The notes under the pieces are model-generated. The model saw nothing but the letters and a program-made list of their open reading frames with translations. It searched no databases and was not told the DNA's origin. From Mucilaginibacter frigoritolerans (GTDB lineage: Bacteria > Bacteroidota > Bacteroidia > Sphingobacteriales > Sphingobacteriaceae), in contig NZ_VLLI01000003.1 in assembly GCF_007830615.1 (NCBI RefSeq), positions 310,001 to 374,000 of the forward strand: 64,000 bases of DNA, given 5' to 3'. Each line of letters begins with the position of its first letter. Position 1 is the first letter of the stretch. This document shows positions 1 to 64,000 of this stretch, piece after piece. A program made the position numbers and the translations under genes.

Positions 1-960
1 GTTCTGATGAACATCATGGCAGGTTGTACAATCCATATTACTCATTAAAAAGCATTTGCTGAAAGCCAGCAAACCATTCTGGTTACCATGAACATCAAGC
101 GTAGCCGGGTTAGGATCCTGCTTTAAAAAATTGGGTTCCTTAAACTTGGCTAAAGTATCGCCCATCTTAAAAATGAACGAAGATCTCTGAAAAACATCCT
201 TGGCACTTCCGTGGCATACCGCACAAGCATCCAGCTTTTGCGACCTCGTTAATGAGGAAAACTTAACAATGTATCTTGCCTTCTTTTCTTCTGGAAACTC
301 GGTATGGAAATTTACGTGATTGGTACCCGGGCCATGGCAGCGTTCACAATCAATCCCTAAAATAAGCGATTGGGGATCGAACTCAACCTTACGGCTTTGC
401 AAATTAACTTCCGCCTGCGGAATTTCTTTAATATACGAGCTATGGCACTCAAAGCATCTGCGCAGTATAGGGCGACTAAAGTCAGCCTGATTACCGGAGT
501 AACCGGGACTATTTGTCCAGCTATGCAAAGCACTAAAGTACGACATCGGCAGCTCAAATATTTCCTTGCCTTTCCAGTACAAATAGGTTTCAGATTTAAC
601 GCCGCCAAAAGTAATATCAAAGCGATGGGCATCCAGTTGCTTGCCGTCAAGGTAGGCAACCTGGTAAAGGCCATCTTGGTGCTTTTCCATTACTACCTTT
701 AACCTGTCGTTTAGACCAACCGTGTTTTTTCCTTTCAAAAAACTGCCGTGAATGTCATGTTCATCGACAATTCTTGAACTTTGAAAGTGAGCCGTATGGA
801 TGTATGAATTGTAAACATCCTTATGGCATTTTATACATTTATTAGAACCTGCATAAACCGGGTCGCGCGGATCTGCTTTTTCCTTATTAAAACATTGCGT
901 AAGCAACGTACTTAACGGAATTAAAAGAAAAACAAAAAAGCAAATATTCTTAGTTTTCAT
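1..960 (-). CDS. Multiheme c-type cytochrome lipoprotein, C-terminus outside window
   Basis: Reading the minus strand from the ATG at 960 gives 320 codons without a stop, running off the window edge. The N-terminus is a lipoprotein signal with lipobox LLTQC (Cys23). Five CXXCH haem-binding motifs follow: CIKCH (about 42-46), CFECH (169-173), CERCH (205-209), CAVCH (246-250) and CTTCH (311-315). The layout resembles the cytochrome c554 / multiheme cytochrome family, so an electron-transfer role at the cell surface or in the periplasm is inferred. It starts 21 bp after the GH30 stop and is probably cotranscribed with the polysaccharide locus. Its redox partner is unknown. Confidence 0.85.
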   Translation of the reverse strand, partial: MKTKNICFFVFLLIPLSTLLTQCFNKEKADPRDPVYAGSNKCIKCHKDVYNSYIHTAHFQSSRIVDEHDIHGSFLKGKNTVGLNDRLKVVMEKHQDGLYQVAYLDGKQLDAHRFDITFGGVKSETYLYWKGKEIFELPMSYFSALHSWTNSPGYSGNQADFSRPILRRCFECHSSYIKEIPQAEVNLQSRKVEFDPQSLILGIDCERCHGPGTNHVNFHTEFPEEKKARYIVKFSSLTRSQKLDACAVCHGSAKDVFQRSSFIFKMGDTLAKFKEPNFLKQDPNPATLDVHGNQNGLLAFSKCFLMSNMDCTTCHDVHQN

Positions 961-981
961 TATCCTTTACTATCGTAGCTG

Positions 982-2445
982 TTACCATTTATAGGTAGCA
1001 ACAGCTCCGGCACCTAAAGTTGTGCTTACTATTTTTGAATTAAATTTAATATTAAATTGTTGAGCACTGGCACCTGCGTTTAATACAATAAGCACTTTGG
1101 AGCCATCTGTGTTTTTAAACGCTACATTGGGTAAAGTTGTATTAACATCTGATGCTATACGTACGGCACCTGGTCTTACAAATTTTGATGCATGGGCAAT
1201 AATATAATAAGAAACATTACGCGATATAAATGATCCTATGGTTAAAGCTCCCTGGCAGGTAGAACAACCGCCATTGGTATGCGGACCAAAATTAGGATCG
1301 GATGCCAGGTTCCATTCTATTACATTTTTGCACCAGTTACGGGTAGCACCAATAATAATATTATTTAAATGCCATGACAGGTCACCACTGAATGAACCTG
1401 TTGAGGCTGTATATATTTCAGTAAAATAAAGATTCTTGTTAGGGTAGGCAGTATGAACAGGCGTTAATGCACTGATATCACCTGCATACAAATGGAAGGC
1501 CGAGCCATCAACATATTGATTAGCTGCCTGATCTGCCAGAATAGTTTCCGGATAATCCGTTCTATCGGCATTATGATCATACACAATGATTTTTGTAGTT
1601 AGACCGGCAATTTTAAATGCAGGGCCGAGGTTATTTTTTACAAAATTATCTTCCTCATTTGGCTGCATCACCATGCTTGGGTTATTGTTTGCATTCAGCG
1701 GTTCATTCTGTGGCGTTATGGCATCAATAGTTATTCCCTGCTGCTGCATTGCCTGAATATACTTCACAAAATAGTTGGCATAAACGCTATAATAAGCGGT
1801 GTCTAAACTTCCCTGGCTAAAGCTGTTGTTTGATTTCATCCAACTGGGAGCCGTCCATGGAGTAGCTATAATTTTTATAGATGGATTTATAGCGAGTATC
1901 TTTTTCAAAAGAGGTATCAGGTCTGTTTGTTCCATACTGATACTAAAATTCTTAAGATTAACATCAGTACCTGATGCATCGGTTACATCATCATAAGTGA
2001 AATCACTTGCGCTCAAATCAGATGCACCAATACTTATCCGCAAATAACTGATACCAATACTTGTACTATCGGTACCAAAAAGTTCGGTTAACAATGGCCC
2101 TTGCTGAGCTGCCGGTAACTGGTTAATTAAAGAGGCGCTGCCACCGGTTAATGCAAAGCCAAAACCATCTATTGATTGGTAAGTTTGGGTGGTGTCAACA
2201 TTAATAGTGGCATTTTGATTAGTTGGACTGCTAAACAACAGACTAATATTTTGCTTTTGCAATAATGATTGTCTGTCGGGAGTGGTTAACCACATGCTTA
2301 CATCCGTTTTAACAGGTGTTACCGGAGTAACGGGATTAATCGGCTGACCACCGCTAGTTGATTTTTTACTGCAACCAACCGCTACAGCAAAACAAATAAA
2401 AAGCATAGAACCGGCCAATAAAAATTGTTTCTTCTTTCCTTTCAT
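982..2445 (-). CDS. Glycoside hydrolase family 30 lipoprotein
   Basis: A 487-residue exported lipoprotein (lipobox VAVGC, Cys25, followed by a Pro/Thr-rich linker to about residue 46). The catalytic domain shows clan GH-A features of GH30: a PWTAPSWMK strand (about 196-204), the acid/base Glu248 in ITPQNEP and the probable nucleophile Glu343 in YFTEIY. A beta-sandwich typical of GH30 closes the protein. GH30 enzymes cleave beta-glucosylceramide, beta-1,6-glucan or xylan types; the subfamily cannot be settled here. As the only hydrolase of this SusC/SusD locus it probably acts at the outer surface on the glycan the pair imports. Confidence 0.88.
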   Translation of the reverse strand: MKGKKKQFLLAGSMLFICFAVAVGCSKKSTSGGQPINPVTPVTPVKTDVSMWLTTPDRQSLLQKQNISLLFSSPTNQNATINVDTTQTYQSIDGFGFALTGGSASLINQLPAAQQGPLLTELFGTDSTSIGISYLRISIGASDLSASDFTYDDVTDASGTDVNLKNFSISMEQTDLIPLLKKILAINPSIKIIATPWTAPSWMKSNNSFSQGSLDTAYYSVYANYFVKYIQAMQQQGITIDAITPQNEPLNANNNPSMVMQPNEEDNFVKNNLGPAFKIAGLTTKIIVYDHNADRTDYPETILADQAANQYVDGSAFHLYAGDISALTPVHTAYPNKNLYFTEIYTASTGSFSGDLSWHLNNIIIGATRNWCKNVIEWNLASDPNFGPHTNGGCSTCQGALTIGSFISRNVSYYIIAHASKFVRPGAVRIASDVNTTLPNVAFKNTDGSKVLIVLNAGASAQQFNIKFNSKIVSTTLGAGAVATYKW

Positions 2446-2491
2446 GGCTATAATTTTAATGGGAAGGTTGTTAATAGGAAAAGGATTGTTA

Positions 2492-2529
2492 AAACAAACC
2501 CTGCAAGATAAGCCTTGCAGGGTTTGTTT
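2492..2529 (-). terminator. Perfect 16-bp stem-loop between susD and GH30
   Basis: The arms at 2492-2507 and 2514-2529 are fully complementary around a 6-nt loop. On the minus strand the stem is followed by a U-rich tail (GTTTGTTTTAAC). It lies between the susD stop and the GH30 start, so it is probably a partial terminator or 3'-end protecting structure that makes susCD transcripts more abundant than the enzyme message. Confidence 0.75.
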
Positions 2530-2541
2530 ACAGGTTATTGA

Positions 2542-4065
2542 TTAATAGCCCGGATTTTGTTTAATTTTTGAACCGTTAGTTGTTTCATTTAACGGAATAG
2601 GTAATATTTCGTTTTTGTTGGCAGTAAAACCTTTAAAGCCTAAAACGGTAGGTGCTTGTCCCCATCTAACTAAGTCAAACCAACGGTGGCCTTCAGTAGC
2701 AAGCTCTAAACGGCGTTCGTTGTAAATGTTAGGTAAGCTTACAGGTACTGATGCTAAGCCAACCCTTGCACGTACTGCATCTAATAATGCTTGTGCACGT
2801 GCAGTGTTTGAACCGGCATTTACCAATGCTTCAGCTTCCATCAGGTAAGTATCAGCTAAACGGATCTCGATATAATCATTTGGCCAGTTAAGGTCAATAG
2901 TACCGGTAGTTACTACGTTCTTCAACAATGGAGCATATTTTTGAATAAAATAGCCAGTGTTCTGATAGCTTGGTGAATAAGTGGTATTGGTTGCTTTTGT
3001 TAAACTATCGATATTAGCAATAGTGTAAGGATACCTTGGGTCGCCTTTCATTGCAGTAGCCAATTGAGTACTTACCGGGTTAAAACCATAACCACCGCTG
3101 TAGTATAACGGACCGCCGTAGCTTCTTGGACCAACCATTTGAACATAAATGTTTGATTTAAACTGATCCCAGTTGCTCCAGGTATAATTTTGTGTACCTG
3201 AGTGTACCAATTCAAAAATAGACTCACTGTTAAATTTATTTTTCGGATCAAAAATATCACCATAATTAGGCAATAATGCATAACCATAAGTGCTGTTGGT
3301 ACCGCCTGGAGTTGTTCCGTTTACATCAGCAAGGATTGCGGCAGACTGCGCCCATTTCTGTTCGTAAAGATACACCTTACCTAAAAGAGCTTTAGCTGCA
3401 CCCTGAGTAACACGACCATCTTCTGCGGCCACAACAGTTGGAGGCAAATCAGCAACGGCAGTTGTTAAATCTGCTTCGATTTGTGCATATACAGCTGCAG
3501 GAGTAGCTTGAGTTACGGTATAAACCTGTGCAGTTGTTAATGGTGTTAATATTAACGGTACATTTTTAAATAACCTTTCCAGATCAAAATAATAGTGTGC
3601 ACGTAAAAACAGGGCCTCACCGGTATATCTCTTTAAAAGATCAGCACTTAAGCCAGGTACGCTAGGTAGTGCCTGTAATAATACATCGGCACGGTTAACA
3701 CCCTGAAAGTTTATTGCCCAAAACTGATCTTGAGGACCAACTGAAGGATTTAATGTGTAGTTGTTAAATACCTGCCATTGGTTTACGTCAGATGAGCTAC
3801 CACCACCGGCAACACAATCATCCGACCCTGCATTTAATGCACCAAGCGGATCAGAATAAGTATTATCAATACCTCCGGTTTCGGTAACCAGCGGATCATA
3901 AGCTGCTACAACTCCCTCTAGGGCCTGCGAAGGATTTGCATAAAAATTTGAACCCAAAAACTCTCCTTTGGGTTGTAGCTCAAGGAAAGATTTCTTACAG
4001 GAAGCAACTACTCCAACCACTCCTATCAGGGAAATAGCTATATATTTTAAATATTTTCTGTTCAT
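2542..4065 (-). CDS. SusD/RagB-like outer-membrane nutrient-binding lipoprotein
   Basis: A 507-residue surface lipoprotein; the lipobox VVASC puts the lipidated Cys at 23. The N-terminal half has the TPR-like SusD fold (FLELQPKGEF, then the ALFLRAHYYFDLERLF segment), and the C-terminal part carries the typical RARVGL ... NERRLELATEGHRWFDLVRWG signature and ends in LPIPLNE...QNPGY. SusD proteins cap their SusC porin and bind the glycan. The gene starts 19 bp after the susC stop, so the two are translated from one message. Substrate cannot be read from the sequence; the GH30 neighbour suggests a beta-linked glycan. Confidence 0.93.
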   Translation of the reverse strand: MNRKYLKYIAISLIGVVGVVASCKKSFLELQPKGEFLGSNFYANPSQALEGVVAAYDPLVTETGGIDNTYSDPLGALNAGSDDCVAGGGSSSDVNQWQVFNNYTLNPSVGPQDQFWAINFQGVNRADVLLQALPSVPGLSADLLKRYTGEALFLRAHYYFDLERLFKNVPLILTPLTTAQVYTVTQATPAAVYAQIEADLTTAVADLPPTVVAAEDGRVTQGAAKALLGKVYLYEQKWAQSAAILADVNGTTPGGTNSTYGYALLPNYGDIFDPKNKFNSESIFELVHSGTQNYTWSNWDQFKSNIYVQMVGPRSYGGPLYYSGGYGFNPVSTQLATAMKGDPRYPYTIANIDSLTKATNTTYSPSYQNTGYFIQKYAPLLKNVVTTGTIDLNWPNDYIEIRLADTYLMEAEALVNAGSNTARAQALLDAVRARVGLASVPVSLPNIYNERRLELATEGHRWFDLVRWGQAPTVLGFKGFTANKNEILPIPLNETTNGSKIKQNPGY

Positions 4066-4084
4066 TTTCTTTAAATCTTAAAAT

Positions 4085-7000
4085 TTACAATGTTATATCA
4101 AGGCCGGCCATAAATGTGCGTGCCTGAGGATAAATACCCATATCCACACCAAACTGATTGTTGTTACCAATACCTACTTCCGGGTCATATCCTTTATAAC
4201 CGGTTATGGTTAACAGGTTATTACTGCTGATAAAGAATCTTACTTTCTGAATATCAGCTGCTTTTAACCATGCTGTTGGTAAAGTGTAACCTAGTTGCAA
4301 AGTTTTGATACGGAAATAAGCTCCATTTTGCAAATAAAAATTTGATGGATTTGTAAAATCACCACTACCTGTAGGATCAGTTACTGTTAATGCAGGATAG
4401 TTACTGTTGGCATTTGATGGAGTCCATGCATTTAATGCGGCAATAGGATAGTTAGCCGTTGGAATATCTAGACGACGGTATGCCTGAAATATTTTATTAC
4501 CCCATACACCCTGACCAAATAATTTAATATCATACTGATGATAGCTGGCATTAAAATTAACACCATAAGTAAATGTTGGCAATGGGTTACCTAAGAAGGT
4601 ACGATCATTTGCATCAATTTTACCATCTCCGTTAATATCAGCCCATTTAAAATCACCTGGTTTTGCATTTGGCTGTATTAAAGCACCACTTTTATTTTTG
4701 TAAGCATCAATTTCAGCTTGAGAATGGAATACACCTAGTTCTTCAAAACCATAAAACTCACCATAAGGCTGTCCTGGAGTTACACGACCAATTTCATAAC
4801 TGTTATCTCCTTGTAATGATCCTGTTTTTTGATATTGGATCTGATCACCCAATGAAGTAACTTCATTATGGTTATAAGAGATATTACCACCAACACTGTA
4901 GCGGAAGTCGCCTATTCTATCATTATAATTTAATTCCAACTCAACACCTTTATTTTCCATATTGCCTATGTTAGCAAATGGAGCAGTAGCAAAACCTGCG
5001 TACGAAGGAAGTTGAACCGGCTCAAGCATACCCTGAGTTAGTTTTTGGTAAATATCAAAGGTTACATTTAAGTTGTGCAGCACAATTGCATCAAAACCGA
5101 TATCTGCTGTTTTGGTTTCTTCCCATTTCAGGTTAGGGTTGGCAGGAGCGTTCGGGCTATAACCAATGTTTAACACTTGACCATTGCCAAACACATAATT
5201 GTGCCCGCTACCAATAGTCGAAGTATATTCAAATGGATTCAATGCCATTTCGTTACCCACTATACCATATGAACCACGTATTTTCAAAAAGTCAACAAAT
5301 GATTCTTTAGGGAACCAGTCCTCTTTTGATATTACGTAACCAGCTTCGGCCGAAGGGAAGGTACCGTAAATGTTATCGCTACCAAACTTTGAAGATCCAT
5401 CATGGCGGATAACACCTGAGAATAAGTATTTCCCATCATAATCATATTGTAATCTTGCAAAGGTAGAAGCCAGGTGATATGGCTGATTATCGCTACCGTT
5501 AGCAATAGTATTAGCCGCAGGTAAAGAGAAATTTGGAGACGCCTGGCTGAAAGTGTTAACCGGCTCACCAATAAATGTACCACCCAGGGTGCTTCCACTT
5601 TCTTCCTGTGCACTTTGACCAATTAAAGCGGTAAAGTTATGTTTTCCAAAAGAACGCGTGTAAGTAGCGGTGTTATCAATGTTCCAGGTAAAGTTTCTGT
5701 TATTTGCCAGGTATTGTGATGTATTTGACAAATTGCTTGTACTTGAATTCAAATAGTAAAGCGGTGTAAATGAATCACTGCCATAATAAGCTTGTTTAGC
5801 ACTGATTTGTGATCTGATCTTTAACCCTTTGATAGGAGTAATTTCAACAAATGCATTTCCTAATAAGTTAGTCGCATAATTGTAGTTTCCTAACTGGGTT
5901 TGCAAATAAGCCAATGGATTGGTTATTTCTTGCCCAACATAAGGCGATATGCCATAAAGCTGACCCTGTGCATTTCTAACTGCATATTGGTTAGCATAAT
6001 CGCTAGGGTTTGGCGAACCAGCAGGATTAGTTTGTATTACCGGGGTAATAGGATCAAGGTTTAAAGCAGAGCTTAAAGGCCCACCAAATACACTGTTTGT
6101 ATTTAAACTACTTTGACTGTGGGTGTAAGTATAAGTGATGTTTTCACCTATTGTTAACCATTTTTTTGCTTTATAGCTGGTATTAGCAGTAAAGGTAAAT
6201 TTCTTATAATTAGAAATTGACGGATCAACGATACCATCCTGATCTAAATAACCAAATGAAGTATAGTAATTGGCATCATCGGTAGCACCACTGATACTTA
6301 AATTGTGATTTTGTATCAAGGCGTTGGTGAAAATTTCATTTTGCCAGTTAGTACCTACTCCAAATGAAGAAGGATTTGCAAAAACAGGCACATAAGTATT
6401 TCCCTGATTTCTGGCATCATTTGCAGCAGCTTCGTTTCTTAAAGTTGCATATTGGGTAGCATCGGTTAATTGAGGCTTGCTTACCGGATTTTGATACCCT
6501 ACATAACCATTATAGCTAACTTTGGCAGAGCCTTTTTTACCTTTTTTTGTAGTAATTAAAACTACACCATTTGAGGCGCGTGAACCATAAATTGCAGCAG
6601 AAGCATCTTTCAACACATCAATGCTTTCAACATCATTAGGGTTGATGTTATCAATACCACCGTTGTCAACAACAACACCATCAATTACATATAATGGATC
6701 ACTGTTGTTTATTGAAGTTATACCTCTGATTCTGATAGCCGGAGCAGAACCCGGGGCACCAGAGCTTTGTACCACATTCACACCTGAAGTTCTTCCCTGC
6801 AAAGCATCGTCAACACGGGTAACTTGCTGATCCTGAACATCACTCGCTGCTACGTGGCTAATTGCACCTGTTACAACGGCTTTCTTTTGCGTACCGTAAC
6901 CTACAACTACCACTTCATTTAAGCCTTTAACAGCCTCCACTAAAGTAATAGTGATAGAAGTTTGCGCACCTACGGTAACATCTTTTGTAGTGTAGCCAAT

Positions 7001-7597
7001 GTATTGAACCTCAAGTACAGCTTGTGGGCCGCTTACATTAAGTTTAAACGCACCGTTAATATCAGTTGTGATACCATTGGTTGTACCTTTTTCTACAACT
7101 GAAGCTCCGATAATTGGCAAACCAGTTTCATCAACTACCTTACCTGTTACCGGGATACCTGCTACGGCTTTTGCTGATGTTGTTCCGGTTGCTATAGTTA
7201 CAGTACCGTCATTGTTAACCGTTACTGTATTTTCAGCATTTTTACCCAAAACTATTCTGTCTTTTAGTACTTCGTAGTCAATACCATTGTTTTTAAACAC
7301 CTGGTCAAGTACGGTTTTAAGTGACTGATTTTCAAAATTAACGGTTACTGTTTTTGAAACATCAATAGCGTTTTTGCTGTAAATAAACTTAACGTCATTG
7401 TTTTTCTGTAAATAGTTTAATACATCAAGCAAAGTAGTATTACCAAGCGACATATTTACTGTTTTATTAAGTACATCCTGTGCCTTCAACGGACTTGAAT
7501 AAGCAAAGCTGCTTAATACGGCGGCTATCAGGATTTGGCTAAATGTAATCTTCATGATTTTATACCAAAGAGTAGGCTTTCGTATACCAAATTTCAT
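4085..7597 (-). CDS. SusC/RagA TonB-dependent transporter with STN domain
   Basis: A 1170-residue outer-membrane protein. A signal peptide ends near SSPLKAQ (about residue 40). An STN (secretin/TonB N-terminal) domain follows (about 52-118), then a carboxypeptidase-regulatory-like domain (VTGKVVDETGLPIIGASV, from about 150), a TonB-box-like EVVVVGYGTQKK, the plug (IRIRGITSINNSDPLYVIDGV) and a 22-strand barrel ending in an aromatic-poor AGLDITL. An STN domain normally signals to a FecR anti-sigma factor, and one is encoded immediately upstream. An alternative start lies 14 codons in (MKITFSQ), giving a cleaner signal peptide. Confidence 0.93.
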   Translation of the reverse strand: MKFGIRKPTLWYKIMKITFSQILIAAVLSSFAYSSPLKAQDVLNKTVNMSLGNTTLLDVLNYLQKNNDVKFIYSKNAIDVSKTVTVNFENQSLKTVLDQVFKNNGIDYEVLKDRIVLGKNAENTVTVNNDGTVTIATGTTSAKAVAGIPVTGKVVDETGLPIIGASVVEKGTTNGITTDINGAFKLNVSGPQAVLEVQYIGYTTKDVTVGAQTSITITLVEAVKGLNEVVVVGYGTQKKAVVTGAISHVAASDVQDQQVTRVDDALQGRTSGVNVVQSSGAPGSAPAIRIRGITSINNSDPLYVIDGVVVDNGGIDNINPNDVESIDVLKDASAAIYGSRASNGVVLITTKKGKKGSAKVSYNGYVGYQNPVSKPQLTDATQYATLRNEAAANDARNQGNTYVPVFANPSSFGVGTNWQNEIFTNALIQNHNLSISGATDDANYYTSFGYLDQDGIVDPSISNYKKFTFTANTSYKAKKWLTIGENITYTYTHSQSSLNTNSVFGGPLSSALNLDPITPVIQTNPAGSPNPSDYANQYAVRNAQGQLYGISPYVGQEITNPLAYLQTQLGNYNYATNLLGNAFVEITPIKGLKIRSQISAKQAYYGSDSFTPLYYLNSSTSNLSNTSQYLANNRNFTWNIDNTATYTRSFGKHNFTALIGQSAQEESGSTLGGTFIGEPVNTFSQASPNFSLPAANTIANGSDNQPYHLASTFARLQYDYDGKYLFSGVIRHDGSSKFGSDNIYGTFPSAEAGYVISKEDWFPKESFVDFLKIRGSYGIVGNEMALNPFEYTSTIGSGHNYVFGNGQVLNIGYSPNAPANPNLKWEETKTADIGFDAIVLHNLNVTFDIYQKLTQGMLEPVQLPSYAGFATAPFANIGNMENKGVELELNYNDRIGDFRYSVGGNISYNHNEVTSLGDQIQYQKTGSLQGDNSYEIGRVTPGQPYGEFYGFEELGVFHSQAEIDAYKNKSGALIQPNAKPGDFKWADINGDGKIDANDRTFLGNPLPTFTYGVNFNASYHQYDIKLFGQGVWGNKIFQAYRRLDIPTANYPIAALNAWTPSNANSNYPALTVTDPTGSGDFTNPSNFYLQNGAYFRIKTLQLGYTLPTAWLKAADIQKVRFFISSNNLLTITGYKGYDPEVGIGNNNQFGVDMGIYPQARTFMAGLDITL

Positions 7598-7635
7598 ATA
7601 TTTGTTATGTTTCTATGTTAAAAATGAGACAATTA

Positions 7636-7675
7636 AAGCCCTTACACCATAAATGGTGTTCATCATGCGGGGCTT
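7636..7675 (+). other. Stem-loop in the susC leader, first of two
   Basis: A nested inverted repeat: the inner perfect arms ACACCAT/ATGGTGT (7644-7650 and 7653-7659) sit inside outer arms AAGCCC/GGGCTT (7636-7641 and 7670-7675). It can fold on either strand. It lies between the susC start and the plus-strand terminator at 7685-7720. Confidence 0.5.
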
Positions 7676-7684
7676 GACTTTTTG

Positions 7685-7720
7685 AACTTAGGAGTGCTCG
7701 TAACACTTCTAAGTTTTTTT
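7685..7720 (+). terminator. Plus-strand terminator opposing the susC leader
   Basis: Twelve-bp arms at 7685-7696 and 7704-7715 around CTCGTAA are followed by seven T on the plus strand. The only non-Watson-Crick pair is G-U on the plus strand and would be an A-C mismatch on the minus strand. No plus-strand protein gene lies upstream, so it probably ends an antisense small RNA. A -7-like TATATTTG box lies at 7597-7604, over the susC start codon. Confidence 0.6.
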
Positions 7721-7811
7721 GTTTTCGCAGGTGCCTTGCACCACTATATCGGTAATAATCAGGTTTGTAATTTCTTTTGCATAGTTTATTATTATTGGTT
7801 AAGTAATTGGT

Positions 7812-8843
7812 TTATTCAAGTTCAATACTGTTCGCTTTTATCTCGTAATTGATATTCAGCGATTTTTTTAGCGCCTCCAATACATCTGGTAAATTAAAGC
7901 CGGTCATATCAGCATTTAAAATATAACGGTTTAATTTATCATCGCCAGCCTTTATATGCACATGGAATTTTGCATTTAGTACCGGAATAATTTCCTTTAA
8001 TGGTTTATTTTCAAAAGAAAAATCTGCCCTTTTCCATATTTGCAAAGCGGGTTCTTCTACTACCGATTGCGGTTGCAAAACATGCTGTTCTAACAAATAA
8101 ATAACTTTTTGATGCGGATATAACATCACCTCGTCTTTTCCCAGGCTGGTTGAAATCTGTTTACCGTCATCTGACTTTTTAATGCTTACAGAAACCTTTC
8201 CGGTAAGTACAGATACTTCCGCCTTGTTGCTTTCTTCATTATCATTTACCAGGAAACTGGTTCCCCACACTTTGGTAATAATGGAACGGCTACTGATAAT
8301 AAAAGGACGCTCAGGGTTCTTGGTGACCTCAAAAAAGCATTCGCCAGATATGGATACGTTTCTTGATTTACTATTAAACATACCCGGATAAGTTAATTTT
8401 GAATGTGGGCTTAACCAAACAGAACTATTATCAGGAAGTGTTGCTTTGTAAATTTGATTGGAGTTATTGGCAATAGATACCAGCTGTTTTGCGTTTAAGT
8501 CAGCAGTCTGTAGCAGGTTGGCTTGTTGTTGTTGATACAATACCATTACTCCTGCAAATAATATTATAGCAGCCGCAGCAGCTATAGTATACCATTTACG
8601 CCAAAAATTATAAGGTAATTTTTCAGGTATTTGTTCTTCTTCAGCAATATTGCCGATTTTTAGAAGAATATGGTTATAAATCCGTTCTTCTAATTCCTTT
8701 TCTTCGGACGCACTTATAGCTGAAATATAGTCATCGTCATACTCAAAAGACTGGTACCATTTTTTTACTAATGATATTTCAGCCTCCGTGCATTCGCCAT
8801 TAATATACTTTTCCAGTAATTCAACGGGTATAAGTTTCTCCAT
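7812..8843 (-). CDS. FecR-family anti-sigma factor
   Basis: About 343 residues from the ATG at 8843; an upstream in-frame ATG at 8882 would add 13 hydrophobic residues and is less likely, since FecR proteins start with a cytoplasmic sigma-binding domain as seen here (MEKLIPVELLEKYINGE). One membrane span lies at about 85-103 (YTIAAAAAIILFAGVMVLY). It is followed by the periplasmic FecR domain (LPDNSSVWLSPHSKLTYP, LTGKVSVS) and a C-terminal DUF4974 domain (about 270-343), which contacts the STN domain of the transporter. It lies 81 bp after the ECF sigma gene and before susC, the classical trans-envelope signalling order. Confidence 0.9.
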   Translation of the reverse strand: MEKLIPVELLEKYINGECTEAEISLVKKWYQSFEYDDDYISAISASEEKELEERIYNHILLKIGNIAEEEQIPEKLPYNFWRKWYTIAAAAAIILFAGVMVLYQQQQANLLQTADLNAKQLVSIANNSNQIYKATLPDNSSVWLSPHSKLTYPGMFNSKSRNVSISGECFFEVTKNPERPFIISSRSIITKVWGTSFLVNDNEESNKAEVSVLTGKVSVSIKKSDDGKQISTSLGKDEVMLYPHQKVIYLLEQHVLQPQSVVEEPALQIWKRADFSFENKPLKEIIPVLNAKFHVHIKAGDDKLNRYILNADMTGFNLPDVLEALKKSLNINYEIKANSIELE

Positions 8844-8924
8844 GAAAAGAAAAAAAATTGGTTTATAAAATACTTGACGCATAAGAAAGGCCCATCCCCT
8901 ACGCCAATGAAAAATATTTTTTTA

Positions 8925-9506
8925 TTATTTTAAAAAGAAGAGCAAAAAGATGAGCAGGTAATGGCTTAAGCCAACACGAAGCTTCTTTAATGCTTTGGTA
9001 AGATGGTTTTCAACCGTTTTTTCAGAGATCCCCAGATATAGGGCTATTTCTTTATTGGTTTTATGTTCGTTTCGGCTTAAGTGGTATACCGAACGGCATT
9101 TATCGGGTAATTGGTTTACTTCTGCTTCAATAGTATAAGCAAGCTCTTTCAACATGATAGTATCTTCTGTTGAAGTATCGGTTTCAGTATGAATTACTTT
9201 AAATGCCTCCCTGTACTTATCTCTAACAAGTTCTTTACGATACTGATCAATAACCTGGTTAGTTACCGCCAAATGCAAATACCCACCAACAGTTGTAGTA
9301 ATTTGAATGGTATTTCTTTTTATCCAAAAGTTAGTAAATATTTCCTGGGTAATTTCTTCGGCCTGCTCTTTACTTTTTAGCCTTTTATATGATTCGGCGT
9401 AAAGTTTTTTCCAATAGCGACTGTATATTTCCTTAAATGCACTAAGCTTATCCTGCCTTAACAGATCAAGAAGCTCATCATCAGAAAGTTTAGTAAAATC
9501 ACTCAT
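8925..9506 (-). CDS. ECF RNA polymerase sigma factor (Bacteroidota FecI-like)
   Basis: A 193-residue sigma-70 family protein with region 2 at about 20-85 (FKEIYSRYWKKLYAESYKRL, EEITQEIFTNFW) and region 4 at about 130-180 (LPDKCRSVYHLSRNEHKTNKEI, ISEKTVENHLTKALKKLR). It should direct RNA polymerase to the susC promoter when released by the FecR protein encoded next. The last 13 residues (SHYLLIFLLFFLK) are strongly hydrophobic, a feature shared with the second sigma factor of this window. First gene of the locus, with 508 bp of non-coding DNA upstream. Confidence 0.93.
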   Translation of the reverse strand: MSDFTKLSDDELLDLLRQDKLSAFKEIYSRYWKKLYAESYKRLKSKEQAEEITQEIFTNFWIKRNTIQITTTVGGYLHLAVTNQVIDQYRKELVRDKYREAFKVIHTETDTSTEDTIMLKELAYTIEAEVNQLPDKCRSVYHLSRNEHKTNKEIALYLGISEKTVENHLTKALKKLRVGLSHYLLIFLLFFLK

Positions 9507-10014
9507 CAGTTATCAAAAGATGTTAATGAAGCATAAATAAATCATTAACGCATCGACAAAACTCAAAAAAAATCAGCTAACAATCAAGTATTTTAAAAAA
9601 CCTTCGTTTTTACAACAATAATTATTACCAACATATTTGAATCTTGCTTTTAATCAAATACATAGCAAATATATTTTACCATACCTGAATCATAAATAAC
9701 TTTAAAATCATTTACTATAAATTAACAAACCAACTTAAACACTCACTGGTAGTTACACAATAAAAAAATATTTTTCTTAACTAATAATTTAACAAACCAT
9801 CACTACAAATCTTCTAATAGATAAGATTCATTTCTACTAAATAATATATCTTTTTGCCAACTTACATATCCGTTTGTTGTATAAAATGACTTTAATATGA
9901 AAAGTATTTTATTCGTTACACTAAAACATTTTCGATTTTCTTAGGGGCAAAAAAAGCCGCTTCATGATATACATGAAACGGCCACTCATTTATTATATTA
10001 AAACTAACCGCAAT
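9507..10014. other. Non-coding gap between the two Sus loci
   Basis: A very AT-rich spacer separating the first sigma gene from the end of the second locus. It holds the terminator of the second locus (9949-9982) and presumably the promoter of the first sigma gene. A TATATTTG box occurs on the minus strand at 9666-9673, about 160 bp before the sigma start, without a clear -33 element. I see no open reading frame or RNA gene. Confidence 0.6.
9949..9982 (-). terminator. Terminator of the second SusCD operon
   Basis: Eleven-bp arms at 9956-9966 and 9972-9982 close an ATATA loop and are followed on the minus strand by seven T. The one imperfect pair is a G-U on the minus strand (C-A on plus), fixing the direction. 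It lies 32 bp after the susD stop. Confidence 0.85.
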
Positions 10015-11592
10015 TTATTGAGCATCCCACCAAACACGCCCGCTTAATACATCTCCTCCCGGAACGGCATTATGAGCAGCAGTATAATTGGTTGGGTTGT
10101 TAGCTGCCTCAACCAAAGGGTATGGAAAACGGCGTGGAATAGTTCCGTTTGTAGCATTACCTGGATAAACAACAGGAGTTAAAGTTGGATAGTTTGTCCT
10201 TCTCCAGTTACTCCACGATTCATAAAAATCCATCATGGTATTAGTCAACACCCAGTATTGGGTATTAATCATATTTAAACCCGTTTCACCGGCAACATAA
10301 GGGTTAGCAGCCACATAAGCAGCAGCTGCAGATTGTGAAACAGTAGCACCCGGATCATACTCTGACAAATAGGTAATAGCAGCTTCAACACCATTATTAT
10401 AATGCGTTGCGGCGCTGCCACCAATGCCAAAACGCTCAGCTGCATCGGCCAGTAAAAGTTCCGATTCGCCATAGGTAAGTATAAATGTAGGTGAACCCAT
10501 TTGAACCAGGTAAGTACTTGGTGATGAATAGTCGCCAAGGGTAGTAAAACCAGGAGCAGATCCTAATGTTAAACCCGGAGTACCACTAAGATCATAGCCA
10601 TTTGGCTGACCTTTTTGGTCGGCTGGGTTTGCATCACCACCGGCAACGCCAATTGTAGCATTTGTAACCGAAATTACCGCTAAACGAGGATCGTTGGTAG
10701 ATTTTAACTGGTTGATAAAGGTTTGGGACCATTTTACATAAGTATTCTCAGGTCCGCCCTGTAATACCTGGCTAACGCGATTAACTGTTGGACGGCCTCC
10801 TGTCGGGTCATGTAAAAGGAAAGCATCATCAGAGTTAGCTGCCATTGTTTTGCCAATTACCGTTTGCACAACTGATTTTGCTGTTGCCGGATCAACTTTG
10901 CTTAAACGCATAGCCACACGCAATAACAAGCTATTGCCAAAACGTTGCCATTTGCCGATATCACCATGATAAATGGCATCACCGGTTGGGATATCACCCT
11001 GTGGATTTAATTTTGAGGTTGCATCCTGCAACTCTGAAATTAAATTAGTGTAAATAGACTGCTGTTTGTCATATACCGGGAATAATATTTTCCCGTAATA
11101 ACCTTCACCCGCCTGTGAGTAAGGTACATCACCATAAAGATCGGTAATACGTTCAAATATCAACGCCTTCATAATGCGTCCAATCTGGTGCAGGTTATTG
11201 TATTTGGCTACCCCATCAGTAGTAGTAACCATATCAACAATTGGTTTTACCTGCTCAGAATACGCACCATCCGCGCCATTATCACTCTGCCAGTAAGCAG
11301 CAGTGTATTCAGGATTGGCCAGGTATTTATCACCCGCCCAATAACCAATTGAAGTAGCAAAACCCTGAATCATATCAGAGCAGTAAATCAAATCTGCACG
11401 CCAGGTATCATAACTAAAATCCTGACTACCTGTATAATCCAATTGCGCTGTGGTTAATAAGTAATTAGGATCAAAATTGGTAGCGCTAAATGCCGTAGGG
11501 TCTGTATTTAATTTATCAAAATTTTTGGTACAACTTGATGCCAGGAATAAGCCCATAGTTAGCAAGCTGCTATATATCAGTTTCTTTTTCAT
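10015..11592 (-). CDS. SusD/RagB family lipoprotein, second locus
   Basis: 525 residues; lipobox LASSC with Cys21, then TKNFDKLNTDPTAF, typical of the SusD-like_2 group. Recognisable segments are IGRIMKALIFERITDLYGDVPYSQA (about 140-165), the LRVAMRLSKVDP helix, the ESELLLADAAERFGIGG stretch and a terminal PRRFPYP. It should bind substrate at the cell surface as partner of the SusC encoded 21 bp upstream. This SusD subgroup often sits in loci without glycosidases, as here, so the cargo could be a peptide or small glycan. Sequence alone does not tell. Confidence 0.91.
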   Translation of the reverse strand: MKKKLIYSSLLTMGLFLASSCTKNFDKLNTDPTAFSATNFDPNYLLTTAQLDYTGSQDFSYDTWRADLIYCSDMIQGFATSIGYWAGDKYLANPEYTAAYWQSDNGADGAYSEQVKPIVDMVTTTDGVAKYNNLHQIGRIMKALIFERITDLYGDVPYSQAGEGYYGKILFPVYDKQQSIYTNLISELQDATSKLNPQGDIPTGDAIYHGDIGKWQRFGNSLLLRVAMRLSKVDPATAKSVVQTVIGKTMAANSDDAFLLHDPTGGRPTVNRVSQVLQGGPENTYVKWSQTFINQLKSTNDPRLAVISVTNATIGVAGGDANPADQKGQPNGYDLSGTPGLTLGSAPGFTTLGDYSSPSTYLVQMGSPTFILTYGESELLLADAAERFGIGGSAATHYNNGVEAAITYLSEYDPGATVSQSAAAAYVAANPYVAGETGLNMINTQYWVLTNTMMDFYESWSNWRRTNYPTLTPVVYPGNATNGTIPRRFPYPLVEAANNPTNYTAAHNAVPGGDVLSGRVWWDAQ

Positions 11593-11613
11593 TTTAATTA
11601 AAATTAATTGTTA

Positions 11614-14600
11614 TTAAAATTTAACATTCAAGTTTATTCCGTAGGTTCTGGTAGGTAACTGATCACCCAATTCTAAACCTTGCGACGTAGCCCCGTAACT
11701 TGCTTCAGGATCAATGTCAGTTGTTTTCTTCATGATGTAAAATAAATTACGACCAACTAAACTGACATTTATACCCTGTATAGCGTTATGAAACATTGAA
11801 GCTGGGAAATTATAACCCAATGTTATTTGACGGAACTTGATAAAGCTTCCATTTTGAACAAATAAGCCCGAAACGTTATTGCCTAACTGCGTGTAGTAAT
11901 TTTCGGCTGTAGTAACATTAGCAGGACCAAATCCGGTTGTACGGCCAGGTAAAGTAGCTTTTGACAAACCATCTTCATAAGCATAGTATTCGGTCCCGGC
12001 AAATATTTTACCACCTAATTTGCTGTCTATCAAGAATGAAAGGTTAACATGACCGAAAGTAAATTCGTTGTTAAAACCACCGCTCCATTTACCGTATGCA
12101 GAACCATAGTTTTTCAATGCGCCCTGTACCGGGATACCTGTAGTTGGGTCGACAACTATTTTACCATTGGAGTCATATTTATAATCAAATGCTTCAACCT
12201 GATCTGCAGCTTTACCTACCACATCAGCTAAAAAGCCGTTTCCTGTACGTGAAGTTGCAACTGGTAAAGAAGATTGACCTGCAGCCAGAGCTAAAACAGT
12301 GTTGGTATTTTCAGCAAAATTTAACGAAGTTGTCCAGGTAAAGTTTTTAGTTTTAACAGGCACGCCGGTAATTAAAACTTCTAAACCTTTGTTTCTTATT
12401 TCACCAATATTTAAAACTGCACCCTGGTATCCTGAAGTAATTGATGCCGGAGCCGGTACAATTTCGTTTTTAGACAGCTTGTTATACCAGGTTACATCAA
12501 AACTTAAACGATTATGGAGTGTATGTAACTCTGTACCAATTTCCAGCTCAGAAGCGTCTGATGGTTTAAGTTGATCGTTTGGTGTTGAAGTATTGGTAAT
12601 GGTACCTAATGGCATACCATTTAACTGCACCGGTAATAAGCCATAATTTAACAATGTTTGATATGGAGAGGTAGCTGCACCAACATTTGCCCAGCCGGCT
12701 CTTACTTTTCCAAAATCGAGCCACGTTGGTTTCCAAAGCTCGGTAAACACAAATGAACCGCTTACCGAAGGATAAACAATATTTAACTTATTGTTAGGAG
12801 ATGCTGAAGATGCTAAAGTTGAGAACCAGTCTGAACGTGCTGTACCGTCTAAAAATAAGAATGATTTATATGACAGATCTAATGTTCCGTACAAGGAGTT
12901 TACATCAAATTTATCGTCAGCATAAGCTATTGATTTTGAAACGGTGTTACCGATGGTATAAACATAAGGGATTACAAAACCAACACCTGATTCTGTGGTT
13001 GATTCAATGGCGCTTTTCCTAAGGTTACCACCTACGTTTGGGGTAATGGTAAAGTCTGAACCCACTTTAAACGGCTTACCTATCAGGAAGTCAGTATTTA
13101 ACTCAGAAACATTATCATACGTTTCTCCCAAATTCTGAAATGCCTGCGCATAATATGCTGTTCCGGTAGGTACAATGTTGGTATAACGCTCAGTGTAATA
13201 ATCTTCGCCAATACGTACTTGTGCAAATAAGCCATCGTCAAAAGTGTAACGGGCACTTGCCGAACCGATGATACGATTACGGCTACTGTTATTCACAAAA
13301 TTATAGGCAGCAAACCAAGGGTTGGTAGCATAATTATTATTGGTAAATTGCAACTCGTTACCGGCAGCGTTGGTACCTTTGGTACTTGGGCTAAGGGTAT
13401 TTACATTTAAACTGGTAGGTAAAAACGTAATCTGATAGCTGGAGTTACCCGGACCATCGCCTAAAATAGGTCTGTTTTGAGCATCATCACTAATGTAGTT
13501 AACATGTGCATCAATGGTTAGTCTTTTTATAGGGCTAAAGTTTCCGGAAAAATTAAAGTTTCTTCTGTCATAACCAGAATTTGGCGTTGGCGCCTCGTTG
13601 TGCAAGTCACTTGCCGAAAAACGGATTGAGGCAAGGTCGTAAGCTTTACTGAAAGACAGGGTATTGGTAAAAGTACTTCCTGTACGATAAAATTCACTAA
13701 AGTTATCTTTTTGCGCAGTATACGGGCGGGATACGCCATCAAACTGAACTACTGAAGAACCATCAAGAGGTGCGCCCCAACTGTCGTTACCAGAGTTGAA
13801 TGCTGATGTTGCACTATTTGGCTTTAGGCCCTGCGCACCATTACCATATTGGTACTGAAAATCAGTCGGGTTTATTACACTTTCCAAAACATAGTTTGAG
13901 CTATACTCTACAGTACCTTTGCTGCTACCGGTTTTGGTTGTTATTAAAATAACACCATATTTTGCTCTTGATCCGTAAAGAGCTGCAGCTGCAGCACCTT
14001 TAAGTACCGAAATAGAGGCAATATCTTCGGGGTTAAGGTTACCGATACCATCGCCCTGATCGGGTGAGTTTGAATATTGACCGCCACTATTCATTGATAA
14101 ACCTGCAATTTCAGTATTATCAATATTGTTCATAGGGACACCATCAATTACGTATAAAGGCTGTGTAGAACCACTTAAACTGGCTGCACCACGGATATTA
14201 ATATTTACCGATGAAGCCGGTCCTCCAGATATTGTTGATACGTTTAAGCCTGCAACTTTACCTTCCAATTGGTTAGCAAAGTTTACTTCTTTGGCTGTAT
14301 TCAAATCGTCGCCTTTTATTTCGGTAACAGAATAACCCAAAGCCTTACGTTCTTTTTTAACACCTAAAGCGGTAACTACAACTTCGCTCAGTTGCTTCGA
14401 ATCTTCTTCCAACTGTATGGTTAAAGTTGGACTAGCTATCGTTACTTCTTTTTTAAGATAGCCTAAATAAGTAAATACCAGCACGTCGCCAATATTTGCT
14501 TCCAGCGTAAATTTACCATTTATGTCTGTTTGGGTACCTTTTGCACTACCTTTAACTATTACGCTAACACCGATAATTGCCTGGCCAGTGGCATCGCGCA

Positions 14601-15018
14601 CGAAACCTGATATTGGAATAATATTGTTATTGGTTTCTTCGGTTGCAGAGAGTTTAGGAATTTCCTGCATGTTGGCTGCAACCCCTATATAGTTGCCAAC
14701 CATTTTGTATTTAAGATGTGTTGTGTTCTGTAATTCAGCAATTACCTCAGCAAGGGGCATGTTCTTGACATGGAGGGTAATTGATGGCAAGTTTTCAATA
14801 ACCTGTTCATCGTAAACGAAGGTTACGTTTGCCTGTTTTTCAATGCTTTTAAATACCTGTTTTACACTGGCTTTAACCACATTTACATTCATATCCTGAG
14901 CCTTGGTTCCGAGGGCCATCAGGAGCGATGTACAACTTATTTGTATGCCGATAATTATTGTAGAAATGCGCATGCATTTTTTGAGTATGGGCAATACTTT
15001 GCCGTAAAAATTTATCAT
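11614..15018 (-). CDS. SusC/RagA TonB-dependent transporter with STN domain, second locus
   Basis: 1134 residues: an N-terminal signal region (ending near GTKAQ, about residue 40), an STN domain (about 45-112, VKQVFKSIEKQANVTFVYDEQ), a carboxypeptidase-regulatory-like domain (ISGFVRDATGQAIIGVSV), then EVVVTALGVKKERKALGYS, the plug (INIRGAASLSGSTQPLYVIDG) and a barrel ending GINLNVKF. It forms the outer-membrane channel with the SusD encoded next. The STN domain pairs it with the FecR/sigma genes just upstream. The start has an A-rich context (ACAAATATG) like the first susC. Confidence 0.93.
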   Translation of the reverse strand: MINFYGKVLPILKKCMRISTIIIGIQISCTSLLMALGTKAQDMNVNVVKASVKQVFKSIEKQANVTFVYDEQVIENLPSITLHVKNMPLAEVIAELQNTTHLKYKMVGNYIGVAANMQEIPKLSATEETNNNIIPISGFVRDATGQAIIGVSVIVKGSAKGTQTDINGKFTLEANIGDVLVFTYLGYLKKEVTIASPTLTIQLEEDSKQLSEVVVTALGVKKERKALGYSVTEIKGDDLNTAKEVNFANQLEGKVAGLNVSTISGGPASSVNINIRGAASLSGSTQPLYVIDGVPMNNIDNTEIAGLSMNSGGQYSNSPDQGDGIGNLNPEDIASISVLKGAAAAALYGSRAKYGVILITTKTGSSKGTVEYSSNYVLESVINPTDFQYQYGNGAQGLKPNSATSAFNSGNDSWGAPLDGSSVVQFDGVSRPYTAQKDNFSEFYRTGSTFTNTLSFSKAYDLASIRFSASDLHNEAPTPNSGYDRRNFNFSGNFSPIKRLTIDAHVNYISDDAQNRPILGDGPGNSSYQITFLPTSLNVNTLSPSTKGTNAAGNELQFTNNNYATNPWFAAYNFVNNSSRNRIIGSASARYTFDDGLFAQVRIGEDYYTERYTNIVPTGTAYYAQAFQNLGETYDNVSELNTDFLIGKPFKVGSDFTITPNVGGNLRKSAIESTTESGVGFVIPYVYTIGNTVSKSIAYADDKFDVNSLYGTLDLSYKSFLFLDGTARSDWFSTLASSASPNNKLNIVYPSVSGSFVFTELWKPTWLDFGKVRAGWANVGAATSPYQTLLNYGLLPVQLNGMPLGTITNTSTPNDQLKPSDASELEIGTELHTLHNRLSFDVTWYNKLSKNEIVPAPASITSGYQGAVLNIGEIRNKGLEVLITGVPVKTKNFTWTTSLNFAENTNTVLALAAGQSSLPVATSRTGNGFLADVVGKAADQVEAFDYKYDSNGKIVVDPTTGIPVQGALKNYGSAYGKWSGGFNNEFTFGHVNLSFLIDSKLGGKIFAGTEYYAYEDGLSKATLPGRTTGFGPANVTTAENYYTQLGNNVSGLFVQNGSFIKFRQITLGYNFPASMFHNAIQGINVSLVGRNLFYIMKKTTDIDPEASYGATSQGLELGDQLPTRTYGINLNVKF

Positions 15019-15054
15019 ATTTGTAAGGGTTTAATATTCACGTTAAACTAATAG

Positions 15055-15090
15055 CCTGCTGTATATGGGTCTCAAGCATATATACACAGG
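15055..15090 (+). other. Stem-loop in the second susC leader, first of two
   Basis: The arms CCTG plus TGTATAT (15055-15058, 15060-15066) pair with ATATACA plus CAGG (15080-15090), leaving one bulged C and a 13-nt loop. Its position relative to the following plus-strand terminator mirrors the stem-loop at 7636-7675. Confidence 0.5.
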
Positions 15091-15102
15091 CCAAATCTCA
15101 TT

Positions 15103-15135
15103 GCCGGGGACATTTGCCGTGTCTCCGGCTTTTTT
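15103..15135 (+). terminator. Plus-strand terminator opposing the second susC leader
   Basis: Ten-bp GC-rich arms at 15103-15112 and 15120-15129 around a 7-nt loop are followed by six T on the plus strand. The single imperfect pair is G-U on plus and A-C on minus. No plus-strand protein gene precedes it. Position and polarity match the hairpin at 7685-7720. Confidence 0.65.
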
Positions 15136-15164
15136 CCTTTCTTAGCTGCTAAGTAGGGTATGTT

Positions 15165-16166
15165 TTATTTAATCACTACTGTACTGTCATTGGCAATTTT
15201 ATAATTAAAATGTTTGGTGAAACTTAAAATTTCCATAATGGTATCCAGCCGCTGGTTGCCCAGGGTTATGGATATGCGTTCATTAAGCAGCGCTTTATCA
15301 GCTACTTGTATATGTGTGTTATATTGTTTTTCTATAGCTTTAAATACATTATCAAGGTTTTCCTGATCAAATACCAACGGACTTTTGCACCATAAATTAA
15401 TTACCTGATCGGGGGTAACACCCTTGACAAACTGGTTAGCCATTTTATTTAAAACAATCTCCTGCTTAGGCAATAACATAACAGCAGGTTCATTAGCATG
15501 CCCTGGGCGGGTAATGCCTACCTTACCGGTAATTACATTTACTTTGGTCATCCCTTCTTTGGCAGAGGTGCGTACATCAAATGAGGTACCCAGCACTGTA
15601 ATATTTAAAGTTTTGGTTTTCACTACAAATGGATGTTCGCTTTCGTGCTTAACATCAAAAAAGGCCCGGCCCTCAATTAACTGTACTTCCCGCAATTTCC
15701 CTTTAAAACTATTAGGATATTTAAATGTGGTATGTGCATTTAACCATACTGATGAACCATCAGCCAAGGTTAACTTAGTGATTTTTTGGGTGGTAAGTGT
15801 TACCTGTTCTGAACCGGATGCTGCTGTTTTTCCTACTAATTTATTTGCATACCAGGCAATACCAACAAAAAGAAAAACTACTGCTGCTGCAGCACTCCAT
15901 CTAATCATTTTTATTATCGACGCCGAACGATTACCCGGCATAGCATTATCCTTCAATTTCTGATTGATTATCTCTGAATGAAGATTTTCATAGATCCTCA
16001 TTTTTACATCTGTTTCCGAATCTTCTGCAGAAACAACCTCTAATTGATCGCCATCATGAATAGTATCATACCACTGGTTCAACAACTCCTTTTCTTCAGG
16101 CGTTGCTGTACCATTAAGATACTTTTTCGCCAATTGCTTCAACTCACTCCTGCCAATAGGGCCCAT
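15165..16166 (-). CDS. FecR-family anti-sigma factor, second locus
   Basis: 333 residues: a cytoplasmic sigma-binding segment (LKQLAKKYLNGTATPEEKELLNQWY), one membrane span at about 88-107 (IRWSAAAAVVFLFVGIAWYA), the periplasmic FecR domain (LTLADGSSVWLNAHTTFKYP, VLGTSFDVRTS, VITGKVGIT) and a C-terminal DUF4974 domain (VFDQENLDNVFKAIEKQYNTHI). It should hold the ECF sigma factor encoded 156 bp upstream and release it on signal from the STN domain of the following SusC. I see nothing truncated or unusual. Confidence 0.9.
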   Translation of the reverse strand: MGPIGRSELKQLAKKYLNGTATPEEKELLNQWYDTIHDGDQLEVVSAEDSETDVKMRIYENLHSEIINQKLKDNAMPGNRSASIIKMIRWSAAAAVVFLFVGIAWYANKLVGKTAASGSEQVTLTTQKITKLTLADGSSVWLNAHTTFKYPNSFKGKLREVQLIEGRAFFDVKHESEHPFVVKTKTLNITVLGTSFDVRTSAKEGMTKVNVITGKVGITRPGHANEPAVMLLPKQEIVLNKMANQFVKGVTPDQVINLWCKSPLVFDQENLDNVFKAIEKQYNTHIQVADKALLNERISITLGNQRLDTIMEILSFTKHFNYKIANDSTVVIK

Positions 16167-16322
16167 TTTTACTGCTTTTTATAACATAGAGTATATTTAA
16201 TACCAAATACCCTTGCTTTATTTTGAAACTTTTTAAAAAAAATTCAAAAGTTGGTGTAAAAACAACACTAAGTAGGCAAAAAACAAGAGAAAAAATAGTA
16301 AAATAGAAGAAAAACAAGGGAA

Positions 16323-16913
16323 TTAGCGCTTAAAAAGAGCCATAATGATTAAAAACACCAAAAAATCACTCATCGAAGCACCTAAATTTGCTCGTATAGT
16401 ACGCAAGGCTTTAGTTAAATGCCCTTCGGCTGTTTTTTGTGAAATATTTAATTGCTCAGCTACATCCGTAAGTGACATATCCTGCAATTTATTATATTGA
16501 AATACCAGGCGGCACTTCTCAGGTAATTTATTAGAAAGATTCTGGATTATTTCGAGCAGGATTTTATTATCCACATCAATTTCGGCAATATCACCGGCAT
16601 TTAAAACACCAAGGGCATTTTCATTCTCCTTCAGTTGTTTTTCTTTGGCGCAATGCCGATAAACAGCATACCGCGTCATTGCTGCCAGGTATTGAGTTAA
16701 TGATTGTATAACTAGTGATTCCCTTTTTTTCCAGAGGATAAGAAATACCTCCTGAACAATTTCTTCAGCACTATCGGTATCCTTTAGCAGTTTATAAGCT
16801 ATATAATAAAGCCTGTCCCAATAACGGTTATAAATTTCGGTGAATGCTGATTCGTTCCCATCTTTAAGCAGATCGGTCAATTCCTTATCCTCAAGTATTT
16901 GAATAGCACTCAT
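16323..16913 (-). CDS. ECF RNA polymerase sigma factor, second locus
   Basis: 196 residues with sigma region 2 (FTEIYNRYWDRLYYIAYKLL, SAEEIVQEVFLILW) and region 4 (LPEKCRLVFQYNKLQDMSLTDVAEQL, ISQKTAEGHLTKALRTIRANL). It ends in a hydrophobic tail (SDFLVFLIIMALFKR) like the first sigma factor. It probably activates the second susC promoter and is controlled by the FecR protein encoded next. First gene of the locus; its promoter should lie in 16914-17298 but no clear box is visible. Confidence 0.92.
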   Translation of the reverse strand: MSAIQILEDKELTDLLKDGNESAFTEIYNRYWDRLYYIAYKLLKDTDSAEEIVQEVFLILWKKRESLVIQSLTQYLAAMTRYAVYRHCAKEKQLKENENALGVLNAGDIAEIDVDNKILLEIIQNLSNKLPEKCRLVFQYNKLQDMSLTDVAEQLNISQKTAEGHLTKALRTIRANLGASMSDFLVFLIIMALFKR

Positions 16914-17298
16914 TAGGGATCAGCCGGAACGAAAATAATATAAATTTAATATAAAAGTAATATTGGTGTTAAAAACTAGCACGCTAAGTTGCACATTTTC
17001 TATCAAAATTCACAACTTATATAAAATTGGTGAATTTTATTTATTACCGAATAATATTTGGCCTGCTATTCAATAAATTACAAAACACCCTCAACAGGTA
17101 ACACTTTATCCAAATTTCCCCAAGCTTCCCATCTGTGTAAAATCATAAAATAATTTATTAATTAAATATTAATAAATACTACCAAAAACAACCCTCCCTG
17201 GCAAAAAGCAACCAATCTGTTAAAATAAAATCACTAAAAGTTTATTATCCAAAAACCGCAGTTGTTTTACTTACGTAGTTTACCATTAAAGGCTTATC
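16914..17298. other. Non-coding divergent gap
   Basis: AT-rich spacer between the second sigma gene (minus) and a small regulator gene (plus). It must hold both promoters. I see no strong TAnnTTTG box, inverted repeat or open reading frame. Confidence 0.5.
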
Positions 17299-17577
17299 AT
17301 GTTTAACACAGGTATAAAATCATTGAGCGATTTAAAGACCCAGGAGGTAATCGCTAACATCAGAAAAATAAGAGAGTTTAGGAACTACACGCAGGATTAT
17401 CTTGCCGCTAAACTTAATATATCCCAAAATGCTTACAGCAAAATTGAATTGGGTTACAGCAGCATTACCTTGCACCGGCTAATTGAAATTACAGAAATCC
17501 TGGAAATTTCACTTGTTGAGCTCATTAGTTTTGGTGGTGATATGGCTCAAATTAAATTTACTGTAAAAGCGTCGTAA
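17299..17577 (+). CDS. Small XRE-family HTH regulator
   Basis: 92 residues. A Cro/C1-type helix-turn-helix covers about 18-75: IRKIREFRNYTQDYLAAKLNISQNAYSKIELG is helix 1 to helix 3 of the fold, then the ITLHRLIEITEILEISLVELI helices. The tail (about 76-92) is probably a beta extension. It is a DNA-binding regulator of unknown target. It is a single-gene unit, ending 8 bp before the convergent aminotransferase gene, with no toxin-like partner beside it. Confidence 0.8.
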   Translation: MFNTGIKSLSDLKTQEVIANIRKIREFRNYTQDYLAAKLNISQNAYSKIELGYSSITLHRLIEITEILEISLVELISFGGDMAQIKFTVKAS

Positions 17578-17585
17578 TTTATTTC

Positions 17586-18422
17586 TTATAACTTGTTTAA
17601 CTCTTCAATTAGTATTTTGCTTACTTCATTAAAATAACGGCGAACGCCAAAACCCATTACACTCTGTATTCCACGGGTGGCATTGGTTAAAAATACTTCA
17701 TCTGCCTCATACAAAATTTCGGGATTTATTTGTGCTTCGGTAACGGGTATATTGACCTTTTTTGCCAAATCAATTATTACCTGGCGCATTACCCCTTCAA
17801 CACAGCCTTCACTCAATGCCGGAGTGTATAAATGATTTTGATACCATACAAATACATTTGAGCTGCTGGCTTCGCACAAAAAGCCATGCTGATTTAATAA
17901 AAAGGCATCGTCGAGCTTGTTTTGCGTTTTAAACAACCCGGCCATAATATAAGTAAGCGAATTACAGGTTTTAATATTAGAAAGGTAGTTGGTAGGCTTA
18001 GGCAAATCTGGAAAAATATCAACAATCAGCCCCTTCGGATTTAGAAAATATCTCGGCTCATCCAGCGGCTGCAATTCAAGCGCATAAGCCATTTTATTGC
18101 CCGATGGTGTATACAAACCTTCTGCATCACGATATACCGTTAAGCGTAAACGGCCATGTTTAATTTTGTTGCGGCGCGATATATCTTCACACTTCTCCCT
18201 CAAAAACCAGCTATCCATTTGCGAGTAACCATCAATTTTCAATGCTTTCATCCCTCTTTGCAAACGGTCGGCATGTAAATCGGCAAATTTCAGCTGCCCC
18301 TTCATCAGGCGCATACTTTCAAATAAACCATCGCCATATTTAAACGCCCTGTTATTTATCGAAACCAGCTTAGTGCCGGCCGGCATTATTTCGCCATTAA
18401 AATTGATAAAAACAGGTGTCAT
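17586..18422 (-). CDS. pabC: Class IV PLP aminotransferase, probably 4-amino-4-deoxychorismate lyase
   Basis: 278 residues of the branched-chain aminotransferase/PabC fold. YGDGLFESMRL (29-39) is the class IV N-terminal signature, Lys151 in SNIKTCNSL is the probable PLP Schiff-base lysine, and Glu184 in FLCEASSSNVF the usual pyridine-nitrogen ligand. The C-terminal part has VEGVMRQVIIDLA and EVFLTNATRGIQSV. PabC converts aminodeoxychorismate to 4-aminobenzoate for folate. A PabB-type synthase is encoded at 31873-33162 but not next to it, so the role is likely rather than certain; D-amino-acid or branched-chain aminotransferases share the motifs. Confidence 0.72.
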   Translation of the reverse strand: MTPVFINFNGEIMPAGTKLVSINNRAFKYGDGLFESMRLMKGQLKFADLHADRLQRGMKALKIDGYSQMDSWFLREKCEDISRRNKIKHGRLRLTVYRDAEGLYTPSGNKMAYALELQPLDEPRYFLNPKGLIVDIFPDLPKPTNYLSNIKTCNSLTYIMAGLFKTQNKLDDAFLLNQHGFLCEASSSNVFVWYQNHLYTPALSEGCVEGVMRQVIIDLAKKVNIPVTEAQINPEILYEADEVFLTNATRGIQSVMGFGVRRYFNEVSKILIEELNKL

Positions 18423-18565
18423 GGTTAGTTATTAGCGAAGGAGGTTAGAGATTAGTTTTTCTTTTAAACGTAGTAATATCAGAAAGTTTCATTTTGTATG
18501 CTAAAAGTTCATTTACAGGCTGGATTTTTCAAATCTCCAGTATCTAATCACTAATCTCCAACCCG
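18423..18565. repeat. Inverted period-7 spacer element between pabC and rluD
   Basis: A left arm (about 18423-18458) and a right arm (about 18531-18565) of degenerate 7-bp units related to GATTAGT/TTAGAGA lie in opposite orientation. The right arm covers the last codons of rluD, whose stop TAG lies inside a GATTAG unit; the left arm abuts the pabC start codon. Confidence 0.6.
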
Positions 18566-19581
18566 CTATATTTACGCCATTTATTTAAAACAGTTTCAAA
18601 ATCTTTTGGCAAAGGCGCTTCAAACAGCAATTGTTTTTTTAGGGTTGGATGTAAAAAGCCCAGTGTTTGTGCGTGTAAAGCCTGCCGCGGCATCAGTTCA
18701 AAACAATTTTCAACAAACTGCTTGTACTTATTAAACACGGTTCCTTTTAATATTTTGTCGCCGCCATAAGTAGCGTCACTAAATAAAGGATGCCCAATAT
18801 GTTTCATATGTGCCCTTATCTGGTGTGTGCGGCCAGTTTCCAGTTGGCATTCAATCAACGTTACATAATCCATTCGCTCCAAAACCCTGTAATGCGTTAC
18901 TGACCATTTTCCTTTTTCAGGATCATCATAAATAGACATTACCCTCCTATCATTCACACTCCGGCCAATATAACCGGTTACCGTGCCATCTTCCGGTAAA
19001 TCGCCCCAAACTAAGGCAATATATTTACGGGTTATGGTATGGTCAAAAAACTGCTTGGCAAGCCAGGTCATGGCACGCTCGTTTTTACTGATGAGCAATA
19101 AGCCCGAAGTATCTTTATCAATACGATGCACTAATCCGGGCCGACCATCATTACCGGGCAAGGTTGGTAATTGCTGAAAGTGATATACTAGTCCGTTCAC
19201 CAACGTCCCCGTATAATTATTATATCCCGGGTGTACCACCAGTCCGGCAGGTTTGTTTACTACCAGCACATCGTCATCCTCATAAACAATATTAAGCGGG
19301 ATATTTTCCGGATATACTTCCGTATCTCGTGGTGGATGTGGTAATACCACCGAAATAACATCGAGCGGCTTTACCTTATAGCTGGCTTTTATTGGTTTTT
19401 CATTAACCAAAACATTCCCAAGCTCAATTGCGTTCTGAATACGGTTACGGGAGGCATTTTCAACCCTGTGCATCAAAAACTTATCAATGCGCAGCAAGGA
19501 TTGTCCCTTATCAACAATAACACGCAGGTGTTCGTATAAGTCTTGTTCGTCCTGGTCTATTAATTCGGTTTCATCTGCCAT
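18544..19581 (-). CDS. rluD: RluA-family 23S rRNA pseudouridine synthase (RluD-like)
   Basis: 345 residues: an S4 RNA-binding domain (about 31-85, LLRIDKFLMHRVENASRNRIQNAI) then the RluA catalytic domain. The catalytic Asp is 155 in VHRIDKDTSGLL; further signatures are VVNKPAGLVVHPG (107-119) and ETGRTHQIRAHM. RluD-type enzymes convert uridines in helix 69 of 23S rRNA. The C-terminal residues GLEISD are encoded by the flanking period-7 repeat. A TATTTTTG box lies 5 nt before the ATG, so the message may be almost leaderless. Confidence 0.9.
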   Translation of the reverse strand: MADETELIDQDEQDLYEHLRVIVDKGQSLLRIDKFLMHRVENASRNRIQNAIELGNVLVNEKPIKASYKVKPLDVISVVLPHPPRDTEVYPENIPLNIVYEDDDVLVVNKPAGLVVHPGYNNYTGTLVNGLVYHFQQLPTLPGNDGRPGLVHRIDKDTSGLLLISKNERAMTWLAKQFFDHTITRKYIALVWGDLPEDGTVTGYIGRSVNDRRVMSIYDDPEKGKWSVTHYRVLERMDYVTLIECQLETGRTHQIRAHMKHIGHPLFSDATYGGDKILKGTVFNKYKQFVENCFELMPRQALHAQTLGFLHPTLKKQLLFEAPLPKDFETVLNKWRKYSGLEISD

Positions 19582-19586
19582 TGGCG

Positions 19587-19594
19587 CAAAAATA
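19587..19594 (-). promoter_or_regulatory. -7 box (TATTTTTG) of rluD
   Basis: A perfect TAnnTTTG box on the minus strand, 5 nt from the ATG at 19581. The predicted transcription start falls at or next to the start codon. No -33 TTTG is visible. Confidence 0.45.
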
Positions 19595-19709
19595 GTCGTT
19601 TTTTAATTTATTGGCCTACGTATATTATTATTGCGACAATAATACAGCACTTATAGTAAAATGTTTGTTTAACTTGAGTCATTAATACTTACTAAAGCAT
19701 ACCACCACC

Positions 19710-20780
19710 ATGAAAAAGTTCTACTCTTTATTGGCTTTGTCCATGTTAGTTTTTTTATCGTTACGCTCAAATGCACAAAGCGGCTTTTCGGCCATTATAA
19801 AAGCAGCACCTGCCGATGCCACCAAATTGGTTGATGCTTATGGCGAGCCATTGTTTAAAGGCTTGGGAGTTGGCCTTAACAGCGGATGGAACAATACCGC
19901 AAAGACCAAAAAACTGCTCCATTTTGATTTACGTATAACCGCATCAGCAGCCTTTGTATCAAATGCTGATAAAACTTTCGACGTAACAAAAATTGGCCTA
20001 TCAAACAACGTAAGACCTGATGACCCTACCCAAACCATAGCCCCTACTTTTGCAGGTAGTAAAAATACCACCGGCCCTTTATTGGATATTTATGATGATA
20101 ACGGGCGCAAAGTGAGTTCTTTTAATACCCCTTCTGGAAAATTGTCGGTTATCCCTGCTCCGCAAATACAACTAACGGTAGGATTAATTCAAAACACAGA
20201 TCTTACCATACGTGCTATTCCAAGTATTAATTTAGGTAGCGATGTAGGTAAGGTTTCATCAATAGGCTTTGGCTTAAAGCACGATATAATGCAGGACATT
20301 ATAGGAAAAACTGCCGACAAACTGGTTCCGTTTGATTTGGCTGTTGCCGTGGGGTACAGTCATTTAAATCTTAATATTCCGTTAAATGTTCAGCCCGACC
20401 AGGGTGCTGAGCCCGAAAATGCAAGTCAAAATACTGATTTTACCAATCAGCATATTTCTGGCAGCTTTAACAGTTTTATGGCGCAGCTTATTATTTCCAA
20501 AAAATTATTGGCCTTTACACCATTTTTTGCTGTTGGCTACAATACTACGCATACTAAGGTAGGTGTTATTGGCAACTACCCCATTACAACCGGCGCTACA
20601 TTTACCGGCACCCCAACCTATACCACTTACCCTAACCCGGTTAATATTAGCGAAACCAGCATCAATGGCGCCCGCGCCGACCTGGGATTTCAGTTGAACT
20701 TAGGCTTTTTCCGCTTTTATGCTTCGGGAAGCCTGGCTCAATATAAATCTGTTAACGCAGGTATAGGCTTTGGTTTTTAA
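19710..20780 (+). CDS. Exported DUF6588-type protein
   Basis: 356 residues with a cleavable signal peptide (MKKFYSLLALSMLVFLSLRSNAQ). The mature part begins SGFSAIIKAAPADATKLVDAYGEPLFKG and continues with alternating hydrophobic beta strands (GFGLKHDIMQDIIG, FDLAVAVGYSHLNL, FFRFYASGSLAQYKS), ending VNAGIGFGF as outer-membrane barrels do. I recall this pattern as DUF6588, a Bacteroidota family of unknown function. It is 9 bp from the desulfhydrase gene and probably cotranscribed, though no functional link is evident. Confidence 0.75.
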   Translation: MKKFYSLLALSMLVFLSLRSNAQSGFSAIIKAAPADATKLVDAYGEPLFKGLGVGLNSGWNNTAKTKKLLHFDLRITASAAFVSNADKTFDVTKIGLSNNVRPDDPTQTIAPTFAGSKNTTGPLLDIYDDNGRKVSSFNTPSGKLSVIPAPQIQLTVGLIQNTDLTIRAIPSINLGSDVGKVSSIGFGLKHDIMQDIIGKTADKLVPFDLAVAVGYSHLNLNIPLNVQPDQGAEPENASQNTDFTNQHISGSFNSFMAQLIISKKLLAFTPFFAVGYNTTHTKVGVIGNYPITTGATFTGTPTYTTYPNPVNISETSINGARADLGFQLNLGFFRFYASGSLAQYKSVNAGIGFGF

Positions 20781-20789
20781 CTTTGCCGG

Positions 20790-21677
20790 ATGGATATTGA
20801 TCTGGAAATTTTTAGCCCCGTTCAGCAAATTAAAAATAAACTGTTTGCTGAACGGGGCATTTCTGTTTTTATAAAACGCGATGATCTGATCCATCCCATT
20901 ATTTCGGGCAATAAATGGCGCAAACTGAAATACGTTTTACTTAAGGCACAAGCCGAAAACAAAACGCACCTGGTAACTTTTGGGGGTGCCTACTCCAATC
21001 ATTTACTGGCAACGGCGGCAGCAGCAGCCAAATTTGGCTTTAGGGCCACAGGTATAGTACGGGGTGAACCTGTAGATAATGACACCCTGTTTTTATGTAA
21101 GCTGCACGGCATGGAACTGCTATTTACTGACCGGGACAGCTACCGCGATAAAACAACCCTGTTTGAAAAATATTTCGGCAACAATGCCGATGCTTTTTTT
21201 ATAGACGAGGGCGGTGCGTCAGCCGAAGGGGCCAGAGGCTGTAGTAAACTCATTAATGAACTCGGCGAAACATACAATCATATTTTTTGCGCATGCGGTA
21301 CCGGCACCACAGCGGCAGGCATTATAAACGGCATACATGAGCATAAGCTTGCTACTCAATTTAATGCCATACCTGTGTTTAAAAACGGCGAATTCATGAA
21401 AGCTGAGATTGACCGTTTTTTAACCGCGCCCGCCAGTTACCAATTACATACCGATTACCATTTTGGAGGATATGGCAAAACCACCCCGGAGCTGATTGAA
21501 TTTATAAAACAATTTGTACCCGCCACCGGCATTTTAATTGAACCCGTTTACACCGGAAAAATGCTCTATGCCTTATTTGACCTGGCTCAAAAAAATTACT
21601 TTAAACCCGGCGACAAAATACTGGCCATCCACAGCGGTGGTATTTGGGGATTATTGGGGATGAAGGAGAAGTTTTGA
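20790..21677 (+). CDS. PLP-dependent D-cysteine desulfhydrase / ACC deaminase family enzyme
   Basis: 295 residues of the fold-II ACC deaminase/D-cysteine desulfhydrase family. The PLP lysine is Lys42 in SGNKWRKLKY; FGGAYSNHLLATAAAA (64-79) and the phosphate-binding ACGTGTTAAG (168-177) fit. At the two positions used to tell the activities apart, this protein has Thr255 (EPVYTGK, Glu in true ACC deaminases) and Ser282 (HSGG, Leu in ACC deaminases). D-cysteine desulfhydrases carry small hydroxyl residues there. D-cysteine breakdown to pyruvate, sulfide and ammonia is therefore more likely than ethylene-precursor degradation. Confidence 0.82.
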   Translation: MDIDLEIFSPVQQIKNKLFAERGISVFIKRDDLIHPIISGNKWRKLKYVLLKAQAENKTHLVTFGGAYSNHLLATAAAAAKFGFRATGIVRGEPVDNDTLFLCKLHGMELLFTDRDSYRDKTTLFEKYFGNNADAFFIDEGGASAEGARGCSKLINELGETYNHIFCACGTGTTAAGIINGIHEHKLATQFNAIPVFKNGEFMKAEIDRFLTAPASYQLHTDYHFGGYGKTTPELIEFIKQFVPATGILIEPVYTGKMLYALFDLAQKNYFKPGDKILAIHSGGIWGLLGMKEKF

Positions 21678-21897
21678 GTGGTAAATGCATTTAAATTAAG
21701 CGTAAAAGCAAAGCCTTAGTTATAAAAGTTTATCCGTAAAAAGGCCAGTACTCACTCGTTTGGCAGGGGGCATACAAAACAAAATTTTATCATAAAAAAG
21801 CTTCCTATTTATCCTTTTTATTCCGTTTTTCAACCGAAACCTGTGGTTATTGATTGCTGGATATCTCAAAACCAAAGTCAAAATCAGTACAAAAACC

Positions 21898-21918
21898 AAC
21901 TTTAAACAATTTAAAGTT
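21898..21918. promoter_or_regulatory. Perfect palindrome, possible operator of lat
   Basis: AACTTTAAA and TTTAAAGTT flank CAA. The site lies 36 bp upstream of the -33 box of the lat promoter, a usual place for an activator or Lrp-type site. The binding protein is unknown. Confidence 0.35.
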
Positions 21919-21953
21919 ACTTTTTGGCATTTCGGTTCAAAAACCGCCTAAAA

Positions 21954-21984
21954 TTTGTTTTTAGGGGCTTTTTGAGTAAATTTG
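21954..21984 (+). promoter_or_regulatory. Two-box Bacteroidota promoter of lat
   Basis: TTTG (21954-21957), a 19-nt spacer and TAAATTTG (21977-21984) match the -33/-7 consensus of the primary sigma factor. The start is expected near 21988, about 13 nt before the ATG. Confidence 0.65.
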
Positions 21985-22000
21985 GAAAAACCAAATTGAT

Positions 22001-23332
22001 ATGTATAACCTACTTGTTTCTCCTGAAAATGTACAGGCTTCTTTACAGAAGCATGTTTTAGCCGATGGCTTCGACTTAACTTTTGACATGGAAAAAAGTA
22101 AGGGTGTTTATATTTACGATGCTAAACATAACCGTACCCTGCTCGACTTTTTTACCTGTTTTGCGTCGGTACCCTTAGGTTATAATCATCCCAAAATGGT
22201 GAACGATGAAGAGTTTAAGAAAAACCTGTTATTGGCTGCCTTAACCAACCCATCAAACTCTGATATTTATACTACCCAGTATGCGCAGTTTGTAGAAACT
22301 TTCGACCGAGTGGGGATACCGGAATACCTTCCGCATGCCTTTTTCATTTCAGGCGGCTCATTAGCCATTGAGAACGCTTTAAAAGTAGCTATGGACTGGA
22401 AGGTTCAGAAGAACTTCGCAAAAGGCTACACCAAAGAAATAGGTTTTAAGGTAATCCATTTTGAGCATGCTTTTCATGGTCGTTCGGGTTATACTTTAAG
22501 TTTAACCAATACCCAACCCGTAAAAACAAAATGGTTTGCCAAGTTTGATTGGCCACGCGTATCGCACCCTTATATTAATTTCCCTTACAGCGATAGCAAT
22601 CACGATGATCTTTTACAAAGAGAAGCGTTATCCATAGCCCAAATTAAAAAAGCCTTTGAAGAAAATAAGGACGATGTTTGCGCCATTATTATTGAACCCA
22701 TACAATCAGAAGGCGGCGACAACCACGTAAGGCAGGAGTTTTTAGAACAACTGCGCAAACTTGCCGACGAAAATGAAGCTTTATTGATTTATGATGAGAT
22801 ACAAACAGGTGTAGGCTTAACCGGTAAATTTTGGTGCCATGAACACTATGGCGAAAATGCCCGCCCGGATATTATTGCTTTCGGCAAAAAGATGCAGGTA
22901 TGCGGCATACTGGCAAGCAAACGAGTTGATGAGGTTGAACATAATGTATTTAATGTACCATCGCGCATTAATTCAACCTGGGGTGGTAGTTTGGTTGATA
23001 TGGTAAGGGCCTCAAAAATTATGGACATTATTGAAGAGGACAACCTTTGCGAAAATGCAGCTCAAATGGGCGAATACCTGCAAAACCAATTACATGATAT
23101 TTCAAAAAGACATGATGTTATCACTAACATACGGGGCAAAGGCCTGTTAACAGCTTTTGACTTTCCGGATAAAGGAAGAAGAGACCAATTTCTAAAAGAA
23201 GGAATGGAACAAAATGTAATGTTTTTGGGCTGTGGTGACCACAGTATCCGTTTCAGGCCTGCCCTTATTATTGACAAAAAACATATTGATGACGGCTTAA
23301 CAATACTTGAAAATATAGCTGCAATTCTGTAA
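22001..23332 (+). CDS. lat: L-lysine 6-aminotransferase
   Basis: 443 residues, class III PLP aminotransferase. HAFFISGGSLAIENALKVAM (112-131) and FEHAFHGRSGYTLSLTNT (154-171) are the cofactor-binding segments, Asp265 in IYDEIQTGVG binds the pyridine nitrogen, and Lys296/297 in FGKKMQVCG supplies the Schiff base. FGKK-QVCG is characteristic of lysine epsilon-aminotransferase, which moves the epsilon amino group of lysine to 2-oxoglutarate and yields piperideine-6-carboxylate. Here that would serve lysine breakdown. A single-gene unit with its own promoter and a possible operator upstream. Confidence 0.87.
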   Translation: MYNLLVSPENVQASLQKHVLADGFDLTFDMEKSKGVYIYDAKHNRTLLDFFTCFASVPLGYNHPKMVNDEEFKKNLLLAALTNPSNSDIYTTQYAQFVETFDRVGIPEYLPHAFFISGGSLAIENALKVAMDWKVQKNFAKGYTKEIGFKVIHFEHAFHGRSGYTLSLTNTQPVKTKWFAKFDWPRVSHPYINFPYSDSNHDDLLQREALSIAQIKKAFEENKDDVCAIIIEPIQSEGGDNHVRQEFLEQLRKLADENEALLIYDEIQTGVGLTGKFWCHEHYGENARPDIIAFGKKMQVCGILASKRVDEVEHNVFNVPSRINSTWGGSLVDMVRASKIMDIIEEDNLCENAAQMGEYLQNQLHDISKRHDVITNIRGKGLLTAFDFPDKGRRDQFLKEGMEQNVMFLGCGDHSIRFRPALIIDKKHIDDGLTILENIAAIL

Positions 23333-23496
23333 TAAATGTAAAACTTTTGCTACAGTGCCTATTATATAAACTAAAAATAGTCCTTTTACTACTTATTATA
23401 AACTAAAACCCCTTATTAACGTTAATTATTGAGAACAATATTAACATATACTACATTTTTACCAATAAAAGCAATATTTTTAATTATTGCGCTTGG

Positions 23497-23504
23497 TATT
23501 TTTG
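23497..23504 (+). promoter_or_regulatory. -7 box (TATTTTTG)
   Basis: A perfect TAnnTTTG box 32 nt before the ATG at 23537. The -33 region is not clear. Confidence 0.35.
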
Positions 23505-23536
23505 AATAAGGAGAAATAAGTAATTTAAAAGGTATA

Positions 23537-23980
23537 ATGAGCAAACACATTGAGAAGTTAAAAAAACAGCTGATAGAAATATCTGAAGTTGTTAATTCAT
23601 TCCGTTCTGAAGCAGTGCAGGTTAGGGTGGTAGATAAGTTGTTGGAAGCATTGCTTGAATCTGAAAAAGTGGATAATGACAATGCTGAATTATTTAACAA
23701 AAGAGGATACAAGCAGAAGCTGGATGGTGAGGGAGAGTATTCAGGTTCAAAACTTGGAAAAAAACCAGGAGCTACTAAAGTTTTAAATCAATTGCTATCA
23801 ACTGATTTTTTCGATGTGCCCCACTCCATATCATCAATTGCTGAGTACTGTAAAGAAAATTTCGATTCAGAATTTAAAACCTCTGAGCTTTCAGGCATTC
23901 TGTTAAAGCTTGCTAACGAAAATAAATTAAGGCGGGAAAGAAGCAACGAAAACAATCGCTTTGAGTATGTAAGGGCTTAA
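23537..23980 (+). CDS. Unrecognised small basic/acidic protein with possible C-terminal winged helix
   Basis: 147 residues, no signal peptide. The N-terminal third is helical with a heptad-like pattern (MSKHIEKLKKQLIEISEVVNSF). A polar Gly/Lys linker (about 73-95) leads to a C-terminal region (about 96-147) with three predicted helices and KLANENKLRRERSNENNRFEYV, which resembles the wing of a DNA-binding winged helix. I do not recognise the family. It is a monocistronic gene with its own -7 box and a strong terminator 22 bp after the stop. Confidence 0.6.
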   Translation: MSKHIEKLKKQLIEISEVVNSFRSEAVQVRVVDKLLEALLESEKVDNDNAELFNKRGYKQKLDGEGEYSGSKLGKKPGATKVLNQLLSTDFFDVPHSISSIAEYCKENFDSEFKTSELSGILLKLANENKLRRERSNENNRFEYVRA

Positions 23981-24001
23981 TAATGGCAGCTATACAGACA
24001 A

Positions 24002-24039
24002 AAATGGTGATGAGTTTTAAAACTCATCGCCATTTTTTT
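24002..24039 (+). terminator. Rho-independent terminator after the 147-aa gene
   Basis: Sixteen-bp arms (24002-24017 and 24020-24035) with one U-G pair that is only allowed on the plus strand, followed by a T-run. Confidence 0.85.
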
Positions 24040-24081
24040 ATCGGTTACATGAAACGGCTGAGCGTAAATCAAATTATAATT

Positions 24082-25176
24082 TTAGTGCCTGTTGTCACAG
24101 TTCAAACTTATATACTTATTAGATTTATCCACAAAGGGCACTACATCGCATCCAAAACTAATATAATCAAACCCAACCAATACGGGTGGTCGATTTTTCA
24201 ATAGATGCCCTGTCCATTGTTCAAGTGTATTCTGGCTATCATTTAAAACGCTGATCGGAGCTGGCGAGGAAACCTCGGTTTCATAATCTAAGTAGTTATA
24301 TATAACTTCATTCTCTGTGTTAATTATCAGTATCCTAAAGGATTTAGCGGTGTATGCGTTATCGGTTTTCAGGTATTCTTGAAGATAATAATGAAACCCA
24401 TCCGACTCGAAATCATATGCATTATTAAATTTATATTCTTTTAGTACCCTCTTATTTTCGGCATTCAGCTCAATAGCTGGAACTTTTTTGGGGTCAATTT
24501 TCTCCCATATAATCGGATGCATCTGTCTCCGGGCAAAAGGGCTTGATACCCCGATATATACAAATGTTTTGCCAAAGTAGCTACTTCTCAATCCTGCCAG
24601 CAACACCTTATTTATTTGAAAACCGAATTGATAATCCAATGCTGTATGTTTCGCTACAGTCGCATCTTCATAAATACTCAAACTCGCTACAGCTTCCAAC
24701 GAGCTTATTGGAAAGCTTAGGAGAGTATCGTTAGAGTAATCATAAACAAATAAACTATCAGCTTCAGAAATGCCTGTCGCCATCAGAAGCCTCTTTCTAT
24801 ATTTTGAAGTCAGCACCAAGTACCGTGTTTCTTCCGGCTTTTTGTTTTTCAAATCAGGAAGGACAAGACGATCAACAGAGTCCTGCGGTGTATTAAGAGA
24901 GCCAGGCAGTGGATTTATATCAGATAATGAAACGAATCCTACGGTATCTCCTTTACCCGTTTCTGTCTTATTAAGTTCAAAAAAAGAAATGCTATCCCCG
25001 CGACTGTAGAAGTCGTCTTTGTTTGTTTTTAAAGGAATAGCTTTTGATGGTACTTTCGTTGATCGGTGCGTTTTGGCACGTCGGGGCTTATCATTATGCC
25101 GACAAGAATTCAGGATAAATGCACCGATTATCGCAAAGAAAATCAAAAATTTAAAGTTTAATACTTTACGAGTCAT
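24082..25176 (-). CDS. Unrecognised lipoprotein
   Basis: 364 residues with lipobox ILNSC (Cys25) and a basic/Thr-rich linker to about residue 55. The rest is a mixed alpha/beta domain without catalytic motifs I can name. Notable segments are TRYLVLTSKYRKRLLMATGISEADSLFVYDY (about 115-146), FVYIGVSSPFARRQMHPIIWEKI and a C-terminal Cys pair (SFGCDVVPF, SLNCDNRH). It is the last gene of an operon with bshB1, gpx and a DUF4294 gene (22-bp gap to bshB1). I cannot assign a function; lipidation puts it in the outer or inner membrane. Confidence 0.65.
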   Translation of the reverse strand: MTRKVLNFKFLIFFAIIGAFILNSCRHNDKPRRAKTHRSTKVPSKAIPLKTNKDDFYSRGDSISFFELNKTETGKGDTVGFVSLSDINPLPGSLNTPQDSVDRLVLPDLKNKKPEETRYLVLTSKYRKRLLMATGISEADSLFVYDYSNDTLLSFPISSLEAVASLSIYEDATVAKHTALDYQFGFQINKVLLAGLRSSYFGKTFVYIGVSSPFARRQMHPIIWEKIDPKKVPAIELNAENKRVLKEYKFNNAYDFESDGFHYYLQEYLKTDNAYTAKSFRILIINTENEVIYNYLDYETEVSSPAPISVLNDSQNTLEQWTGHLLKNRPPVLVGFDYISFGCDVVPFVDKSNKYISLNCDNRH

Positions 25177-25198
25177 TCTTGTGGCTATATGTTTTATC

Positions 25199-25921
25199 TT
25201 ACCTCAGATCAAACAAGCTATCAACCCCTAAAATTTTTCTTGAGGTAAAGCCTTCGGCATATTTCACCTGGATGCTTTTCCCAAACTCGCGAGCGCGGGC
25301 CTCAACCACTTCAATAAAATTGGGCGAAGAAATATAAGTCTCAGGTTCATTATCCCAGTTAGGATTATAAAATTGCGAACCATAGGCACGGATGCTTTCT
25401 ATTTTTTTATCCCAGTATTCGGTAACGTCTACTAAAATATCAGGTTTAATATATCTGTCCTGTATAAAATGTAAAACTATTGGCGTGCGCCATATCTGCT
25501 GCAGCTGTCCGTTGTCAAAAGTTTCTATTTTGCGCAATCCAGCTAAAAAAGATGAGGCTTCTACCAATTCATTTGCCCGGCCATGGTCGGGGTGCCTATC
25601 GTGATAAGCATTGGTAATAATTATTTCAGGCTGATATTTACGGATAGCAGCTATTACTTTTAGCTGATACTCTTTAGTATTTTCGAAAAAGCCATCGGGT
25701 ATCGCCAGATTTTCTCTTACGCTTAAACCAAGTATCCTGGCTGCCTCAGCGGCCTCGGCAGCCCTAATCTCAACAGAACCGCGCGTGCCCAGCTCTCCTT
25801 GCGTTAAATCAACAATACCTGCTTTTTTGCCTTCGGCAATATGTTTTAAAATAGTACCAGCACAGCCCAACTCAGCATCGTCAGGGTGTACGGATAAAAC
25901 TAATATATCCAGTTTCAACAT
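25199..25921 (-). CDS. bshB1: BshB1, N-acetylglucosaminyl-malate deacetylase (bacillithiol synthesis)
   Basis: About 240 residues of the PIG-L/LmbE zinc deacetylase family. The zinc motif HPDDAELG lies close to the N-terminus (about 12-19), followed by LTQGELGTRGS, and the third ligand region is DRHPDHGRANELV. These and the VEVVEARAREFGKSI-like ending are typical of BshB1, which removes acetate from GlcNAc-malate in the second step of bacillithiol synthesis. The ATG at 25921 is preferred; a TTG 4 codons upstream abuts the gpx stop. The neighbouring peroxidase suggests a low-molecular-weight-thiol redox operon. Confidence 0.9.
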   Translation of the reverse strand: MLKLDILVLSVHPDDAELGCAGTILKHIAEGKKAGIVDLTQGELGTRGSVEIRAAEAAEAARILGLSVRENLAIPDGFFENTKEYQLKVIAAIRKYQPEIIITNAYHDRHPDHGRANELVEASSFLAGLRKIETFDNGQLQQIWRTPIVLHFIQDRYIKPDILVDVTEYWDKKIESIRAYGSQFYNPNWDNEPETYISSPNFIEVVEARAREFGKSIQVKYAEGFTSRKILGVDSLFDLR

Positions 25922-25933
25922 AAAAAAATTCAA

Positions 25934-26434
25934 TTATTTACCGGGAGCCAATAAACGCGTTATCTGCTTCCTGATTTTGGATGATGTTGGCTTGGTAAAC
26001 GGATAAAAGAAATCGGTTACCATGCCTGATTTATTGATTAAGAATTTATGGAAATTCCATCTCGGAACAGAGTTGAGCTTGCCATTTTCTTTCTTATCAG
26101 CAAAAAACTTATACAGCGGATCTGCATACGGCCCTCTAACCCTTATTTTTTCAAAAACGGGGTAATTTACTCGTTGGATTTCACAAAACTGTGCCAGTTC
26201 TTCACCTTCAAGTGGTTCCTGTCCGCCAAAATCATTGGATGGGAATGCCAATATTTGAAAATCCTTCCCTTCAAAGGCATCTTTCAATTCGGCCAGTTCT
26301 TTTAGCTGGGGAGTAAAACCACATTGGGAAGCGGTATTTACTATCAAAAGAACTTGATCTTTATAATCAGCCAGGCTGACTTCTTCACCGTTTAACTTTT
26401 TAACATTAAACCGGTAGATACTTTTATCAATCAT
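25934..26434 (-). CDS. Glutathione-peroxidase-family thiol peroxidase
   Basis: 166 residues, thioredoxin fold. The catalytic tetrad is visible: Cys38 (NTASQCGFT), Gln72 (FGGQEP), Trp126 and Asn127 (RWNFHKF). It has cysteine, not selenocysteine. The usual FPCNQF motif reads FPSNDF, so the conserved non-peroxidatic Cys is Ser66; Cys84 (AQFCEI) could be the resolving residue. Such enzymes reduce hydroperoxides with thioredoxin. It lies 2 bp after a DUF4294 gene and just upstream of bshB1, which makes a bacillithiol- or thioredoxin-linked role plausible. Confidence 0.88.
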   Translation of the reverse strand: MIDKSIYRFNVKKLNGEEVSLADYKDQVLLIVNTASQCGFTPQLKELAELKDAFEGKDFQILAFPSNDFGGQEPLEGEELAQFCEIQRVNYPVFEKIRVRGPYADPLYKFFADKKENGKLNSVPRWNFHKFLINKSGMVTDFFYPFTKPTSSKIRKQITRLLAPGK

Positions 26435-26436
26435 TA

Positions 26437-27051
26437 CTAATAGTTAGTAGAGTTATAACCGGCCTGCAACAAAATGGCTTCAATGTCCTTTTGCTGATCA
26501 GCGTCATAAGTCTCTTTTAAATCGTGCCCGAATATACGGGCGGCAGATTGGTATAAAAATGCTTTAAAGCCACCTTTAAGATCCTTAACCATTGCATAGC
26601 TGGTATTACCGGTTTCGCGGTCAATCAGCTTTATCAATACCTCTCCCTGACTAATTGTCAGATCCTTAATCTCTTTATTAAACAAATCCTTAATCTGTGT
26701 TTCGCAAGCATCAATCAATTCTTTTTGTTTGTGCTTATCTGCGGTTAAAGCCAAATCCCGCTGTAGTTGACGGTACCTTTGCCCCGCAAAACGTGCGTAA
26801 GGCAATACTTTTAACACATTGTAACGTAAACGACGGTAATTATCCAGATCTTCCTGGCTTTTAAAAATACGGGTATCGGTAATCTTTATGTCAGGAATTA
26901 CAATCCAGGGCATTAGTTTACCACTATCAACCGTTAAATAGGTTTTAATGGTATCGTTTTTGCCCAAAATTAATGGCGCAGGTTTTTCCGTTTGGGCCAT
27001 TGCCGAACCCATCAAACAACAAAACAACAGTAAAAGACCAATTAATTTCAT
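26437..27051 (-). CDS. Exported DUF4294 protein
   Basis: 204 residues with a signal peptide (MKLIGLLLLFCCLMGSAMAQ). The core WIVIPDIKITDTRIFKSQEDLDNYRRLRYNVLKVLPYA and the RELIDACETQIKDLF-type helices are those of DUF4294, a Bacteroidota family of unknown function. GEVLIKLIDRETGNTSYAMVKDLKGG follows. It is the first gene of a four-gene operon with gpx, bshB1 and a lipoprotein. A TAATTTTG box lies 14 nt before its ATG. Its last codons (NSTNY, stop TAG) lie in a short stretch of 7-bp periodic sequence. Confidence 0.8.
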   Translation of the reverse strand: MKLIGLLLLFCCLMGSAMAQTEKPAPLILGKNDTIKTYLTVDSGKLMPWIVIPDIKITDTRIFKSQEDLDNYRRLRYNVLKVLPYARFAGQRYRQLQRDLALTADKHKQKELIDACETQIKDLFNKEIKDLTISQGEVLIKLIDRETGNTSYAMVKDLKGGFKAFLYQSAARIFGHDLKETYDADQQKDIEAILLQAGYNSTNY

Positions 27052-27065
27052 ATTTTTACGTATTA

Positions 27066-27073
27066 CAAAATTA
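27066..27073 (-). promoter_or_regulatory. -7 box (TAATTTTG) of the DUF4294-gpx-bshB1 operon
   Basis: A TAnnTTTG match on the minus strand, 14 nt before the ATG at 27051. No -33 element is evident. Confidence 0.4.
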
Positions 27074-27162
27074 ATGCATTTTATTTGGGATTTTGTTAAG
27101 AACCTGTAATTATATTTTTAGTTACAAAAAAGATTGAATAATAAGGAGTATAGCGCATATAC

Positions 27163-29385
27163 ATGAAAGAATTAGTGATTGATCTGGAAGCAGAGAAGAA
27201 TGAGATATTAAAAAGATATCGTGCTTTGTTGCGCGCTTCAAAGTCTACCCTTCAAAAAGGCGATAAACGCATGATACGTAAGGCTTTTGAAGTAGCATTG
27301 GAAAGCCATAAAGACATGCGCCGTAAATCGGGCGAGCCTTATATTTATCATCCTATTGCCGTTGCTCAAATAGCTGCCGAAGAAATTGGTTTGGGTACTA
27401 CCTCCATTGTATGTGCTTTATTACATGATGTGGTGGAAGATACCAACATGACCCTTGATGATATTGAAAGGGAATTTGGCAAAAAAGTAGCCATGATTAT
27501 TGATGGCTTAACAAAAATATCGGGCGTTTTTGATACCAACAGTTCGTTGCAGGCCGAAAATTTCCGCAAAATGCTGCTTACCCTGGCCGATGATGTAAGG
27601 GTAATATTGATAAAACTGGCTGACCGTTTGCACAATATGCGCACCATGGAGTTTATGCCGCGCGATAAGCAGCTAAAGCTATCATCAGAAACGGTTTACC
27701 TGTATGCTCCGCTGGCACACCGCCTCGGTTTATATGCCATTAAATCAGAACTGGAAGATCTTTCTATGAAGTACATGGAAAGAGAAACTTACCAGTTTAT
27801 TAAAAATAAGCTTAATGAGAAAAAGGCTGAGCGTGAAAAATTTATCAGGGATTTTATTGAACCGGTAAAAAAAGTAATTGCGGGCCAGGGTTTGGAGGCT
27901 GATATTTTCGGCAGGCCAAAATCTATACACTCCATCTGGAATAAGATGAAGAAAAAATCGATCCCTTTTGAAGAGGTGTATGATCTTTTTGCCATCAGGA
28001 TAATATTGGATAGTACACCCGAACACGAAAAGGCTGATTGCTGGAAAGCTTACTCCATAGTTACTGATCTATATCGTCCAAATCCCGACAGGCTGCGCGA
28101 CTGGATCTCATCCCCAAAAGCCAACGGTTACGAATCATTGCATACTACTGTAATGGGCCCCCGCGGGCAATGGGTTGAAGTGCAGATCCGTACCAAGCGG
28201 ATGAATGAGATTGCCGAAAAGGGTTTTGCTGCGCATTGGAAATACAAGGAATCATCAAGCGACAGCGGTTTGGACCAATGGGTGCAAAAGGTAAGGGATC
28301 TGTTAAAAAATCCGGAGTCAAATGCACTCGATTTTCTGGATGATTTTAAAATGAACCTTTTCTCGGATGAGATTTTCATTTTTACCCCAAAAGGAGCATT
28401 GATCCAGCTACCACTAAACGCTACTGCACTTGATTTTGCTTTTGAAATACATACCGACGTAGGTGCAAGCTGTATAGGTGCCAAAGTGAACCACAAGCTG
28501 GTACCGCTTAACCACAAACTGCAAAACGGCGACCAGGTAGAGATCATTACCTCGAGCAAGCAGGTACCTAAGGAAGACTGGCTAAACATTGTGGTAACGG
28601 CTAAAGCCAAAGCCAAAATTAAATCGGCCCTAAAAGAAGAAAAACGAAAAATTGCTGAAGATGGCAAGGAAATATTGGAGCGTAAGCTGAAATCATTAAA
28701 AATCACTTACAACTCCGAAAATATACATAAGCTAAGCTATTTCTTTAAGCTGCCATCAACCCAGGATCTTTTTTACAATGTTGCCAAAGGTACTATTGAT
28801 ATGAAAGACCTGAAAGAATACCAGGCATCAGAAAAAGTAGTTGAAAATAAACCGCAGGATAAAATTGAAGCCGAACAGGTACAGAGCCTGATGCGCAATT
28901 TGAAATCAAAAGACAAGGATATGCTTTTGATTGGTGAGGATATGCAGAAAATTGACTATAAACTGGCCAATTGCTGTAACCCTATACCTGGCGATGATGT
29001 TTTCGGCTTTATAACCGTAAGCGATGGTATTAAAATACACCGCACCAATTGCCCTAATGCAGCTAAGCTGATGGCCAATTATGGTTACCGCATTGTAAAA
29101 GCAAGGTGGACCAACCAACAGGAACTGGCGTTTTTAACCGGCTTAAGAATTACAGGTATTGATGATGTTGGCTTAATCAATAAATTAACTACCGTAATAT
29201 CAAATGACTTTAAGGTAAATATGCGTTCCATTACAGTTGACAGCGATAACGGTATTTTTGAAGGTTCTATTATGGTGTATGTGAACGATACAGAACACCT
29301 TGATAACCTGATTAAAAAACTAAAAACAGTAAAAGGCGTAACCGGCGTTAACCGCTTTGATTCGGTTATTGAAAAAGCGTCTTAA
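27163..29385 (+). CDS. rsh: RelA/SpoT-type bifunctional (p)ppGpp synthetase/hydrolase
   Basis: 740 residues. The HD hydrolase domain is intact (His63 in YIYHPI, HDVVED with His88-Asp89, Glu92-Asp93), so it should degrade (p)ppGpp. The synthetase domain follows (VYDLFAIRIIL, PKANGYESLHTTV at about 317-330, WVEVQIRT). Then come a TGS domain (DEIFIFTPKGALIQLPLNAT), a Cys-rich segment (YKLANCCNPIPGDD, HRTNCPNA) and a C-terminal ACT domain (about 665-740). This is the normal long-Rsh layout, and it is probably the main stringent-response enzyme. A single-gene unit, followed by a period-8 repeat spacer. Confidence 0.93.
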   Translation: MKELVIDLEAEKNEILKRYRALLRASKSTLQKGDKRMIRKAFEVALESHKDMRRKSGEPYIYHPIAVAQIAAEEIGLGTTSIVCALLHDVVEDTNMTLDDIEREFGKKVAMIIDGLTKISGVFDTNSSLQAENFRKMLLTLADDVRVILIKLADRLHNMRTMEFMPRDKQLKLSSETVYLYAPLAHRLGLYAIKSELEDLSMKYMERETYQFIKNKLNEKKAEREKFIRDFIEPVKKVIAGQGLEADIFGRPKSIHSIWNKMKKKSIPFEEVYDLFAIRIILDSTPEHEKADCWKAYSIVTDLYRPNPDRLRDWISSPKANGYESLHTTVMGPRGQWVEVQIRTKRMNEIAEKGFAAHWKYKESSSDSGLDQWVQKVRDLLKNPESNALDFLDDFKMNLFSDEIFIFTPKGALIQLPLNATALDFAFEIHTDVGASCIGAKVNHKLVPLNHKLQNGDQVEIITSSKQVPKEDWLNIVVTAKAKAKIKSALKEEKRKIAEDGKEILERKLKSLKITYNSENIHKLSYFFKLPSTQDLFYNVAKGTIDMKDLKEYQASEKVVENKPQDKIEAEQVQSLMRNLKSKDKDMLLIGEDMQKIDYKLANCCNPIPGDDVFGFITVSDGIKIHRTNCPNAAKLMANYGYRIVKARWTNQQELAFLTGLRITGIDDVGLINKLTTVISNDFKVNMRSITVDSDNGIFEGSIMVYVNDTEHLDNLIKKLKTVKGVTGVNRFDSVIEKAS

Positions 29386-29468
29386 TTGGCTGACTGAGTG
29401 ATTGGTTGATGGAGTGAGCGGTTGCTTTGATAACTCAATCAACCTAATAAACTTAATCAACTCCAAAC
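29386..29468. repeat. Inverted period-8 spacer element between rsh and fur
   Basis: A left arm of 8-bp units related to TTGGTTGA/TGGAGTGA (29386-29424) and a right arm of the complementary type (29433-29468) in inverse orientation. It fills almost the whole spacer and stops just before the fur -7 box. Confidence 0.6.
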
Positions 29469-29476
29469 TAAATTCT

Positions 29477-29484
29477 TAACTTTG
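29477..29484 (+). promoter_or_regulatory. -7 box (TAACTTTG) of fur-like gene
   Basis: A perfect TAnnTTTG box 17 nt before the ATG at 29502, a usual distance for short 5' leaders in this phylum. No clear -33 box; that region is occupied by the repeat. Confidence 0.45.
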
Positions 29485-29501
29485 TCTCTTTAAATAATAT
29501 C

Positions 29502-29969
29502 ATGTCTCAACAGGAAACCATAGAGATGGTTAAAAAAATTTTCGAGGCTTATCTTGAAAATAAAAACCTAAGAAAAACTCCCGAACGATTTGCCATACTG
29601 GAAGAAATTTATTCCCGGTCAGATCATTTTGATGTGGAATCATTGTACATCCACATGAAAAATAAAAAATACCGTGTAAGCAGGGCCACGGTTTACAATA
29701 CTTTAGAGCTTTTGGTATCGTGTGATTTGGTTACCAAGCACCAGTTTGGTAAAAACATGGCCCAATTTGAAAAATCATACGGCTATAAACAGCACGATCA
29801 TATTATTTGTATTGACTGCGGCAAGGTGGTTGAATTTTGCGATCCCCGTATTCAGCAAATACAAAGTATGATGGGCGGCTTGCTGAAATTTGAAATAAAA
29901 CACCATTCGCTTAACCTGTATGGCAATTGCGAAAAGCTGAAAGCAGGGCATTGCGAAAGGAAAGTTTAA
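29502..29969 (+). CDS. Fur-family metalloregulator (Fur/PerR/Zur type)
   Basis: 155 residues. The winged-helix domain (about 10-85) has the recognition helix YRVSRATVYNTLELL. The metal-binding dimerisation domain has HDHIICIDCGKVVEF (98-112), where His98-Asp-His100 form the regulatory-site motif and Cys103/Cys106 the first half of a structural zinc site; Cys143 and Cys151 complete it. It represses iron-, peroxide- or zinc-related genes depending on the subtype, which the sequence alone does not decide. It is monocistronic, between rsh and purA. Confidence 0.87.
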   Translation: MSQQETIEMVKKIFEAYLENKNLRKTPERFAILEEIYSRSDHFDVESLYIHMKNKKYRVSRATVYNTLELLVSCDLVTKHQFGKNMAQFEKSYGYKQHDHIICIDCGKVVEFCDPRIQQIQSMMGGLLKFEIKHHSLNLYGNCEKLKAGHCERKV

Positions 29970-30019
29970 AGGACTCCTAATCTTTTTAAATTTTATCGTG
30001 ATAGATTTATCAAGTATGA

Positions 30020-30027
30020 TACCTTTG
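30020..30027 (+). promoter_or_regulatory. -7 box (TACCTTTG) of purA
   Basis: A perfect TAnnTTTG box 123 nt before the ATG, which would give a leader of about 120 nt carrying the stem-loop at 30065-30108. Confidence 0.4.
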
Positions 30028-30064
30028 CGGTAAATAAATTCATCATTTATTTTATTGACGCTGA

Positions 30065-30108
30065 AGATGATGCCTGCTTCAACCATATTGAACAGGTGCG
30101 CATCATCT
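30065..30108 (+). other. Long stem-loop in the purA leader
   Basis: Arms AGATGATG...CCTG.TTCAA (30065-30082) pair with TTGAA.CAGG...CATCATCT (30088-30108), leaving small bulges and a 5-nt loop. It ends 42 nt before the purA ATG and has no T-run, so it is not a terminator. I do not recognise a known riboswitch. Confidence 0.5.
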
Positions 30109-30135
30109 ATTTATAGCATTTTGACGATTATTTAA

Positions 30136-31428
<1,293 letters not shown>

Positions 31429-31450
31429 AACTTTAACAACAACGCTATAC

Positions 31451-31480
31451 AAGGGCTCTCCATTAATGGAGAGCCCTTTT
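31451..31480 (+). terminator. Rho-independent terminator of purA
   Basis: A perfect inverted repeat (AAGGGCTCTCCAT and its complement with almost no loop) ending in TTTT, 22 bp after the purA stop. Confidence 0.9.
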
Positions 31481-31624
31481 CAGTTAATATTATCATTTAG
31501 CGAAACCTTAATTAAATTCGTATAGAGAATAATTGAGTTTGTATATACATTAAGCCCATTGGTGTAATTAAAATGCTATTTCGGTTTCCATTATTTAAAT
31601 TGGAACATCAAAAAGCATTAAATT

Positions 31625-31843
31625 ATGGGAATTGGCACTACACTAAAAAAAATCAGGCTTAATAAAAAATATTCGCAGCAATACGTAGCAGATCACTTAA
31701 ACATTAGCCGCAAAACTTATAACAACTGGGAAAACAACAAAACTGATCTCACTTTACAAAAGTGCGATAAGATTTGCGAACTCTACAGTATTGGAATTAC
31801 CGGGCTAATAGAATATCACTATAATGTGACATCAATAAATTAA
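31625..31843 (+). CDS. Small XRE-family HTH regulator upstream of pabB
   Basis: 72 residues, almost entirely one Cro/C1-type helix-turn-helix: IGTTLKKIRLNKKYSQQYVADHLNISRKTYNNWENNKTDLTLQKCDKICELY. The recognition helix is around SRKTYNNWE (about 29-37). No second domain. It ends 29 bp before pabB on the same strand and could be cotranscribed with it, but pabB also has its own -7 box inside the gap. The target is unknown; self-regulation is usual for such proteins. Confidence 0.78.
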   Translation: MGIGTTLKKIRLNKKYSQQYVADHLNISRKTYNNWENNKTDLTLQKCDKICELYSIGITGLIEYHYNVTSIN

Positions 31844-31860
31844 AGTACAGATAAGCTTTC

Positions 31861-31868
31861 TATTTTTG
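31861..31868 (+). promoter_or_regulatory. -7 box (TATTTTTG) of pabB, leaderless spacing
   Basis: A perfect TAnnTTTG box whose last base is 4 nt before the GTG start at 31873. The predicted +1 is the G of the start codon. Confidence 0.45.
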
Positions 31869-31872
31869 CAGG

Positions 31873-33162
31873 GTGATTAAACGCATTACCAATCTGCAAA
31901 CATTTAAAAAGAAAGCTTTACAATGGGCATCGTCTTTTAATGTTTTCTGTTATCTTGATTCAAACAATTTTACAGATTCATATTCAAAGTTTGATGTTCT
32001 GATTGCAGTTGATGCGATAAATGAAGTAATAAGTTTTGCAGGGGCCGCTTACGATGAATTGGAGACATTTCGCAAAAATAATGCGCAATGGATTACCGGT
32101 TTTTTGGGGTATGATTTGAAAAATGAAACAGAAAATCTAACCTCCCAAAATATTGATCATCTTAACTTTCCCGATCTGTATTTCTTTGCACCCAAATACC
32201 TCATCCTGATTAAAGGTAATGAGGCAGAGATTATTGCAACCAATCCTGCAGAAGTACTTGCTTGCATTGAAGCACAAAAAACAAGTACCGTTACAGATGT
32301 AACAGCTGTAAATATTTATCAACGATTTAGCAAGACAGAATATATCACCACGATTGAGGAAGTTAAAGCACACATCAATCGTGGTGACATTTATGTAACC
32401 AACTTTTGTCAGGAGTTTTTTGCGGAAAATGCCACAATAGATCCATTGGCCGTTTTTTCAAGGCTGAATGAAATATCCCCCAACCCTTTCGGTTCATTTT
32501 TCAAGTGGAAGCATCATTATATTCTTTGCGCCTCACCAGAGCGTTTCCTCGCTAAACGGGGTACCAAATTAATATCGCAACCTATTAAAGGCACAGCAAA
32601 AAGGGGTAAAAACGATGAGGAAGACAAGGCCATCAAAAACAAACTAAGCAGTACCGTTAAAGAACTACAGGAAAATGTAATGGTGGTTGACCTGGTAAGA
32701 AACGATTTAACCAAATCTGCCAAACAAGGAACCGTACAAACAGAAGAGCTTTTTGGCATTTACAGCTTTAAGCAGGTGCATCAAATGATCTCGACGGTGG
32801 TTTGTGAACTTGATGAAAACATCACACCCATACAGGCTATAAAAAACACCTTCCCAATGGGCAGCATGACAGGGGCACCCAAAATAAGCGCTATGCAATT
32901 AATGGAGTATTATGAACGAAGCCGCCGGGGCGTTTATTCAGGCGCAATTGGTTATTTTAATCCCGATGATGATTTTGATTTTAATGTGGTAATCAGAAGC
33001 CTGCTATACAACAAGCAAAACAAATACCTGTCTTTCCAGGCCGGCAGCGCCATTACCTACCATGCTGATGCCGAAAGTGAGTATGAAGAATGTTTACTTA
33101 AAGTACGAGGGATAATGGAGGCGCTGAATCAACCAGAATCTTCTCCCCCATCCGCACACTAA
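31873..33162 (+). CDS. pabB: Aminodeoxychorismate synthase component I
   Basis: 429 residues with a GTG start. The chorismate-binding domain covers about 155-420: GDIYVTNFCQEF, CASPERFLAKRG, QPIKGTAKRG (237-244), VDLVRNDLTKSAKQGTV and MGSMTGAPKISAMQLM. Lys239 in PIKGT is the residue that separates PabB from anthranilate synthase TrpE (PIAGT), so it should make aminodeoxychorismate for folate, using ammonia from a PabA subunit not seen here. The 3' end overlaps the convergent DUF2071 gene by 65 bp. Confidence 0.87.
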   Translation: MIKRITNLQTFKKKALQWASSFNVFCYLDSNNFTDSYSKFDVLIAVDAINEVISFAGAAYDELETFRKNNAQWITGFLGYDLKNETENLTSQNIDHLNFPDLYFFAPKYLILIKGNEAEIIATNPAEVLACIEAQKTSTVTDVTAVNIYQRFSKTEYITTIEEVKAHINRGDIYVTNFCQEFFAENATIDPLAVFSRLNEISPNPFGSFFKWKHHYILCASPERFLAKRGTKLISQPIKGTAKRGKNDEEDKAIKNKLSSTVKELQENVMVVDLVRNDLTKSAKQGTVQTEELFGIYSFKQVHQMISTVVCELDENITPIQAIKNTFPMGSMTGAPKISAMQLMEYYERSRRGVYSGAIGYFNPDDDFDFNVVIRSLLYNKQNKYLSFQAGSAITYHADAESEYEECLLKVRGIMEALNQPESSPPSAH

Positions 33163-33850
33163 TATCCGATCCGTTGGCAAAAAATGCCGAATATGGTTTA
33201 ACAGTTAAATACGGCACAAAAGCATCGCCATATAAAGTCTTTATATCGGCCTCAAAAACATAATCCTTTACCTCAGCTATCTGCCATGATAGATGTTCAA
33301 CCTGGTACTCTGTAGTTTTAACCTTGCTGATTTGATTATAGCCCCAGTAATGCTCAAAAATAAATTCTTCGGGGCTCCCTGGTTTAATATCTTCAAATTG
33401 ATTACTTACTGTTGCGCCAAGTTTGTTCCAAATACCTTTCAGCTTCCACTCATAAATAAACTCCGTATTGTCCTCAAGCAATTTTATGGAATGCCGCATA
33501 GGCAGGGCGGTATATTTTTCCTGATATAAATTATTGGCTATAAAAGCAATAATGCTTTTGGGTACAATTTCGCTCACAAACACTGCTCCGCGTTTCCACA
33601 GTTTTCCATCAAAATACTTTACATAAAAGCGCAGGTTTACCTCTTCAAAGTTGACATGAAAGGGCCATTTAATGCCTAAAACATGAGTATCTAAAAACAT
33701 AAAGCCTACCATACTCATCAATGTTTTACCCTGCCAGGTATCCAGTACCGTTCCTGCGGGTAAATAAGGTTTTAATATTTCCGGATCAACTTCATAGTTG
33801 AGCATTAGCAGGTTTTTCCATTGTGCTTTTAAAAACCTGCTTTTTTCCAT
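33098..33850 (-). CDS. DUF2071 (YqjF-like) protein
   Basis: 250 residues. The N-terminal WKNLLMLNYEVDPEILKPYLPAGTVLDTWQGKTLMSMVGFMF, FEEVNLRFYVKY and RGAVFVSEIVPKSIIAFIANNLYQEKY are the signature of DUF2071, which is related to acetoacetate-decarboxylase-like folds; function unknown. It follows plsY by 20 bp and ends a four-gene minus-strand cluster (DUF4783, nadC, plsY, DUF2071). Its last 21 codons and stop lie inside the antisense of pabB, with no room for a terminator between the two. Confidence 0.83.
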   Translation of the reverse strand: MEKSRFLKAQWKNLLMLNYEVDPEILKPYLPAGTVLDTWQGKTLMSMVGFMFLDTHVLGIKWPFHVNFEEVNLRFYVKYFDGKLWKRGAVFVSEIVPKSIIAFIANNLYQEKYTALPMRHSIKLLEDNTEFIYEWKLKGIWNKLGATVSNQFEDIKPGSPEEFIFEHYWGYNQISKVKTTEYQVEHLSWQIAEVKDYVFEADIKTLYGDAFVPYLTVKPYSAFFANGSDISVRMGEKILVDSAPPLSLVL

Positions 33851-33870
33851 AAGAATTTAGTAAAGTAAAA

Positions 33871-34539
33871 TTAGCTTACGCGTTTGCTGGTATCGGGTAT
33901 CTTCTTTTTGAAAAAGTTCACTCTTGATTCTTTTCCTTTTAATAAACGCTCTATATTTTTTTGATGGGTAACCAATATCAACGCGCAAATACACATACCA
34001 TATATAATTACCGACCTAATATAAACAGGAAAAACAAAAGTAACGCCCAAAAGGTAAGTAAAACCAGCGGTTATAGAACTGAGGGATACATAACGCGTAA
34101 TTAAAAGCACCACAATAAATACTCCTACACAAAGCAGGGCCGAGTCTAAATTAACGGCAAGCACCATCCCAAACAAGGTAGCCACACCCTTACCACCCCT
34201 AAAGCCTGCAAATACCGGAAACAGGTGCCCCATAACTGCTGCAATGCCCAGCGCAAGTTCATAATTAGTGTAAGCAATGGAGTGGGATGCCCCAGTGGTT
34301 GAAACACCTATAAAATAAACCAGGTTGGTTGCTGTCCACCCTTTTAAAATATCTAAAAGCATAACAGGGATGCCTGCCTTTTTACCCAGCACCCTAAAGG
34401 TATTGGTTGCCCCGGCGTTGCCGCTGCCATATTCCCTTACATCAACCCCATAAAATGCCTGCCCAATCCAAACAGCTGTTGGTATTGACCCGCATAAATA
34501 GGCCATAATAAGTGCTGAAACTGAATAGATGGTAATCAT
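33871..34539 (-). CDS. plsY: Acyl-phosphate:glycerol-3-phosphate acyltransferase PlsY
   Basis: 222 residues, a polytopic membrane enzyme with about five spans. The glycerol-3-phosphate and acyl-phosphate motifs are GSGNAGATNTFRVLGKKAG (about 37-55) and FAGFRGGKGVATLFG (about 108-122), plus the N-terminal AYLCGSIPTAVWIG. It catalyses the first acylation of phospholipid synthesis at the inner membrane using acyl phosphate from PlsX. It lies between nadC (107 bp upstream, containing a repeat) and DUF2071 (20 bp). Confidence 0.93.
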   Translation of the reverse strand: MITIYSVSALIMAYLCGSIPTAVWIGQAFYGVDVREYGSGNAGATNTFRVLGKKAGIPVMLLDILKGWTATNLVYFIGVSTTGASHSIAYTNYELALGIAAVMGHLFPVFAGFRGGKGVATLFGMVLAVNLDSALLCVGVFIVVLLITRYVSLSSITAGFTYLLGVTFVFPVYIRSVIIYGMCICALILVTHQKNIERLLKGKESRVNFFKKKIPDTSKRVS

Positions 34540-34567
34540 ATTACCGCAATAATAGTAAATATTTAAT

Positions 34568-34658
34568 GATTAGAGCTTAGTGAAAAGAGCTTAGTTATAT
34601 TTAACAAAGCTTTATGAAAACACCCGTTAAATATTAATATCCCTCACTAATCTTTAAC
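34568..34658. repeat. Inverted period-7 spacer element between nadC and plsY
   Basis: Left arm of 7-bp units GATTAGA/GCTTAGT (34568-34597), right arm in inverse orientation (34636-34658). The right arm contains the last codons of nadC, whose TAG stop is part of a GATTAG unit. Confidence 0.55.
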
Positions 34659-35501
34659 AATAACTGCTTTTAAGCTAAGGTCCAAACTCTTAACTGAATG
34701 TGTTAAGGCACCTACTGATATAAAATCAACCCCACAATCCGCATACTCGCGAATGTTGTCAATTGTTATACCTCCTGATGCTTCTGTAATAAATTTATTA
34801 TCAATAATTTTTACCGCTTTACGCAGCTCATCAAATTTAAAGTTATCAAGCAATATACGGTTTATACCACCTGTTTGCAAAACCTGCTGCAATTCATCAA
34901 GGTTTCTTACCTCAATTTCAATTTGAAGGTTTTTATTTTTCGCTGCCAGGTATTGATGTGTATTTTCAATAGCCTGCCTTATGCCACCCGAATAATCAAC
35001 ATGATTATCCTTTATCAATATCATATCATACAAACCAAAGCGGTGATTTACACCGCCGCCAATCCTTACGGCCCATTTTTCAAGGTAGCGTAAGCCGGGA
35101 GTAGTTTTCCGGGTATCAAGCACCTTTGTTTTGGTGCCTTGTAAAAGCCTTACAATCCGATGCGTGGTAGTAGCCACACCACTCATGCGTTGCATACAAT
35201 TAAGCACCAAACGTTCGGCCTTTAAAATGCTTTGTGCATCGCCTTCCACTTCCAAAACAATGTCGCCAGGCTTAATGTCTGCTCCATCATTTAAAAAAAG
35301 GGTTACTTTAAGTTGCTCATCAACAATACGGAATATTTCAACCGCCAGTTCAACACCGGCTAAAGTGCCACTATCTTTTACTAAAAGTTTTGCTTTACCT
35401 TTTGTACCGGCTGGTATAGTGGCCAATGAAGTGTGGTCGCCATCGCCAACATCTTCACTAAGTGAATTTATTATAAACTGATCAATAATTGATTTGTCCA
35501 A
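34647..35501 (-). CDS. nadC: Nicotinate-nucleotide (quinolinate) pyrophosphorylase
   Basis: 284 residues. SEDVGDGDHTSLATI (15-29), NCMQRMSGVATTTHRIV, DTRKTTPGLRYLEKWAVRIGGG and IDNIREYADCGVDFISVGALTHS are the NadC signatures, including the Arg/Lys residues that bind quinolinate and PRPP. It makes nicotinate mononucleotide for de novo NAD synthesis in the cytosol. The start is a TTG (35501): an in-frame stop lies two codons upstream and no better ATG exists, while MDKSIIDQFI matches the family N-terminus. nadA and nadB are not in the window. Confidence 0.93.
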   Translation of the reverse strand: MDKSIIDQFIINSLSEDVGDGDHTSLATIPAGTKGKAKLLVKDSGTLAGVELAVEIFRIVDEQLKVTLFLNDGADIKPGDIVLEVEGDAQSILKAERLVLNCMQRMSGVATTTHRIVRLLQGTKTKVLDTRKTTPGLRYLEKWAVRIGGGVNHRFGLYDMILIKDNHVDYSGGIRQAIENTHQYLAAKNKNLQIEIEVRNLDELQQVLQTGGINRILLDNFKFDELRKAVKIIDNKFITEASGGITIDNIREYADCGVDFISVGALTHSVKSLDLSLKAVIVKD

Positions 35502-35520
35502 ACCTTATAGATTTAAAGCC

Positions 35521-35528
35521 CAAAAGTA
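35521..35528 (-). promoter_or_regulatory. -7 box (TACTTTTG) upstream of nadC
   Basis: A TAnnTTTG match on the minus strand, 19 nt before the TTG start. It lies just outside the left arm of the neighbouring repeat. No -33 element is evident. Confidence 0.35.
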
Positions 35529-35542
35529 AAAACAATTTTCGT

Positions 35543-35673
35543 TGTGTCCATACTCTGTAGTTTTATTTAACAAGCCCAATTCTATTAAACCAGGATTATG
35601 ACTACAGTATATGAATTATCTATCGACTTAAAACTATGGACTATGGACCATCGACTATGGACTCCTTCCCCTC
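35543..35673. repeat. Inverted period-7 spacer element between DUF4783 gene and nadC
   Basis: The right part (35622-35673) holds units CTATGGA, CTATGGA, CCATCGA, CTATGGA; the left part (about 35543-35563) holds GTCCATA, CTCTGTA, the inverse form. It reaches to the stop codon of the DUF4783 gene. Confidence 0.6.
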
Positions 35674-35674
35674 C

Positions 35675-36073
35675 CTACTTCACCTTCTCCGTTTCTATTC
35701 GCATTTCAATTAGTTCAAAATGTTTATCTATTTGTTTCAGGGTGCAGGCTATACGGAAGGCACTCTTATCTGTATTCATCGTAATAACCCCAAAGTAATA
35801 ATTAGGATTAGAATTTACCCGGTGAAGCATTTTAACCAACCTCGGCTTATTTTCATTAAAAAACTTAGTCAAAACAAGCTCTGCCTGGGTTTTTGAATAA
35901 ACATTTTCTTCATTTAAAATGGAGATCTCAACGCTTGGAGCAAACATGGCCGACAGTGCATGCACATCACCTTGCTTAATTAAAGTGGCAACATTATCAA
36001 TCGGATCGGCAAATGTGCCCCCCGGAACCAGGTAGGAGATAAACAGCAATGGCAGGCAAAGTAGCTTTATCAT
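35675..36073 (-). CDS. Exported DUF4783 protein
   Basis: 132 residues with a signal peptide (MIKLLCLPLLFISYLVPGGTFA). The mature part has an NTF2-like cone pattern: IDNVATLIKQGDVHALSAMFAPSVEISIL, KTQAELVLTKFFNENKP and YYFGVITMNTDKSAFRIACTLKQI. This is the DUF4783 family of Bacteroidota, of unknown function, which I recall as a frequent neighbour of nadC as here. It is the first gene of the DUF4783-nadC-plsY-DUF2071 cluster and diverges from gpmI across a 251-bp region with a triple repeat. Confidence 0.8.
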   Translation of the reverse strand: MIKLLCLPLLFISYLVPGGTFADPIDNVATLIKQGDVHALSAMFAPSVEISILNEENVYSKTQAELVLTKFFNENKPRLVKMLHRVNSNPNYYFGVITMNTDKSAFRIACTLKQIDKHFELIEMRIETEKVK

Positions 36074-36216
36074 AACTATAGGACAACGAAAAAAACTGGA
36101 CGTTACTAAGTATTTGACATTCGATTATAGGTAAAATATGGCAAAATCTACACTAAAACATTCAACACTTTCATCAATTTACCGTACAAACAACAGTTTA
36201 TTTCCTTTTGAGTTTG

Positions 36217-36286
36217 GGGCACTAACTCAATTATTAGTTTTAATAATTGAGTTAATGCCCGGGCACAGGGGCATTAACTCAATTAT
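36217..36286. repeat. Three-arm inverted repeat between DUF4783 gene and gpmI
   Basis: Copy A (36217-36236) and copy C (36269-36286) are direct; copy B (36241-36260) is inverted. A-B is a 20-bp stem with one mismatch; B-C is a perfect 18-bp stem. The core is TTAACTCAATTAT, with a TGCCCGGGCA palindrome at the B-C turn. B can pair with A or with C but not both. There is no T-run. It sits 38 bp before the gpmI start and could be an operator or a switch. Confidence 0.6.
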
Positions 36287-36312
36287 AATATACCATATTA
36301 CAACGTTGCGTT

Positions 36313-36320
36313 TATATTTG
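36313..36320 (+). promoter_or_regulatory. -7 box (TATATTTG) of gpmI, leaderless spacing
   Basis: A perfect TAnnTTTG box ending 4 nt before the GTG start at 36325, so the predicted +1 is the start codon itself. Confidence 0.45.
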
Positions 36321-36324
36321 CATT

Positions 36325-37848
36325 GTGGAAAAACATAAAAAAATTGCATTAATAATTCTTGACGGCTGGGGATACGGCCGTAATGATGAGTCGAACGCTA
36401 TTGTGGCAGCCCAAACGCCATTCTTCGACTCCCTGATTAGTAACTACCCAAATTCAAAGCTGGAAGCATCTGGCACCGCTGTAGGTTTACCTGCCGGACA
36501 GATGGGAAACTCAGAAGTTGGCCACATGAACTTAGGTGCAGGCCGCGTAGTATACCAGGAACTTGGCCGCATACACAAAGCGGTTGAAGATAATGAACTA
36601 CCCGGTAACCCGGTATTAAAGGAAGCTTTTGAATACGCTAAACAAAGCGGTAAAAAGGTACACCTTATTGGCCTGGTATCTGACGGTGGTGTTCACTCAC
36701 ACATTAAACATATTAAAGGCTTATGCGATGCCACTAAAGTTTATGATTTAGATAAAGTATTTATCCATGCTTTTTTAGATGGACGTGATACAGATCCAAA
36801 ATCAGGCTTAGGCTTTATTACCGACCTGGAAGAATATATTGAAGGATCAAACATAAAAGTAGCTTCGGCAATTGGCAGATACTATGCTATGGACCGCGAT
36901 AATCGTTGGGAAAGAGTTAAATTGGCTTATGATCTGATGATTAATGGTGTTGGCGAACCCACCACTAGCGTTACCCAATCTATCAAAGAATCCTATTTAA
37001 AGGATGTTACCGATGAGTTTATAAAACCTATTGTACAGGTTGATGCTGAAGGCACCCCGCTTGCGGTAATTGAAGAAGGCGATGTTGTAATCTGCTTTAA
37101 CTTCAGAACAGACAGAGGGCGCGAAATCACCATCGCTTTAACTCAAAGGGCATTCCCTGAATATAATATGCATCCGCTTAACCTGCACTATATCACCATG
37201 ACACCTTATGATGAAACATTTAAAAATGTGAAAGTGGTGTTTGATAAGGATGATTTAACGCAAACCCTCGGTGAAATTTTACAGAATGCAGGCAAAAATC
37301 AGATTCGTATTGCCGAAACTGAAAAATATCCGCATGTTACCTTTTTCTTTTCGGGTGGCCGCGAGAAAGAATTCACCAATGAAAAACGCTTATTAGTGCC
37401 TTCACCAAAAGTGGCAACTTATGATTTACAGCCCGAAATGAGCGCCGAAGGGATTCGTGATGCCATTATTCCGGAGTTAAAGAGCGGATGGGCCGATTTT
37501 ATTGCACTTAACTTTGCCAATACCGATATGGTTGGCCATACCGGCGTGTTCAGCGCTGTGGTAAAAGCTGCCGAAACTGCCGATGCCTGCACTAAAGCGG
37601 TTGTTGAAACGGGTATTGCAAACGGTTATTCGTTCATCATCATTGCCGACCATGGTAATGCTGATTATATGATTAATGAAGATGGATCGCCAAATACGGC
37701 ACATACTACCAACCTGGTACCTTGTATAATTATTGATAGCGATGTTAAACAGGTAAAAGATGGCAAACTGGGTGATATTGCACCAACCATTTTGCATCTG
37801 CTTGGCGTTGCAATCCCTGAAAAAATGACCGGGAATGTATTGGTATAA
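36325..37848 (+). CDS. gpmI: 2,3-bisphosphoglycerate-independent phosphoglycerate mutase
   Basis: 507 residues with a GTG start. LILDGWGYG (Asp13) and MGNSEVGHMNLGAGR with catalytic Ser63 begin the phosphatase domain. The phosphotransferase domain holds LIGLVSDGGVHSHI, FLDGRDTDP, IGRYYAMDRDNRWER and FNFRTDRGRE; the second metal site uses NTDMVGHTG and ADHGNADYM. It interconverts 3- and 2-phosphoglycerate in glycolysis with two Mn ions. The last 14 nt overlap the following lipoprotein gene, implying translational coupling. Confidence 0.95.
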   Translation: MEKHKKIALIILDGWGYGRNDESNAIVAAQTPFFDSLISNYPNSKLEASGTAVGLPAGQMGNSEVGHMNLGAGRVVYQELGRIHKAVEDNELPGNPVLKEAFEYAKQSGKKVHLIGLVSDGGVHSHIKHIKGLCDATKVYDLDKVFIHAFLDGRDTDPKSGLGFITDLEEYIEGSNIKVASAIGRYYAMDRDNRWERVKLAYDLMINGVGEPTTSVTQSIKESYLKDVTDEFIKPIVQVDAEGTPLAVIEEGDVVICFNFRTDRGREITIALTQRAFPEYNMHPLNLHYITMTPYDETFKNVKVVFDKDDLTQTLGEILQNAGKNQIRIAETEKYPHVTFFFSGGREKEFTNEKRLLVPSPKVATYDLQPEMSAEGIRDAIIPELKSGWADFIALNFANTDMVGHTGVFSAVVKAAETADACTKAVVETGIANGYSFIIIADHGNADYMINEDGSPNTAHTTNLVPCIIIDSDVKQVKDGKLGDIAPTILHLLGVAIPEKMTGNVLV

Positions 37849-38392
37849 AACTACAAAATGGACAGGCTTTGCAATGTTATGCTGCATTATACTTTGCGGC
37901 ACGGCTTGCAAGCCTGACATTAAAGAAACCGGAGCCGCGCTGAAGTATTTTGACATTAAAGGATATTTTAGTGCCGATATTGCGCACCTGAATCATTTAA
38001 AGATCCAGGTGCTTAAAACAGTTTCTCACAACGGAACTACCGAAAGCAAAACAGTAAAAATTGACAACTGGGGGCAGGAATTCAACCTTTTTATAGATGC
38101 CGATATTAACAAACCTGCCTGGCAAAAAAGCTACACCGTTATAACTGACGACTCCCTTTTATTTTATAAAGCGATAGACCCTGAGCTTAAAATGCGCGAA
38201 ATGATTATAAAGCGCGATAATAAGCAAAAGGTAAAGTGGATATTGATTTTTAACCGCACTAAAAACATCCTGTATACCACTACAGAAAAACTATCCTATT
38301 ATCCGGATTCGCTTTATTTAATTGAAAAAGATCAGCATGTAAGGTTAATGGGCAATAATCATTACCGCATTGAGGGGGTAATAAAGCACTAA
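37835..38392 (+). CDS. Small unrecognised lipoprotein coupled to gpmI
   Basis: 185 residues from an ATG that overlaps the gpmI 3' end by 14 nt. A second in-frame ATG at 37874 would give a shorter signal. The lipobox LCGTAC puts the lipidated Cys at 25. The mature part begins KPDIKETGAALKYFDIKGYFSADIAHL and has a beta-rich body (VKWILIFNRTKNILYTTTEKLSYYPDSLYLI) that I recall from conserved Bacteroidota lipoproteins of unknown function. Its stop is directly adjacent to the stop of the convergent TPR gene. Confidence 0.7.
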   Translation: MYWYKTTKWTGFAMLCCIILCGTACKPDIKETGAALKYFDIKGYFSADIAHLNHLKIQVLKTVSHNGTTESKTVKIDNWGQEFNLFIDADINKPAWQKSYTVITDDSLLFYKAIDPELKMREMIIKRDNKQKVKWILIFNRTKNILYTTTEKLSYYPDSLYLIEKDQHVRLMGNNHYRIEGVIKH

Positions 38393-39022
38393 TTAGCGGT
38401 GTGCAAGCACCTCGTCTAATTTCAGTTTGGATTGATCAATGAGGGTAGATATATCGGCCCGATTTGGATTATCAGTCAAAACCCTTTCAAAATCAGAGAT
38501 AGAGGCTTTTAATGAATTAATACCGCGGTTTTTATCGTAATACTTGCCGGTAGTTTGCAATTTAAAGAGGCCGTACTCCCTGTAAGCTATGCCACGCGTT
38601 TGGTAATATTTGTTCTGGGTATCGTTCGGATTAATAGATATGGCTTTTGTAAGGTCATAAATTGCCCCTATTAAATACTTCTCCTTATCTGCCGGCGAAA
38701 GCTGATTATCCTTGCCCAAATAGCTTTTATCCCGTGCCCGGTAATAATAGGCGGTGGCATCTGTTGGGTTTATTGAAATTTCTTTGGTGTAAGCGGCTAT
38801 TGATTTTTTGTAGTTTTCGCTGTGGTAATAAGAATATCCCAGCATCCACAGCGCATTAGCATTGGTTGAGTCAATTAAACAAGCCTTTTCAAGCTGTGCC
38901 ACTGCTGCCTTAAAATCGCCATCCATTAATGCTTCCTGTCCTAATTTTACATATGCGTTTTGGGCATAAGTATTTTCAAGGGAAGTAATAATCAGGAAGG
39001 ATATGATAACCGATAACTTCAT
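38393..39022 (-). CDS. Exported TPR protein
   Basis: About 209 residues from the ATG at 39022, with signal peptide (MKLSVIISFLIITSLENTYAQ). TPR motifs: AYVKLGQEALMDGDFKAAVAQLEKACLID, ANALWMLGYSYYHSENYKKSIAAYTKEISI, ATAYYYRARDKSYLG...AIYDLTKAISI and a last degenerate one ending DFERVLTDNPN. TPRs bind protein partners; no enzymatic domain is present, so it is probably a periplasmic scaffold. Monocistronic; its stop abuts the lipoprotein stop of the opposite strand. Confidence 0.8.
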   Translation of the reverse strand: MKLSVIISFLIITSLENTYAQNAYVKLGQEALMDGDFKAAVAQLEKACLIDSTNANALWMLGYSYYHSENYKKSIAAYTKEISINPTDATAYYYRARDKSYLGKDNQLSPADKEKYLIGAIYDLTKAISINPNDTQNKYYQTRGIAYREYGLFKLQTTGKYYDKNRGINSLKASISDFERVLTDNPNRADISTLIDQSKLKLDEVLAHR

Positions 39023-39392
39023 CAAATGCTTTGCGGTGTAACAAATTAGTATACAATTAACTGATATAAATTAAAAATATTATGCCGGTCAATAGTTTTA
39101 CTTTAAATTATTTTTTAATTCATCAAATAACGGGATGCTATTATATGACTTTTTTTCATCTTTACCCAATAATTTATGACTAATTTGTAAAAACATCATA
39201 CATTTGCAATTTACATATAATCAGCGTGTTACAACACAAATACAAATCCTGCTAACTATTATCATATATTGGCACAGGTCTTGAACCAATACTATTTATC
39301 AGGAATACCCGCTAAATAACCTACAGCCATAAGAGCTTGTTTATTTACAGGCTGACAATATGACGTTTTTAATCATACATAAAAGGTAGTTG
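39023..39392. other. Non-coding divergent gap upstream of lon
   Basis: AT-rich spacer between the TPR gene (minus) and lon (plus). The only promoter-like element I see is TACATTTG at 39199-39206 on the plus strand, which would give lon a leader of about 180 nt. No CIRCE-type heat-shock repeat, no open reading frame. Confidence 0.5.
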
Positions 39393-41876
39393 ATGAGTTT
39401 TGATCCATTTGATTTTAAAAGTGCTTTACCCGTAATAAACGAAGAATCTGAATTTTTTCCGTTAATGTCGTCAGAAGACGAAGAGGAAATGAATAACGAA
39501 GCTTTGCCCGAAATTTTGTCTATACTTCCACTGCGCAATACTGTTTTATTTCCGGGGGTAGTAATCCCCATTACGGTTGGCCGTGATAAATCAATAAAGC
39601 TGATACGTGATGCCAATAAGGGCAGCCGTATGATTGGGGTAGTTTCGCAACAGGACGTGGGGATTGAAGACCCTAATTTTAGCCAATTGAATTCAGTTGG
39701 CACTATTGCTCTTATTATTAAGATGCTGCAAATGCCCGATGGTAACACCACCGTGATATTACAGGGCAAAAAGCGTTTTATTTTAAAAGATGAGGTACAG
39801 AGCGTACCTTATATTAAGGCCACAATTGAGCCTTTTAAAGAAATTAAACATAAAGACGATAAAGAATTTAAAGCCATGGTATCATCCATTAAGGATATGG
39901 CCATGAGCATTATTCAGTTATCACCTAATATTCCGAGCGAGGCCGGCATTGCCATCCGCAACATTGAAAGCACTTCATTTTTGATCAATTTTATATCATC
40001 AAACATGAATGCCGATATGGCAGCAAAACAGCGATTGCTGGAAGAAGCCAGTTTACGCACCAGGGCAAACCTTGTTTTGGAGCACCTTACACTTGATTTG
40101 CAAATGCTGGAACTAAAAAACCAGATTCAGAGTAAAGTAAGGGTCGATCTGGATAAACAACAACGCGATTATTTTTTAAATCAGCAGCTAAAAACTATAC
40201 AGGAAGAATTGGGCGGTAACTCGCCTGATCTGGAGATCGATAGTTTAAAATTGCGTGCTTTAAAAAAGAAATGGGGCAAAGAAGTTAAGGACCATTTTGA
40301 TAAAGAAATGGAAAAATTGGCACGCACCAATCCGGCAGCGGCTGATTATTCTGTACAGATCAACTACCTGGAACTATTGGTTGACCTGCCATGGAATGAA
40401 TTCACCAAAGATAATTTCGACCTTAAACGCGCCCAAAAGGTTTTAGATAAAGATCATTTCGGACTAGATAAGGTTAAACAACGCATTATTGAATACCTGG
40501 CTGTGCTTAAATTAAAGCACAACATGAAAGCGCCTATACTTTGCTTGGTTGGCCCTCCGGGTGTGGGTAAAACATCATTAGGTAAATCAATAGCAAAGGC
40601 CCTGGGCCGTAAGTATGTACGTATGGCTTTGGGCGGCATCCGCGATGAAGCTGAAATACGTGGCCACCGTAAAACCTATATTGGCGCTATGCCCGGTCGT
40701 ATTATACAATCGGTAAAAAAAGCCGGTGCAGCTAACCCTGTATTTATACTGGATGAGATTGATAAAGTAGGTAATGATTTCAGAGGCGATCCATCATCAG
40801 CTTTGCTGGAAGTGCTCGATCCTGAACAGAACGGTACTTTTTACGATCATTATGTGGAGATGGACTTTGATCTGTCGAACGTGATGTTCATTGCTACAGC
40901 AAACTCACTAAGCTCTATTCAACCAGCCCTGCTTGACCGTATGGAGATTATTGAGGTAAACGGATATACCATTGAAGAAAAAGTTGAAATTGCCAAACAA
41001 CATTTAGTGCCCAAACAACGCGAGGCACATGGCTTAAAAACCAAGGATGTTGCGGTAAAGCCTGAAATATTGGAAAAGCTTATTGTTGATTATACCCGCG
41101 AATCGGGCGTTAGGGCATTGGAGAAAAAGATAGGTTCACTGATAAGAGGTGTGGCTAAAAGCATAGCTATGGAAGAACCATATAATGCAACCGTAAGCAA
41201 AGCCGATGTCGAAAAAATATTAGGTGCGCCTATATTTGATAAAGATTTATACGAAGGTAATGATGTTGCAGGTGTAGTAACCGGCCTTGCATGGACATCA
41301 GTAGGCGGCGATATATTGTTTATTGAAGCCAGTTTAAGCCCAGGCAAGGGCCGTTTAACACTAACCGGCAGCCTTGGCGATGTAATGAAAGAATCAGTAA
41401 CCATTGCTTTGGCCTATCTGCGTGCCCACTCATCCTATTTTGATATTGATGTTAAACTGTTTGACCAATGGGATATACATGTACACGTTCCGGCAGGTGC
41501 CACGCCTAAAGACGGACCATCGGCAGGTATAACTATGCTAACGGCGCTCACATCAGCTTTTACCCAGCGTAAAATTAAGCCTCATTTAGCTATGACAGGC
41601 GAGATTACCTTACGCGGCCGCGTTTTGCCTGTTGGCGGTATAAAAGAAAAAATACTGGCAGCCAAACGTGCCAATATCAAAGAAATAATTTTATGCGCAT
41701 CAAATAAAAAAGACATCCTTGAAATTAAAGAAGATTACATAAAAGATCTTCAATTTCATTATGTTACCGATATGCGTGAGGTAATTAATCTTGCCCTGTT
41801 AAACGAAAAGGTAGTTAACCCTATTGACCTAACAGTAAAAGAAGACGTTGCCCCGGCAATAAGCCACCAATACTAG
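39393..41876 (+). CDS. lon: ATP-dependent Lon protease
   Basis: 827 residues from the ATG at 39393 (a TTG sits one codon upstream). N-terminal substrate-binding LON domain (about 45-240, [19 protein letters not shown]), an AAA+ module with Walker A GPPGVGKT (387-394) and Walker [10 protein letters not shown], then the protease domain with the Ser710-Lys753 dyad (DGPSAGI, GGIKEK). It degrades unfolded and regulatory proteins in the cytosol. Compared with E. coli Lon, it has an acidic N-terminal extension of about 40 residues ([16 protein letters not shown]), common in Bacteroidota. Confidence 0.96.
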
Positions 41877-41889
41877 TTTTAAAGTATTA

Positions 41890-41922
41890 GTTGTCGATTT
41901 GCGCTTTAAGCAAATCGATAAC
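41890..41922 (+). terminator. Stem-loop after lon
   Basis: Thirteen-bp arms (41890-41902 and 41910-41922) with one G-U pair valid on the plus strand. No T-run follows, so it may protect the lon 3' end rather than terminate. Confidence 0.45.
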
Positions 41923-42104
41923 TAACTAACTATAAATAAAAACCTTGTAATTACCAAGTAATTATTAAAACCTTATCATAAGTTACTCTTTTTTCATGTA
42001 AATTGAAACCTTTTTATTAACCCTAGCGTAATACGATCCGTTATCATAGTTTACCAATCCAATTATGGTATTAGTTAAGCAATCCCACATATTTTGATTT
42101 GATT

Positions 42105-42656
42105 ATGAAGAAAGCTATTGCTCTAAAAGCCATCCCGCTACTTTTATTTATTTCTTTTCACTTATGTGCAAGTGCCCAAAGCCTGGAAGAAGATACAGTA
42201 AAGCGCGACACAACAACTAAAGTAAAAGGCAGCAGTCCAAAATCAGTATATTTGGAAGTGGGCGGAGCCGGGCTGGCACTCACTTTAAACTTCGACAAAC
42301 GTTTTGGCAGTGGTTCTGATAAATGGGGATACAGGGTTGGGGCAGGTTATTATAACACGGGGTCAAACTCTGTATTTTCGGTTCCTTTGCAAATCAACTA
42401 TCTGTTCAGCATAAATCACAGTACATCCAGTTATATTGAAGGCGCTTTCGGTACCACCTTCTTAAACTCAAAAGGAAGCCCTAATGGTACCTTTTTTGAA
42501 TTTGATAACATAACCGGCTTTTGCGGAAACGCGTCCATAGGCTACCGGTATCAGCAGGAAAATGGCGGCATAAACTTCCGAATTATATTTGACCCCATTT
42601 TTTATGATGAAGGAGTACTGTATGAAGGCGGTTTAAGTATTGGCTATACCTTTTAA
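42105..42656 (+). CDS. Small exported outer-membrane beta-barrel-like protein
   Basis: About 183 residues from the ATG at 42105. Signal peptide MKKAIALKAIPLLLFISFHLCASAQ, then a Thr/Lys-rich stretch and a barrel-like series of amphipathic strands (SVYLEVGGAGLALTLNFDKRF, WGYRVGAGYYN, VPLQINYLFSI, SSYIEGAFGTTFL, GNASIGYRYQ), ending GGLSIGYTF with the C-terminal Phe of outer-membrane barrels. I cannot name the family. Single gene between lon and an LpxR-like gene. Confidence 0.72.
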   Translation: MKKAIALKAIPLLLFISFHLCASAQSLEEDTVKRDTTTKVKGSSPKSVYLEVGGAGLALTLNFDKRFGSGSDKWGYRVGAGYYNTGSNSVFSVPLQINYLFSINHSTSSYIEGAFGTTFLNSKGSPNGTFFEFDNITGFCGNASIGYRYQQENGGINFRIIFDPIFYDEGVLYEGGLSIGYTF

Positions 42657-42664
42657 ATACATTA

Positions 42665-42690
42665 AAGTCTGACTTTGGATAAAGTCAAAC
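42665..42690. terminator. Weak stem-loop after the barrel gene
   Basis: AGTCTGACTTT and AAAGTCAAACT flank GGAT with one mismatch, 9 bp after the stop. There is no good T-run on either side, so terminator function is doubtful. Confidence 0.3.
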
Positions 42691-42875
42691 TTCACTTATA
42701 AAACATTAACCAACCTATCCTTATCTTATCACCTTAACTTCTCCCTTCACTGGCTGATAATTTACCCTTAATCCAAACACAGACGCTGTACGAGTAAAAA
42801 AGCTCAAAATTTGCTTTGAATTCGACATTTTGTTTCAGCTAATTATTACTTTAGTAACTTATATTAAAGGCCCTG

Positions 42876-43838
42876 ATGAAATTCAAACTTTTTTTACTGT
42901 TGCTTTGTCTTATTGGCACTGCCAACTTGTTTGCCCAGTCGCATAGTACTGAAATCGGCGTTCAAACGGACAATGATTCATACCTTGCACAAGGATCTGA
43001 CCGGTATTATACCGATGGAATTTTTATTTATTACAGGCATGCTTTAAAAGTTAAAGGTAAGGATACTGCTACTTTAGCCAATAAAGTATTAGGGTTTGAA
43101 ACAGGGCAGAAAATATTCAATCCACAATCAGGCTATGTACCCGGCCCACAATATATCGATAGGCCATTTGCAGGTTATACCTACATAGGTTCTACCTTAA
43201 ATTTTTTATATAAAAACGAAAGCAATATTAAAGTCAGTGCGCAATTAGGCGTAGTAGGCCCGGCATCAGGTGCAGAACAGGTACAAACATGGGTACACAA
43301 AACATTCGGTTTTTACACACCCGGCGGATGGCAGTACCAGATTCAGAATAACTTTGAATTAAACCTTTCAGCTGCTTATAACAAATTGCTTGCGCGTGCA
43401 TCATGGGTGGATGTATCCTTTACAAGTTATTTAAATTTAGGCAACGGTTTCTCAGGCGCGGGCCTTGGCCCATTGATTAGGTTGGGAAATTTTAACCAGT
43501 TATTTAACTCAGTTAGTACACAAAGCACAGCCACAAAAAATAACAGCATCAAAAAATTGCACAAAAACGAATTATACCTGTATTATCAACCCCTTATAAA
43601 CTATGTGGCCTATGATGCTACCATACAAGGCGGTTTATTTGATAATCATAGCGACCCAAATAGCCAGGAAATTACTAAAGATAAAGAGCCATTTATTTTC
43701 AGCAACCAGATAGGTTTAGCTTTTACCGCAAACCGCTTTACATTTGATATTGCAGCCATTTTCCATACATTGGATGATAAAGAAATGGTACAATCGCACC
43801 AATGGGGAAGCGTAACGGGGATGTACAGGTTTAAATAG
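42876..43838 (+). CDS. LpxR-family lipid A deacylase-like outer-membrane protein
   Basis: 320 residues with signal peptide (MKFKLFLLLLCLIGTANLFAQ). The mature N-terminus EIGVQTDNDSYLAQGSDRYYTDGIFI matches the LpxR/DUF2219 signature, with Asn33-Asp34 corresponding to the catalytic Asn-Asp pair and the following YTDG. His141 (TWVHKTFG) lies where the active-site His is expected. The protein ends in a Phe-rich strand (GSVTGMYRFK). LpxR removes the 3'-acyloxyacyl chain of lipid A in the outer membrane; activity in this group is inferred only from similarity. Confidence 0.8.
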   Translation: MKFKLFLLLLCLIGTANLFAQSHSTEIGVQTDNDSYLAQGSDRYYTDGIFIYYRHALKVKGKDTATLANKVLGFETGQKIFNPQSGYVPGPQYIDRPFAGYTYIGSTLNFLYKNESNIKVSAQLGVVGPASGAEQVQTWVHKTFGFYTPGGWQYQIQNNFELNLSAAYNKLLARASWVDVSFTSYLNLGNGFSGAGLGPLIRLGNFNQLFNSVSTQSTATKNNSIKKLHKNELYLYYQPLINYVAYDATIQGGLFDNHSDPNSQEITKDKEPFIFSNQIGLAFTANRFTFDIAAIFHTLDDKEMVQSHQWGSVTGMYRFK

Positions 43839-43846
43839 CGGTAGAT

Positions 43847-43939
43847 GCCCCACCTAATCCTCCCAGGTAGGGAGGACTTAAAAAATAAACTCGGGCGAAG
43901 CAAAAAGTCTCCCCTTCCGGGGGAGATTTAGAGGGGGCT
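43847..43939. repeat. REP-like palindromic element
   Basis: A 93-bp imperfect palindrome with ends GCCCC...CTAATC and GATTTAG...GGGGGC. It contains two GC-rich hairpins, CCTCCC/GGGAGG (43859-43875) and TCTCCCC/GGGGAGA (43908-43926). The pattern matches an intergenic palindrome I recall as very frequent in Bacteroidota genomes. It fills the space between convergent genes and may act as a bidirectional terminator. Confidence 0.75.
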
Positions 43940-43940
43940 A

Positions 43941-44357
43941 CTAATCATTATCTCCCGGCCTTATTTTCCGGTTTTCTTTTTTGGCTGATGTAATGCGTTT
44001 ATTTTCCAACCGGGCGGCCTTGGCAGCTTTGCTTACTTTGGTAGCCTTGCGTGCCTTGGGTTTATGCAATGCCCGGGTTAGCAAAAGAACCAATCTTTCA
44101 ACAGCTTTTTCTTTGTTAAGGTATTGACTGCGCTCTTCATCACAAATTACCTGTACTAAACCGTCCTTATTAAAACGGGATTGCAATTTCTCATTCAGTA
44201 AAGCCTTTTCCTCATCTGTAAACAACAGCGAATTATTTACCGAAAACAATAGCTCCACTTTACTGGATACCTTATTTACATTTTGTCCGCCCTTACCGCC
44301 ACTGCGCGATGTTTTATAAGTTATTTCTTTCTGAAGGTCGACCTTATTAAAATTCAT
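43941..44357 (-). CDS. arfB: Alternative ribosome-rescue hydrolase ArfB
   Basis: About 138 residues from the ATG at 44357. The release-factor-like catalytic motif GGQ lies at 23-25 in SGGKGGQNVNKVSSKVEL, followed by LNEKLQSRFNKDGLVQVICDEERSQ. The C-terminal tail is basic (KPKARKATKVSKAAKAARLENKRI), as in ArfB, where it probes the empty mRNA channel. It frees stalled ribosomes by hydrolysing peptidyl-tRNA. It is shorter than RF1/RF2 and lacks the stop-codon-reading domain. A TATTTTTG box lies 3 nt before the ATG, suggesting a leaderless mRNA. Confidence 0.92.
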   Translation of the reverse strand: MNFNKVDLQKEITYKTSRSGGKGGQNVNKVSSKVELLFSVNNSLLFTDEEKALLNEKLQSRFNKDGLVQVICDEERSQYLNKEKAVERLVLLLTRALHKPKARKATKVSKAAKAARLENKRITSAKKENRKIRPGDND

Positions 44358-44360
44358 GGC

Positions 44361-44368
44361 CAAAAATA
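44361..44368 (-). promoter_or_regulatory. -7 box (TATTTTTG) of arfB, leaderless spacing
   Basis: A perfect TAnnTTTG box on the minus strand, separated from the ATG by GCC only. The predicted +1 is the A of ATG. Confidence 0.45.
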
Positions 44369-44373
44369 GTTAT

Positions 44374-44466
44374 TTGTTGATTGAGTTGATTAAGTGAGTG
44401 GTTATAAAATATTACCCTGTAAATTCAGCCATTCACTTAATCAACCCTTCACCTAATCAACTAATT
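44374..44466. repeat. Inverted period-8 spacer element between arfB and cmk
   Basis: Left arm of 8-bp units GTTGATTG, AGTTGATT, AAGTGAGT (44374-44406); right arm of the complementary kind in inverse order (44430-44466). It occupies nearly all of the divergent spacer. Confidence 0.65.
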
Positions 44467-44485
44467 TTTCTTAATTTAGTTGCCC

Positions 44486-45157
44486 ATGAGTGATCAGATT
44501 ATTGTAGCCATTGACGGCTATTCTTCGTGTGGTAAAAGCACACTGGCTAAGGCTTTAGCTAAAAAGCTCCATTTTATTTATGTTGATAGCGGTGCAATGT
44601 ACAGGGCTGTGGCGCTGTATTTTTTGAGGAACAATATCGACCTTAATAATCACGATCAGATTATGGAGGCACTCAAAAAAATCCACCTTAATTTTCATTC
44701 ACGCGATTATGAAACGCATATCACTTTAAACGATGAAGAAGTATCTGCCGAAATAAGGCTGATGCCTGTTTCTGAAACTGTAAGCGCAGTATCGGCCATT
44801 AAAGAAGTACGTACCGAAATGGTGAAACAGCAACAACGCATGGGTCGCTCAAAAAACATCGTAATGGATGGGCGTGATATTGGCACTGCAGTTTTCCCGG
44901 ATGCTGCAGTTAAAATTTTCATGACCGCTGACCCCAAAGTAAGGGCAGAACGCCGTTATAAAGAACTGTTGCCTAAGAACCCTGATATAACCCTCGAAGA
45001 AATATTTGAAAACATAGCACATCGCGATTATCAGGATACTACCCGCAAGGAAAGCCCGCTGGTAAGGGCACATGATGCCATTATATTGGATAACACTGAT
45101 CTTAATCCCGATGAGCAATTGCTATTTGCATTGAGCAAGGTAGAACCGTTTCTTTAA
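44486..45157 (+). CDS. cmk: Cytidylate kinase
   Basis: About 223 residues from the ATG at 44486 (a TTG 2 codons upstream is less likely). P-loop GYSSCGKSTLAK near the N-terminus, YVDSGAMYRAVALYFL, and VMDGRDIGTAVFPDA are the CMP-binding and catalytic signatures; RERRYKELL-type lid residues appear as RAERRYKELLPKNPD. It phosphorylates CMP and dCMP to diphosphates in the cytosol. It faces the dCMP deaminase gene, another pyrimidine nucleotide enzyme, across a repeat-filled spacer. Confidence 0.94.
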   Translation: MSDQIIVAIDGYSSCGKSTLAKALAKKLHFIYVDSGAMYRAVALYFLRNNIDLNNHDQIMEALKKIHLNFHSRDYETHITLNDEEVSAEIRLMPVSETVSAVSAIKEVRTEMVKQQQRMGRSKNIVMDGRDIGTAVFPDAAVKIFMTADPKVRAERRYKELLPKNPDITLEEIFENIAHRDYQDTTRKESPLVRAHDAIILDNTDLNPDEQLLFALSKVEPFL

Positions 45158-45245
45158 TTTACAGTTTTAGAATTAAGATTTTAAGAAGACTTTATTGATT
45201 TCAACTAAACTCCTATCTCAAACCTCTAATCACTACTCCTCAAAC
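45158..45245. repeat. Period-7 spacer element between cmk and dCMP deaminase
   Basis: Right part: units AACTAAA, CTCCTAT, CTCAAAC, CTCTAAT, CACTACT, CCTCAAA (45203-45245); left part: looser AGATTTT-like units of inverse sense. It contains the last codons of the deaminase gene (FEE, stop TAG). Confidence 0.5.
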
Positions 45246-45685
45246 TTCACAGCACTAACCCCAAAACGGTTCAGGAAATCAACACCCTCGTCGCTGGCCA
45301 GGCCTTTGTAAGCAGCGTATGACTTGTCAAAAAACACCTTTTTAACGCCTGCAGAGAAGATAAGCCTTGCACAGGGCAGACAGGGCGATAAAGTGGTATA
45401 AAGTGTAGCACCTTCCAAATTAGCCCCATTCTTCACCGCATACAATATGGCATTCTCTTCGGCATGAAGGGCAAGTGAGCAGCTCCCTTTCGAATCGCGT
45501 GCACAGCCCGTTGTCGGCCACTCCTCATCGCAGTTATGGGTACCCGCCGGCGGACCATTATACCCGATAGATATGATCCGCGTGTCTTTGGCTAAAACGG
45601 CACCGACCTGGGCCTTAACGCAATGTGAGCGTTTGGCCAGGTCGGTTGCCAGATTCATAAAAATATGGTCGAAACTTAATTTCAT
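45233..45685 (-). CDS. dCMP deaminase (ComE-like)
   Basis: 150 residues of the zinc cytidine/deoxycytidylate deaminase fold. His74 and Glu76 in LHAEENAI and Cys102/Cys105 in SPCLPCARLI bind zinc and activate water. An extra Cys/His group (HNCDEEWPTTGCARD, about 50-63) is typical of dCMP deaminases with a second zinc site. It converts dCMP to dUMP for thymidylate synthesis. The start codon lies inside one arm of a period-8 repeat and the stop inside a period-7 repeat. Confidence 0.92.
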   Translation of the reverse strand: MKLSFDHIFMNLATDLAKRSHCVKAQVGAVLAKDTRIISIGYNGPPAGTHNCDEEWPTTGCARDSKGSCSLALHAEENAILYAVKNGANLEGATLYTTLSPCLPCARLIFSAGVKKVFFDKSYAAYKGLASDEGVDFLNRFGVSAVKFEE

Positions 45686-45768
45686 TAGTTCATTAGTTCA
45701 CTGGTTTATTAGTAATGTATCGAACAATTGCCCCAATGAACTAATGAACAATTGAACTAATGAACAAA
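45681..45768. repeat. Inverted period-8 spacer element upstream of dCMP deaminase
   Basis: Left arm TTCATTAG, TTCATTAG, TTCACTGG, TTTATTAG (45681-45713), right arm of inverse units AATGAACT, AATGAACA (45734-45768). The left arm contains the deaminase start codon, and the right arm ends 5 bp before the permease stop. Confidence 0.65.
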
Positions 45769-45772
45769 AATA

Positions 45773-47407
45773 TTAATGCCCTCCTGAGGCTTGAACGTGA
45801 TCAAGGTCAATACCTTGTTTAAGCAGTTCGCGTCCTACTTTCCATGCAAAATATGCCAGGTAAGTAAAGCCCATTACCGGAACAATGTACGAGAAGTGGA
45901 TACCACTCATACCCGCAATCAGGTTATTACTACCATCAGCAATTTTACCTTGTAGTGGTGGTATAATTGATCCGCCTAAAATCATCATAATTAAAAATGC
46001 TGAACCCTGGCTGGTATATTTTCCTAAACCGGTAATAGATAGAGCGAAAATTGATGGCCACATAATTGAGCAGCATAAACCACCGCTGATAAATGAGAAG
46101 GTTGCCACTCTGCCGGTGGTAAATAAACCTACCAGCATAAAAATAACACCTAATATACCCAAAACAGATACGGTGCGGGTTGGCTTTTGCTGACCAATAA
46201 AGAAAGCAACCACCAAAACAGCAACACATACTGCATAAATGTAAAGATTACTTACATCAACACCGGTTAATGCATTGGCAAGTAATACAACACCAAATGC
46301 TAAAAACGGAATAATAACATATAACACATTTTTAGTTGTTTTTGAAAGATTAAAAGCACCAATAGAGCCTGCAAAACGGCCTATCATTAAGCTACCCCAA
46401 TATAAAGAAATGTAAGGAGCTATCTGCGATTCTTTAAATGAACCAAACTCAGGTGTTTTTAATAATGAACCCATGTTACTTTGTATGGTTACCTCGGTAC
46501 CTACATAAGTAAAGATAGCTATCATACCTAAAATTAACTGAGGATATTGCATGGCGCCCCAGCCTTCTTTGTTCTTTTTAGCAGCAAAAATAGTGCTGAT
46601 AAGCGTAATTAAAATAATACCCAATGACGCATAAACAAAGTATTGACTTGGAATTGAAGTCCATTTGCTTAAAGGAGTGGCAGCAAGAATCAATAAAAAT
46701 GCAATGAATATAACCAAAAGCGGTGCGTTTGCTTTTTGGCTCGATTCGATTTTCTCATCACTGGTAACCTTCGGAAGGTTAGATACCCAAAAGAATAAAG
46801 CAACTGCCAGGAACAACCCTGCTAAAATGTAATACAAATTATTAATAGATGATATTTCTACTGCGGCACCTGCTGCCTGAGCTTTTGCAGAACCAAACAA
46901 TACAATACTCACTACAATTGGGCCTAACAAAGCACCTATATTGTTAACACTACCCGCAAAGTTTAATCGGTTTGAACCGGTTTCAGGTGGACCCAAAACT
47001 ATCACAAATGGATTGGCTGCAGTTTGTTGTAACGAGAAACCTAATGCAATTACGAAAAATGAACTTAATATAAACCCAAAAGATCCGGAGTTTACTGCAG
47101 GGATCATTAACAGTGCGCCTACAGCTGATAATATCAAGCCAAAAACAATACCGTTTTTATAACCTATTTTATTAAGTATATCAACCTTTGATGCTGCTGA
47201 TGCAAAGTACAATATCAGCGACCCGATAAAATAACCACCATAAAATGTAAAATCAATTAACTGCGATTCAAACTGCGTTAAGCTGAAATGCGTTTTGCAA
47301 AATGGTATAAAAATACCGTTAGAGGCCGCAAGAAAGCCCCAAAAAAAGAATACAGTAATAATAGTGTACAACGCGGTGCCGTAACTTTTAGAGTTTTTTT
47401 GTTCCAT
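45773..47407 (-). CDS. FHS-family sugar:H+ symporter (MFS)
   Basis: 544 residues with 12 or more membrane spans. The N-terminal half ([45 protein letters not shown]) and [37 protein letters not shown] are hallmarks of the fucose/glucose-galactose permease (FHS) group, with the Asn residues used in sugar binding. Longer than E. coli FucP (438) because of extra loops and spans in the middle. It should import a monosaccharide at the inner membrane. It diverges from another sugar transporter at 47600. Confidence 0.88.
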
Positions 47408-47599
47408 TATTAATTAGGTTTCTACGAAAGATTTTTTTAAGACTCTAAACATAACTATTTTTTATAATTCTGTCATAAATTTTTAATTAATTAACCTACT
47501 GTGTGTTTTCATTTTCTTAAACGATAATGGCTTTCTGTTTTATTTATCGGCAACTGTTATGTACATTGCATGGTAAACCTTTATATACCAATTATAAAA

Positions 47600-48928
47600 A
47601 TGAAAAAAAATTCTGTTATGGCCTGGGCCATGGTAGTGGCCCTTGGTGGCTTTTTATTTGGTTTTGACACCGCAGTTATATCCGGTGCCGAAAAATCCAT
47701 ACAACAGTTCTGGCACCTATCAGTATTCGAGCATGGGCTTACTATCTCCATTGCACTTATCGGTACCGTCATCGGCTCATTACTGAGTTCAAGGCCATCT
47801 GATTACTTCGGCAGAAAAAACACTTTATATTTTGTAGCTATTGCTTATTTCATATCATCCATAGGCACTTCACTGGCCGACAACTGGTATATTTTTTTAA
47901 TCTTCAGGTTTGTTGGTGGCCTGGGTGTGGGCACTTCGTCCGTAACCGCGCCTATTTACATTTCTGAGATTTCGCCCGCAGGGCGTCGTGGCACATTGGT
48001 TGGTTTATTTCAGTTTAACATTGTTTTGGGGATACTGATCTCCTACCTGTCTAACTATTTAATTACTCAATTTGGCGAAGCCTCCTGGCGATGGATGTTA
48101 GGTGTACAGGCTTTTCCTGCTGCATTATTCCTGGTGCTGATTTATTTTATACCCGAAAGTCCCCGCTGGCTTATTCTTAAAAAAGGTCAAATCAACCAGG
48201 CTTTGGCTATACTACAAATCATCAATCCATTAAACAGCAATGAAGAGCTTAAAGCCATTCAAAATTCAAAGCTGGAAAATACCGAAGGCAATGCCGATAA
48301 TTTATTTTCGGGGCAATACAAGAAGCCCATTATATTGGCAATGCTGTTTGCATTTTTTAATCAGGTATCTGGCATTAACGCTATTATTTATTATGCGCCC
48401 CGTATTTTTGAAATGGCCGGGCTTGGCGCACACTCTTCCCTGTTATCAACAGTAGGCATCGGCTTAATTAATTTTATTTTCACCTTGCTGGCCATTAACA
48501 TTATTGATAAAGTTGGCCGCAAGCTTTTAATGATGATTGGCTCCTTTGGGTTAATAGCATCGCTATTTTTGGTGGCATATACCTTTTACGCTAAAAACTT
48601 TAGCGGCTACGCTGTGCCGGTTTATATGATGATCTTTATTGCATTCTTCGCCTTTTCGCAAGGCGCCGTTATATGGGTATTTATATCCGAGATTTTCCCT
48701 AACCAGGTACGTGCCAAGGGACAAACCTTAGGCAGTTCTACCCATTGGATAATGGCCGCTCTGATCGCTTTTAGTTTCCCGTTTTTTGCAGAAAAGCTGG
48801 GTGGAGCTATCACTTTTTCCTTTTTTGGATCGATGATGGTGCTGCAACTCATTTTTGTGTGGAAATGGATGCCCGAAACAAAAGGAAAATCGCTCGAGCA
48901 AATTGAATCGAACATAATTATGCATTAA
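47600..48928 (+). CDS. Sugar porter of the major facilitator superfamily
   Basis: About 442 residues from the ATG at 47600 (A-rich context); an upstream ATG at 47570 would add MVNLYIPIIK. Twelve spans with full sugar-porter motifs: GFLFGFDTAVISGA in TM1, RPSDYFGRKN, FVGGLGVGTSSVTAPIYISE, PESPRWLI, FNQVSGINAIIYYAP, GRKLLMM and PETKGKSLEQIE at the end. Similar to xylose/arabinose/glucose:H+ symporters. The monosaccharide cannot be deduced. Divergent from the FHS permease, so both may respond to the same sugar signal across the 47408-47599 spacer. Confidence 0.9.
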   Translation: MKKNSVMAWAMVVALGGFLFGFDTAVISGAEKSIQQFWHLSVFEHGLTISIALIGTVIGSLLSSRPSDYFGRKNTLYFVAIAYFISSIGTSLADNWYIFLIFRFVGGLGVGTSSVTAPIYISEISPAGRRGTLVGLFQFNIVLGILISYLSNYLITQFGEASWRWMLGVQAFPAALFLVLIYFIPESPRWLILKKGQINQALAILQIINPLNSNEELKAIQNSKLENTEGNADNLFSGQYKKPIILAMLFAFFNQVSGINAIIYYAPRIFEMAGLGAHSSLLSTVGIGLINFIFTLLAINIIDKVGRKLLMMIGSFGLIASLFLVAYTFYAKNFSGYAVPVYMMIFIAFFAFSQGAVIWVFISEIFPNQVRAKGQTLGSSTHWIMAALIAFSFPFFAEKLGGAITFSFFGSMMVLQLIFVWKWMPETKGKSLEQIESNIIMH

Positions 48929-49070
48929 TTATTAGCTTTTAATAGTCAATTTTACAATACCATCAAAAAAATTTAATTAATTAATCACAATTTTAAGTTT
49001 GGTTGTTTAAGATATAAAATTGCATATTCGTGCTGCCTTTTTTAATTAATGTGCACTTAAGTCTGACTTA

Positions 49071-49730
49071 ATGATAGAAGCTGTTATTTCGGGTATTGGA
49101 TTTGGATTAGTGCTCACGTTTTTGACCGGCCCGGTATTTTTCGCATTGATAAAAACCAGTATTGACAAGGGATTTCAAGCAGGCGTAGCCCTGGCATTGG
49201 GAGTAGTTTGCAGCGACATGGTATTTGTTGGCGCCATATTATTTGGTTCACAATATTTTGATGTTACCGCTAAGGATAAAATATACGCAGGCGTTGTAGG
49301 TAGTATTATTTTATTTGTAATAGGTATTTACTACATGTTTAAAAAAGCGCAAACAAGCTATAATACTACCGTACCCGTACCTACCAGGCTGCATAAAGCC
49401 GGGTATTTTTTTAAAGGATTTTTGATGTGTATCTTTAATCCTACCATACTTTTCCATTGGACCATTGTTATTGGCGCTGCCAGTACCGTATACCACCAGG
49501 GCGTACACAACCGGTCGGCCAAAATTGCCGTTATGTTTTTAACGGTATTAATTGTTCAGTTTGGATTAGATACCACCAAGGCTTTTTATGCCGATAAACT
49601 GCGCGATAAAATCTCTGTAAAATTCATCCACCGTTTAAATGAAGTTGCCGGTATTGCCTTAATTATTGCATCACTGGTATTACTGGATAAACTGGTAACA
49701 CATTTTGTATTCTCGGCACCTTCGTCTTAG
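49071..49730 (+). CDS. LysE-family exporter
   Basis: 219 residues with about six membrane spans. The N-terminus IEAVISGIGFGLVLTFLTGPVFFALIKTSIDKGFQAGVALALGVVCSD is the LysE/RhtB family signature (GPVFFALIKTS in place of the classical GPGP), and NPTILFHWTIVIGAAS follows in the second half. These proteins export amino acids or small solutes across the inner membrane; substrate not deducible. The TAG stop belongs to the first unit of a period-7 repeat. Confidence 0.87.
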   Translation: MIEAVISGIGFGLVLTFLTGPVFFALIKTSIDKGFQAGVALALGVVCSDMVFVGAILFGSQYFDVTAKDKIYAGVVGSIILFVIGIYYMFKKAQTSYNTTVPVPTRLHKAGYFFKGFLMCIFNPTILFHWTIVIGAASTVYHQGVHNRSAKIAVMFLTVLIVQFGLDTTKAFYADKLRDKISVKFIHRLNEVAGIALIIASLVLLDKLVTHFVFSAPSS

Positions 49731-49866
49731 TCTTAAGCTCTTAGTTTGGTGTCTTAAGTCTTACTTGCATTTTTTATAAAAGGAAAAAGTCTTAAGCTTG
49801 ATTGGGAAATGATTGATTTCATCTCACAAACAGACTTAAGACTTCGAACTGTAGACTAAAGACTAA
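49726..49866. repeat. Inverted period-7 spacer element between lysE-like gene and purF
   Basis: Left arm units GTCTTAG, TCTTAAG, CTCTTAG, TTTGGTG, TCTTAAG (49726-49767), right arm of inverse units AGACTTA, AGACTTC, GAACTGT, AGACTAA, AGACTAA (49832-49866). About 65 bp of unrelated sequence separates the arms. Confidence 0.65.
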
Positions 49867-49869
49867 TAA

Positions 49870-51777
49870 TTACATATAACCTCTCTGGTTCTTTCCTTCC
49901 ATCCAGTTTACAAAGGCGCGGTTAACAACTTTGTTGCCTCCTGGTGTTGGGTAGTTGCCGCTAAAGTACCAGTCGCCCAAATGACCTGGACAAGCCACGT
50001 GCAGGTTATCCAGTGTTTGGTAAATCACTTCAACTTTAGCTTTGATATTTGGAGGGGTGATGATCTTTGCAATACGATCAGATATTTCCTGATCAGTAAA
50101 TGGCTCATAAATAGCCTGCACATAGTTAACTACTTCTTCTTTTGGTAATGAAGAGCTGTCTTTACATTGCTGGTAAACCTTAAGAATCACATCCTCTTTT
50201 CCGGCATCTTTTAACAGGCTGATAGCTGCTTCAAAAGCCACAAACTCACCCATACGAGACATATCGATACCATAACAATCCGGATAACGGATTTGAGGAG
50301 CCGATGAAACTACCACAATTCTTTTAGGACCAAGCCTGTCAAGAATTTTCAGGATACTTTGCTTTAATGTAGTACCACGAACAATAGAATCATCCAACAC
50401 TACCAAAGTATCTGTTCCTTTGTTTATCAAACCATAAGTGGTATCATAAACGTGTGCCACCATTTCGCTGCGGTCAGCATCCTGGGTAATGAAGGTGCGT
50501 AGCTTAACATCCTTAATAGCAATTTTCTCCACCCTAGGAGCCATGCAAAGCACTTCTGTTAATTCCTCTTCACTTATCTTATCTTCGCGGTTCAGTAACC
50601 TGTCGCGCTGGTATTTTTTAATGTATTTGTGCACCCCCTCAACCATGCCATAAAAAGCAACTTCTGCCGTATTGGGGATATAGGAGAACACTGTATTTTT
50701 CACATCGTGATCAACGGTATTCAATATCTGCTCGCATAATAAACGGCCCAATTGCTTACGCTCACGGTAAATAGAAGCATCACTGCCGCGCGAAAAATAG
50801 ATGCGCTCAAATGAGCATGCCTTCTTTTCAACCGGCTCGCTGAACATATCTTCGCTGATGCGTCCGTTCTTTTTAACAATAAGGGCATGGCCCGGTTTTA
50901 TCTCGCGGATATCTTCAATTGGTACATTGAAGGCGGTTTGAATAGCAGGACGTTCTGATGCCGCCACAACTATCTCATCATTATAATAATAAAAAGCTGG
51001 ACGTATGCCTACCGGATCGCGCATTACAAAAGCATCTCCATGACCCAAAATACCGGCTATGGTATAACCACCATCCCAGTTTTTGGCCGATTTACGGAGA
51101 ATTTTAGCCACGTCCATATCATTGGCAATCAATTTACTGATCTCAATGTTATCATCCAGGCCTTCGCGTTTGTATTGATCAAACAGGCCCTGGTTTTCGG
51201 TATCAATAAAGTGGCCTATTTTCTCCAGTACAGTAACCGTATCCGCTTTTTCTTTTGGGTGCTGACCAAGATCGTATAACTGTTGTAGTAACTCATCAAC
51301 ATTAGTCATGTTAAAGTTACCGGCAATTACCAGGTTACGGGTCATCCAGTTGTTTTGCCTTAAAAATGGGTGGCAATTTTCAATACTGTTTTTACCGTGT
51401 GTACCGTAGCGCAAATGGCCCAGTAAAACCTCACCTGCAAAACTCACGTTTGCTTTCAGCCATTCGGCATCGTTCATTTTTTCGGGAGTTTCCTTCTGGA
51501 TATCGGCAAACTTTTTCTGGATATACTCAAATATATCAGCCACGGCATTGGAAGCCATGGACCGGTGCCTGCTTATATAGCGTTTACCGGGTTCAATATC
51601 CAGTTTAATGGTAGCAACACCTGCGCCATCCTGGCCGCGGTTGTGTTGTTTCTCCATTAAAAGGTAAAGTTTGTTAAGTCCGTACAGTGCTGTTCCGTAC
51701 TTTTTTTGATAGTAAGAAAGTGGTTTTAACAGGCGAATGAACGCCACACCACACTCATGTTTTATCTGATCACTCAT
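49870..51777 (-). CDS. purF: Amidophosphoribosyltransferase (long Bacteroidota PurF type)
   Basis: 635 residues, longer than the E. coli enzyme (505). The class II glutaminase domain has its nucleophile Cys9 after an 8-residue leader (IKHECGVAF) and the EKQHNRGQDGAG motif. The phosphoribosyltransferase domain carries the PRPP loop LVVLDDSIVRGTT. A C-terminal extension of about 100 residues ends ACPGHLGDWYFSGNYPTPGGNKVVNRAFVNWMEGK. It makes phosphoribosylamine, the first purine step. Single-gene unit with a TACCTTTG box 16 nt before the ATG. Confidence 0.9.
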   Translation of the reverse strand: MSDQIKHECGVAFIRLLKPLSYYQKKYGTALYGLNKLYLLMEKQHNRGQDGAGVATIKLDIEPGKRYISRHRSMASNAVADIFEYIQKKFADIQKETPEKMNDAEWLKANVSFAGEVLLGHLRYGTHGKNSIENCHPFLRQNNWMTRNLVIAGNFNMTNVDELLQQLYDLGQHPKEKADTVTVLEKIGHFIDTENQGLFDQYKREGLDDNIEISKLIANDMDVAKILRKSAKNWDGGYTIAGILGHGDAFVMRDPVGIRPAFYYYNDEIVVAASERPAIQTAFNVPIEDIREIKPGHALIVKKNGRISEDMFSEPVEKKACSFERIYFSRGSDASIYRERKQLGRLLCEQILNTVDHDVKNTVFSYIPNTAEVAFYGMVEGVHKYIKKYQRDRLLNREDKISEEELTEVLCMAPRVEKIAIKDVKLRTFITQDADRSEMVAHVYDTTYGLINKGTDTLVVLDDSIVRGTTLKQSILKILDRLGPKRIVVVSSAPQIRYPDCYGIDMSRMGEFVAFEAAISLLKDAGKEDVILKVYQQCKDSSSLPKEEVVNYVQAIYEPFTDQEISDRIAKIITPPNIKAKVEVIYQTLDNLHVACPGHLGDWYFSGNYPTPGGNKVVNRAFVNWMEGKNQRGYM

Positions 51778-51793
51778 GACTGGTAATGAGCCG

Positions 51794-51801
51794 CAAAGGT
51801 A
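51794..51801 (-). promoter_or_regulatory. -7 box (TACCTTTG) of purF
   Basis: A perfect TAnnTTTG box on the minus strand, giving a predicted leader of about 13 nt. The same octamer precedes purA at 30020-30027. Confidence 0.45.
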
Positions 51802-52024
51802 TAATTTAAATGTTAAAACTTTGAATTAACAATGTCATAAAAATGCATTAATCTGCAACATTAATTTAACAGCAATTTCACTTACTTAAGCAGCTGATTT
51901 TGAAAATTTTAAGCATAAACAATACTTATTAAGTAACGATTAAGATAGACGGCAAGGTATAAGATGCTTCAATTAGTTTAATTTCTACATTTACTAAAAC
52001 AACCAATTATCTCACATCATCAAC

Positions 52025-52879
52025 ATGAAGAAATTATTTTTTTTCTCACTTTTAATTTGTGCCGCATGGATCAACTGCACCCTTGCGCAGGATGGTAAAC
52101 CCTTGTTTACCCATGCCATAGGCGTGCAGGCTTATACCTATCGTAACAGCTTCCCAAATGGTGTAGCAGCAGTGCTTGATAGTGTTAAAGCACTGGGTAT
52201 AACCGAAATGGAAGGCCCTAATCCTAAAAACATCAGTCCCGAAGAATTTAAAAAAATGTTGGATGATCGCGGTATCAGCATGCCATCTATCGGTATTGAT
52301 TATAATGCTATTGTGAAAGATCCTGAAGCTGCTATAAAACTGGCTAAAGTATTCGGCTCCAAATTTATTATGGTGGCCTGGATACCGCATGGCAAAACCT
52401 TTACTATTGATGATGCTAAAAAAGCAGTGACTGATTTTAACCGTGTTGGTAAAATTCTGAAAGAAAACGATATCACCTTTTGCTACCACGACCATGGTTA
52501 CGAGTTTGGCCCTTACGGGGATGGGACTTTGTTTGATTATATTGTTCAAAACACCAATCCTAAATATGTATCCTTCGAGATGGATTTAATGTGGACCTTC
52601 CATGGTGGCGCCAACCCGGCTCAATTGTTATATAAATATAAGGGACGCTGGAAAATGGTGCATCTTAAAGATATCAGAAAAGGCATTGATAATGATTTAA
52701 CCGGTGGCACCAATACCCATAATGATGTTGCCGTAGGCACAGGGCAGCTTAACTATCCTGAAATAATAAAAGCAGCCAAAGCAGTAAACATAAAACATTA
52801 TTTTATTGAAGACGAAAGCCCGGATCACGCTATACAAATACCCGTTACTATTGCTTATTTGAGAGGTTTGAAAAAATAG
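52025..52879 (+). CDS. Exported sugar phosphate isomerase/epimerase-like TIM-barrel protein
   Basis: 284 residues with signal peptide (MKKLFFFSLLICAAWINCTLAQ). The AP-endonuclease-2/xylose-isomerase-like TIM barrel shows likely metal ligands in YHDHGYEF, EMDLMWTFHGG, MVHLKDI and a final FIEDES. Exported members are common in Bacteroidota carbohydrate loci, where they may epimerise or oxidise/reduce sugars together with Gfo/Idh/MocA enzymes. No such partner is adjacent here, so the substrate is unknown. Monocistronic, followed by a stem-loop. Confidence 0.83.
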   Translation: MKKLFFFSLLICAAWINCTLAQDGKPLFTHAIGVQAYTYRNSFPNGVAAVLDSVKALGITEMEGPNPKNISPEEFKKMLDDRGISMPSIGIDYNAIVKDPEAAIKLAKVFGSKFIMVAWIPHGKTFTIDDAKKAVTDFNRVGKILKENDITFCYHDHGYEFGPYGDGTLFDYIVQNTNPKYVSFEMDLMWTFHGGANPAQLLYKYKGRWKMVHLKDIRKGIDNDLTGGTNTHNDVAVGTGQLNYPEIIKAAKAVNIKHYFIEDESPDHAIQIPVTIAYLRGLKK

Positions 52880-53275
52880 ATTTTTTTAACCTGCGTAGCT
52901 TAAAAAAAGAAAGCCTGACGGTGAATACTGTCAGGCCTATCATAATATAGGTTTATAATTGGTTTAGAATTCCGTTTTGATTGTTTTAAAACCAGGATAC
53001 AAATCACTGCCCCGTTTTAAAATTTTGATGAAATTAGAACAAAAAAGTATATAAAAAAAATATTTTTTGTTATTTTTTTTAAACAATGGGGTAGTTTATC
53101 AACCATTTTTAATACTGCAATATTAAAGCAAGCTAAAAACTTATCAAAAACACCAAAAACTATATTTTTTTTATATAAAATTATCACATTTATTCCTTTT
53201 TTATTCCATTTTTTATCATTTTAAATACTTTTTAAAATATTTAAAAAAGCCTCAACACAGCAAAATATTTTTCAA
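52880..53275. other. Convergent gap with a stem-loop and AT-rich tract
   Basis: 396 bp between two convergent genes. It has a stem-loop at 52913-52936 and then about 280 bp of extreme AT richness with long A and T tracts (52990-53275). No gene is visible. Confidence 0.6.
52913..52936. terminator. Stem-loop between convergent genes, possibly bidirectional
   Basis: GCCTGACGGT and ACTGTCAGGC flank GAAT. The one imperfect pair is G-U on plus, but the T-rich tract is on the minus-strand side, so it may serve both directions. Confidence 0.55.
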
Positions 53276-55249
53276 TTATTTAGTAAAACCTACCAATTGA
53301 TGAAGCTTTACAGGCTCATATACATGTCCTGCTTTAATTACCAGTGTTACATTACGGATAGCCCTTATGTTATTTAACGGATCGCCATCAACAATTATTA
53401 AATCGGCCTGCTTGCCTGTTTCAATTGATCCGCTTTGCTTATCAACCTTCATTACCCGGGCTGGTGTTATTGTAGCAGTTTGAATAGCCTGCATAGGCGT
53501 TAAACCTGCATCAACATAAAGCTCCAATTCACGATCGAGGCTATACCCTGGGAAGCCCTGATCGGTACCGGCTACAATAGTTACATCATTATCATAAAGT
53601 ACTTTTAATATTTTAAGCAAACTTTGGTACATCAGTCTGAATTTAGCTGCACGGGTCGGATCCATCCCAGTATCTTTAAACAAGGCCTGTAAAGGTAATG
53701 GCAGCGTATAAAATGCAGGTTCCATAGTTGTAATATCGTCCTTGGTTGAGCGAAACTCCATCTCAAAAACACCAACCGTAGGGTCAATCACCACATGATG
53801 ATCTTTTATAAATTTAATCGCTGCTACACTTATTGAATCGTTAAAATCAATAGACCTGTCTTTATTCCGTTTCATGATGGAGTAAACATAGGTGATGTGA
53901 TTAACCATGTTCATACCGGAGTCAACCCCTTGCTGTAAAGTCATACCTTCGGGAATGTGCCCGGTTACGGTTAGGTTTAGCCGGTGCGCCTCATCGCAAA
54001 TAGCCTTTACAATTGCCGGTTTAACAGAGCTGTATATCTTAATCTGTACAAATCCGTTTTCTTTATAACGATCAACCGCTTTTATAGCTTCTTCTTTAGT
54101 ATCAGCCTGAATAACACCCAGTCCATACGGGCCCTTACCATCAATAATACCAGCCTTTAATATTAGCGGACCAATCCCTTTACCATCATCAATGGCTTTT
54201 TTTACGGCATTTATGTATTCAAACTCGTTACCGCAATCGCGCACGGTAGTAACACCTGCTGCAAGGTACGCCGGCCCCCATTCGGCCTGTTCAAAGTGGG
54301 CATGCATATCCCACAAACCCGGTAGTATGGTTTTGCCTTTAGTATCAATAATTTTTGCACCCTTTGGTATAGTCACTCCGCCTACTTTACCAACCTGGGT
54401 TATCACCCCATTTTCTTCCAGCACTACGGCATCGGGTATTGTTTTCTGATTAACCACGTCAACCAGGGTGCCACCAACAATAGCAATTACCTTATCACCG
54501 GCTGTTTGTGTCGGTACGGCACTGGTAAACAAACGCATGCTATAACCTGCAGCCCTCGCAATTAACTCGGGCAACAGGCTTTCGTATTGTTCGCTCATCA
54601 TTTCCAGCTTATCTGCTTCAGCATCATTGGTTATCAGGCATATTAAATTACCTGCTTTATCTGTCCAAACCAATTCATTGCCCCAAATTAATCCGCTAAT
54701 GGTATACCTATCCAGCAAAAGAGGCTTGCCGTTAAAGCTTAACTCATCCTCCCCATCCTTTTTTATCTGTACAGCACCCACTGGCAATATTTTTATACTG
54801 GTCGGGTTATGGTGTTTTTTCCAAAACTGCAGCAATACCTGCTGTGCGGTACCGGGTGCATAACCTGCAATAGGAAAAGTTAAAGCGTCAATATTTTTGG
54901 TGAAGGTAGAGTCATCCACTTTTATAGATGCACTGTTTCCCTTTATGGTAATACTATCATTTATGGTGGCTGAACGTGCAACCCGTCCATTAAGGAATAA
55001 TGACAATGGCTGTAATGCCGGAGTAAGGCTCAATTCCGTTTTTAAAGGAACCGGCGACCCACGGTCAGTAAACTTAAAATCGACCGAATAGGTTATCTTA
55101 TCTTTACTTTTAGTAAGATGATAGGTTTCTTTACCGATGTTCTTTTCAAATTTATGCAGCAAAAAAACACCGCTATCAGCGGTCAGGTTTTGTGCACCGG
55201 CATTTAGCACTAATCCCGCTGAGCTTAAAAGCAATAATAATCTCTTCAT
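53276..55249 (-). CDS. Exported amidohydrolase (imidazolonepropionase-like)
   Basis: 657 residues with signal peptide (MKRLLLLLSSAGLVLNAGAQ). The first 240 residues form a beta-rich domain without recognised motifs. The amidohydrolase domain starts at about 255 (GDKVIAIVGGTLVDVVNQKTIPDAVV) with metal ligands in LPGLWDMHAHFE, TVTGHIPEG and VAGTDQG, and ends PARVMKVDKQSGSIETGKQADLIIVDGDPL. Such exported enzymes are usually dipeptidases/prolidases or cyclic-amide hydrolases; substrate unknown. Monocistronic, downstream of amtB on the same strand. Confidence 0.85.
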   Translation of the reverse strand: MKRLLLLLSSAGLVLNAGAQNLTADSGVFLLHKFEKNIGKETYHLTKSKDKITYSVDFKFTDRGSPVPLKTELSLTPALQPLSLFLNGRVARSATINDSITIKGNSASIKVDDSTFTKNIDALTFPIAGYAPGTAQQVLLQFWKKHHNPTSIKILPVGAVQIKKDGEDELSFNGKPLLLDRYTISGLIWGNELVWTDKAGNLICLITNDAEADKLEMMSEQYESLLPELIARAAGYSMRLFTSAVPTQTAGDKVIAIVGGTLVDVVNQKTIPDAVVLEENGVITQVGKVGGVTIPKGAKIIDTKGKTILPGLWDMHAHFEQAEWGPAYLAAGVTTVRDCGNEFEYINAVKKAIDDGKGIGPLILKAGIIDGKGPYGLGVIQADTKEEAIKAVDRYKENGFVQIKIYSSVKPAIVKAICDEAHRLNLTVTGHIPEGMTLQQGVDSGMNMVNHITYVYSIMKRNKDRSIDFNDSISVAAIKFIKDHHVVIDPTVGVFEMEFRSTKDDITTMEPAFYTLPLPLQALFKDTGMDPTRAAKFRLMYQSLLKILKVLYDNDVTIVAGTDQGFPGYSLDRELELYVDAGLTPMQAIQTATITPARVMKVDKQSGSIETGKQADLIIVDGDPLNNIRAIRNVTLVIKAGHVYEPVKLHQLVGFTK

Positions 55250-55338
55250 AAGGCTGGTTTATAATGCAATATATTAATTTTTAGAAAAGAATATTGAGTA
55301 GGATGAAAAATTAGTGGCGGAGCGTGGACTTCTCCCAC

Positions 55339-55368
55339 AAAAAAGACCCGGATATAAATACCCGGGCC
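55339..55368 (-). terminator. Rho-independent terminator of amtB
   Basis: GGCCCGG and CCGGGTC arms (one G-U pair on the minus strand) followed by six T on the minus strand, 36 bp after the amtB stop. Confidence 0.85.
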
Positions 55369-55403
55369 TACATAGTAAAAGAAAAACTGAAACTGACTAT
55401 TAA

Positions 55404-56711
55404 CTATAACTTTTCACCATGCTGACTTATGTCAAGGCCTATAATTTCTTCTTCTTTTGATACGCGCAATGGCGATATCATATCAGTGATTTTTAATAAT
55501 AATAATGATCCAAAAAAGGCAAATATGGATACGCCCACAAGGGCAATACATTGCACAAAAAACAAATGCGTTTGGCCAAAAAACAAACCATTACCGGTGG
55601 TATTGCCTGCGTTTACGTTCTGGCTTGCAAAAACACCTGTCAATAACATTCCAACCATACCGCCAACGCCGTGGCATGGAAATACATCAAGCGTATCATC
55701 AATTGAGGTACGGGTGCGCCATTCTACTACCAGGTTACTTACTACGGCCGAGATGATCCCTATAGCCAATGAGTGCGGCACAGAAACGTAACCCGCAGCC
55801 GGTGTAATGGCTACAAGGCCCACTACGGCGCCAATACAGGTACCCATTGCTGATGGTTTTTTACCCAAAAGCATATCAAAAAATATCCAGGTTAAACCTG
55901 CCGCTGCTGATGCTGTGGTGCTGGTTGCCAGCGCGGTAACCGCCAGATGGTTGGCACCAAAGGCCGAGCCTGCGTTAAAACCAAACCAGCCGAACCATAA
56001 AAGTCCGGTACCTATCATTACATAAGTGATGCGTGCAGGTGAATGATTAGGCTCGTTTCTTCTTTTCAAATATAATGCCGACGCCAACGCTGCCCAGCCT
56101 GCCGACATGTGCACTACCGTGCCCCCCGCAAAATCAAGCACACCCAATTTATTCAGGATGCCATCGGGATGCCAGGTTGAATGTGCCAGCGGCGAGAATA
56201 TGAAGATGGAAAAAAGGACCAGAAATATAATGTAAGAGTTAAAGCGGATACGCTCGGCAAATGCGCCGGTTATAAGCGCCGGGGTAATAATGGCAAACTT
56301 TAACTGGTACATGGCAAATAATAGCAAAGGAATAGTTGGTGCCAGTTTCCAGGTAGCATTACCCAGCATCCCTTTCATCATAAAATAGGTAGACGGATTG
56401 CCAATAATACCATGAAAACTTTCGCCGAAGGCCAGGCTAAAACCAAAGATGCCCCATATTACGGTAATGATAACCATACATACTATACTTTGCAGCATGG
56501 TTGAGATCACGTTTTTTTTGTTAACCATCCCTCCGTAGAAAAAGGCTAGTCCGGGTGTCATGATCAAAACCAGCGCGGTCGACATTAGCATCCAGGCAAT
56601 ATCACCCGTATCAAAATGAGGATTACCGGCATTATGGAGCTCAACCGATGGAAAAAGGAAGGTTAAAGCTAAAACAACTAAAATTAAAAAGAATGGAAAA
56701 TAGCGCTTCAT
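55404..56711 (-). CDS. amtB: Ammonium transporter
   Basis: 435 residues, 11 membrane spans after an N-terminal signal-like segment. Family motifs: LMTPGLAFFYGGMVNKKNV, DFAGGTVVHMSAGWAAL (pore His), WFGWFGFNAGSA and DVFPCHGVGGMVGMLLTGVFAS (second pore His). It conducts ammonia/ammonium at the inner membrane under nitrogen limitation and is normally gated by a GlnK protein; no glnK gene is beside it. The cytoplasmic tail ends ISQHGEKL. Single-gene unit with its own terminator. Confidence 0.94.
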   Translation of the reverse strand: MKRYFPFFLILVVLALTFLFPSVELHNAGNPHFDTGDIAWMLMSTALVLIMTPGLAFFYGGMVNKKNVISTMLQSIVCMVIITVIWGIFGFSLAFGESFHGIIGNPSTYFMMKGMLGNATWKLAPTIPLLLFAMYQLKFAIITPALITGAFAERIRFNSYIIFLVLFSIFIFSPLAHSTWHPDGILNKLGVLDFAGGTVVHMSAGWAALASALYLKRRNEPNHSPARITYVMIGTGLLWFGWFGFNAGSAFGANHLAVTALATSTTASAAAGLTWIFFDMLLGKKPSAMGTCIGAVVGLVAITPAAGYVSVPHSLAIGIISAVVSNLVVEWRTRTSIDDTLDVFPCHGVGGMVGMLLTGVFASQNVNAGNTTGNGLFFGQTHLFFVQCIALVGVSIFAFFGSLLLLKITDMISPLRVSKEEEIIGLDISQHGEKL

Positions 56712-56817
56712 CGCAAATTCAGGCCTATAAATTTATAACGGGCTGAAATTATGATAAAAAGTATATAAAAACGAAATAAATATTAATTTTTATTGAAAAA
56801 GATATGAAAATACAGAT

Positions 56818-58329
56818 TTATAACACTTTAAGTATAAAATCAGGGAAAATACCTAACAAAACAATTAAAAAACACACAAATACACACAAAACAAGTACAT
56901 TATATGATTTTATAGGCGATATTGAACTAATTTCAGTCCTTTTTAAGAACAAATTCAGTGGAATTTTAATATAGTAAAACAATGATACCACCGTGGTAAG
57001 AGCCCCTGTAATTAACAATAACAGCAACATTATATCATGACTTTGCTGGTAAATACCATATACTGAAGAGAAAACAAACAACTTGCCCGTAAAGCCTGCT
57101 GATATCGGAATCCCCGTTAATGAAATTAAAATAATCACAAAACAAACAGATGCTATTGGATATTTATGTCCCATTCCTTTGTAACCTTCCAGGTTTTCGG
57201 TGCCTATTACGTTGTTAAAATAAGTAGCCAATGCCAGGGCAGCAATATTAGCAATGCCATAAACAGCCAGGTAATAAGTCAACGATGAAAATGCGATAGT
57301 ATTAAATACAATAATTGCCATTAAGGCAAAGCCCGTATGCCCTATGCTGGAGTAAGCCAGCATTCGTTTAACATTATTTTGCATTACCGCGGCAAAGTTA
57401 CCGGCTATCATGGTGATAATGCTGATTACAGACAGTATCAGCCTGAAATCAAAAGCATGCCATTGCTGGTAATTAATAAAAGGGGTTAAAAAGTTAATGA
57501 GCAAGGCAAATGCAGCAATTTTTGGTAGGGTTGATAGCCAGGCCGTAACCGGGGTTGGCGCACCTTCATACACATCGGGCACCCAAAAATGGATGGGCAC
57601 GAATGATAGTTTGAAACCTATACCAATTAATACCAACACCAGGCCAAAGCAGGCAGCTTCCTCATTTACATGAGATAAGCCTGCAACCAGGTTGCCTGTA
57701 AACAAATTAAGTGTACCGGTAAAGGCATATAAAAGCGATATGCCATACAGCATTATTGCTGATGCTGCCGCGCCGAACAGCACATATTTTAAACCAGCCT
57801 CGGTACTGAATGCATTTTCGGACCGGTAAGCTACCATGAGGTACGAGGCTATAGAAACCATTTCGATGGCTACGTATATGGATAGCAGGTTTACCGCCAT
57901 AATCATTAAATGCAGTCCGAATATGGAACCGATAGTTATGGTGTACAGATCTGATAATCCTTTTGGATGAGCACTTAGCTTATCATCCCAGCTTAAATAA
58001 AGCAGCAGTATAAATGCCAGAATATCAACAATCAGCTTAAAACTGATACCGGTGCGGGTAAGCAGCAACATATCGCCAAAAAAGAAATGACCATTAGCCA
58101 AACCACCGATGGTTAACAGTTGAATTTGCTGATAATCTCGCTGTATCACTAATAAAATGCCTGCACAGGCAACTATTCGGCAAAGGTTTTGGGAGCTTTT
58201 GCCAAAAAGCAAATCTGTTACCATTACCACAATAAACAAAACAGCCAAATAAAATTCGGGCAAAAAAAACGGGATGCTGCCCAAAACATTGGTGATTGAA
58301 GCGGATAAAAATGGTAACAGATTATGCAT
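56818..58329 (-). CDS. nuoN: NADH-quinone oxidoreductase subunit N
   Basis: 503 residues, about 14 spans, antiporter-like membrane subunit of complex I. Conserved charged residues appear in IEMVSIASYLMVAYRSE (the essential Glu) and in FKLSFVPIHFWVPDVYEGAPTPVTAWLSTLPKIAAF with its conserved lysines. It contributes one of the proton channels of the membrane arm. It is the last gene of the nuo operon, starting 4 bp after the DUF4139 gene that separates it from nuoM. Confidence 0.93.
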   Translation of the reverse strand: MHNLLPFLSASITNVLGSIPFFLPEFYLAVLFIVVMVTDLLFGKSSQNLCRIVACAGILLVIQRDYQQIQLLTIGGLANGHFFFGDMLLLTRTGISFKLIVDILAFILLLYLSWDDKLSAHPKGLSDLYTITIGSIFGLHLMIMAVNLLSIYVAIEMVSIASYLMVAYRSENAFSTEAGLKYVLFGAAASAIMLYGISLLYAFTGTLNLFTGNLVAGLSHVNEEAACFGLVLVLIGIGFKLSFVPIHFWVPDVYEGAPTPVTAWLSTLPKIAAFALLINFLTPFINYQQWHAFDFRLILSVISIITMIAGNFAAVMQNNVKRMLAYSSIGHTGFALMAIIVFNTIAFSSLTYYLAVYGIANIAALALATYFNNVIGTENLEGYKGMGHKYPIASVCFVIILISLTGIPISAGFTGKLFVFSSVYGIYQQSHDIMLLLLLITGALTTVVSLFYYIKIPLNLFLKRTEISSISPIKSYNVLVLCVFVCFLIVLLGIFPDFILKVL

Positions 58330-58333
58330 TTTA

Positions 58334-60283
58334 TTATTGAACTATTACAGTTTGATTTTTAGGGTATTTAACCTGATATTTTAATTCTAGTTTTTTATCG
58401 TCGGATGGTTTCAGCGTTAAGTTCCATGAAACCTTGCCGGTTGTTTGATCTGATTTACCGCCGGAAACATCCTGTGTCTCTACCTCTATAGATGAATTTT
58501 GCGAAACCGGCACCTGATCTTCCACCAATAAATTTACAGGTTGATTTTTGCGGTTCTTTACCTCAATCAACCAGTCTTTTGTTTCTTTTTTGTTTGAGCC
58601 GAAGCTTTGCTTTTCGGTGAGATCTTTTAAAGAAGTGCGGGTAACAACAATATTTTTATCGATGCCCAATGATAAATTCAGCGTATCGGTTGTAGCACTG
58701 GTGTTTAATAATGATTTACCAATAAAAGTACCTTCAAAAAACAGGTTTGCCTCGCCAGACAGGAAATTATATTTATTCCAGTCGGTAAGCCTTGCTGACA
58801 AAAATACATCTGTACTTAATTTAGGCGCTACGGCATATTGGTAAGTTGCATCTAAATCCAGCTGGTTAATCTCTACAGTATATTGTTTCCCGTCACTAGG
58901 CACTGAATATGGGTCCTTTATGTTAAATTCTATATTGGTTTGGTTTTCAATTTGATTTACTTCGACAGGATTGCTGGCAATTCCCCTTATCAAAACCCTT
59001 GAAGCTGCACCAGGTGCACCGCCAACAACCACCCCTGCAACTTTACCAGTCAAACCATTTAAATAACTTGGGCTAACACTATCAGCCGAATAACCAAGCT
59101 CTTTAGCTTTACGGTTAACCCCTAGTGCACCCGTAACCACCACTTCGCCTAACTGTCTTGTACTCGCATTGAGCCTTGCATTAATATAACCTGAGGTAAC
59201 CGGATATTCCATCTTGTCGTAACCAACAAAAGATACTTCTATAGTTTGTGCTCCTGATGGTACCTCCACTGAGAAATTTCCGTTAGTGGCACTCACTGTT
59301 CCAATGGTTGTTCCTTTTACCCTTATAGATGCCCCGGGAAGTGGCAGACCATCATCACCAGAGGTTACTATACCACTAACTTTGGTAACCGTATTGGAGG
59401 TATTATTACCATAATACATCCCAAAATTCAGGTAATAGGGATTTAATTCAGGCTTGTTGCCGCTAACTGTTGGGTTACCTGTTGATAAGGTAAGCTTAAT
59501 ATTTTTCCAGTCCTCACCACTTTGCTGTGATACGTTTGCCTTGTATGATATACTCACCGGGCTATTTACGTCTTTGGCCCTGATATCATAAGTAGGATAC
59601 CAACTGGCATCATGCACAACATAATTTAATGTAAACTCCGACTGTGTGGTCACTTTAGATGATATAGTTACCCGGATGTTGCTGGTTGCTGTACTGCTGC
59701 CTTTAAGTATGTCGGCTATCTGTTTATCGTATTTTTGAAGATCTGCATTCAGCAACGCAATTTCGTCGCTTATTCCGTGTTGCTTATTTTTAAGTTCAAT
59801 TAGACGCGCTGTTTGAAAGTCAAGGGCCTGCTTTAATTTGATCACATCAAGACTTGCATTTTCACCGGTAACTACCTGATTTTTTACAAGCATACTTTCC
59901 TCTTCCTGATAAACAGATAAAAGGCTGTTTTGCAGGTTGATTTTGTACGTAAGTGCTTTTTGTTGCGCCTTTAAATCTTCTACCTGCTTTTGCTTCACCT
60001 GTTCATCAAGGTAATTTATTTCGTTCTTAACAGAAAGGATAGTAAAATCGCCATTGGCATGTACCTGTATGCTTTGCACATCAATTCCCGGAGAAATCCC
60101 CCAAAAAACCAATTCAGATGTGCCTGCATTTACATTTACCATTGCTGTACGCGTTACCTGTGCGCCATTTAAAAACACTATCACTTTTTGAACTTTTGAA
60201 GCAATCTTCTGATCGCCTTCTGCTTTGGTTACCGCCGCCATCATCATCAGGCAGGCAACCATTAATAATTTTCTACGCATCAT
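58334..60283 (-). CDS. MuiA-like DUF4140/DUF4139 protein with SusC-like insert
   Basis: About 649 residues from the ATG pair at 60283/60280 (a TTG upstream is unlikely); signal peptide ending near AVTKAEG. DUF4140 (about 30-125), a coiled coil (about 95-195) and DUF4139 (about 200 to the end) match mucoidy-inhibitor MuiA-like proteins. Between about 300 and 440 DUF4139 is interrupted by a carboxypeptidase-regulatory-like domain (VSGIVTSGDDGLPLPGASIRV) and a fragment like a TonB plug (LGEVVVTGALGV, GKVAGVVVGGAPG, VLIRGIASN), very similar to the start of the second SusC here. Function unknown; probably envelope-located. It lies inside the nuo operon. Confidence 0.82.
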   Translation of the reverse strand: MMRRKLLMVACLMMMAAVTKAEGDQKIASKVQKVIVFLNGAQVTRTAMVNVNAGTSELVFWGISPGIDVQSIQVHANGDFTILSVKNEINYLDEQVKQKQVEDLKAQQKALTYKINLQNSLLSVYQEEESMLVKNQVVTGENASLDVIKLKQALDFQTARLIELKNKQHGISDEIALLNADLQKYDKQIADILKGSSTATSNIRVTISSKVTTQSEFTLNYVVHDASWYPTYDIRAKDVNSPVSISYKANVSQQSGEDWKNIKLTLSTGNPTVSGNKPELNPYYLNFGMYYGNNTSNTVTKVSGIVTSGDDGLPLPGASIRVKGTTIGTVSATNGNFSVEVPSGAQTIEVSFVGYDKMEYPVTSGYINARLNASTRQLGEVVVTGALGVNRKAKELGYSADSVSPSYLNGLTGKVAGVVVGGAPGAASRVLIRGIASNPVEVNQIENQTNIEFNIKDPYSVPSDGKQYTVEINQLDLDATYQYAVAPKLSTDVFLSARLTDWNKYNFLSGEANLFFEGTFIGKSLLNTSATTDTLNLSLGIDKNIVVTRTSLKDLTEKQSFGSNKKETKDWLIEVKNRKNQPVNLLVEDQVPVSQNSSIEVETQDVSGGKSDQTTGKVSWNLTLKPSDDKKLELKYQVKYPKNQTVIVQ

Positions 60284-60358
60284 CTTTTGGTTATTAAGTA
60301 AATGATTCAATTAACTCCGGTTCCTTTTATCTGAACCGTTTAACCAAAAGATGCGTAG
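60273..60358 (-). promoter_or_regulatory. Inverted repeat covering the start of the DUF4139 gene
   Basis: The 18-nt arm at 60341-60358 is the exact complement of 60273-60293 except for a 3-nt insertion (one of two ATG triplets). A second 6-bp stem (60318-60323 and 60333-60338) lies inside. In the mRNA the start codons would be paired, which could lower translation relative to nuoM and nuoN. Confidence 0.55.
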
Positions 60359-60389
60359 AGAGCTGCTTTTCCATAAAGCAGAAAAAAAT

Positions 60390-61994
60390 TTATTTTAAGT
60401 GCATAAACTGCACCAATGCCAATACCGAATCATTGATCTTATCAAATACCAGCGATGGCATAATACCCAAAACTAAAGCAATTATTGCCAATGGCGCCAA
60501 AGCTATTTTTTCGCGCAGGTTGAGGTCCGTTAAGGCTATGCGCCAAACAGAACCGCCTTTTAAGTTCAACCGGCCAAAAAACATGCGTTGCAGCGTCCAC
60601 AAAAAATAGGCAGCTCCCAATAATATACCCAGCGAGCCACAAACGGCCATCCAATAAGGTAAAAGACCATTTACCGATGGCGATTTAAAGGCTCCCACCA
60701 GCGAAAAAGCTTCGGCAATAAATGCTGAGAAGCCCGGCAAACCTAATGATGCAAAAAAAGCTATCATCACAAACACCGTATATTTAGGCATAATGGTGGC
60801 CAATCCCCTGAAGTGATTGATACCTCTGTCGTGCACGCGGTTGTAAACCACACCCACCAAAAAGAACAGCATGGTTGATAAAAACCCGTGACTAACCATT
60901 TGCATTACTGCTCCGCTGATACCTTCGGTAGTAAATGAAGCTATCCCGAGCAAAACAAAACCCATATGAGATACAGATGAGTAAGCGATCAGTCGTTTTA
61001 AATCTTTTTGGGCGAGGGCATTTAAGGCACCATATAAAATAGATATGATCCCCAATAATCCCAGCCAGTACGCATTAGCCGAAGCTATATCAGGGAAGAT
61101 GCTTACACATACCCGGATAATACCGTAACCGCCTACCTTTAACAATATACCCGCAAGGATGATAGATACCGGCGTTGGAGCCTCCACGTGTGCATCAGGC
61201 AGCCAGGTGTGTAATGGCACCACAGGTACCTTTATGGCGAAGGCAATAAACAGGATGATAAATCCTACCGTACGTGCCTGTATACCAAATAAGGTTTGAT
61301 GACTTAAAATCGAAAATACCGATCCCTGCTCATAATTTGCAGGATTCATCATCTGGATGATATTAAAAGTATGATTACCTGTTACCGGATCTTTTACAGA
61401 TAAGTAAAGGCCGATCATCACCAGTAACATAAATACCGAACCGAACAGCGTGTACAGGAAAAATTTGATAGCTGCATACTCCCGCCTTGCACCGCCCCAC
61501 ATCCCGATGAGGAAATACAGCGGTAACAACATCAACTCATAAAAAATATAGAACAGGAAGAAATCCAATGAGCAGAATACGCCGATAACAGCCATATCCA
61601 ATATTAAAAATAATACAAAAAAGCCTTTTAAATTACTGGTGATTTCCCATGAGGCCAGGGCCGCAATTACCATCACCACCGAACTCATTAGTAACAGGGT
61701 AACCGAAATACCATCAATCCCCACAAAATAATCAATCTGCATTTTACCCATGGTACCCAGGTCAAGGTTTATCCAGGGGAGTTTTTGCATAAACTGAAAC
61801 TGCCCTTCGTGATTAATACCACCAAAAGCTGCGCCCGACTTAAAGTTACAATAGATCCAGATGCCCATACCCAATTGAACCAGTGTAGCCAGCAGGGTAA
61901 TATATTTAAAACTGCCACGCCATTTTGATGGCATTAGCGCAATGATTAATCCGAACAGGATGGGCGTAAATATGAGTAGGGTCAGGATATTCAT
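60390..61994 (-). CDS. nuoM: NADH-quinone oxidoreductase subunit M
   Basis: 534 residues, about 14 spans. Key antiporter-subunit residues lie in FYELMLLPLYFLIGMWGG (conserved Glu), HTWLPDAHVEAPTPVSIILAGILLKVGGYG (conserved Lys) and LIAYSSVSHMGFVLLG. It forms a proton channel of complex I in the inner membrane. It starts 9 bp after the nuoL stop and is followed by 80-110 bp and the DUF4139 gene rather than directly by nuoN. Confidence 0.94.
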   Translation of the reverse strand: MNILTLLIFTPILFGLIIALMPSKWRGSFKYITLLATLVQLGMGIWIYCNFKSGAAFGGINHEGQFQFMQKLPWINLDLGTMGKMQIDYFVGIDGISVTLLLMSSVVMVIAALASWEITSNLKGFFVLFLILDMAVIGVFCSLDFFLFYIFYELMLLPLYFLIGMWGGARREYAAIKFFLYTLFGSVFMLLVMIGLYLSVKDPVTGNHTFNIIQMMNPANYEQGSVFSILSHQTLFGIQARTVGFIILFIAFAIKVPVVPLHTWLPDAHVEAPTPVSIILAGILLKVGGYGIIRVCVSIFPDIASANAYWLGLLGIISILYGALNALAQKDLKRLIAYSSVSHMGFVLLGIASFTTEGISGAVMQMVSHGFLSTMLFFLVGVVYNRVHDRGINHFRGLATIMPKYTVFVMIAFFASLGLPGFSAFIAEAFSLVGAFKSPSVNGLLPYWMAVCGSLGILLGAAYFLWTLQRMFFGRLNLKGGSVWRIALTDLNLREKIALAPLAIIALVLGIMPSLVFDKINDSVLALVQFMHLK

Positions 61995-62003
61995 TTGGCA
62001 GAA

Positions 62004-64000
62004 TCAAATAACAATTTTCAAAATAAACAAAGCCAGTATAATTACCAGCATACTAAATAAATAATATTGCACCTTACCCGCCTGAAACACACGGAAAAAG
62101 CTGCTTATTATCCGCACAATTTCAACCAGCAAATGTAAAAAGCCATCAACAATATAGCGATCTGTCCAGGCAGAAAGTTTTGCCAGGGTAAGGCCCGCCT
62201 TTGCAAGCAAATTAACAAATCCATCAATCACACGCCTGTCAAACCAAAAAGCAAACCGGCTTAAAACCAAAACAGGCTTAACAATTATTTGGTTATAAAT
62301 AGCATCAAAATACCAGGCATTGAACGACAAATTGAACAATACCCCTTTTTGCGGAAATGGATTGGCTTTACGTTTTACATACACCGCATAAGCCGCATAC
62401 ATCACCAATACGCTTAAAATATTTACCCCGATGGGTACAAGCGAATGGTAAACGTTTTCGCGCTCCAGGCCGCCGTTAGCAGCAAATCCTTTAAAGATCC
62501 AGGCTTGTTCGTATAAAAACGGGTTGATGGAGAATAATGAGAACACACAGCCGATAACTAAAAATGCCAGGGGCAATTTATACTGCCAGTTGCCATCGCT
62601 TAAATGAAGCTTAATGCCGGGTTTTATGTGTAGTAGTCTTAATTCACCAAAAAACACCTTTACAATAAGGCGGGTAACATAAAATGCGGTTAGCCAGGTG
62701 GTAAGCAAAGCAACAATGGGTACCAGTTTAAAAACGCCGCTGCGGCCATCGGTCCATTGAAATGATTGGATCAGGATGCTGTCTTTAGATAGAAAACCCG
62801 ATGTAAACGGCAAGCCTATTAAAGCCAGGCCGCCAATTATGGCCACAATAAAGGTAAAGGGCAGCTTTTTACGCAACCCGCCCATGTTATTAATATTTTG
62901 TGGGTCGATGTCGAGCTGGTTGTCTTCCTTAATGTGTTGCATCTGGTGGATAACAATACCGGCAACCAAAAACAACAGGCATTTAAAAAAAGCATGTGTT
63001 ACCAAATGGAACAATGACGAGGTGTAAGCCCCAATACCCATTGCCATTACCATGTATCCCAATTGAGATATGGTAGAATAGGCCAGGATCCGTTTCAAAT
63101 CGGTCTGCGTAAGTGCGATGCTGGCCGCCATAAAAGCCGTAAAGCAACCTATAACAGCCAGTATGGTAAGTTCAGTATCGTTAAACAGCGGATAAACCCT
63201 TGCCAGCAAAAACACGCCCGCAGCCACCATAGTTGCCGCATGGATCAATGCTGATACAGATGTTGGCCCCTCCATAGCATCGGGCAGCCAGGTATGCAGC
63301 GGAAACTGTGCAGACTTTGCCGCAACGGCTAAAAATATCCCAGCAAAGGCAATGTACTGCCAGATAATCGGTAGGGCAGTATTACCCGAGTTGGCAAATA
63401 GTATCCACGAGGATGAATAAGTCGTCGCGTGTCCAGTTAATATAACTTTAGCTGTTATTGTTGTGGATTTGCTTACGAGATTCCCAGCACCGAAAAGCTT
63501 TTCGATGTCAAACGTGTGAAACATGGTAAACAGGATAATAATGGCTGTTAACAAACCTATGTCCCCTATCCTATTCATGATGAAGGCTTTTTTGTTGGCC
63601 TGTACAGCTTTATCACGCGTAAACCAAAAACCAACAAGGAGGTAAGATGAAAAGCCTACCAACTCCCAAAATGCGTAGAACAATACCAGGTTATCAGCCA
63701 CTACCAAAGCCAGCATGCTGAAGCAAAACAAACTCAAATAGGCGAAATAACGGTTGAGGTTACCATCATGCTTCATATAGGCGGTTGAGTAAATATGCAC
63801 CGGCAAAGCTATAACCGGCACCAATAACAGCATCAACGCCGAAAGGTTATTTAACAAAACGCCTGCATAAACAACGGTGTTACTAATGGTAAACCAAATA
63901 ACCTGCTGATGCACCACATGGCCGGTATTCCAAACCTTTGCAAATACCGATACCGATAAAACCGCACTGAATAATATAGCCACAGTAGAAATCCACCCTG
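62004..64000 (-). CDS. nuoL: NADH-quinone oxidoreductase subunit L, N-terminus outside window
   Basis: At least 665 codons. The frame stays open past the GTG at 63983 to the window edge (GWISTVAILF...), so roughly the first 40 residues are missing. Motifs: FYAFWELVGFSSYLLVGFWF with the conserved Glu, KAFIMNRIGDIG, HTWLPDAMEGPTSVSALIHAATMVAAGVFLLARV and ILAYSTISQLGYMVMAMG. The C-terminal part has the long lateral helix and final membrane anchor (VFQAGKVQYYLFSMLVIILALFILK). Largest antiporter-like subunit of complex I; upstream nuo genes should lie beyond 64000. Confidence 0.94.
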   Translation of the reverse strand, partial: GWISTVAILFSAVLSVSVFAKVWNTGHVVHQQVIWFTISNTVVYAGVLLNNLSALMLLLVPVIALPVHIYSTAYMKHDGNLNRYFAYLSLFCFSMLALVVADNLVLFYAFWELVGFSSYLLVGFWFTRDKAVQANKKAFIMNRIGDIGLLTAIIILFTMFHTFDIEKLFGAGNLVSKSTTITAKVILTGHATTYSSSWILFANSGNTALPIIWQYIAFAGIFLAVAAKSAQFPLHTWLPDAMEGPTSVSALIHAATMVAAGVFLLARVYPLFNDTELTILAVIGCFTAFMAASIALTQTDLKRILAYSTISQLGYMVMAMGIGAYTSSLFHLVTHAFFKCLLFLVAGIVIHQMQHIKEDNQLDIDPQNINNMGGLRKKLPFTFIVAIIGGLALIGLPFTSGFLSKDSILIQSFQWTDGRSGVFKLVPIVALLTTWLTAFYVTRLIVKVFFGELRLLHIKPGIKLHLSDGNWQYKLPLAFLVIGCVFSLFSINPFLYEQAWIFKGFAANGGLERENVYHSLVPIGVNILSVLVMYAAYAVYVKRKANPFPQKGVLFNLSFNAWYFDAIYNQIIVKPVLVLSRFAFWFDRRVIDGFVNLLAKAGLTLAKLSAWTDRYIVDGFLHLLVEIVRIISSFFRVFQAGKVQYYLFSMLVIILALFILKIVI

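Follow-up and report, generated by a model that had tools for sequence, protein, structure and literature searches.

Dispersed intergenic hairpins of diverged 7- and 8-bp units in Mucilaginibacter and the change of their repeat words at orthologous gaps

Introduction

What builds an intergenic spacer from two opposed arms, each a run of slightly diverged units of fixed length? The question is raised by positions 44374 to 44466 of a 64,000-nucleotide stretch (hereafter, the window) of the 5.66-Mb genome of Mucilaginibacter frigoritolerans. The original prediction held that at least eight spacers of the window follow this one construction rule without sharing sequence, three with 8-bp and five with 7-bp units, and that such a pattern speaks for local generation or for selection of a structured RNA, and against an ordinary insertion family. 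An excess of heptamers in the spacers of bacteria is an old observation, for which polymerase slippage has been proposed as the origin, as summarized in one account (PMC4692102).

Results

Periodic arms in the window spacers

We scored the period of each spacer as a z value against 500 dinucleotide shuffles of that spacer, and its inverted arms as the z value of the RNA fold against 200 shuffles. The spacer at 44374-44466 has a left arm on the plus strand (44374-44401) of 8-bp units of the types GTTGATTG, AGTTGATT, and AAGTGAGT, without C, a loop (44402-44428), and a right arm on the minus strand (44429-44466) of inverted 8-bp units without G (lag-8 z 3.1, fold z -8.4). A second 8-bp hairpin combines a plus-strand left arm of TTCATTAG units (45681-45712) with a minus-strand right arm of inverted 8-bp units CTAATGAA (45733-45768; lag-8 z 8.1, fold z -7.2), and a third, of the GTTGATTG family (29386-29468; lag-8 z 3.9, fold z -4.3), begins directly after a stop codon. 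Two spacers with 7-bp units gave both signals: 18423-18565, of the GATTAG family (lag-7 z 3.2, fold z -2.4), and 49726-49866, with the word TCTTAAG and convergent genes on either side (lag-7 z 4.2, fold z -4.5). The CTATGGA array at 35543-35673 is periodic (lag-7 z 3.0) and forms a weak hairpin (fold z -1.9). At 34568-34658, which carries GATTAG/CTTAG-like words, the fold was clear (z -4.3) and neither lag 7 (z 0.8) nor lag 8 was significant, while 45158-45245, a 7-bp array of CTAATC type on its right side (lag-7 z 2.7), has unpaired sides and no hairpin fold (z +1.3). Thus the common rule held in full for six of the eight spacers: the expected period was present in seven (all three with 8-bp units and four of the five with 7-bp units, the exception being 34568), and two opposed arms were present in seven (35543 weakly), the exception being 45158. 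In the outer 32 nt of all eight, G was at least as frequent as C on the left and C at least as frequent as G on the right, with ties at 35543 (left) and 45681 (right).

Three of the predicted ranges, 18423, 34568, and 45158, overrun the 3' end of a neighboring ORF by 22, 12, and 13 bp, placing that ORF's stop codon inside the right arm; at 18423 the ORF is 18544-19581. In relatives, array units seem to cross the stop codon of the upstream gene at L049 (near 550) and at L063 (near the gap matching L042 6678), so the last codons there look array-derived. Separately, 43839-43940 of the window is an ordinary GC-rich palindrome, GCCCCACCTAATCCTCCC...GGGGGAGATTTAGAGGGGGC, and the same gap of the relative X4EP1 holds a GATTAG-type array.

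Periodicity across the genome

ORFs were called in 464 kb of the genome with a simple codon score; because this is a heuristic of our own in place of a published gene finder, the boundaries of gaps are approximate. Autocorrelation in 252 of 264 spacers (40-1000 bp) gave z values of 8.1, 6.1, and 6.3 at lags 7, 14, and 21, with lags 3 and 4 also elevated in the same set (6.6 and 7.2), and coding DNA peaked solely at multiples of 3. We defined an array as 14 of 20 matches at a given lag, a cut that lets through roughly 3 false hits at each lag when applied to 260 spacers. In those 260 spacers we counted 34 lag-7 arrays against 3.3 in shuffles (shuffle maximum 9), 10 lag-8 arrays against 2.9 (maximum 7), and 26 lag-14 arrays against 3.2, with lags 5, 6, 9, 10, 12, and 13 at background. 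Coding DNA held 2.2 arrays per same length, no excess over the 3.3 of spacer shuffles. As anticipated, then, spacers carry an excess at lags 7 and 8 over shuffles and coding DNA carries none. In 898 spacers including 80 relatives, arrays numbered 156 against 10.1 at lag 7, 81 against 9.7 at lag 8, and 32 against 9.1 at lag 9. We conclude that a 7-bp tandem unit is over-represented between genes and not within them, as in known heptameric repeats. Apart from this, the spacers of this genome (G000) have an excess at lag 11, with 12 arrays where shuffles give 2.7, for example of AGTTTTGAAAC-type words.

Polarity and gap orientation

The arrays follow one polarity, being mostly G-rich when read inward from either gene. 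Arrays were present in 167 of 838 spacers (60-600 bp, seven genomes); left-half arrays were G-rich in 82 cases and C-rich in 14, against 20 and 99 for right-half arrays. Spacers with several skewed arrays showed the order gc in 36 and ggc in 2, versus cg in 1, gg in 2, and cc in 2 (g, G-rich; c, C-rich), a count that leaves aside the 94 spacers with a single skewed array and the 30 with unskewed arrays among the 167. Array-free spacers were less biased (left side: 312 G-rich, 315 C-rich; right side: 240 G-rich, 385 C-rich). Compared with letter-shuffled words, the consensus words are enriched in TCA, CAA, AGT, AGA, and AAG.

Arrays occupied 119 of 517 co-directional, 28 of 129 convergent, and 20 of 192 divergent gaps (p 0.0008, an optimistic value because orthologous gaps of sister genomes were counted apart). 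The window genome alone showed little orientation effect (co-directional 23/162, convergent 4/44, divergent 5/54).

The words are dispersed families

The original prediction saw no sequence shared among these spacers; searches with individual words contradict this, as a given word turns up at many places in a single genome. We labeled words as A (AGTTGATT-type 8-mers), B (GATTAGAG), C (AGTTTGC/AGTTGGC), F (GTCATTA, 7 or 8 bp), H (GTCCATA/GTCGATA), J (GTTCATA, 7 bp, or GTTCATTA, 8 bp), Q (AGTATCA), and R (AGTCAAG/AATCAAG). The 15-letter pattern GTCSATRGTCSATRG, from the CTATGGA word of 35543, has 90 matches in the window genome and is present in 47 of 60 Mucilaginibacter genomes, with 0-142 overlapping matches each against 0-4 for the reversed control. 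Its sister word GTTSATRGTTSATRG has 45 matches in the window genome and occurs in 54 of the 60 (0-293 matches), and a stringent pattern built on the window's GTTGATT word finds 7 sites in the same genome. Counts of GTCSATRGTCSATRG and GTTSATRGTTSATRG are weakly correlated across genomes (Spearman 0.27), single genomes having 8/249, 20/0, 43/5, and 0/81 matches, but also 142/180. Exact matches to the Q word GTATCAAG (GTATCAAGTATCAAG) number 41, 45, and 109 in three sister species, 42 and 28 in two more, and at most 11 in seven genomes; 10 of 22 have none. Many of the word matches listed are plus-then-minus pairs tens of bases apart, and others are single in an exact search. We conclude that each of the four words searched belongs to a dispersed family whose number of matches is specific to the genome. 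The argument for local generation from absent shared sequence therefore fails.

Across the phylum, a three-unit pattern spanning the GTCSATRGTCSATRG and GTTSATRGTTSATRG words occurs in 28 of 296 genomes and 15 of 139 genera, in two of which the reversed control is as frequent as perfect arrays. The reversed control pattern reaches up to 83 matches in some other Bacteroidota genomes (G191, G187, G172, G168, and G106), where other heptamer words seem multiplied. In the window genome, G000:C4:98690-98774 is a long perfect GTCCATA array with 11 overlapping matches, resembling a VNTR.

Anatomy of the Q family

Most Q copies, at unlinked loci, have arms of four units in the constant order AGTATCA AGTAGYT AGTATCA AGTATCA. 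As the inner 13-15 nt served as search key, an unbiased comparison is limited to the outer 15 nt; these have a mean identity of 71% in 38 copies of one genome, and Q thus shares with MITEs terminal inverted repeats common to its dispersed copies. The loops are mostly unrelated: 5 of 190 pairs exceeded z 3 when both orientations were compared with edges cut (flanks 3.7%). With one orientation and conserved edges included, 8.4% of pairs did so (flanks 1.1%). In the 38-copy comparison, 12 of 703 loop pairs exceeded z 4 against 4 in the null, which softens the view that Q loops are wholly unrelated. Three cross-species pairs with clearly related interiors (z 8.0, 7.6, and 5.4) are probably orthologues. 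A loop length of 36-45 nt was found in 11 of 20 copies, and the inner ends can be told apart in many copies, one reading AGAYTTT and the opposite one AGAC or a similar sequence.

The arms of a Q copy resemble each other more than permuted arms do, an identity reached by 18 of 10000 permutations for 15 of 20 copies, by 158 of 10000 for all 20, and by 380 of 20000 in a larger set (32 of 38 copies). This covariation is modest and lies mainly in one C/T position (10 shared against 6.2 expected), and at the innermost 7 nt the two arms are less alike than under permutation (9999/10000).

Different words in the same gap

We then classified the arms of three gaps by hand-typed word lists, and for this reason added word-free tests; here arfB is our name for a release-factor-like gene with an RF-1 domain, cmk encodes cytidylate kinase, and dcd is a deaminase gene. 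At the divergent arfB-cmk gap, at least one arm was classed in 54 of 73 genomes. With short lists the two arms bore the same word in 38 of the 43 genomes with both classed (shuffle mean 23.3, maximum 34 in 5000), and with longer lists in 32 of 40. The AA and CC states of this gap require at least nine changes on a quick 68-row tree of the flanking genes, and the A/C state differs between the sisters L011/L013 and L010/L012. The dcd-next gap, in 70 genomes, had both arms F in 26, B in 11, and J in 8, with 10 mixed or one-sided and 15 unclassed on both sides; among the latter are four gaps of only 11-14 bp in printed genomes (L005, L016, L033, and L037). Arms agreed there in 45 of 46 classed cases. 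At cmk-dcd, 36 of 73 gaps were unclassed, and of 13 with both arms classed 7 agreed. Word use is gap-specific, arfB-cmk using mainly A and C, and dcd-next F, J, and B. A short insert (TCGCTTCGCT, AGCGAAGCGA, or a near variant) lies within one arm of the F-type hairpins at dcd-next of L026, L038, L040, L048, L056, and L062.

The word-free test compared the left arm with the reverse complement of the right, within the same genome and across permuted genomes. At the two gaps arfB-cmk and dcd-next the score was 24.4 against 19.7 permuted (65 spacers) and 34.6 against 22.5 (61 spacers), and none of 5000 permutations reached it at either. Therefore, the two arms change together between species at these gaps.

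Swaps and unit changes between close relatives

Between the window genome and X4EP1 (83.5% nucleotide identity), words are kept at 29386 and 44374. The 35502/35543 gap has the CTATGGA word in the window genome and CTATGAA and TAATGAC words in X4EP1, and the 45681/45686 gap has TTCATTAG in the window genome and GGTCATT/AATGACC words in X4EP1. At 49726-49866 the right arm is conserved and the left arm has a different unit order. Whole units are also gained and lost: at 78856, about 15 kb past the window, X4EP1 has the longer left and right arms (320 vs 239 bp), and L011 and L013 have 12 and 6 exact TTAGTCA units in the same gap.

By eye, six whole-hairpin swaps were seen in 89 orthologous spacers from 14 near pairs, some sharing a genome, a count that covers the diverged spacers shorter than 260 bp that were printed. 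Some swaps are clean and equal in length (92 vs 92 bp), and in L062/L067 the flanks are near-identical right up to the swapped hairpin. Three sister species with 131, 135, and 134 shared gaps had different heptamer words in at least 10 of 32 printed gaps (by eye), and of the gaps occupied in both members of a pair, an automated comparison scored the word as changed in 9/26, 15/26, and 11/23. Its cut is lenient and may overcall change, since the null contains same-word pairs. That cut was passed by 0 of 5 gaps in G365/G366 (93.6%) and by 0 of 3 in the window pair G000/G060; in G365/G366, the F-to-B swap of L062/L067 counted as occupied on just one side, since its B arms do not reach the array threshold. 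Occupancy itself persists in the trio (odds ratios 35, 36, and 15; 12, 21, and 7.3 without word-conserved gaps), and persistence may partly reflect which gaps tolerate inserts. Some gaps alternate between heptamer hairpins and ordinary palindromes (trio gaps 62, 78, 141, and 153). Ordinary long palindromes (CGTCATTGCGAGGTACGAAGCAATC, TGTCATGCTGAGGCAC, TGTCATCCTGAACAGAGTGAAGG) lie in G000 at C1 83923, 98008, and 137545 and at C6 227973 and 257697, and comparable palindromes occur in the same gaps as heptamer hairpins in relatives.

Orthologous spacers thus fall between the outcomes envisaged at the start: they are often unrelated in word, yet are again periodic and inverted.

Discussion

We give an even chance to the reading that these spacers are dispersed hairpin-repeat families of diverged 7- and 8-bp units, each with its own word, and that the hairpin of a gap is likely replaced whole by a copy from elsewhere in the genome, probably via template switching. 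Copying from another locus is a likely source of the in-place exchange. A hairpin would stall replication, the nascent strand would switch to another hairpin with a common short edge, and the gap would gain a new word; slippage would alter the number of units, and template switching from arm to arm would keep the arms alike. Such elements are probably non-autonomous, and searches for PF01797 and PF00078 identified no enzyme that would move them. No copy event linking a donor to a recipient was caught. The mostly unrelated Q loops count against recent copying of whole cassettes, which would predict related loops, and gap-specific word use counts against free exchange, which would not predict it. 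Proximity-biased spread was not seen: over nine stretches, neighboring gaps shared no words beyond chance (lowest, 87 of 2000 shuffles). A bolder version, which we consider unlikely, treats gene gaps as hairpin slots in which a process that recognizes shape and periodic arms, and not sequence, overwrites words at many gaps, so that words would sweep a genome like alleles and each species would come to have its own vocabulary.

A serious if doubtful alternative is that the hairpins are MITE-like elements, with the word as terminal inverted repeat moved by some transposase, tolerant gaps being hit again while old elements decay or are deleted. The strong differences in match counts among genomes fit this, as do the distinct inner ends of many Q copies, the 36-45-nt loops of 11 of 20 copies with a few of them related, and nested hairpins seen by eye in the loops of L055, L030, and L053. 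It would have to explain, however, why one unit rule and one polarity are common to many words, why some swaps are clean at equal length, and how a gap of 11-14 bp would be hit repeatedly, which seems unlikely unless the site is special. No target-site duplication was noticed at loci read by eye, and a PF01797 search of the genome (PF01797 and PF00078 being the families searched as movers) gave no Y1 transposase. REP elements moved by RAYT transposases are an explanation we find barely credible: like REPs, the hairpins are palindromic, extragenic, and mostly in co-directional and convergent gaps, as far as one REP paper describes them (PMC3733652), but PF01797 had 0 matches among 13 candidates scored in this genome, versus matches in 5 of 14 control genomes, and the arms are at least 28 bp of tandem units and not a tagged palindrome of 20-40 bp. 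A RAYT/IS200 mover encoded in this genome is thereby excluded. Nor did other candidate engines find support. Cleavage of hairpin tips by SbcCD was rejected: nothing in this genome scores above the SbcD cut-off, and a match exists in only 19 of the 89 genomes of its class. The absence of SbcD may let palindromes survive without being special to the genus. Telomerase-like templated end addition, which the G-rich inward polarity would fit, was rejected as well, because PF00078 gives one reverse transcriptase only. This sole match (G000:C14:162333-163631; L189 2333-3631) lies near RHS-like genes, its C-terminal part matches no Pfam family at the cut used, and we take it to be group-II-intron-like.

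Selection for RNA or DNA hairpins at gene ends, through mRNA 3' end protection, termination, or supercoiling, with presence kept and sequence free, would account for occupancy that persists while words change and for the better-than-shuffled folding of seven of the eight spacers (35543 weakly); the rarity of arrays in divergent gaps (20/192 vs 119/517 and 28/129, with the optimistic p of 0.0008 and little effect in the window genome alone) points the same way. It is nevertheless improbable. The divergent arfB-cmk gap has a classed arm in 54 of 73 genomes, some genomes have an 11-14 bp gap instead of a hairpin at dcd-next, and selection leaves tandem units and genome-wide vocabularies unexplained. 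A scan for intrinsic terminators (GC-rich stem, short loop, T-run; loops of 3-8 nt) found none in six spacers within 29000-48999, and no known RNA family was found in the window at gathering scores. The structured-RNA part of the original prediction is not supported: elements also lie in divergent spacers, if more rarely, and no T-run hairpin was found in the six spacers scanned.

Still less probable, to our mind, is purely local generation, by which random seeds grow through slippage and inter-arm template switching into hairpins, and common words reflect coincidence or the common descent of neighboring spacers. Changes at the scale of units are real (12 vs 6 TTAGTCA units; 320 vs 239 bp), some gap-specific words lie one or two changes apart (AGTCATT, AGTGATT, AGAGATT, and AGTTCATT, an adjacency judged by eye), and a single template switch can create a stem, according to one report on such mutations (PMC8794818). 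But the same word stands at tens of loci in one genome and at none in others, match counts that largely refute this explanation, and the Q units keep their order in most copies at unlinked loci. What survives of the earlier proposal is local change unit by unit; what does not is local generation in place of a repeat family.

Related arrangements have been described elsewhere. The tandem heptanucleotides of Calothrix, named STRR, comprise several 7-bp words per genome, as here, and we know of no description of inverted arrangement or word swapping for them. A MITE of Porphyromonas gingivalis, also of the Bacteroidota, is reportedly a small inverted-repeat element with an internal minisatellite of 23-bp units, and quasipalindrome mutations are said to be a related template-switch phenomenon at single loci. 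Among the heptameric repeats that Rehm et al. 2015 report are GGGAATC of Xanthomonas and GGGGA(C/T)T of Nostoc, with mention of three tandem heptanucleotides of a Calothrix strain (PMC4692102). The Xanthomonas repeats resemble ours in unit length, intergenic site, convergent pairing of copies (here, gc in 36 vs cg in 1), shortage in divergent gaps, and variability; as that account describes them (PMC4692102), they are of one G-rich word type, whereas here each genome has many A/T-rich words and 8-bp words too, words are replaced at orthologous gaps, and vocabularies are genome-specific. G-tracts capable of forming G-quadruplexes, as in Xanthomonas, are lacking in words such as AGTCCAT, AGTTCAT, and AGTATCA, which have no GGG (read from word lists); a few GC-rich words exist here (trio gaps 77 and 155). 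The TAACTGA repeats reported by MacGregor 2015 from Beggiatoaceae, Cyanobacteria, and five Bacteroidetes are likewise mostly intergenic 7-bp direct repeats and differ mostly by 7-nt indels between two close Cyanothece strains, but in that account they are a single word in direct arrays that mostly lie immediately before start codons, the main genome holding one inverted case (PMC4679880). REP/BIME sequences are dispersed extragenic palindromes found mainly downstream of genes, as here, and differ in the GTAG or CGTC tags, the RAYT link of the GTAG type, and the absence of tandem units from their description (PMC3733652). Template-switch mutations make and mend hairpins, keeping two arms alike, creating stems, and changing loops; they are described there for single loci, whereas the exchange proposed here is among dispersed families (PMC8794818). 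For word replacement at orthologous gaps we found no precedent in the open-licence literature searched.

A genus with many words, close sister species, and swaps at the same gap is a setting in which slippage, template switching, and transposition give different, checkable predictions. If in-place exchange is true, it would mean fast, sequence-blind copying in spacer DNA, and it would confound regulatory-element discovery, phylogenetic footprinting, and studies of promoter evolution in the Bacteroidota.
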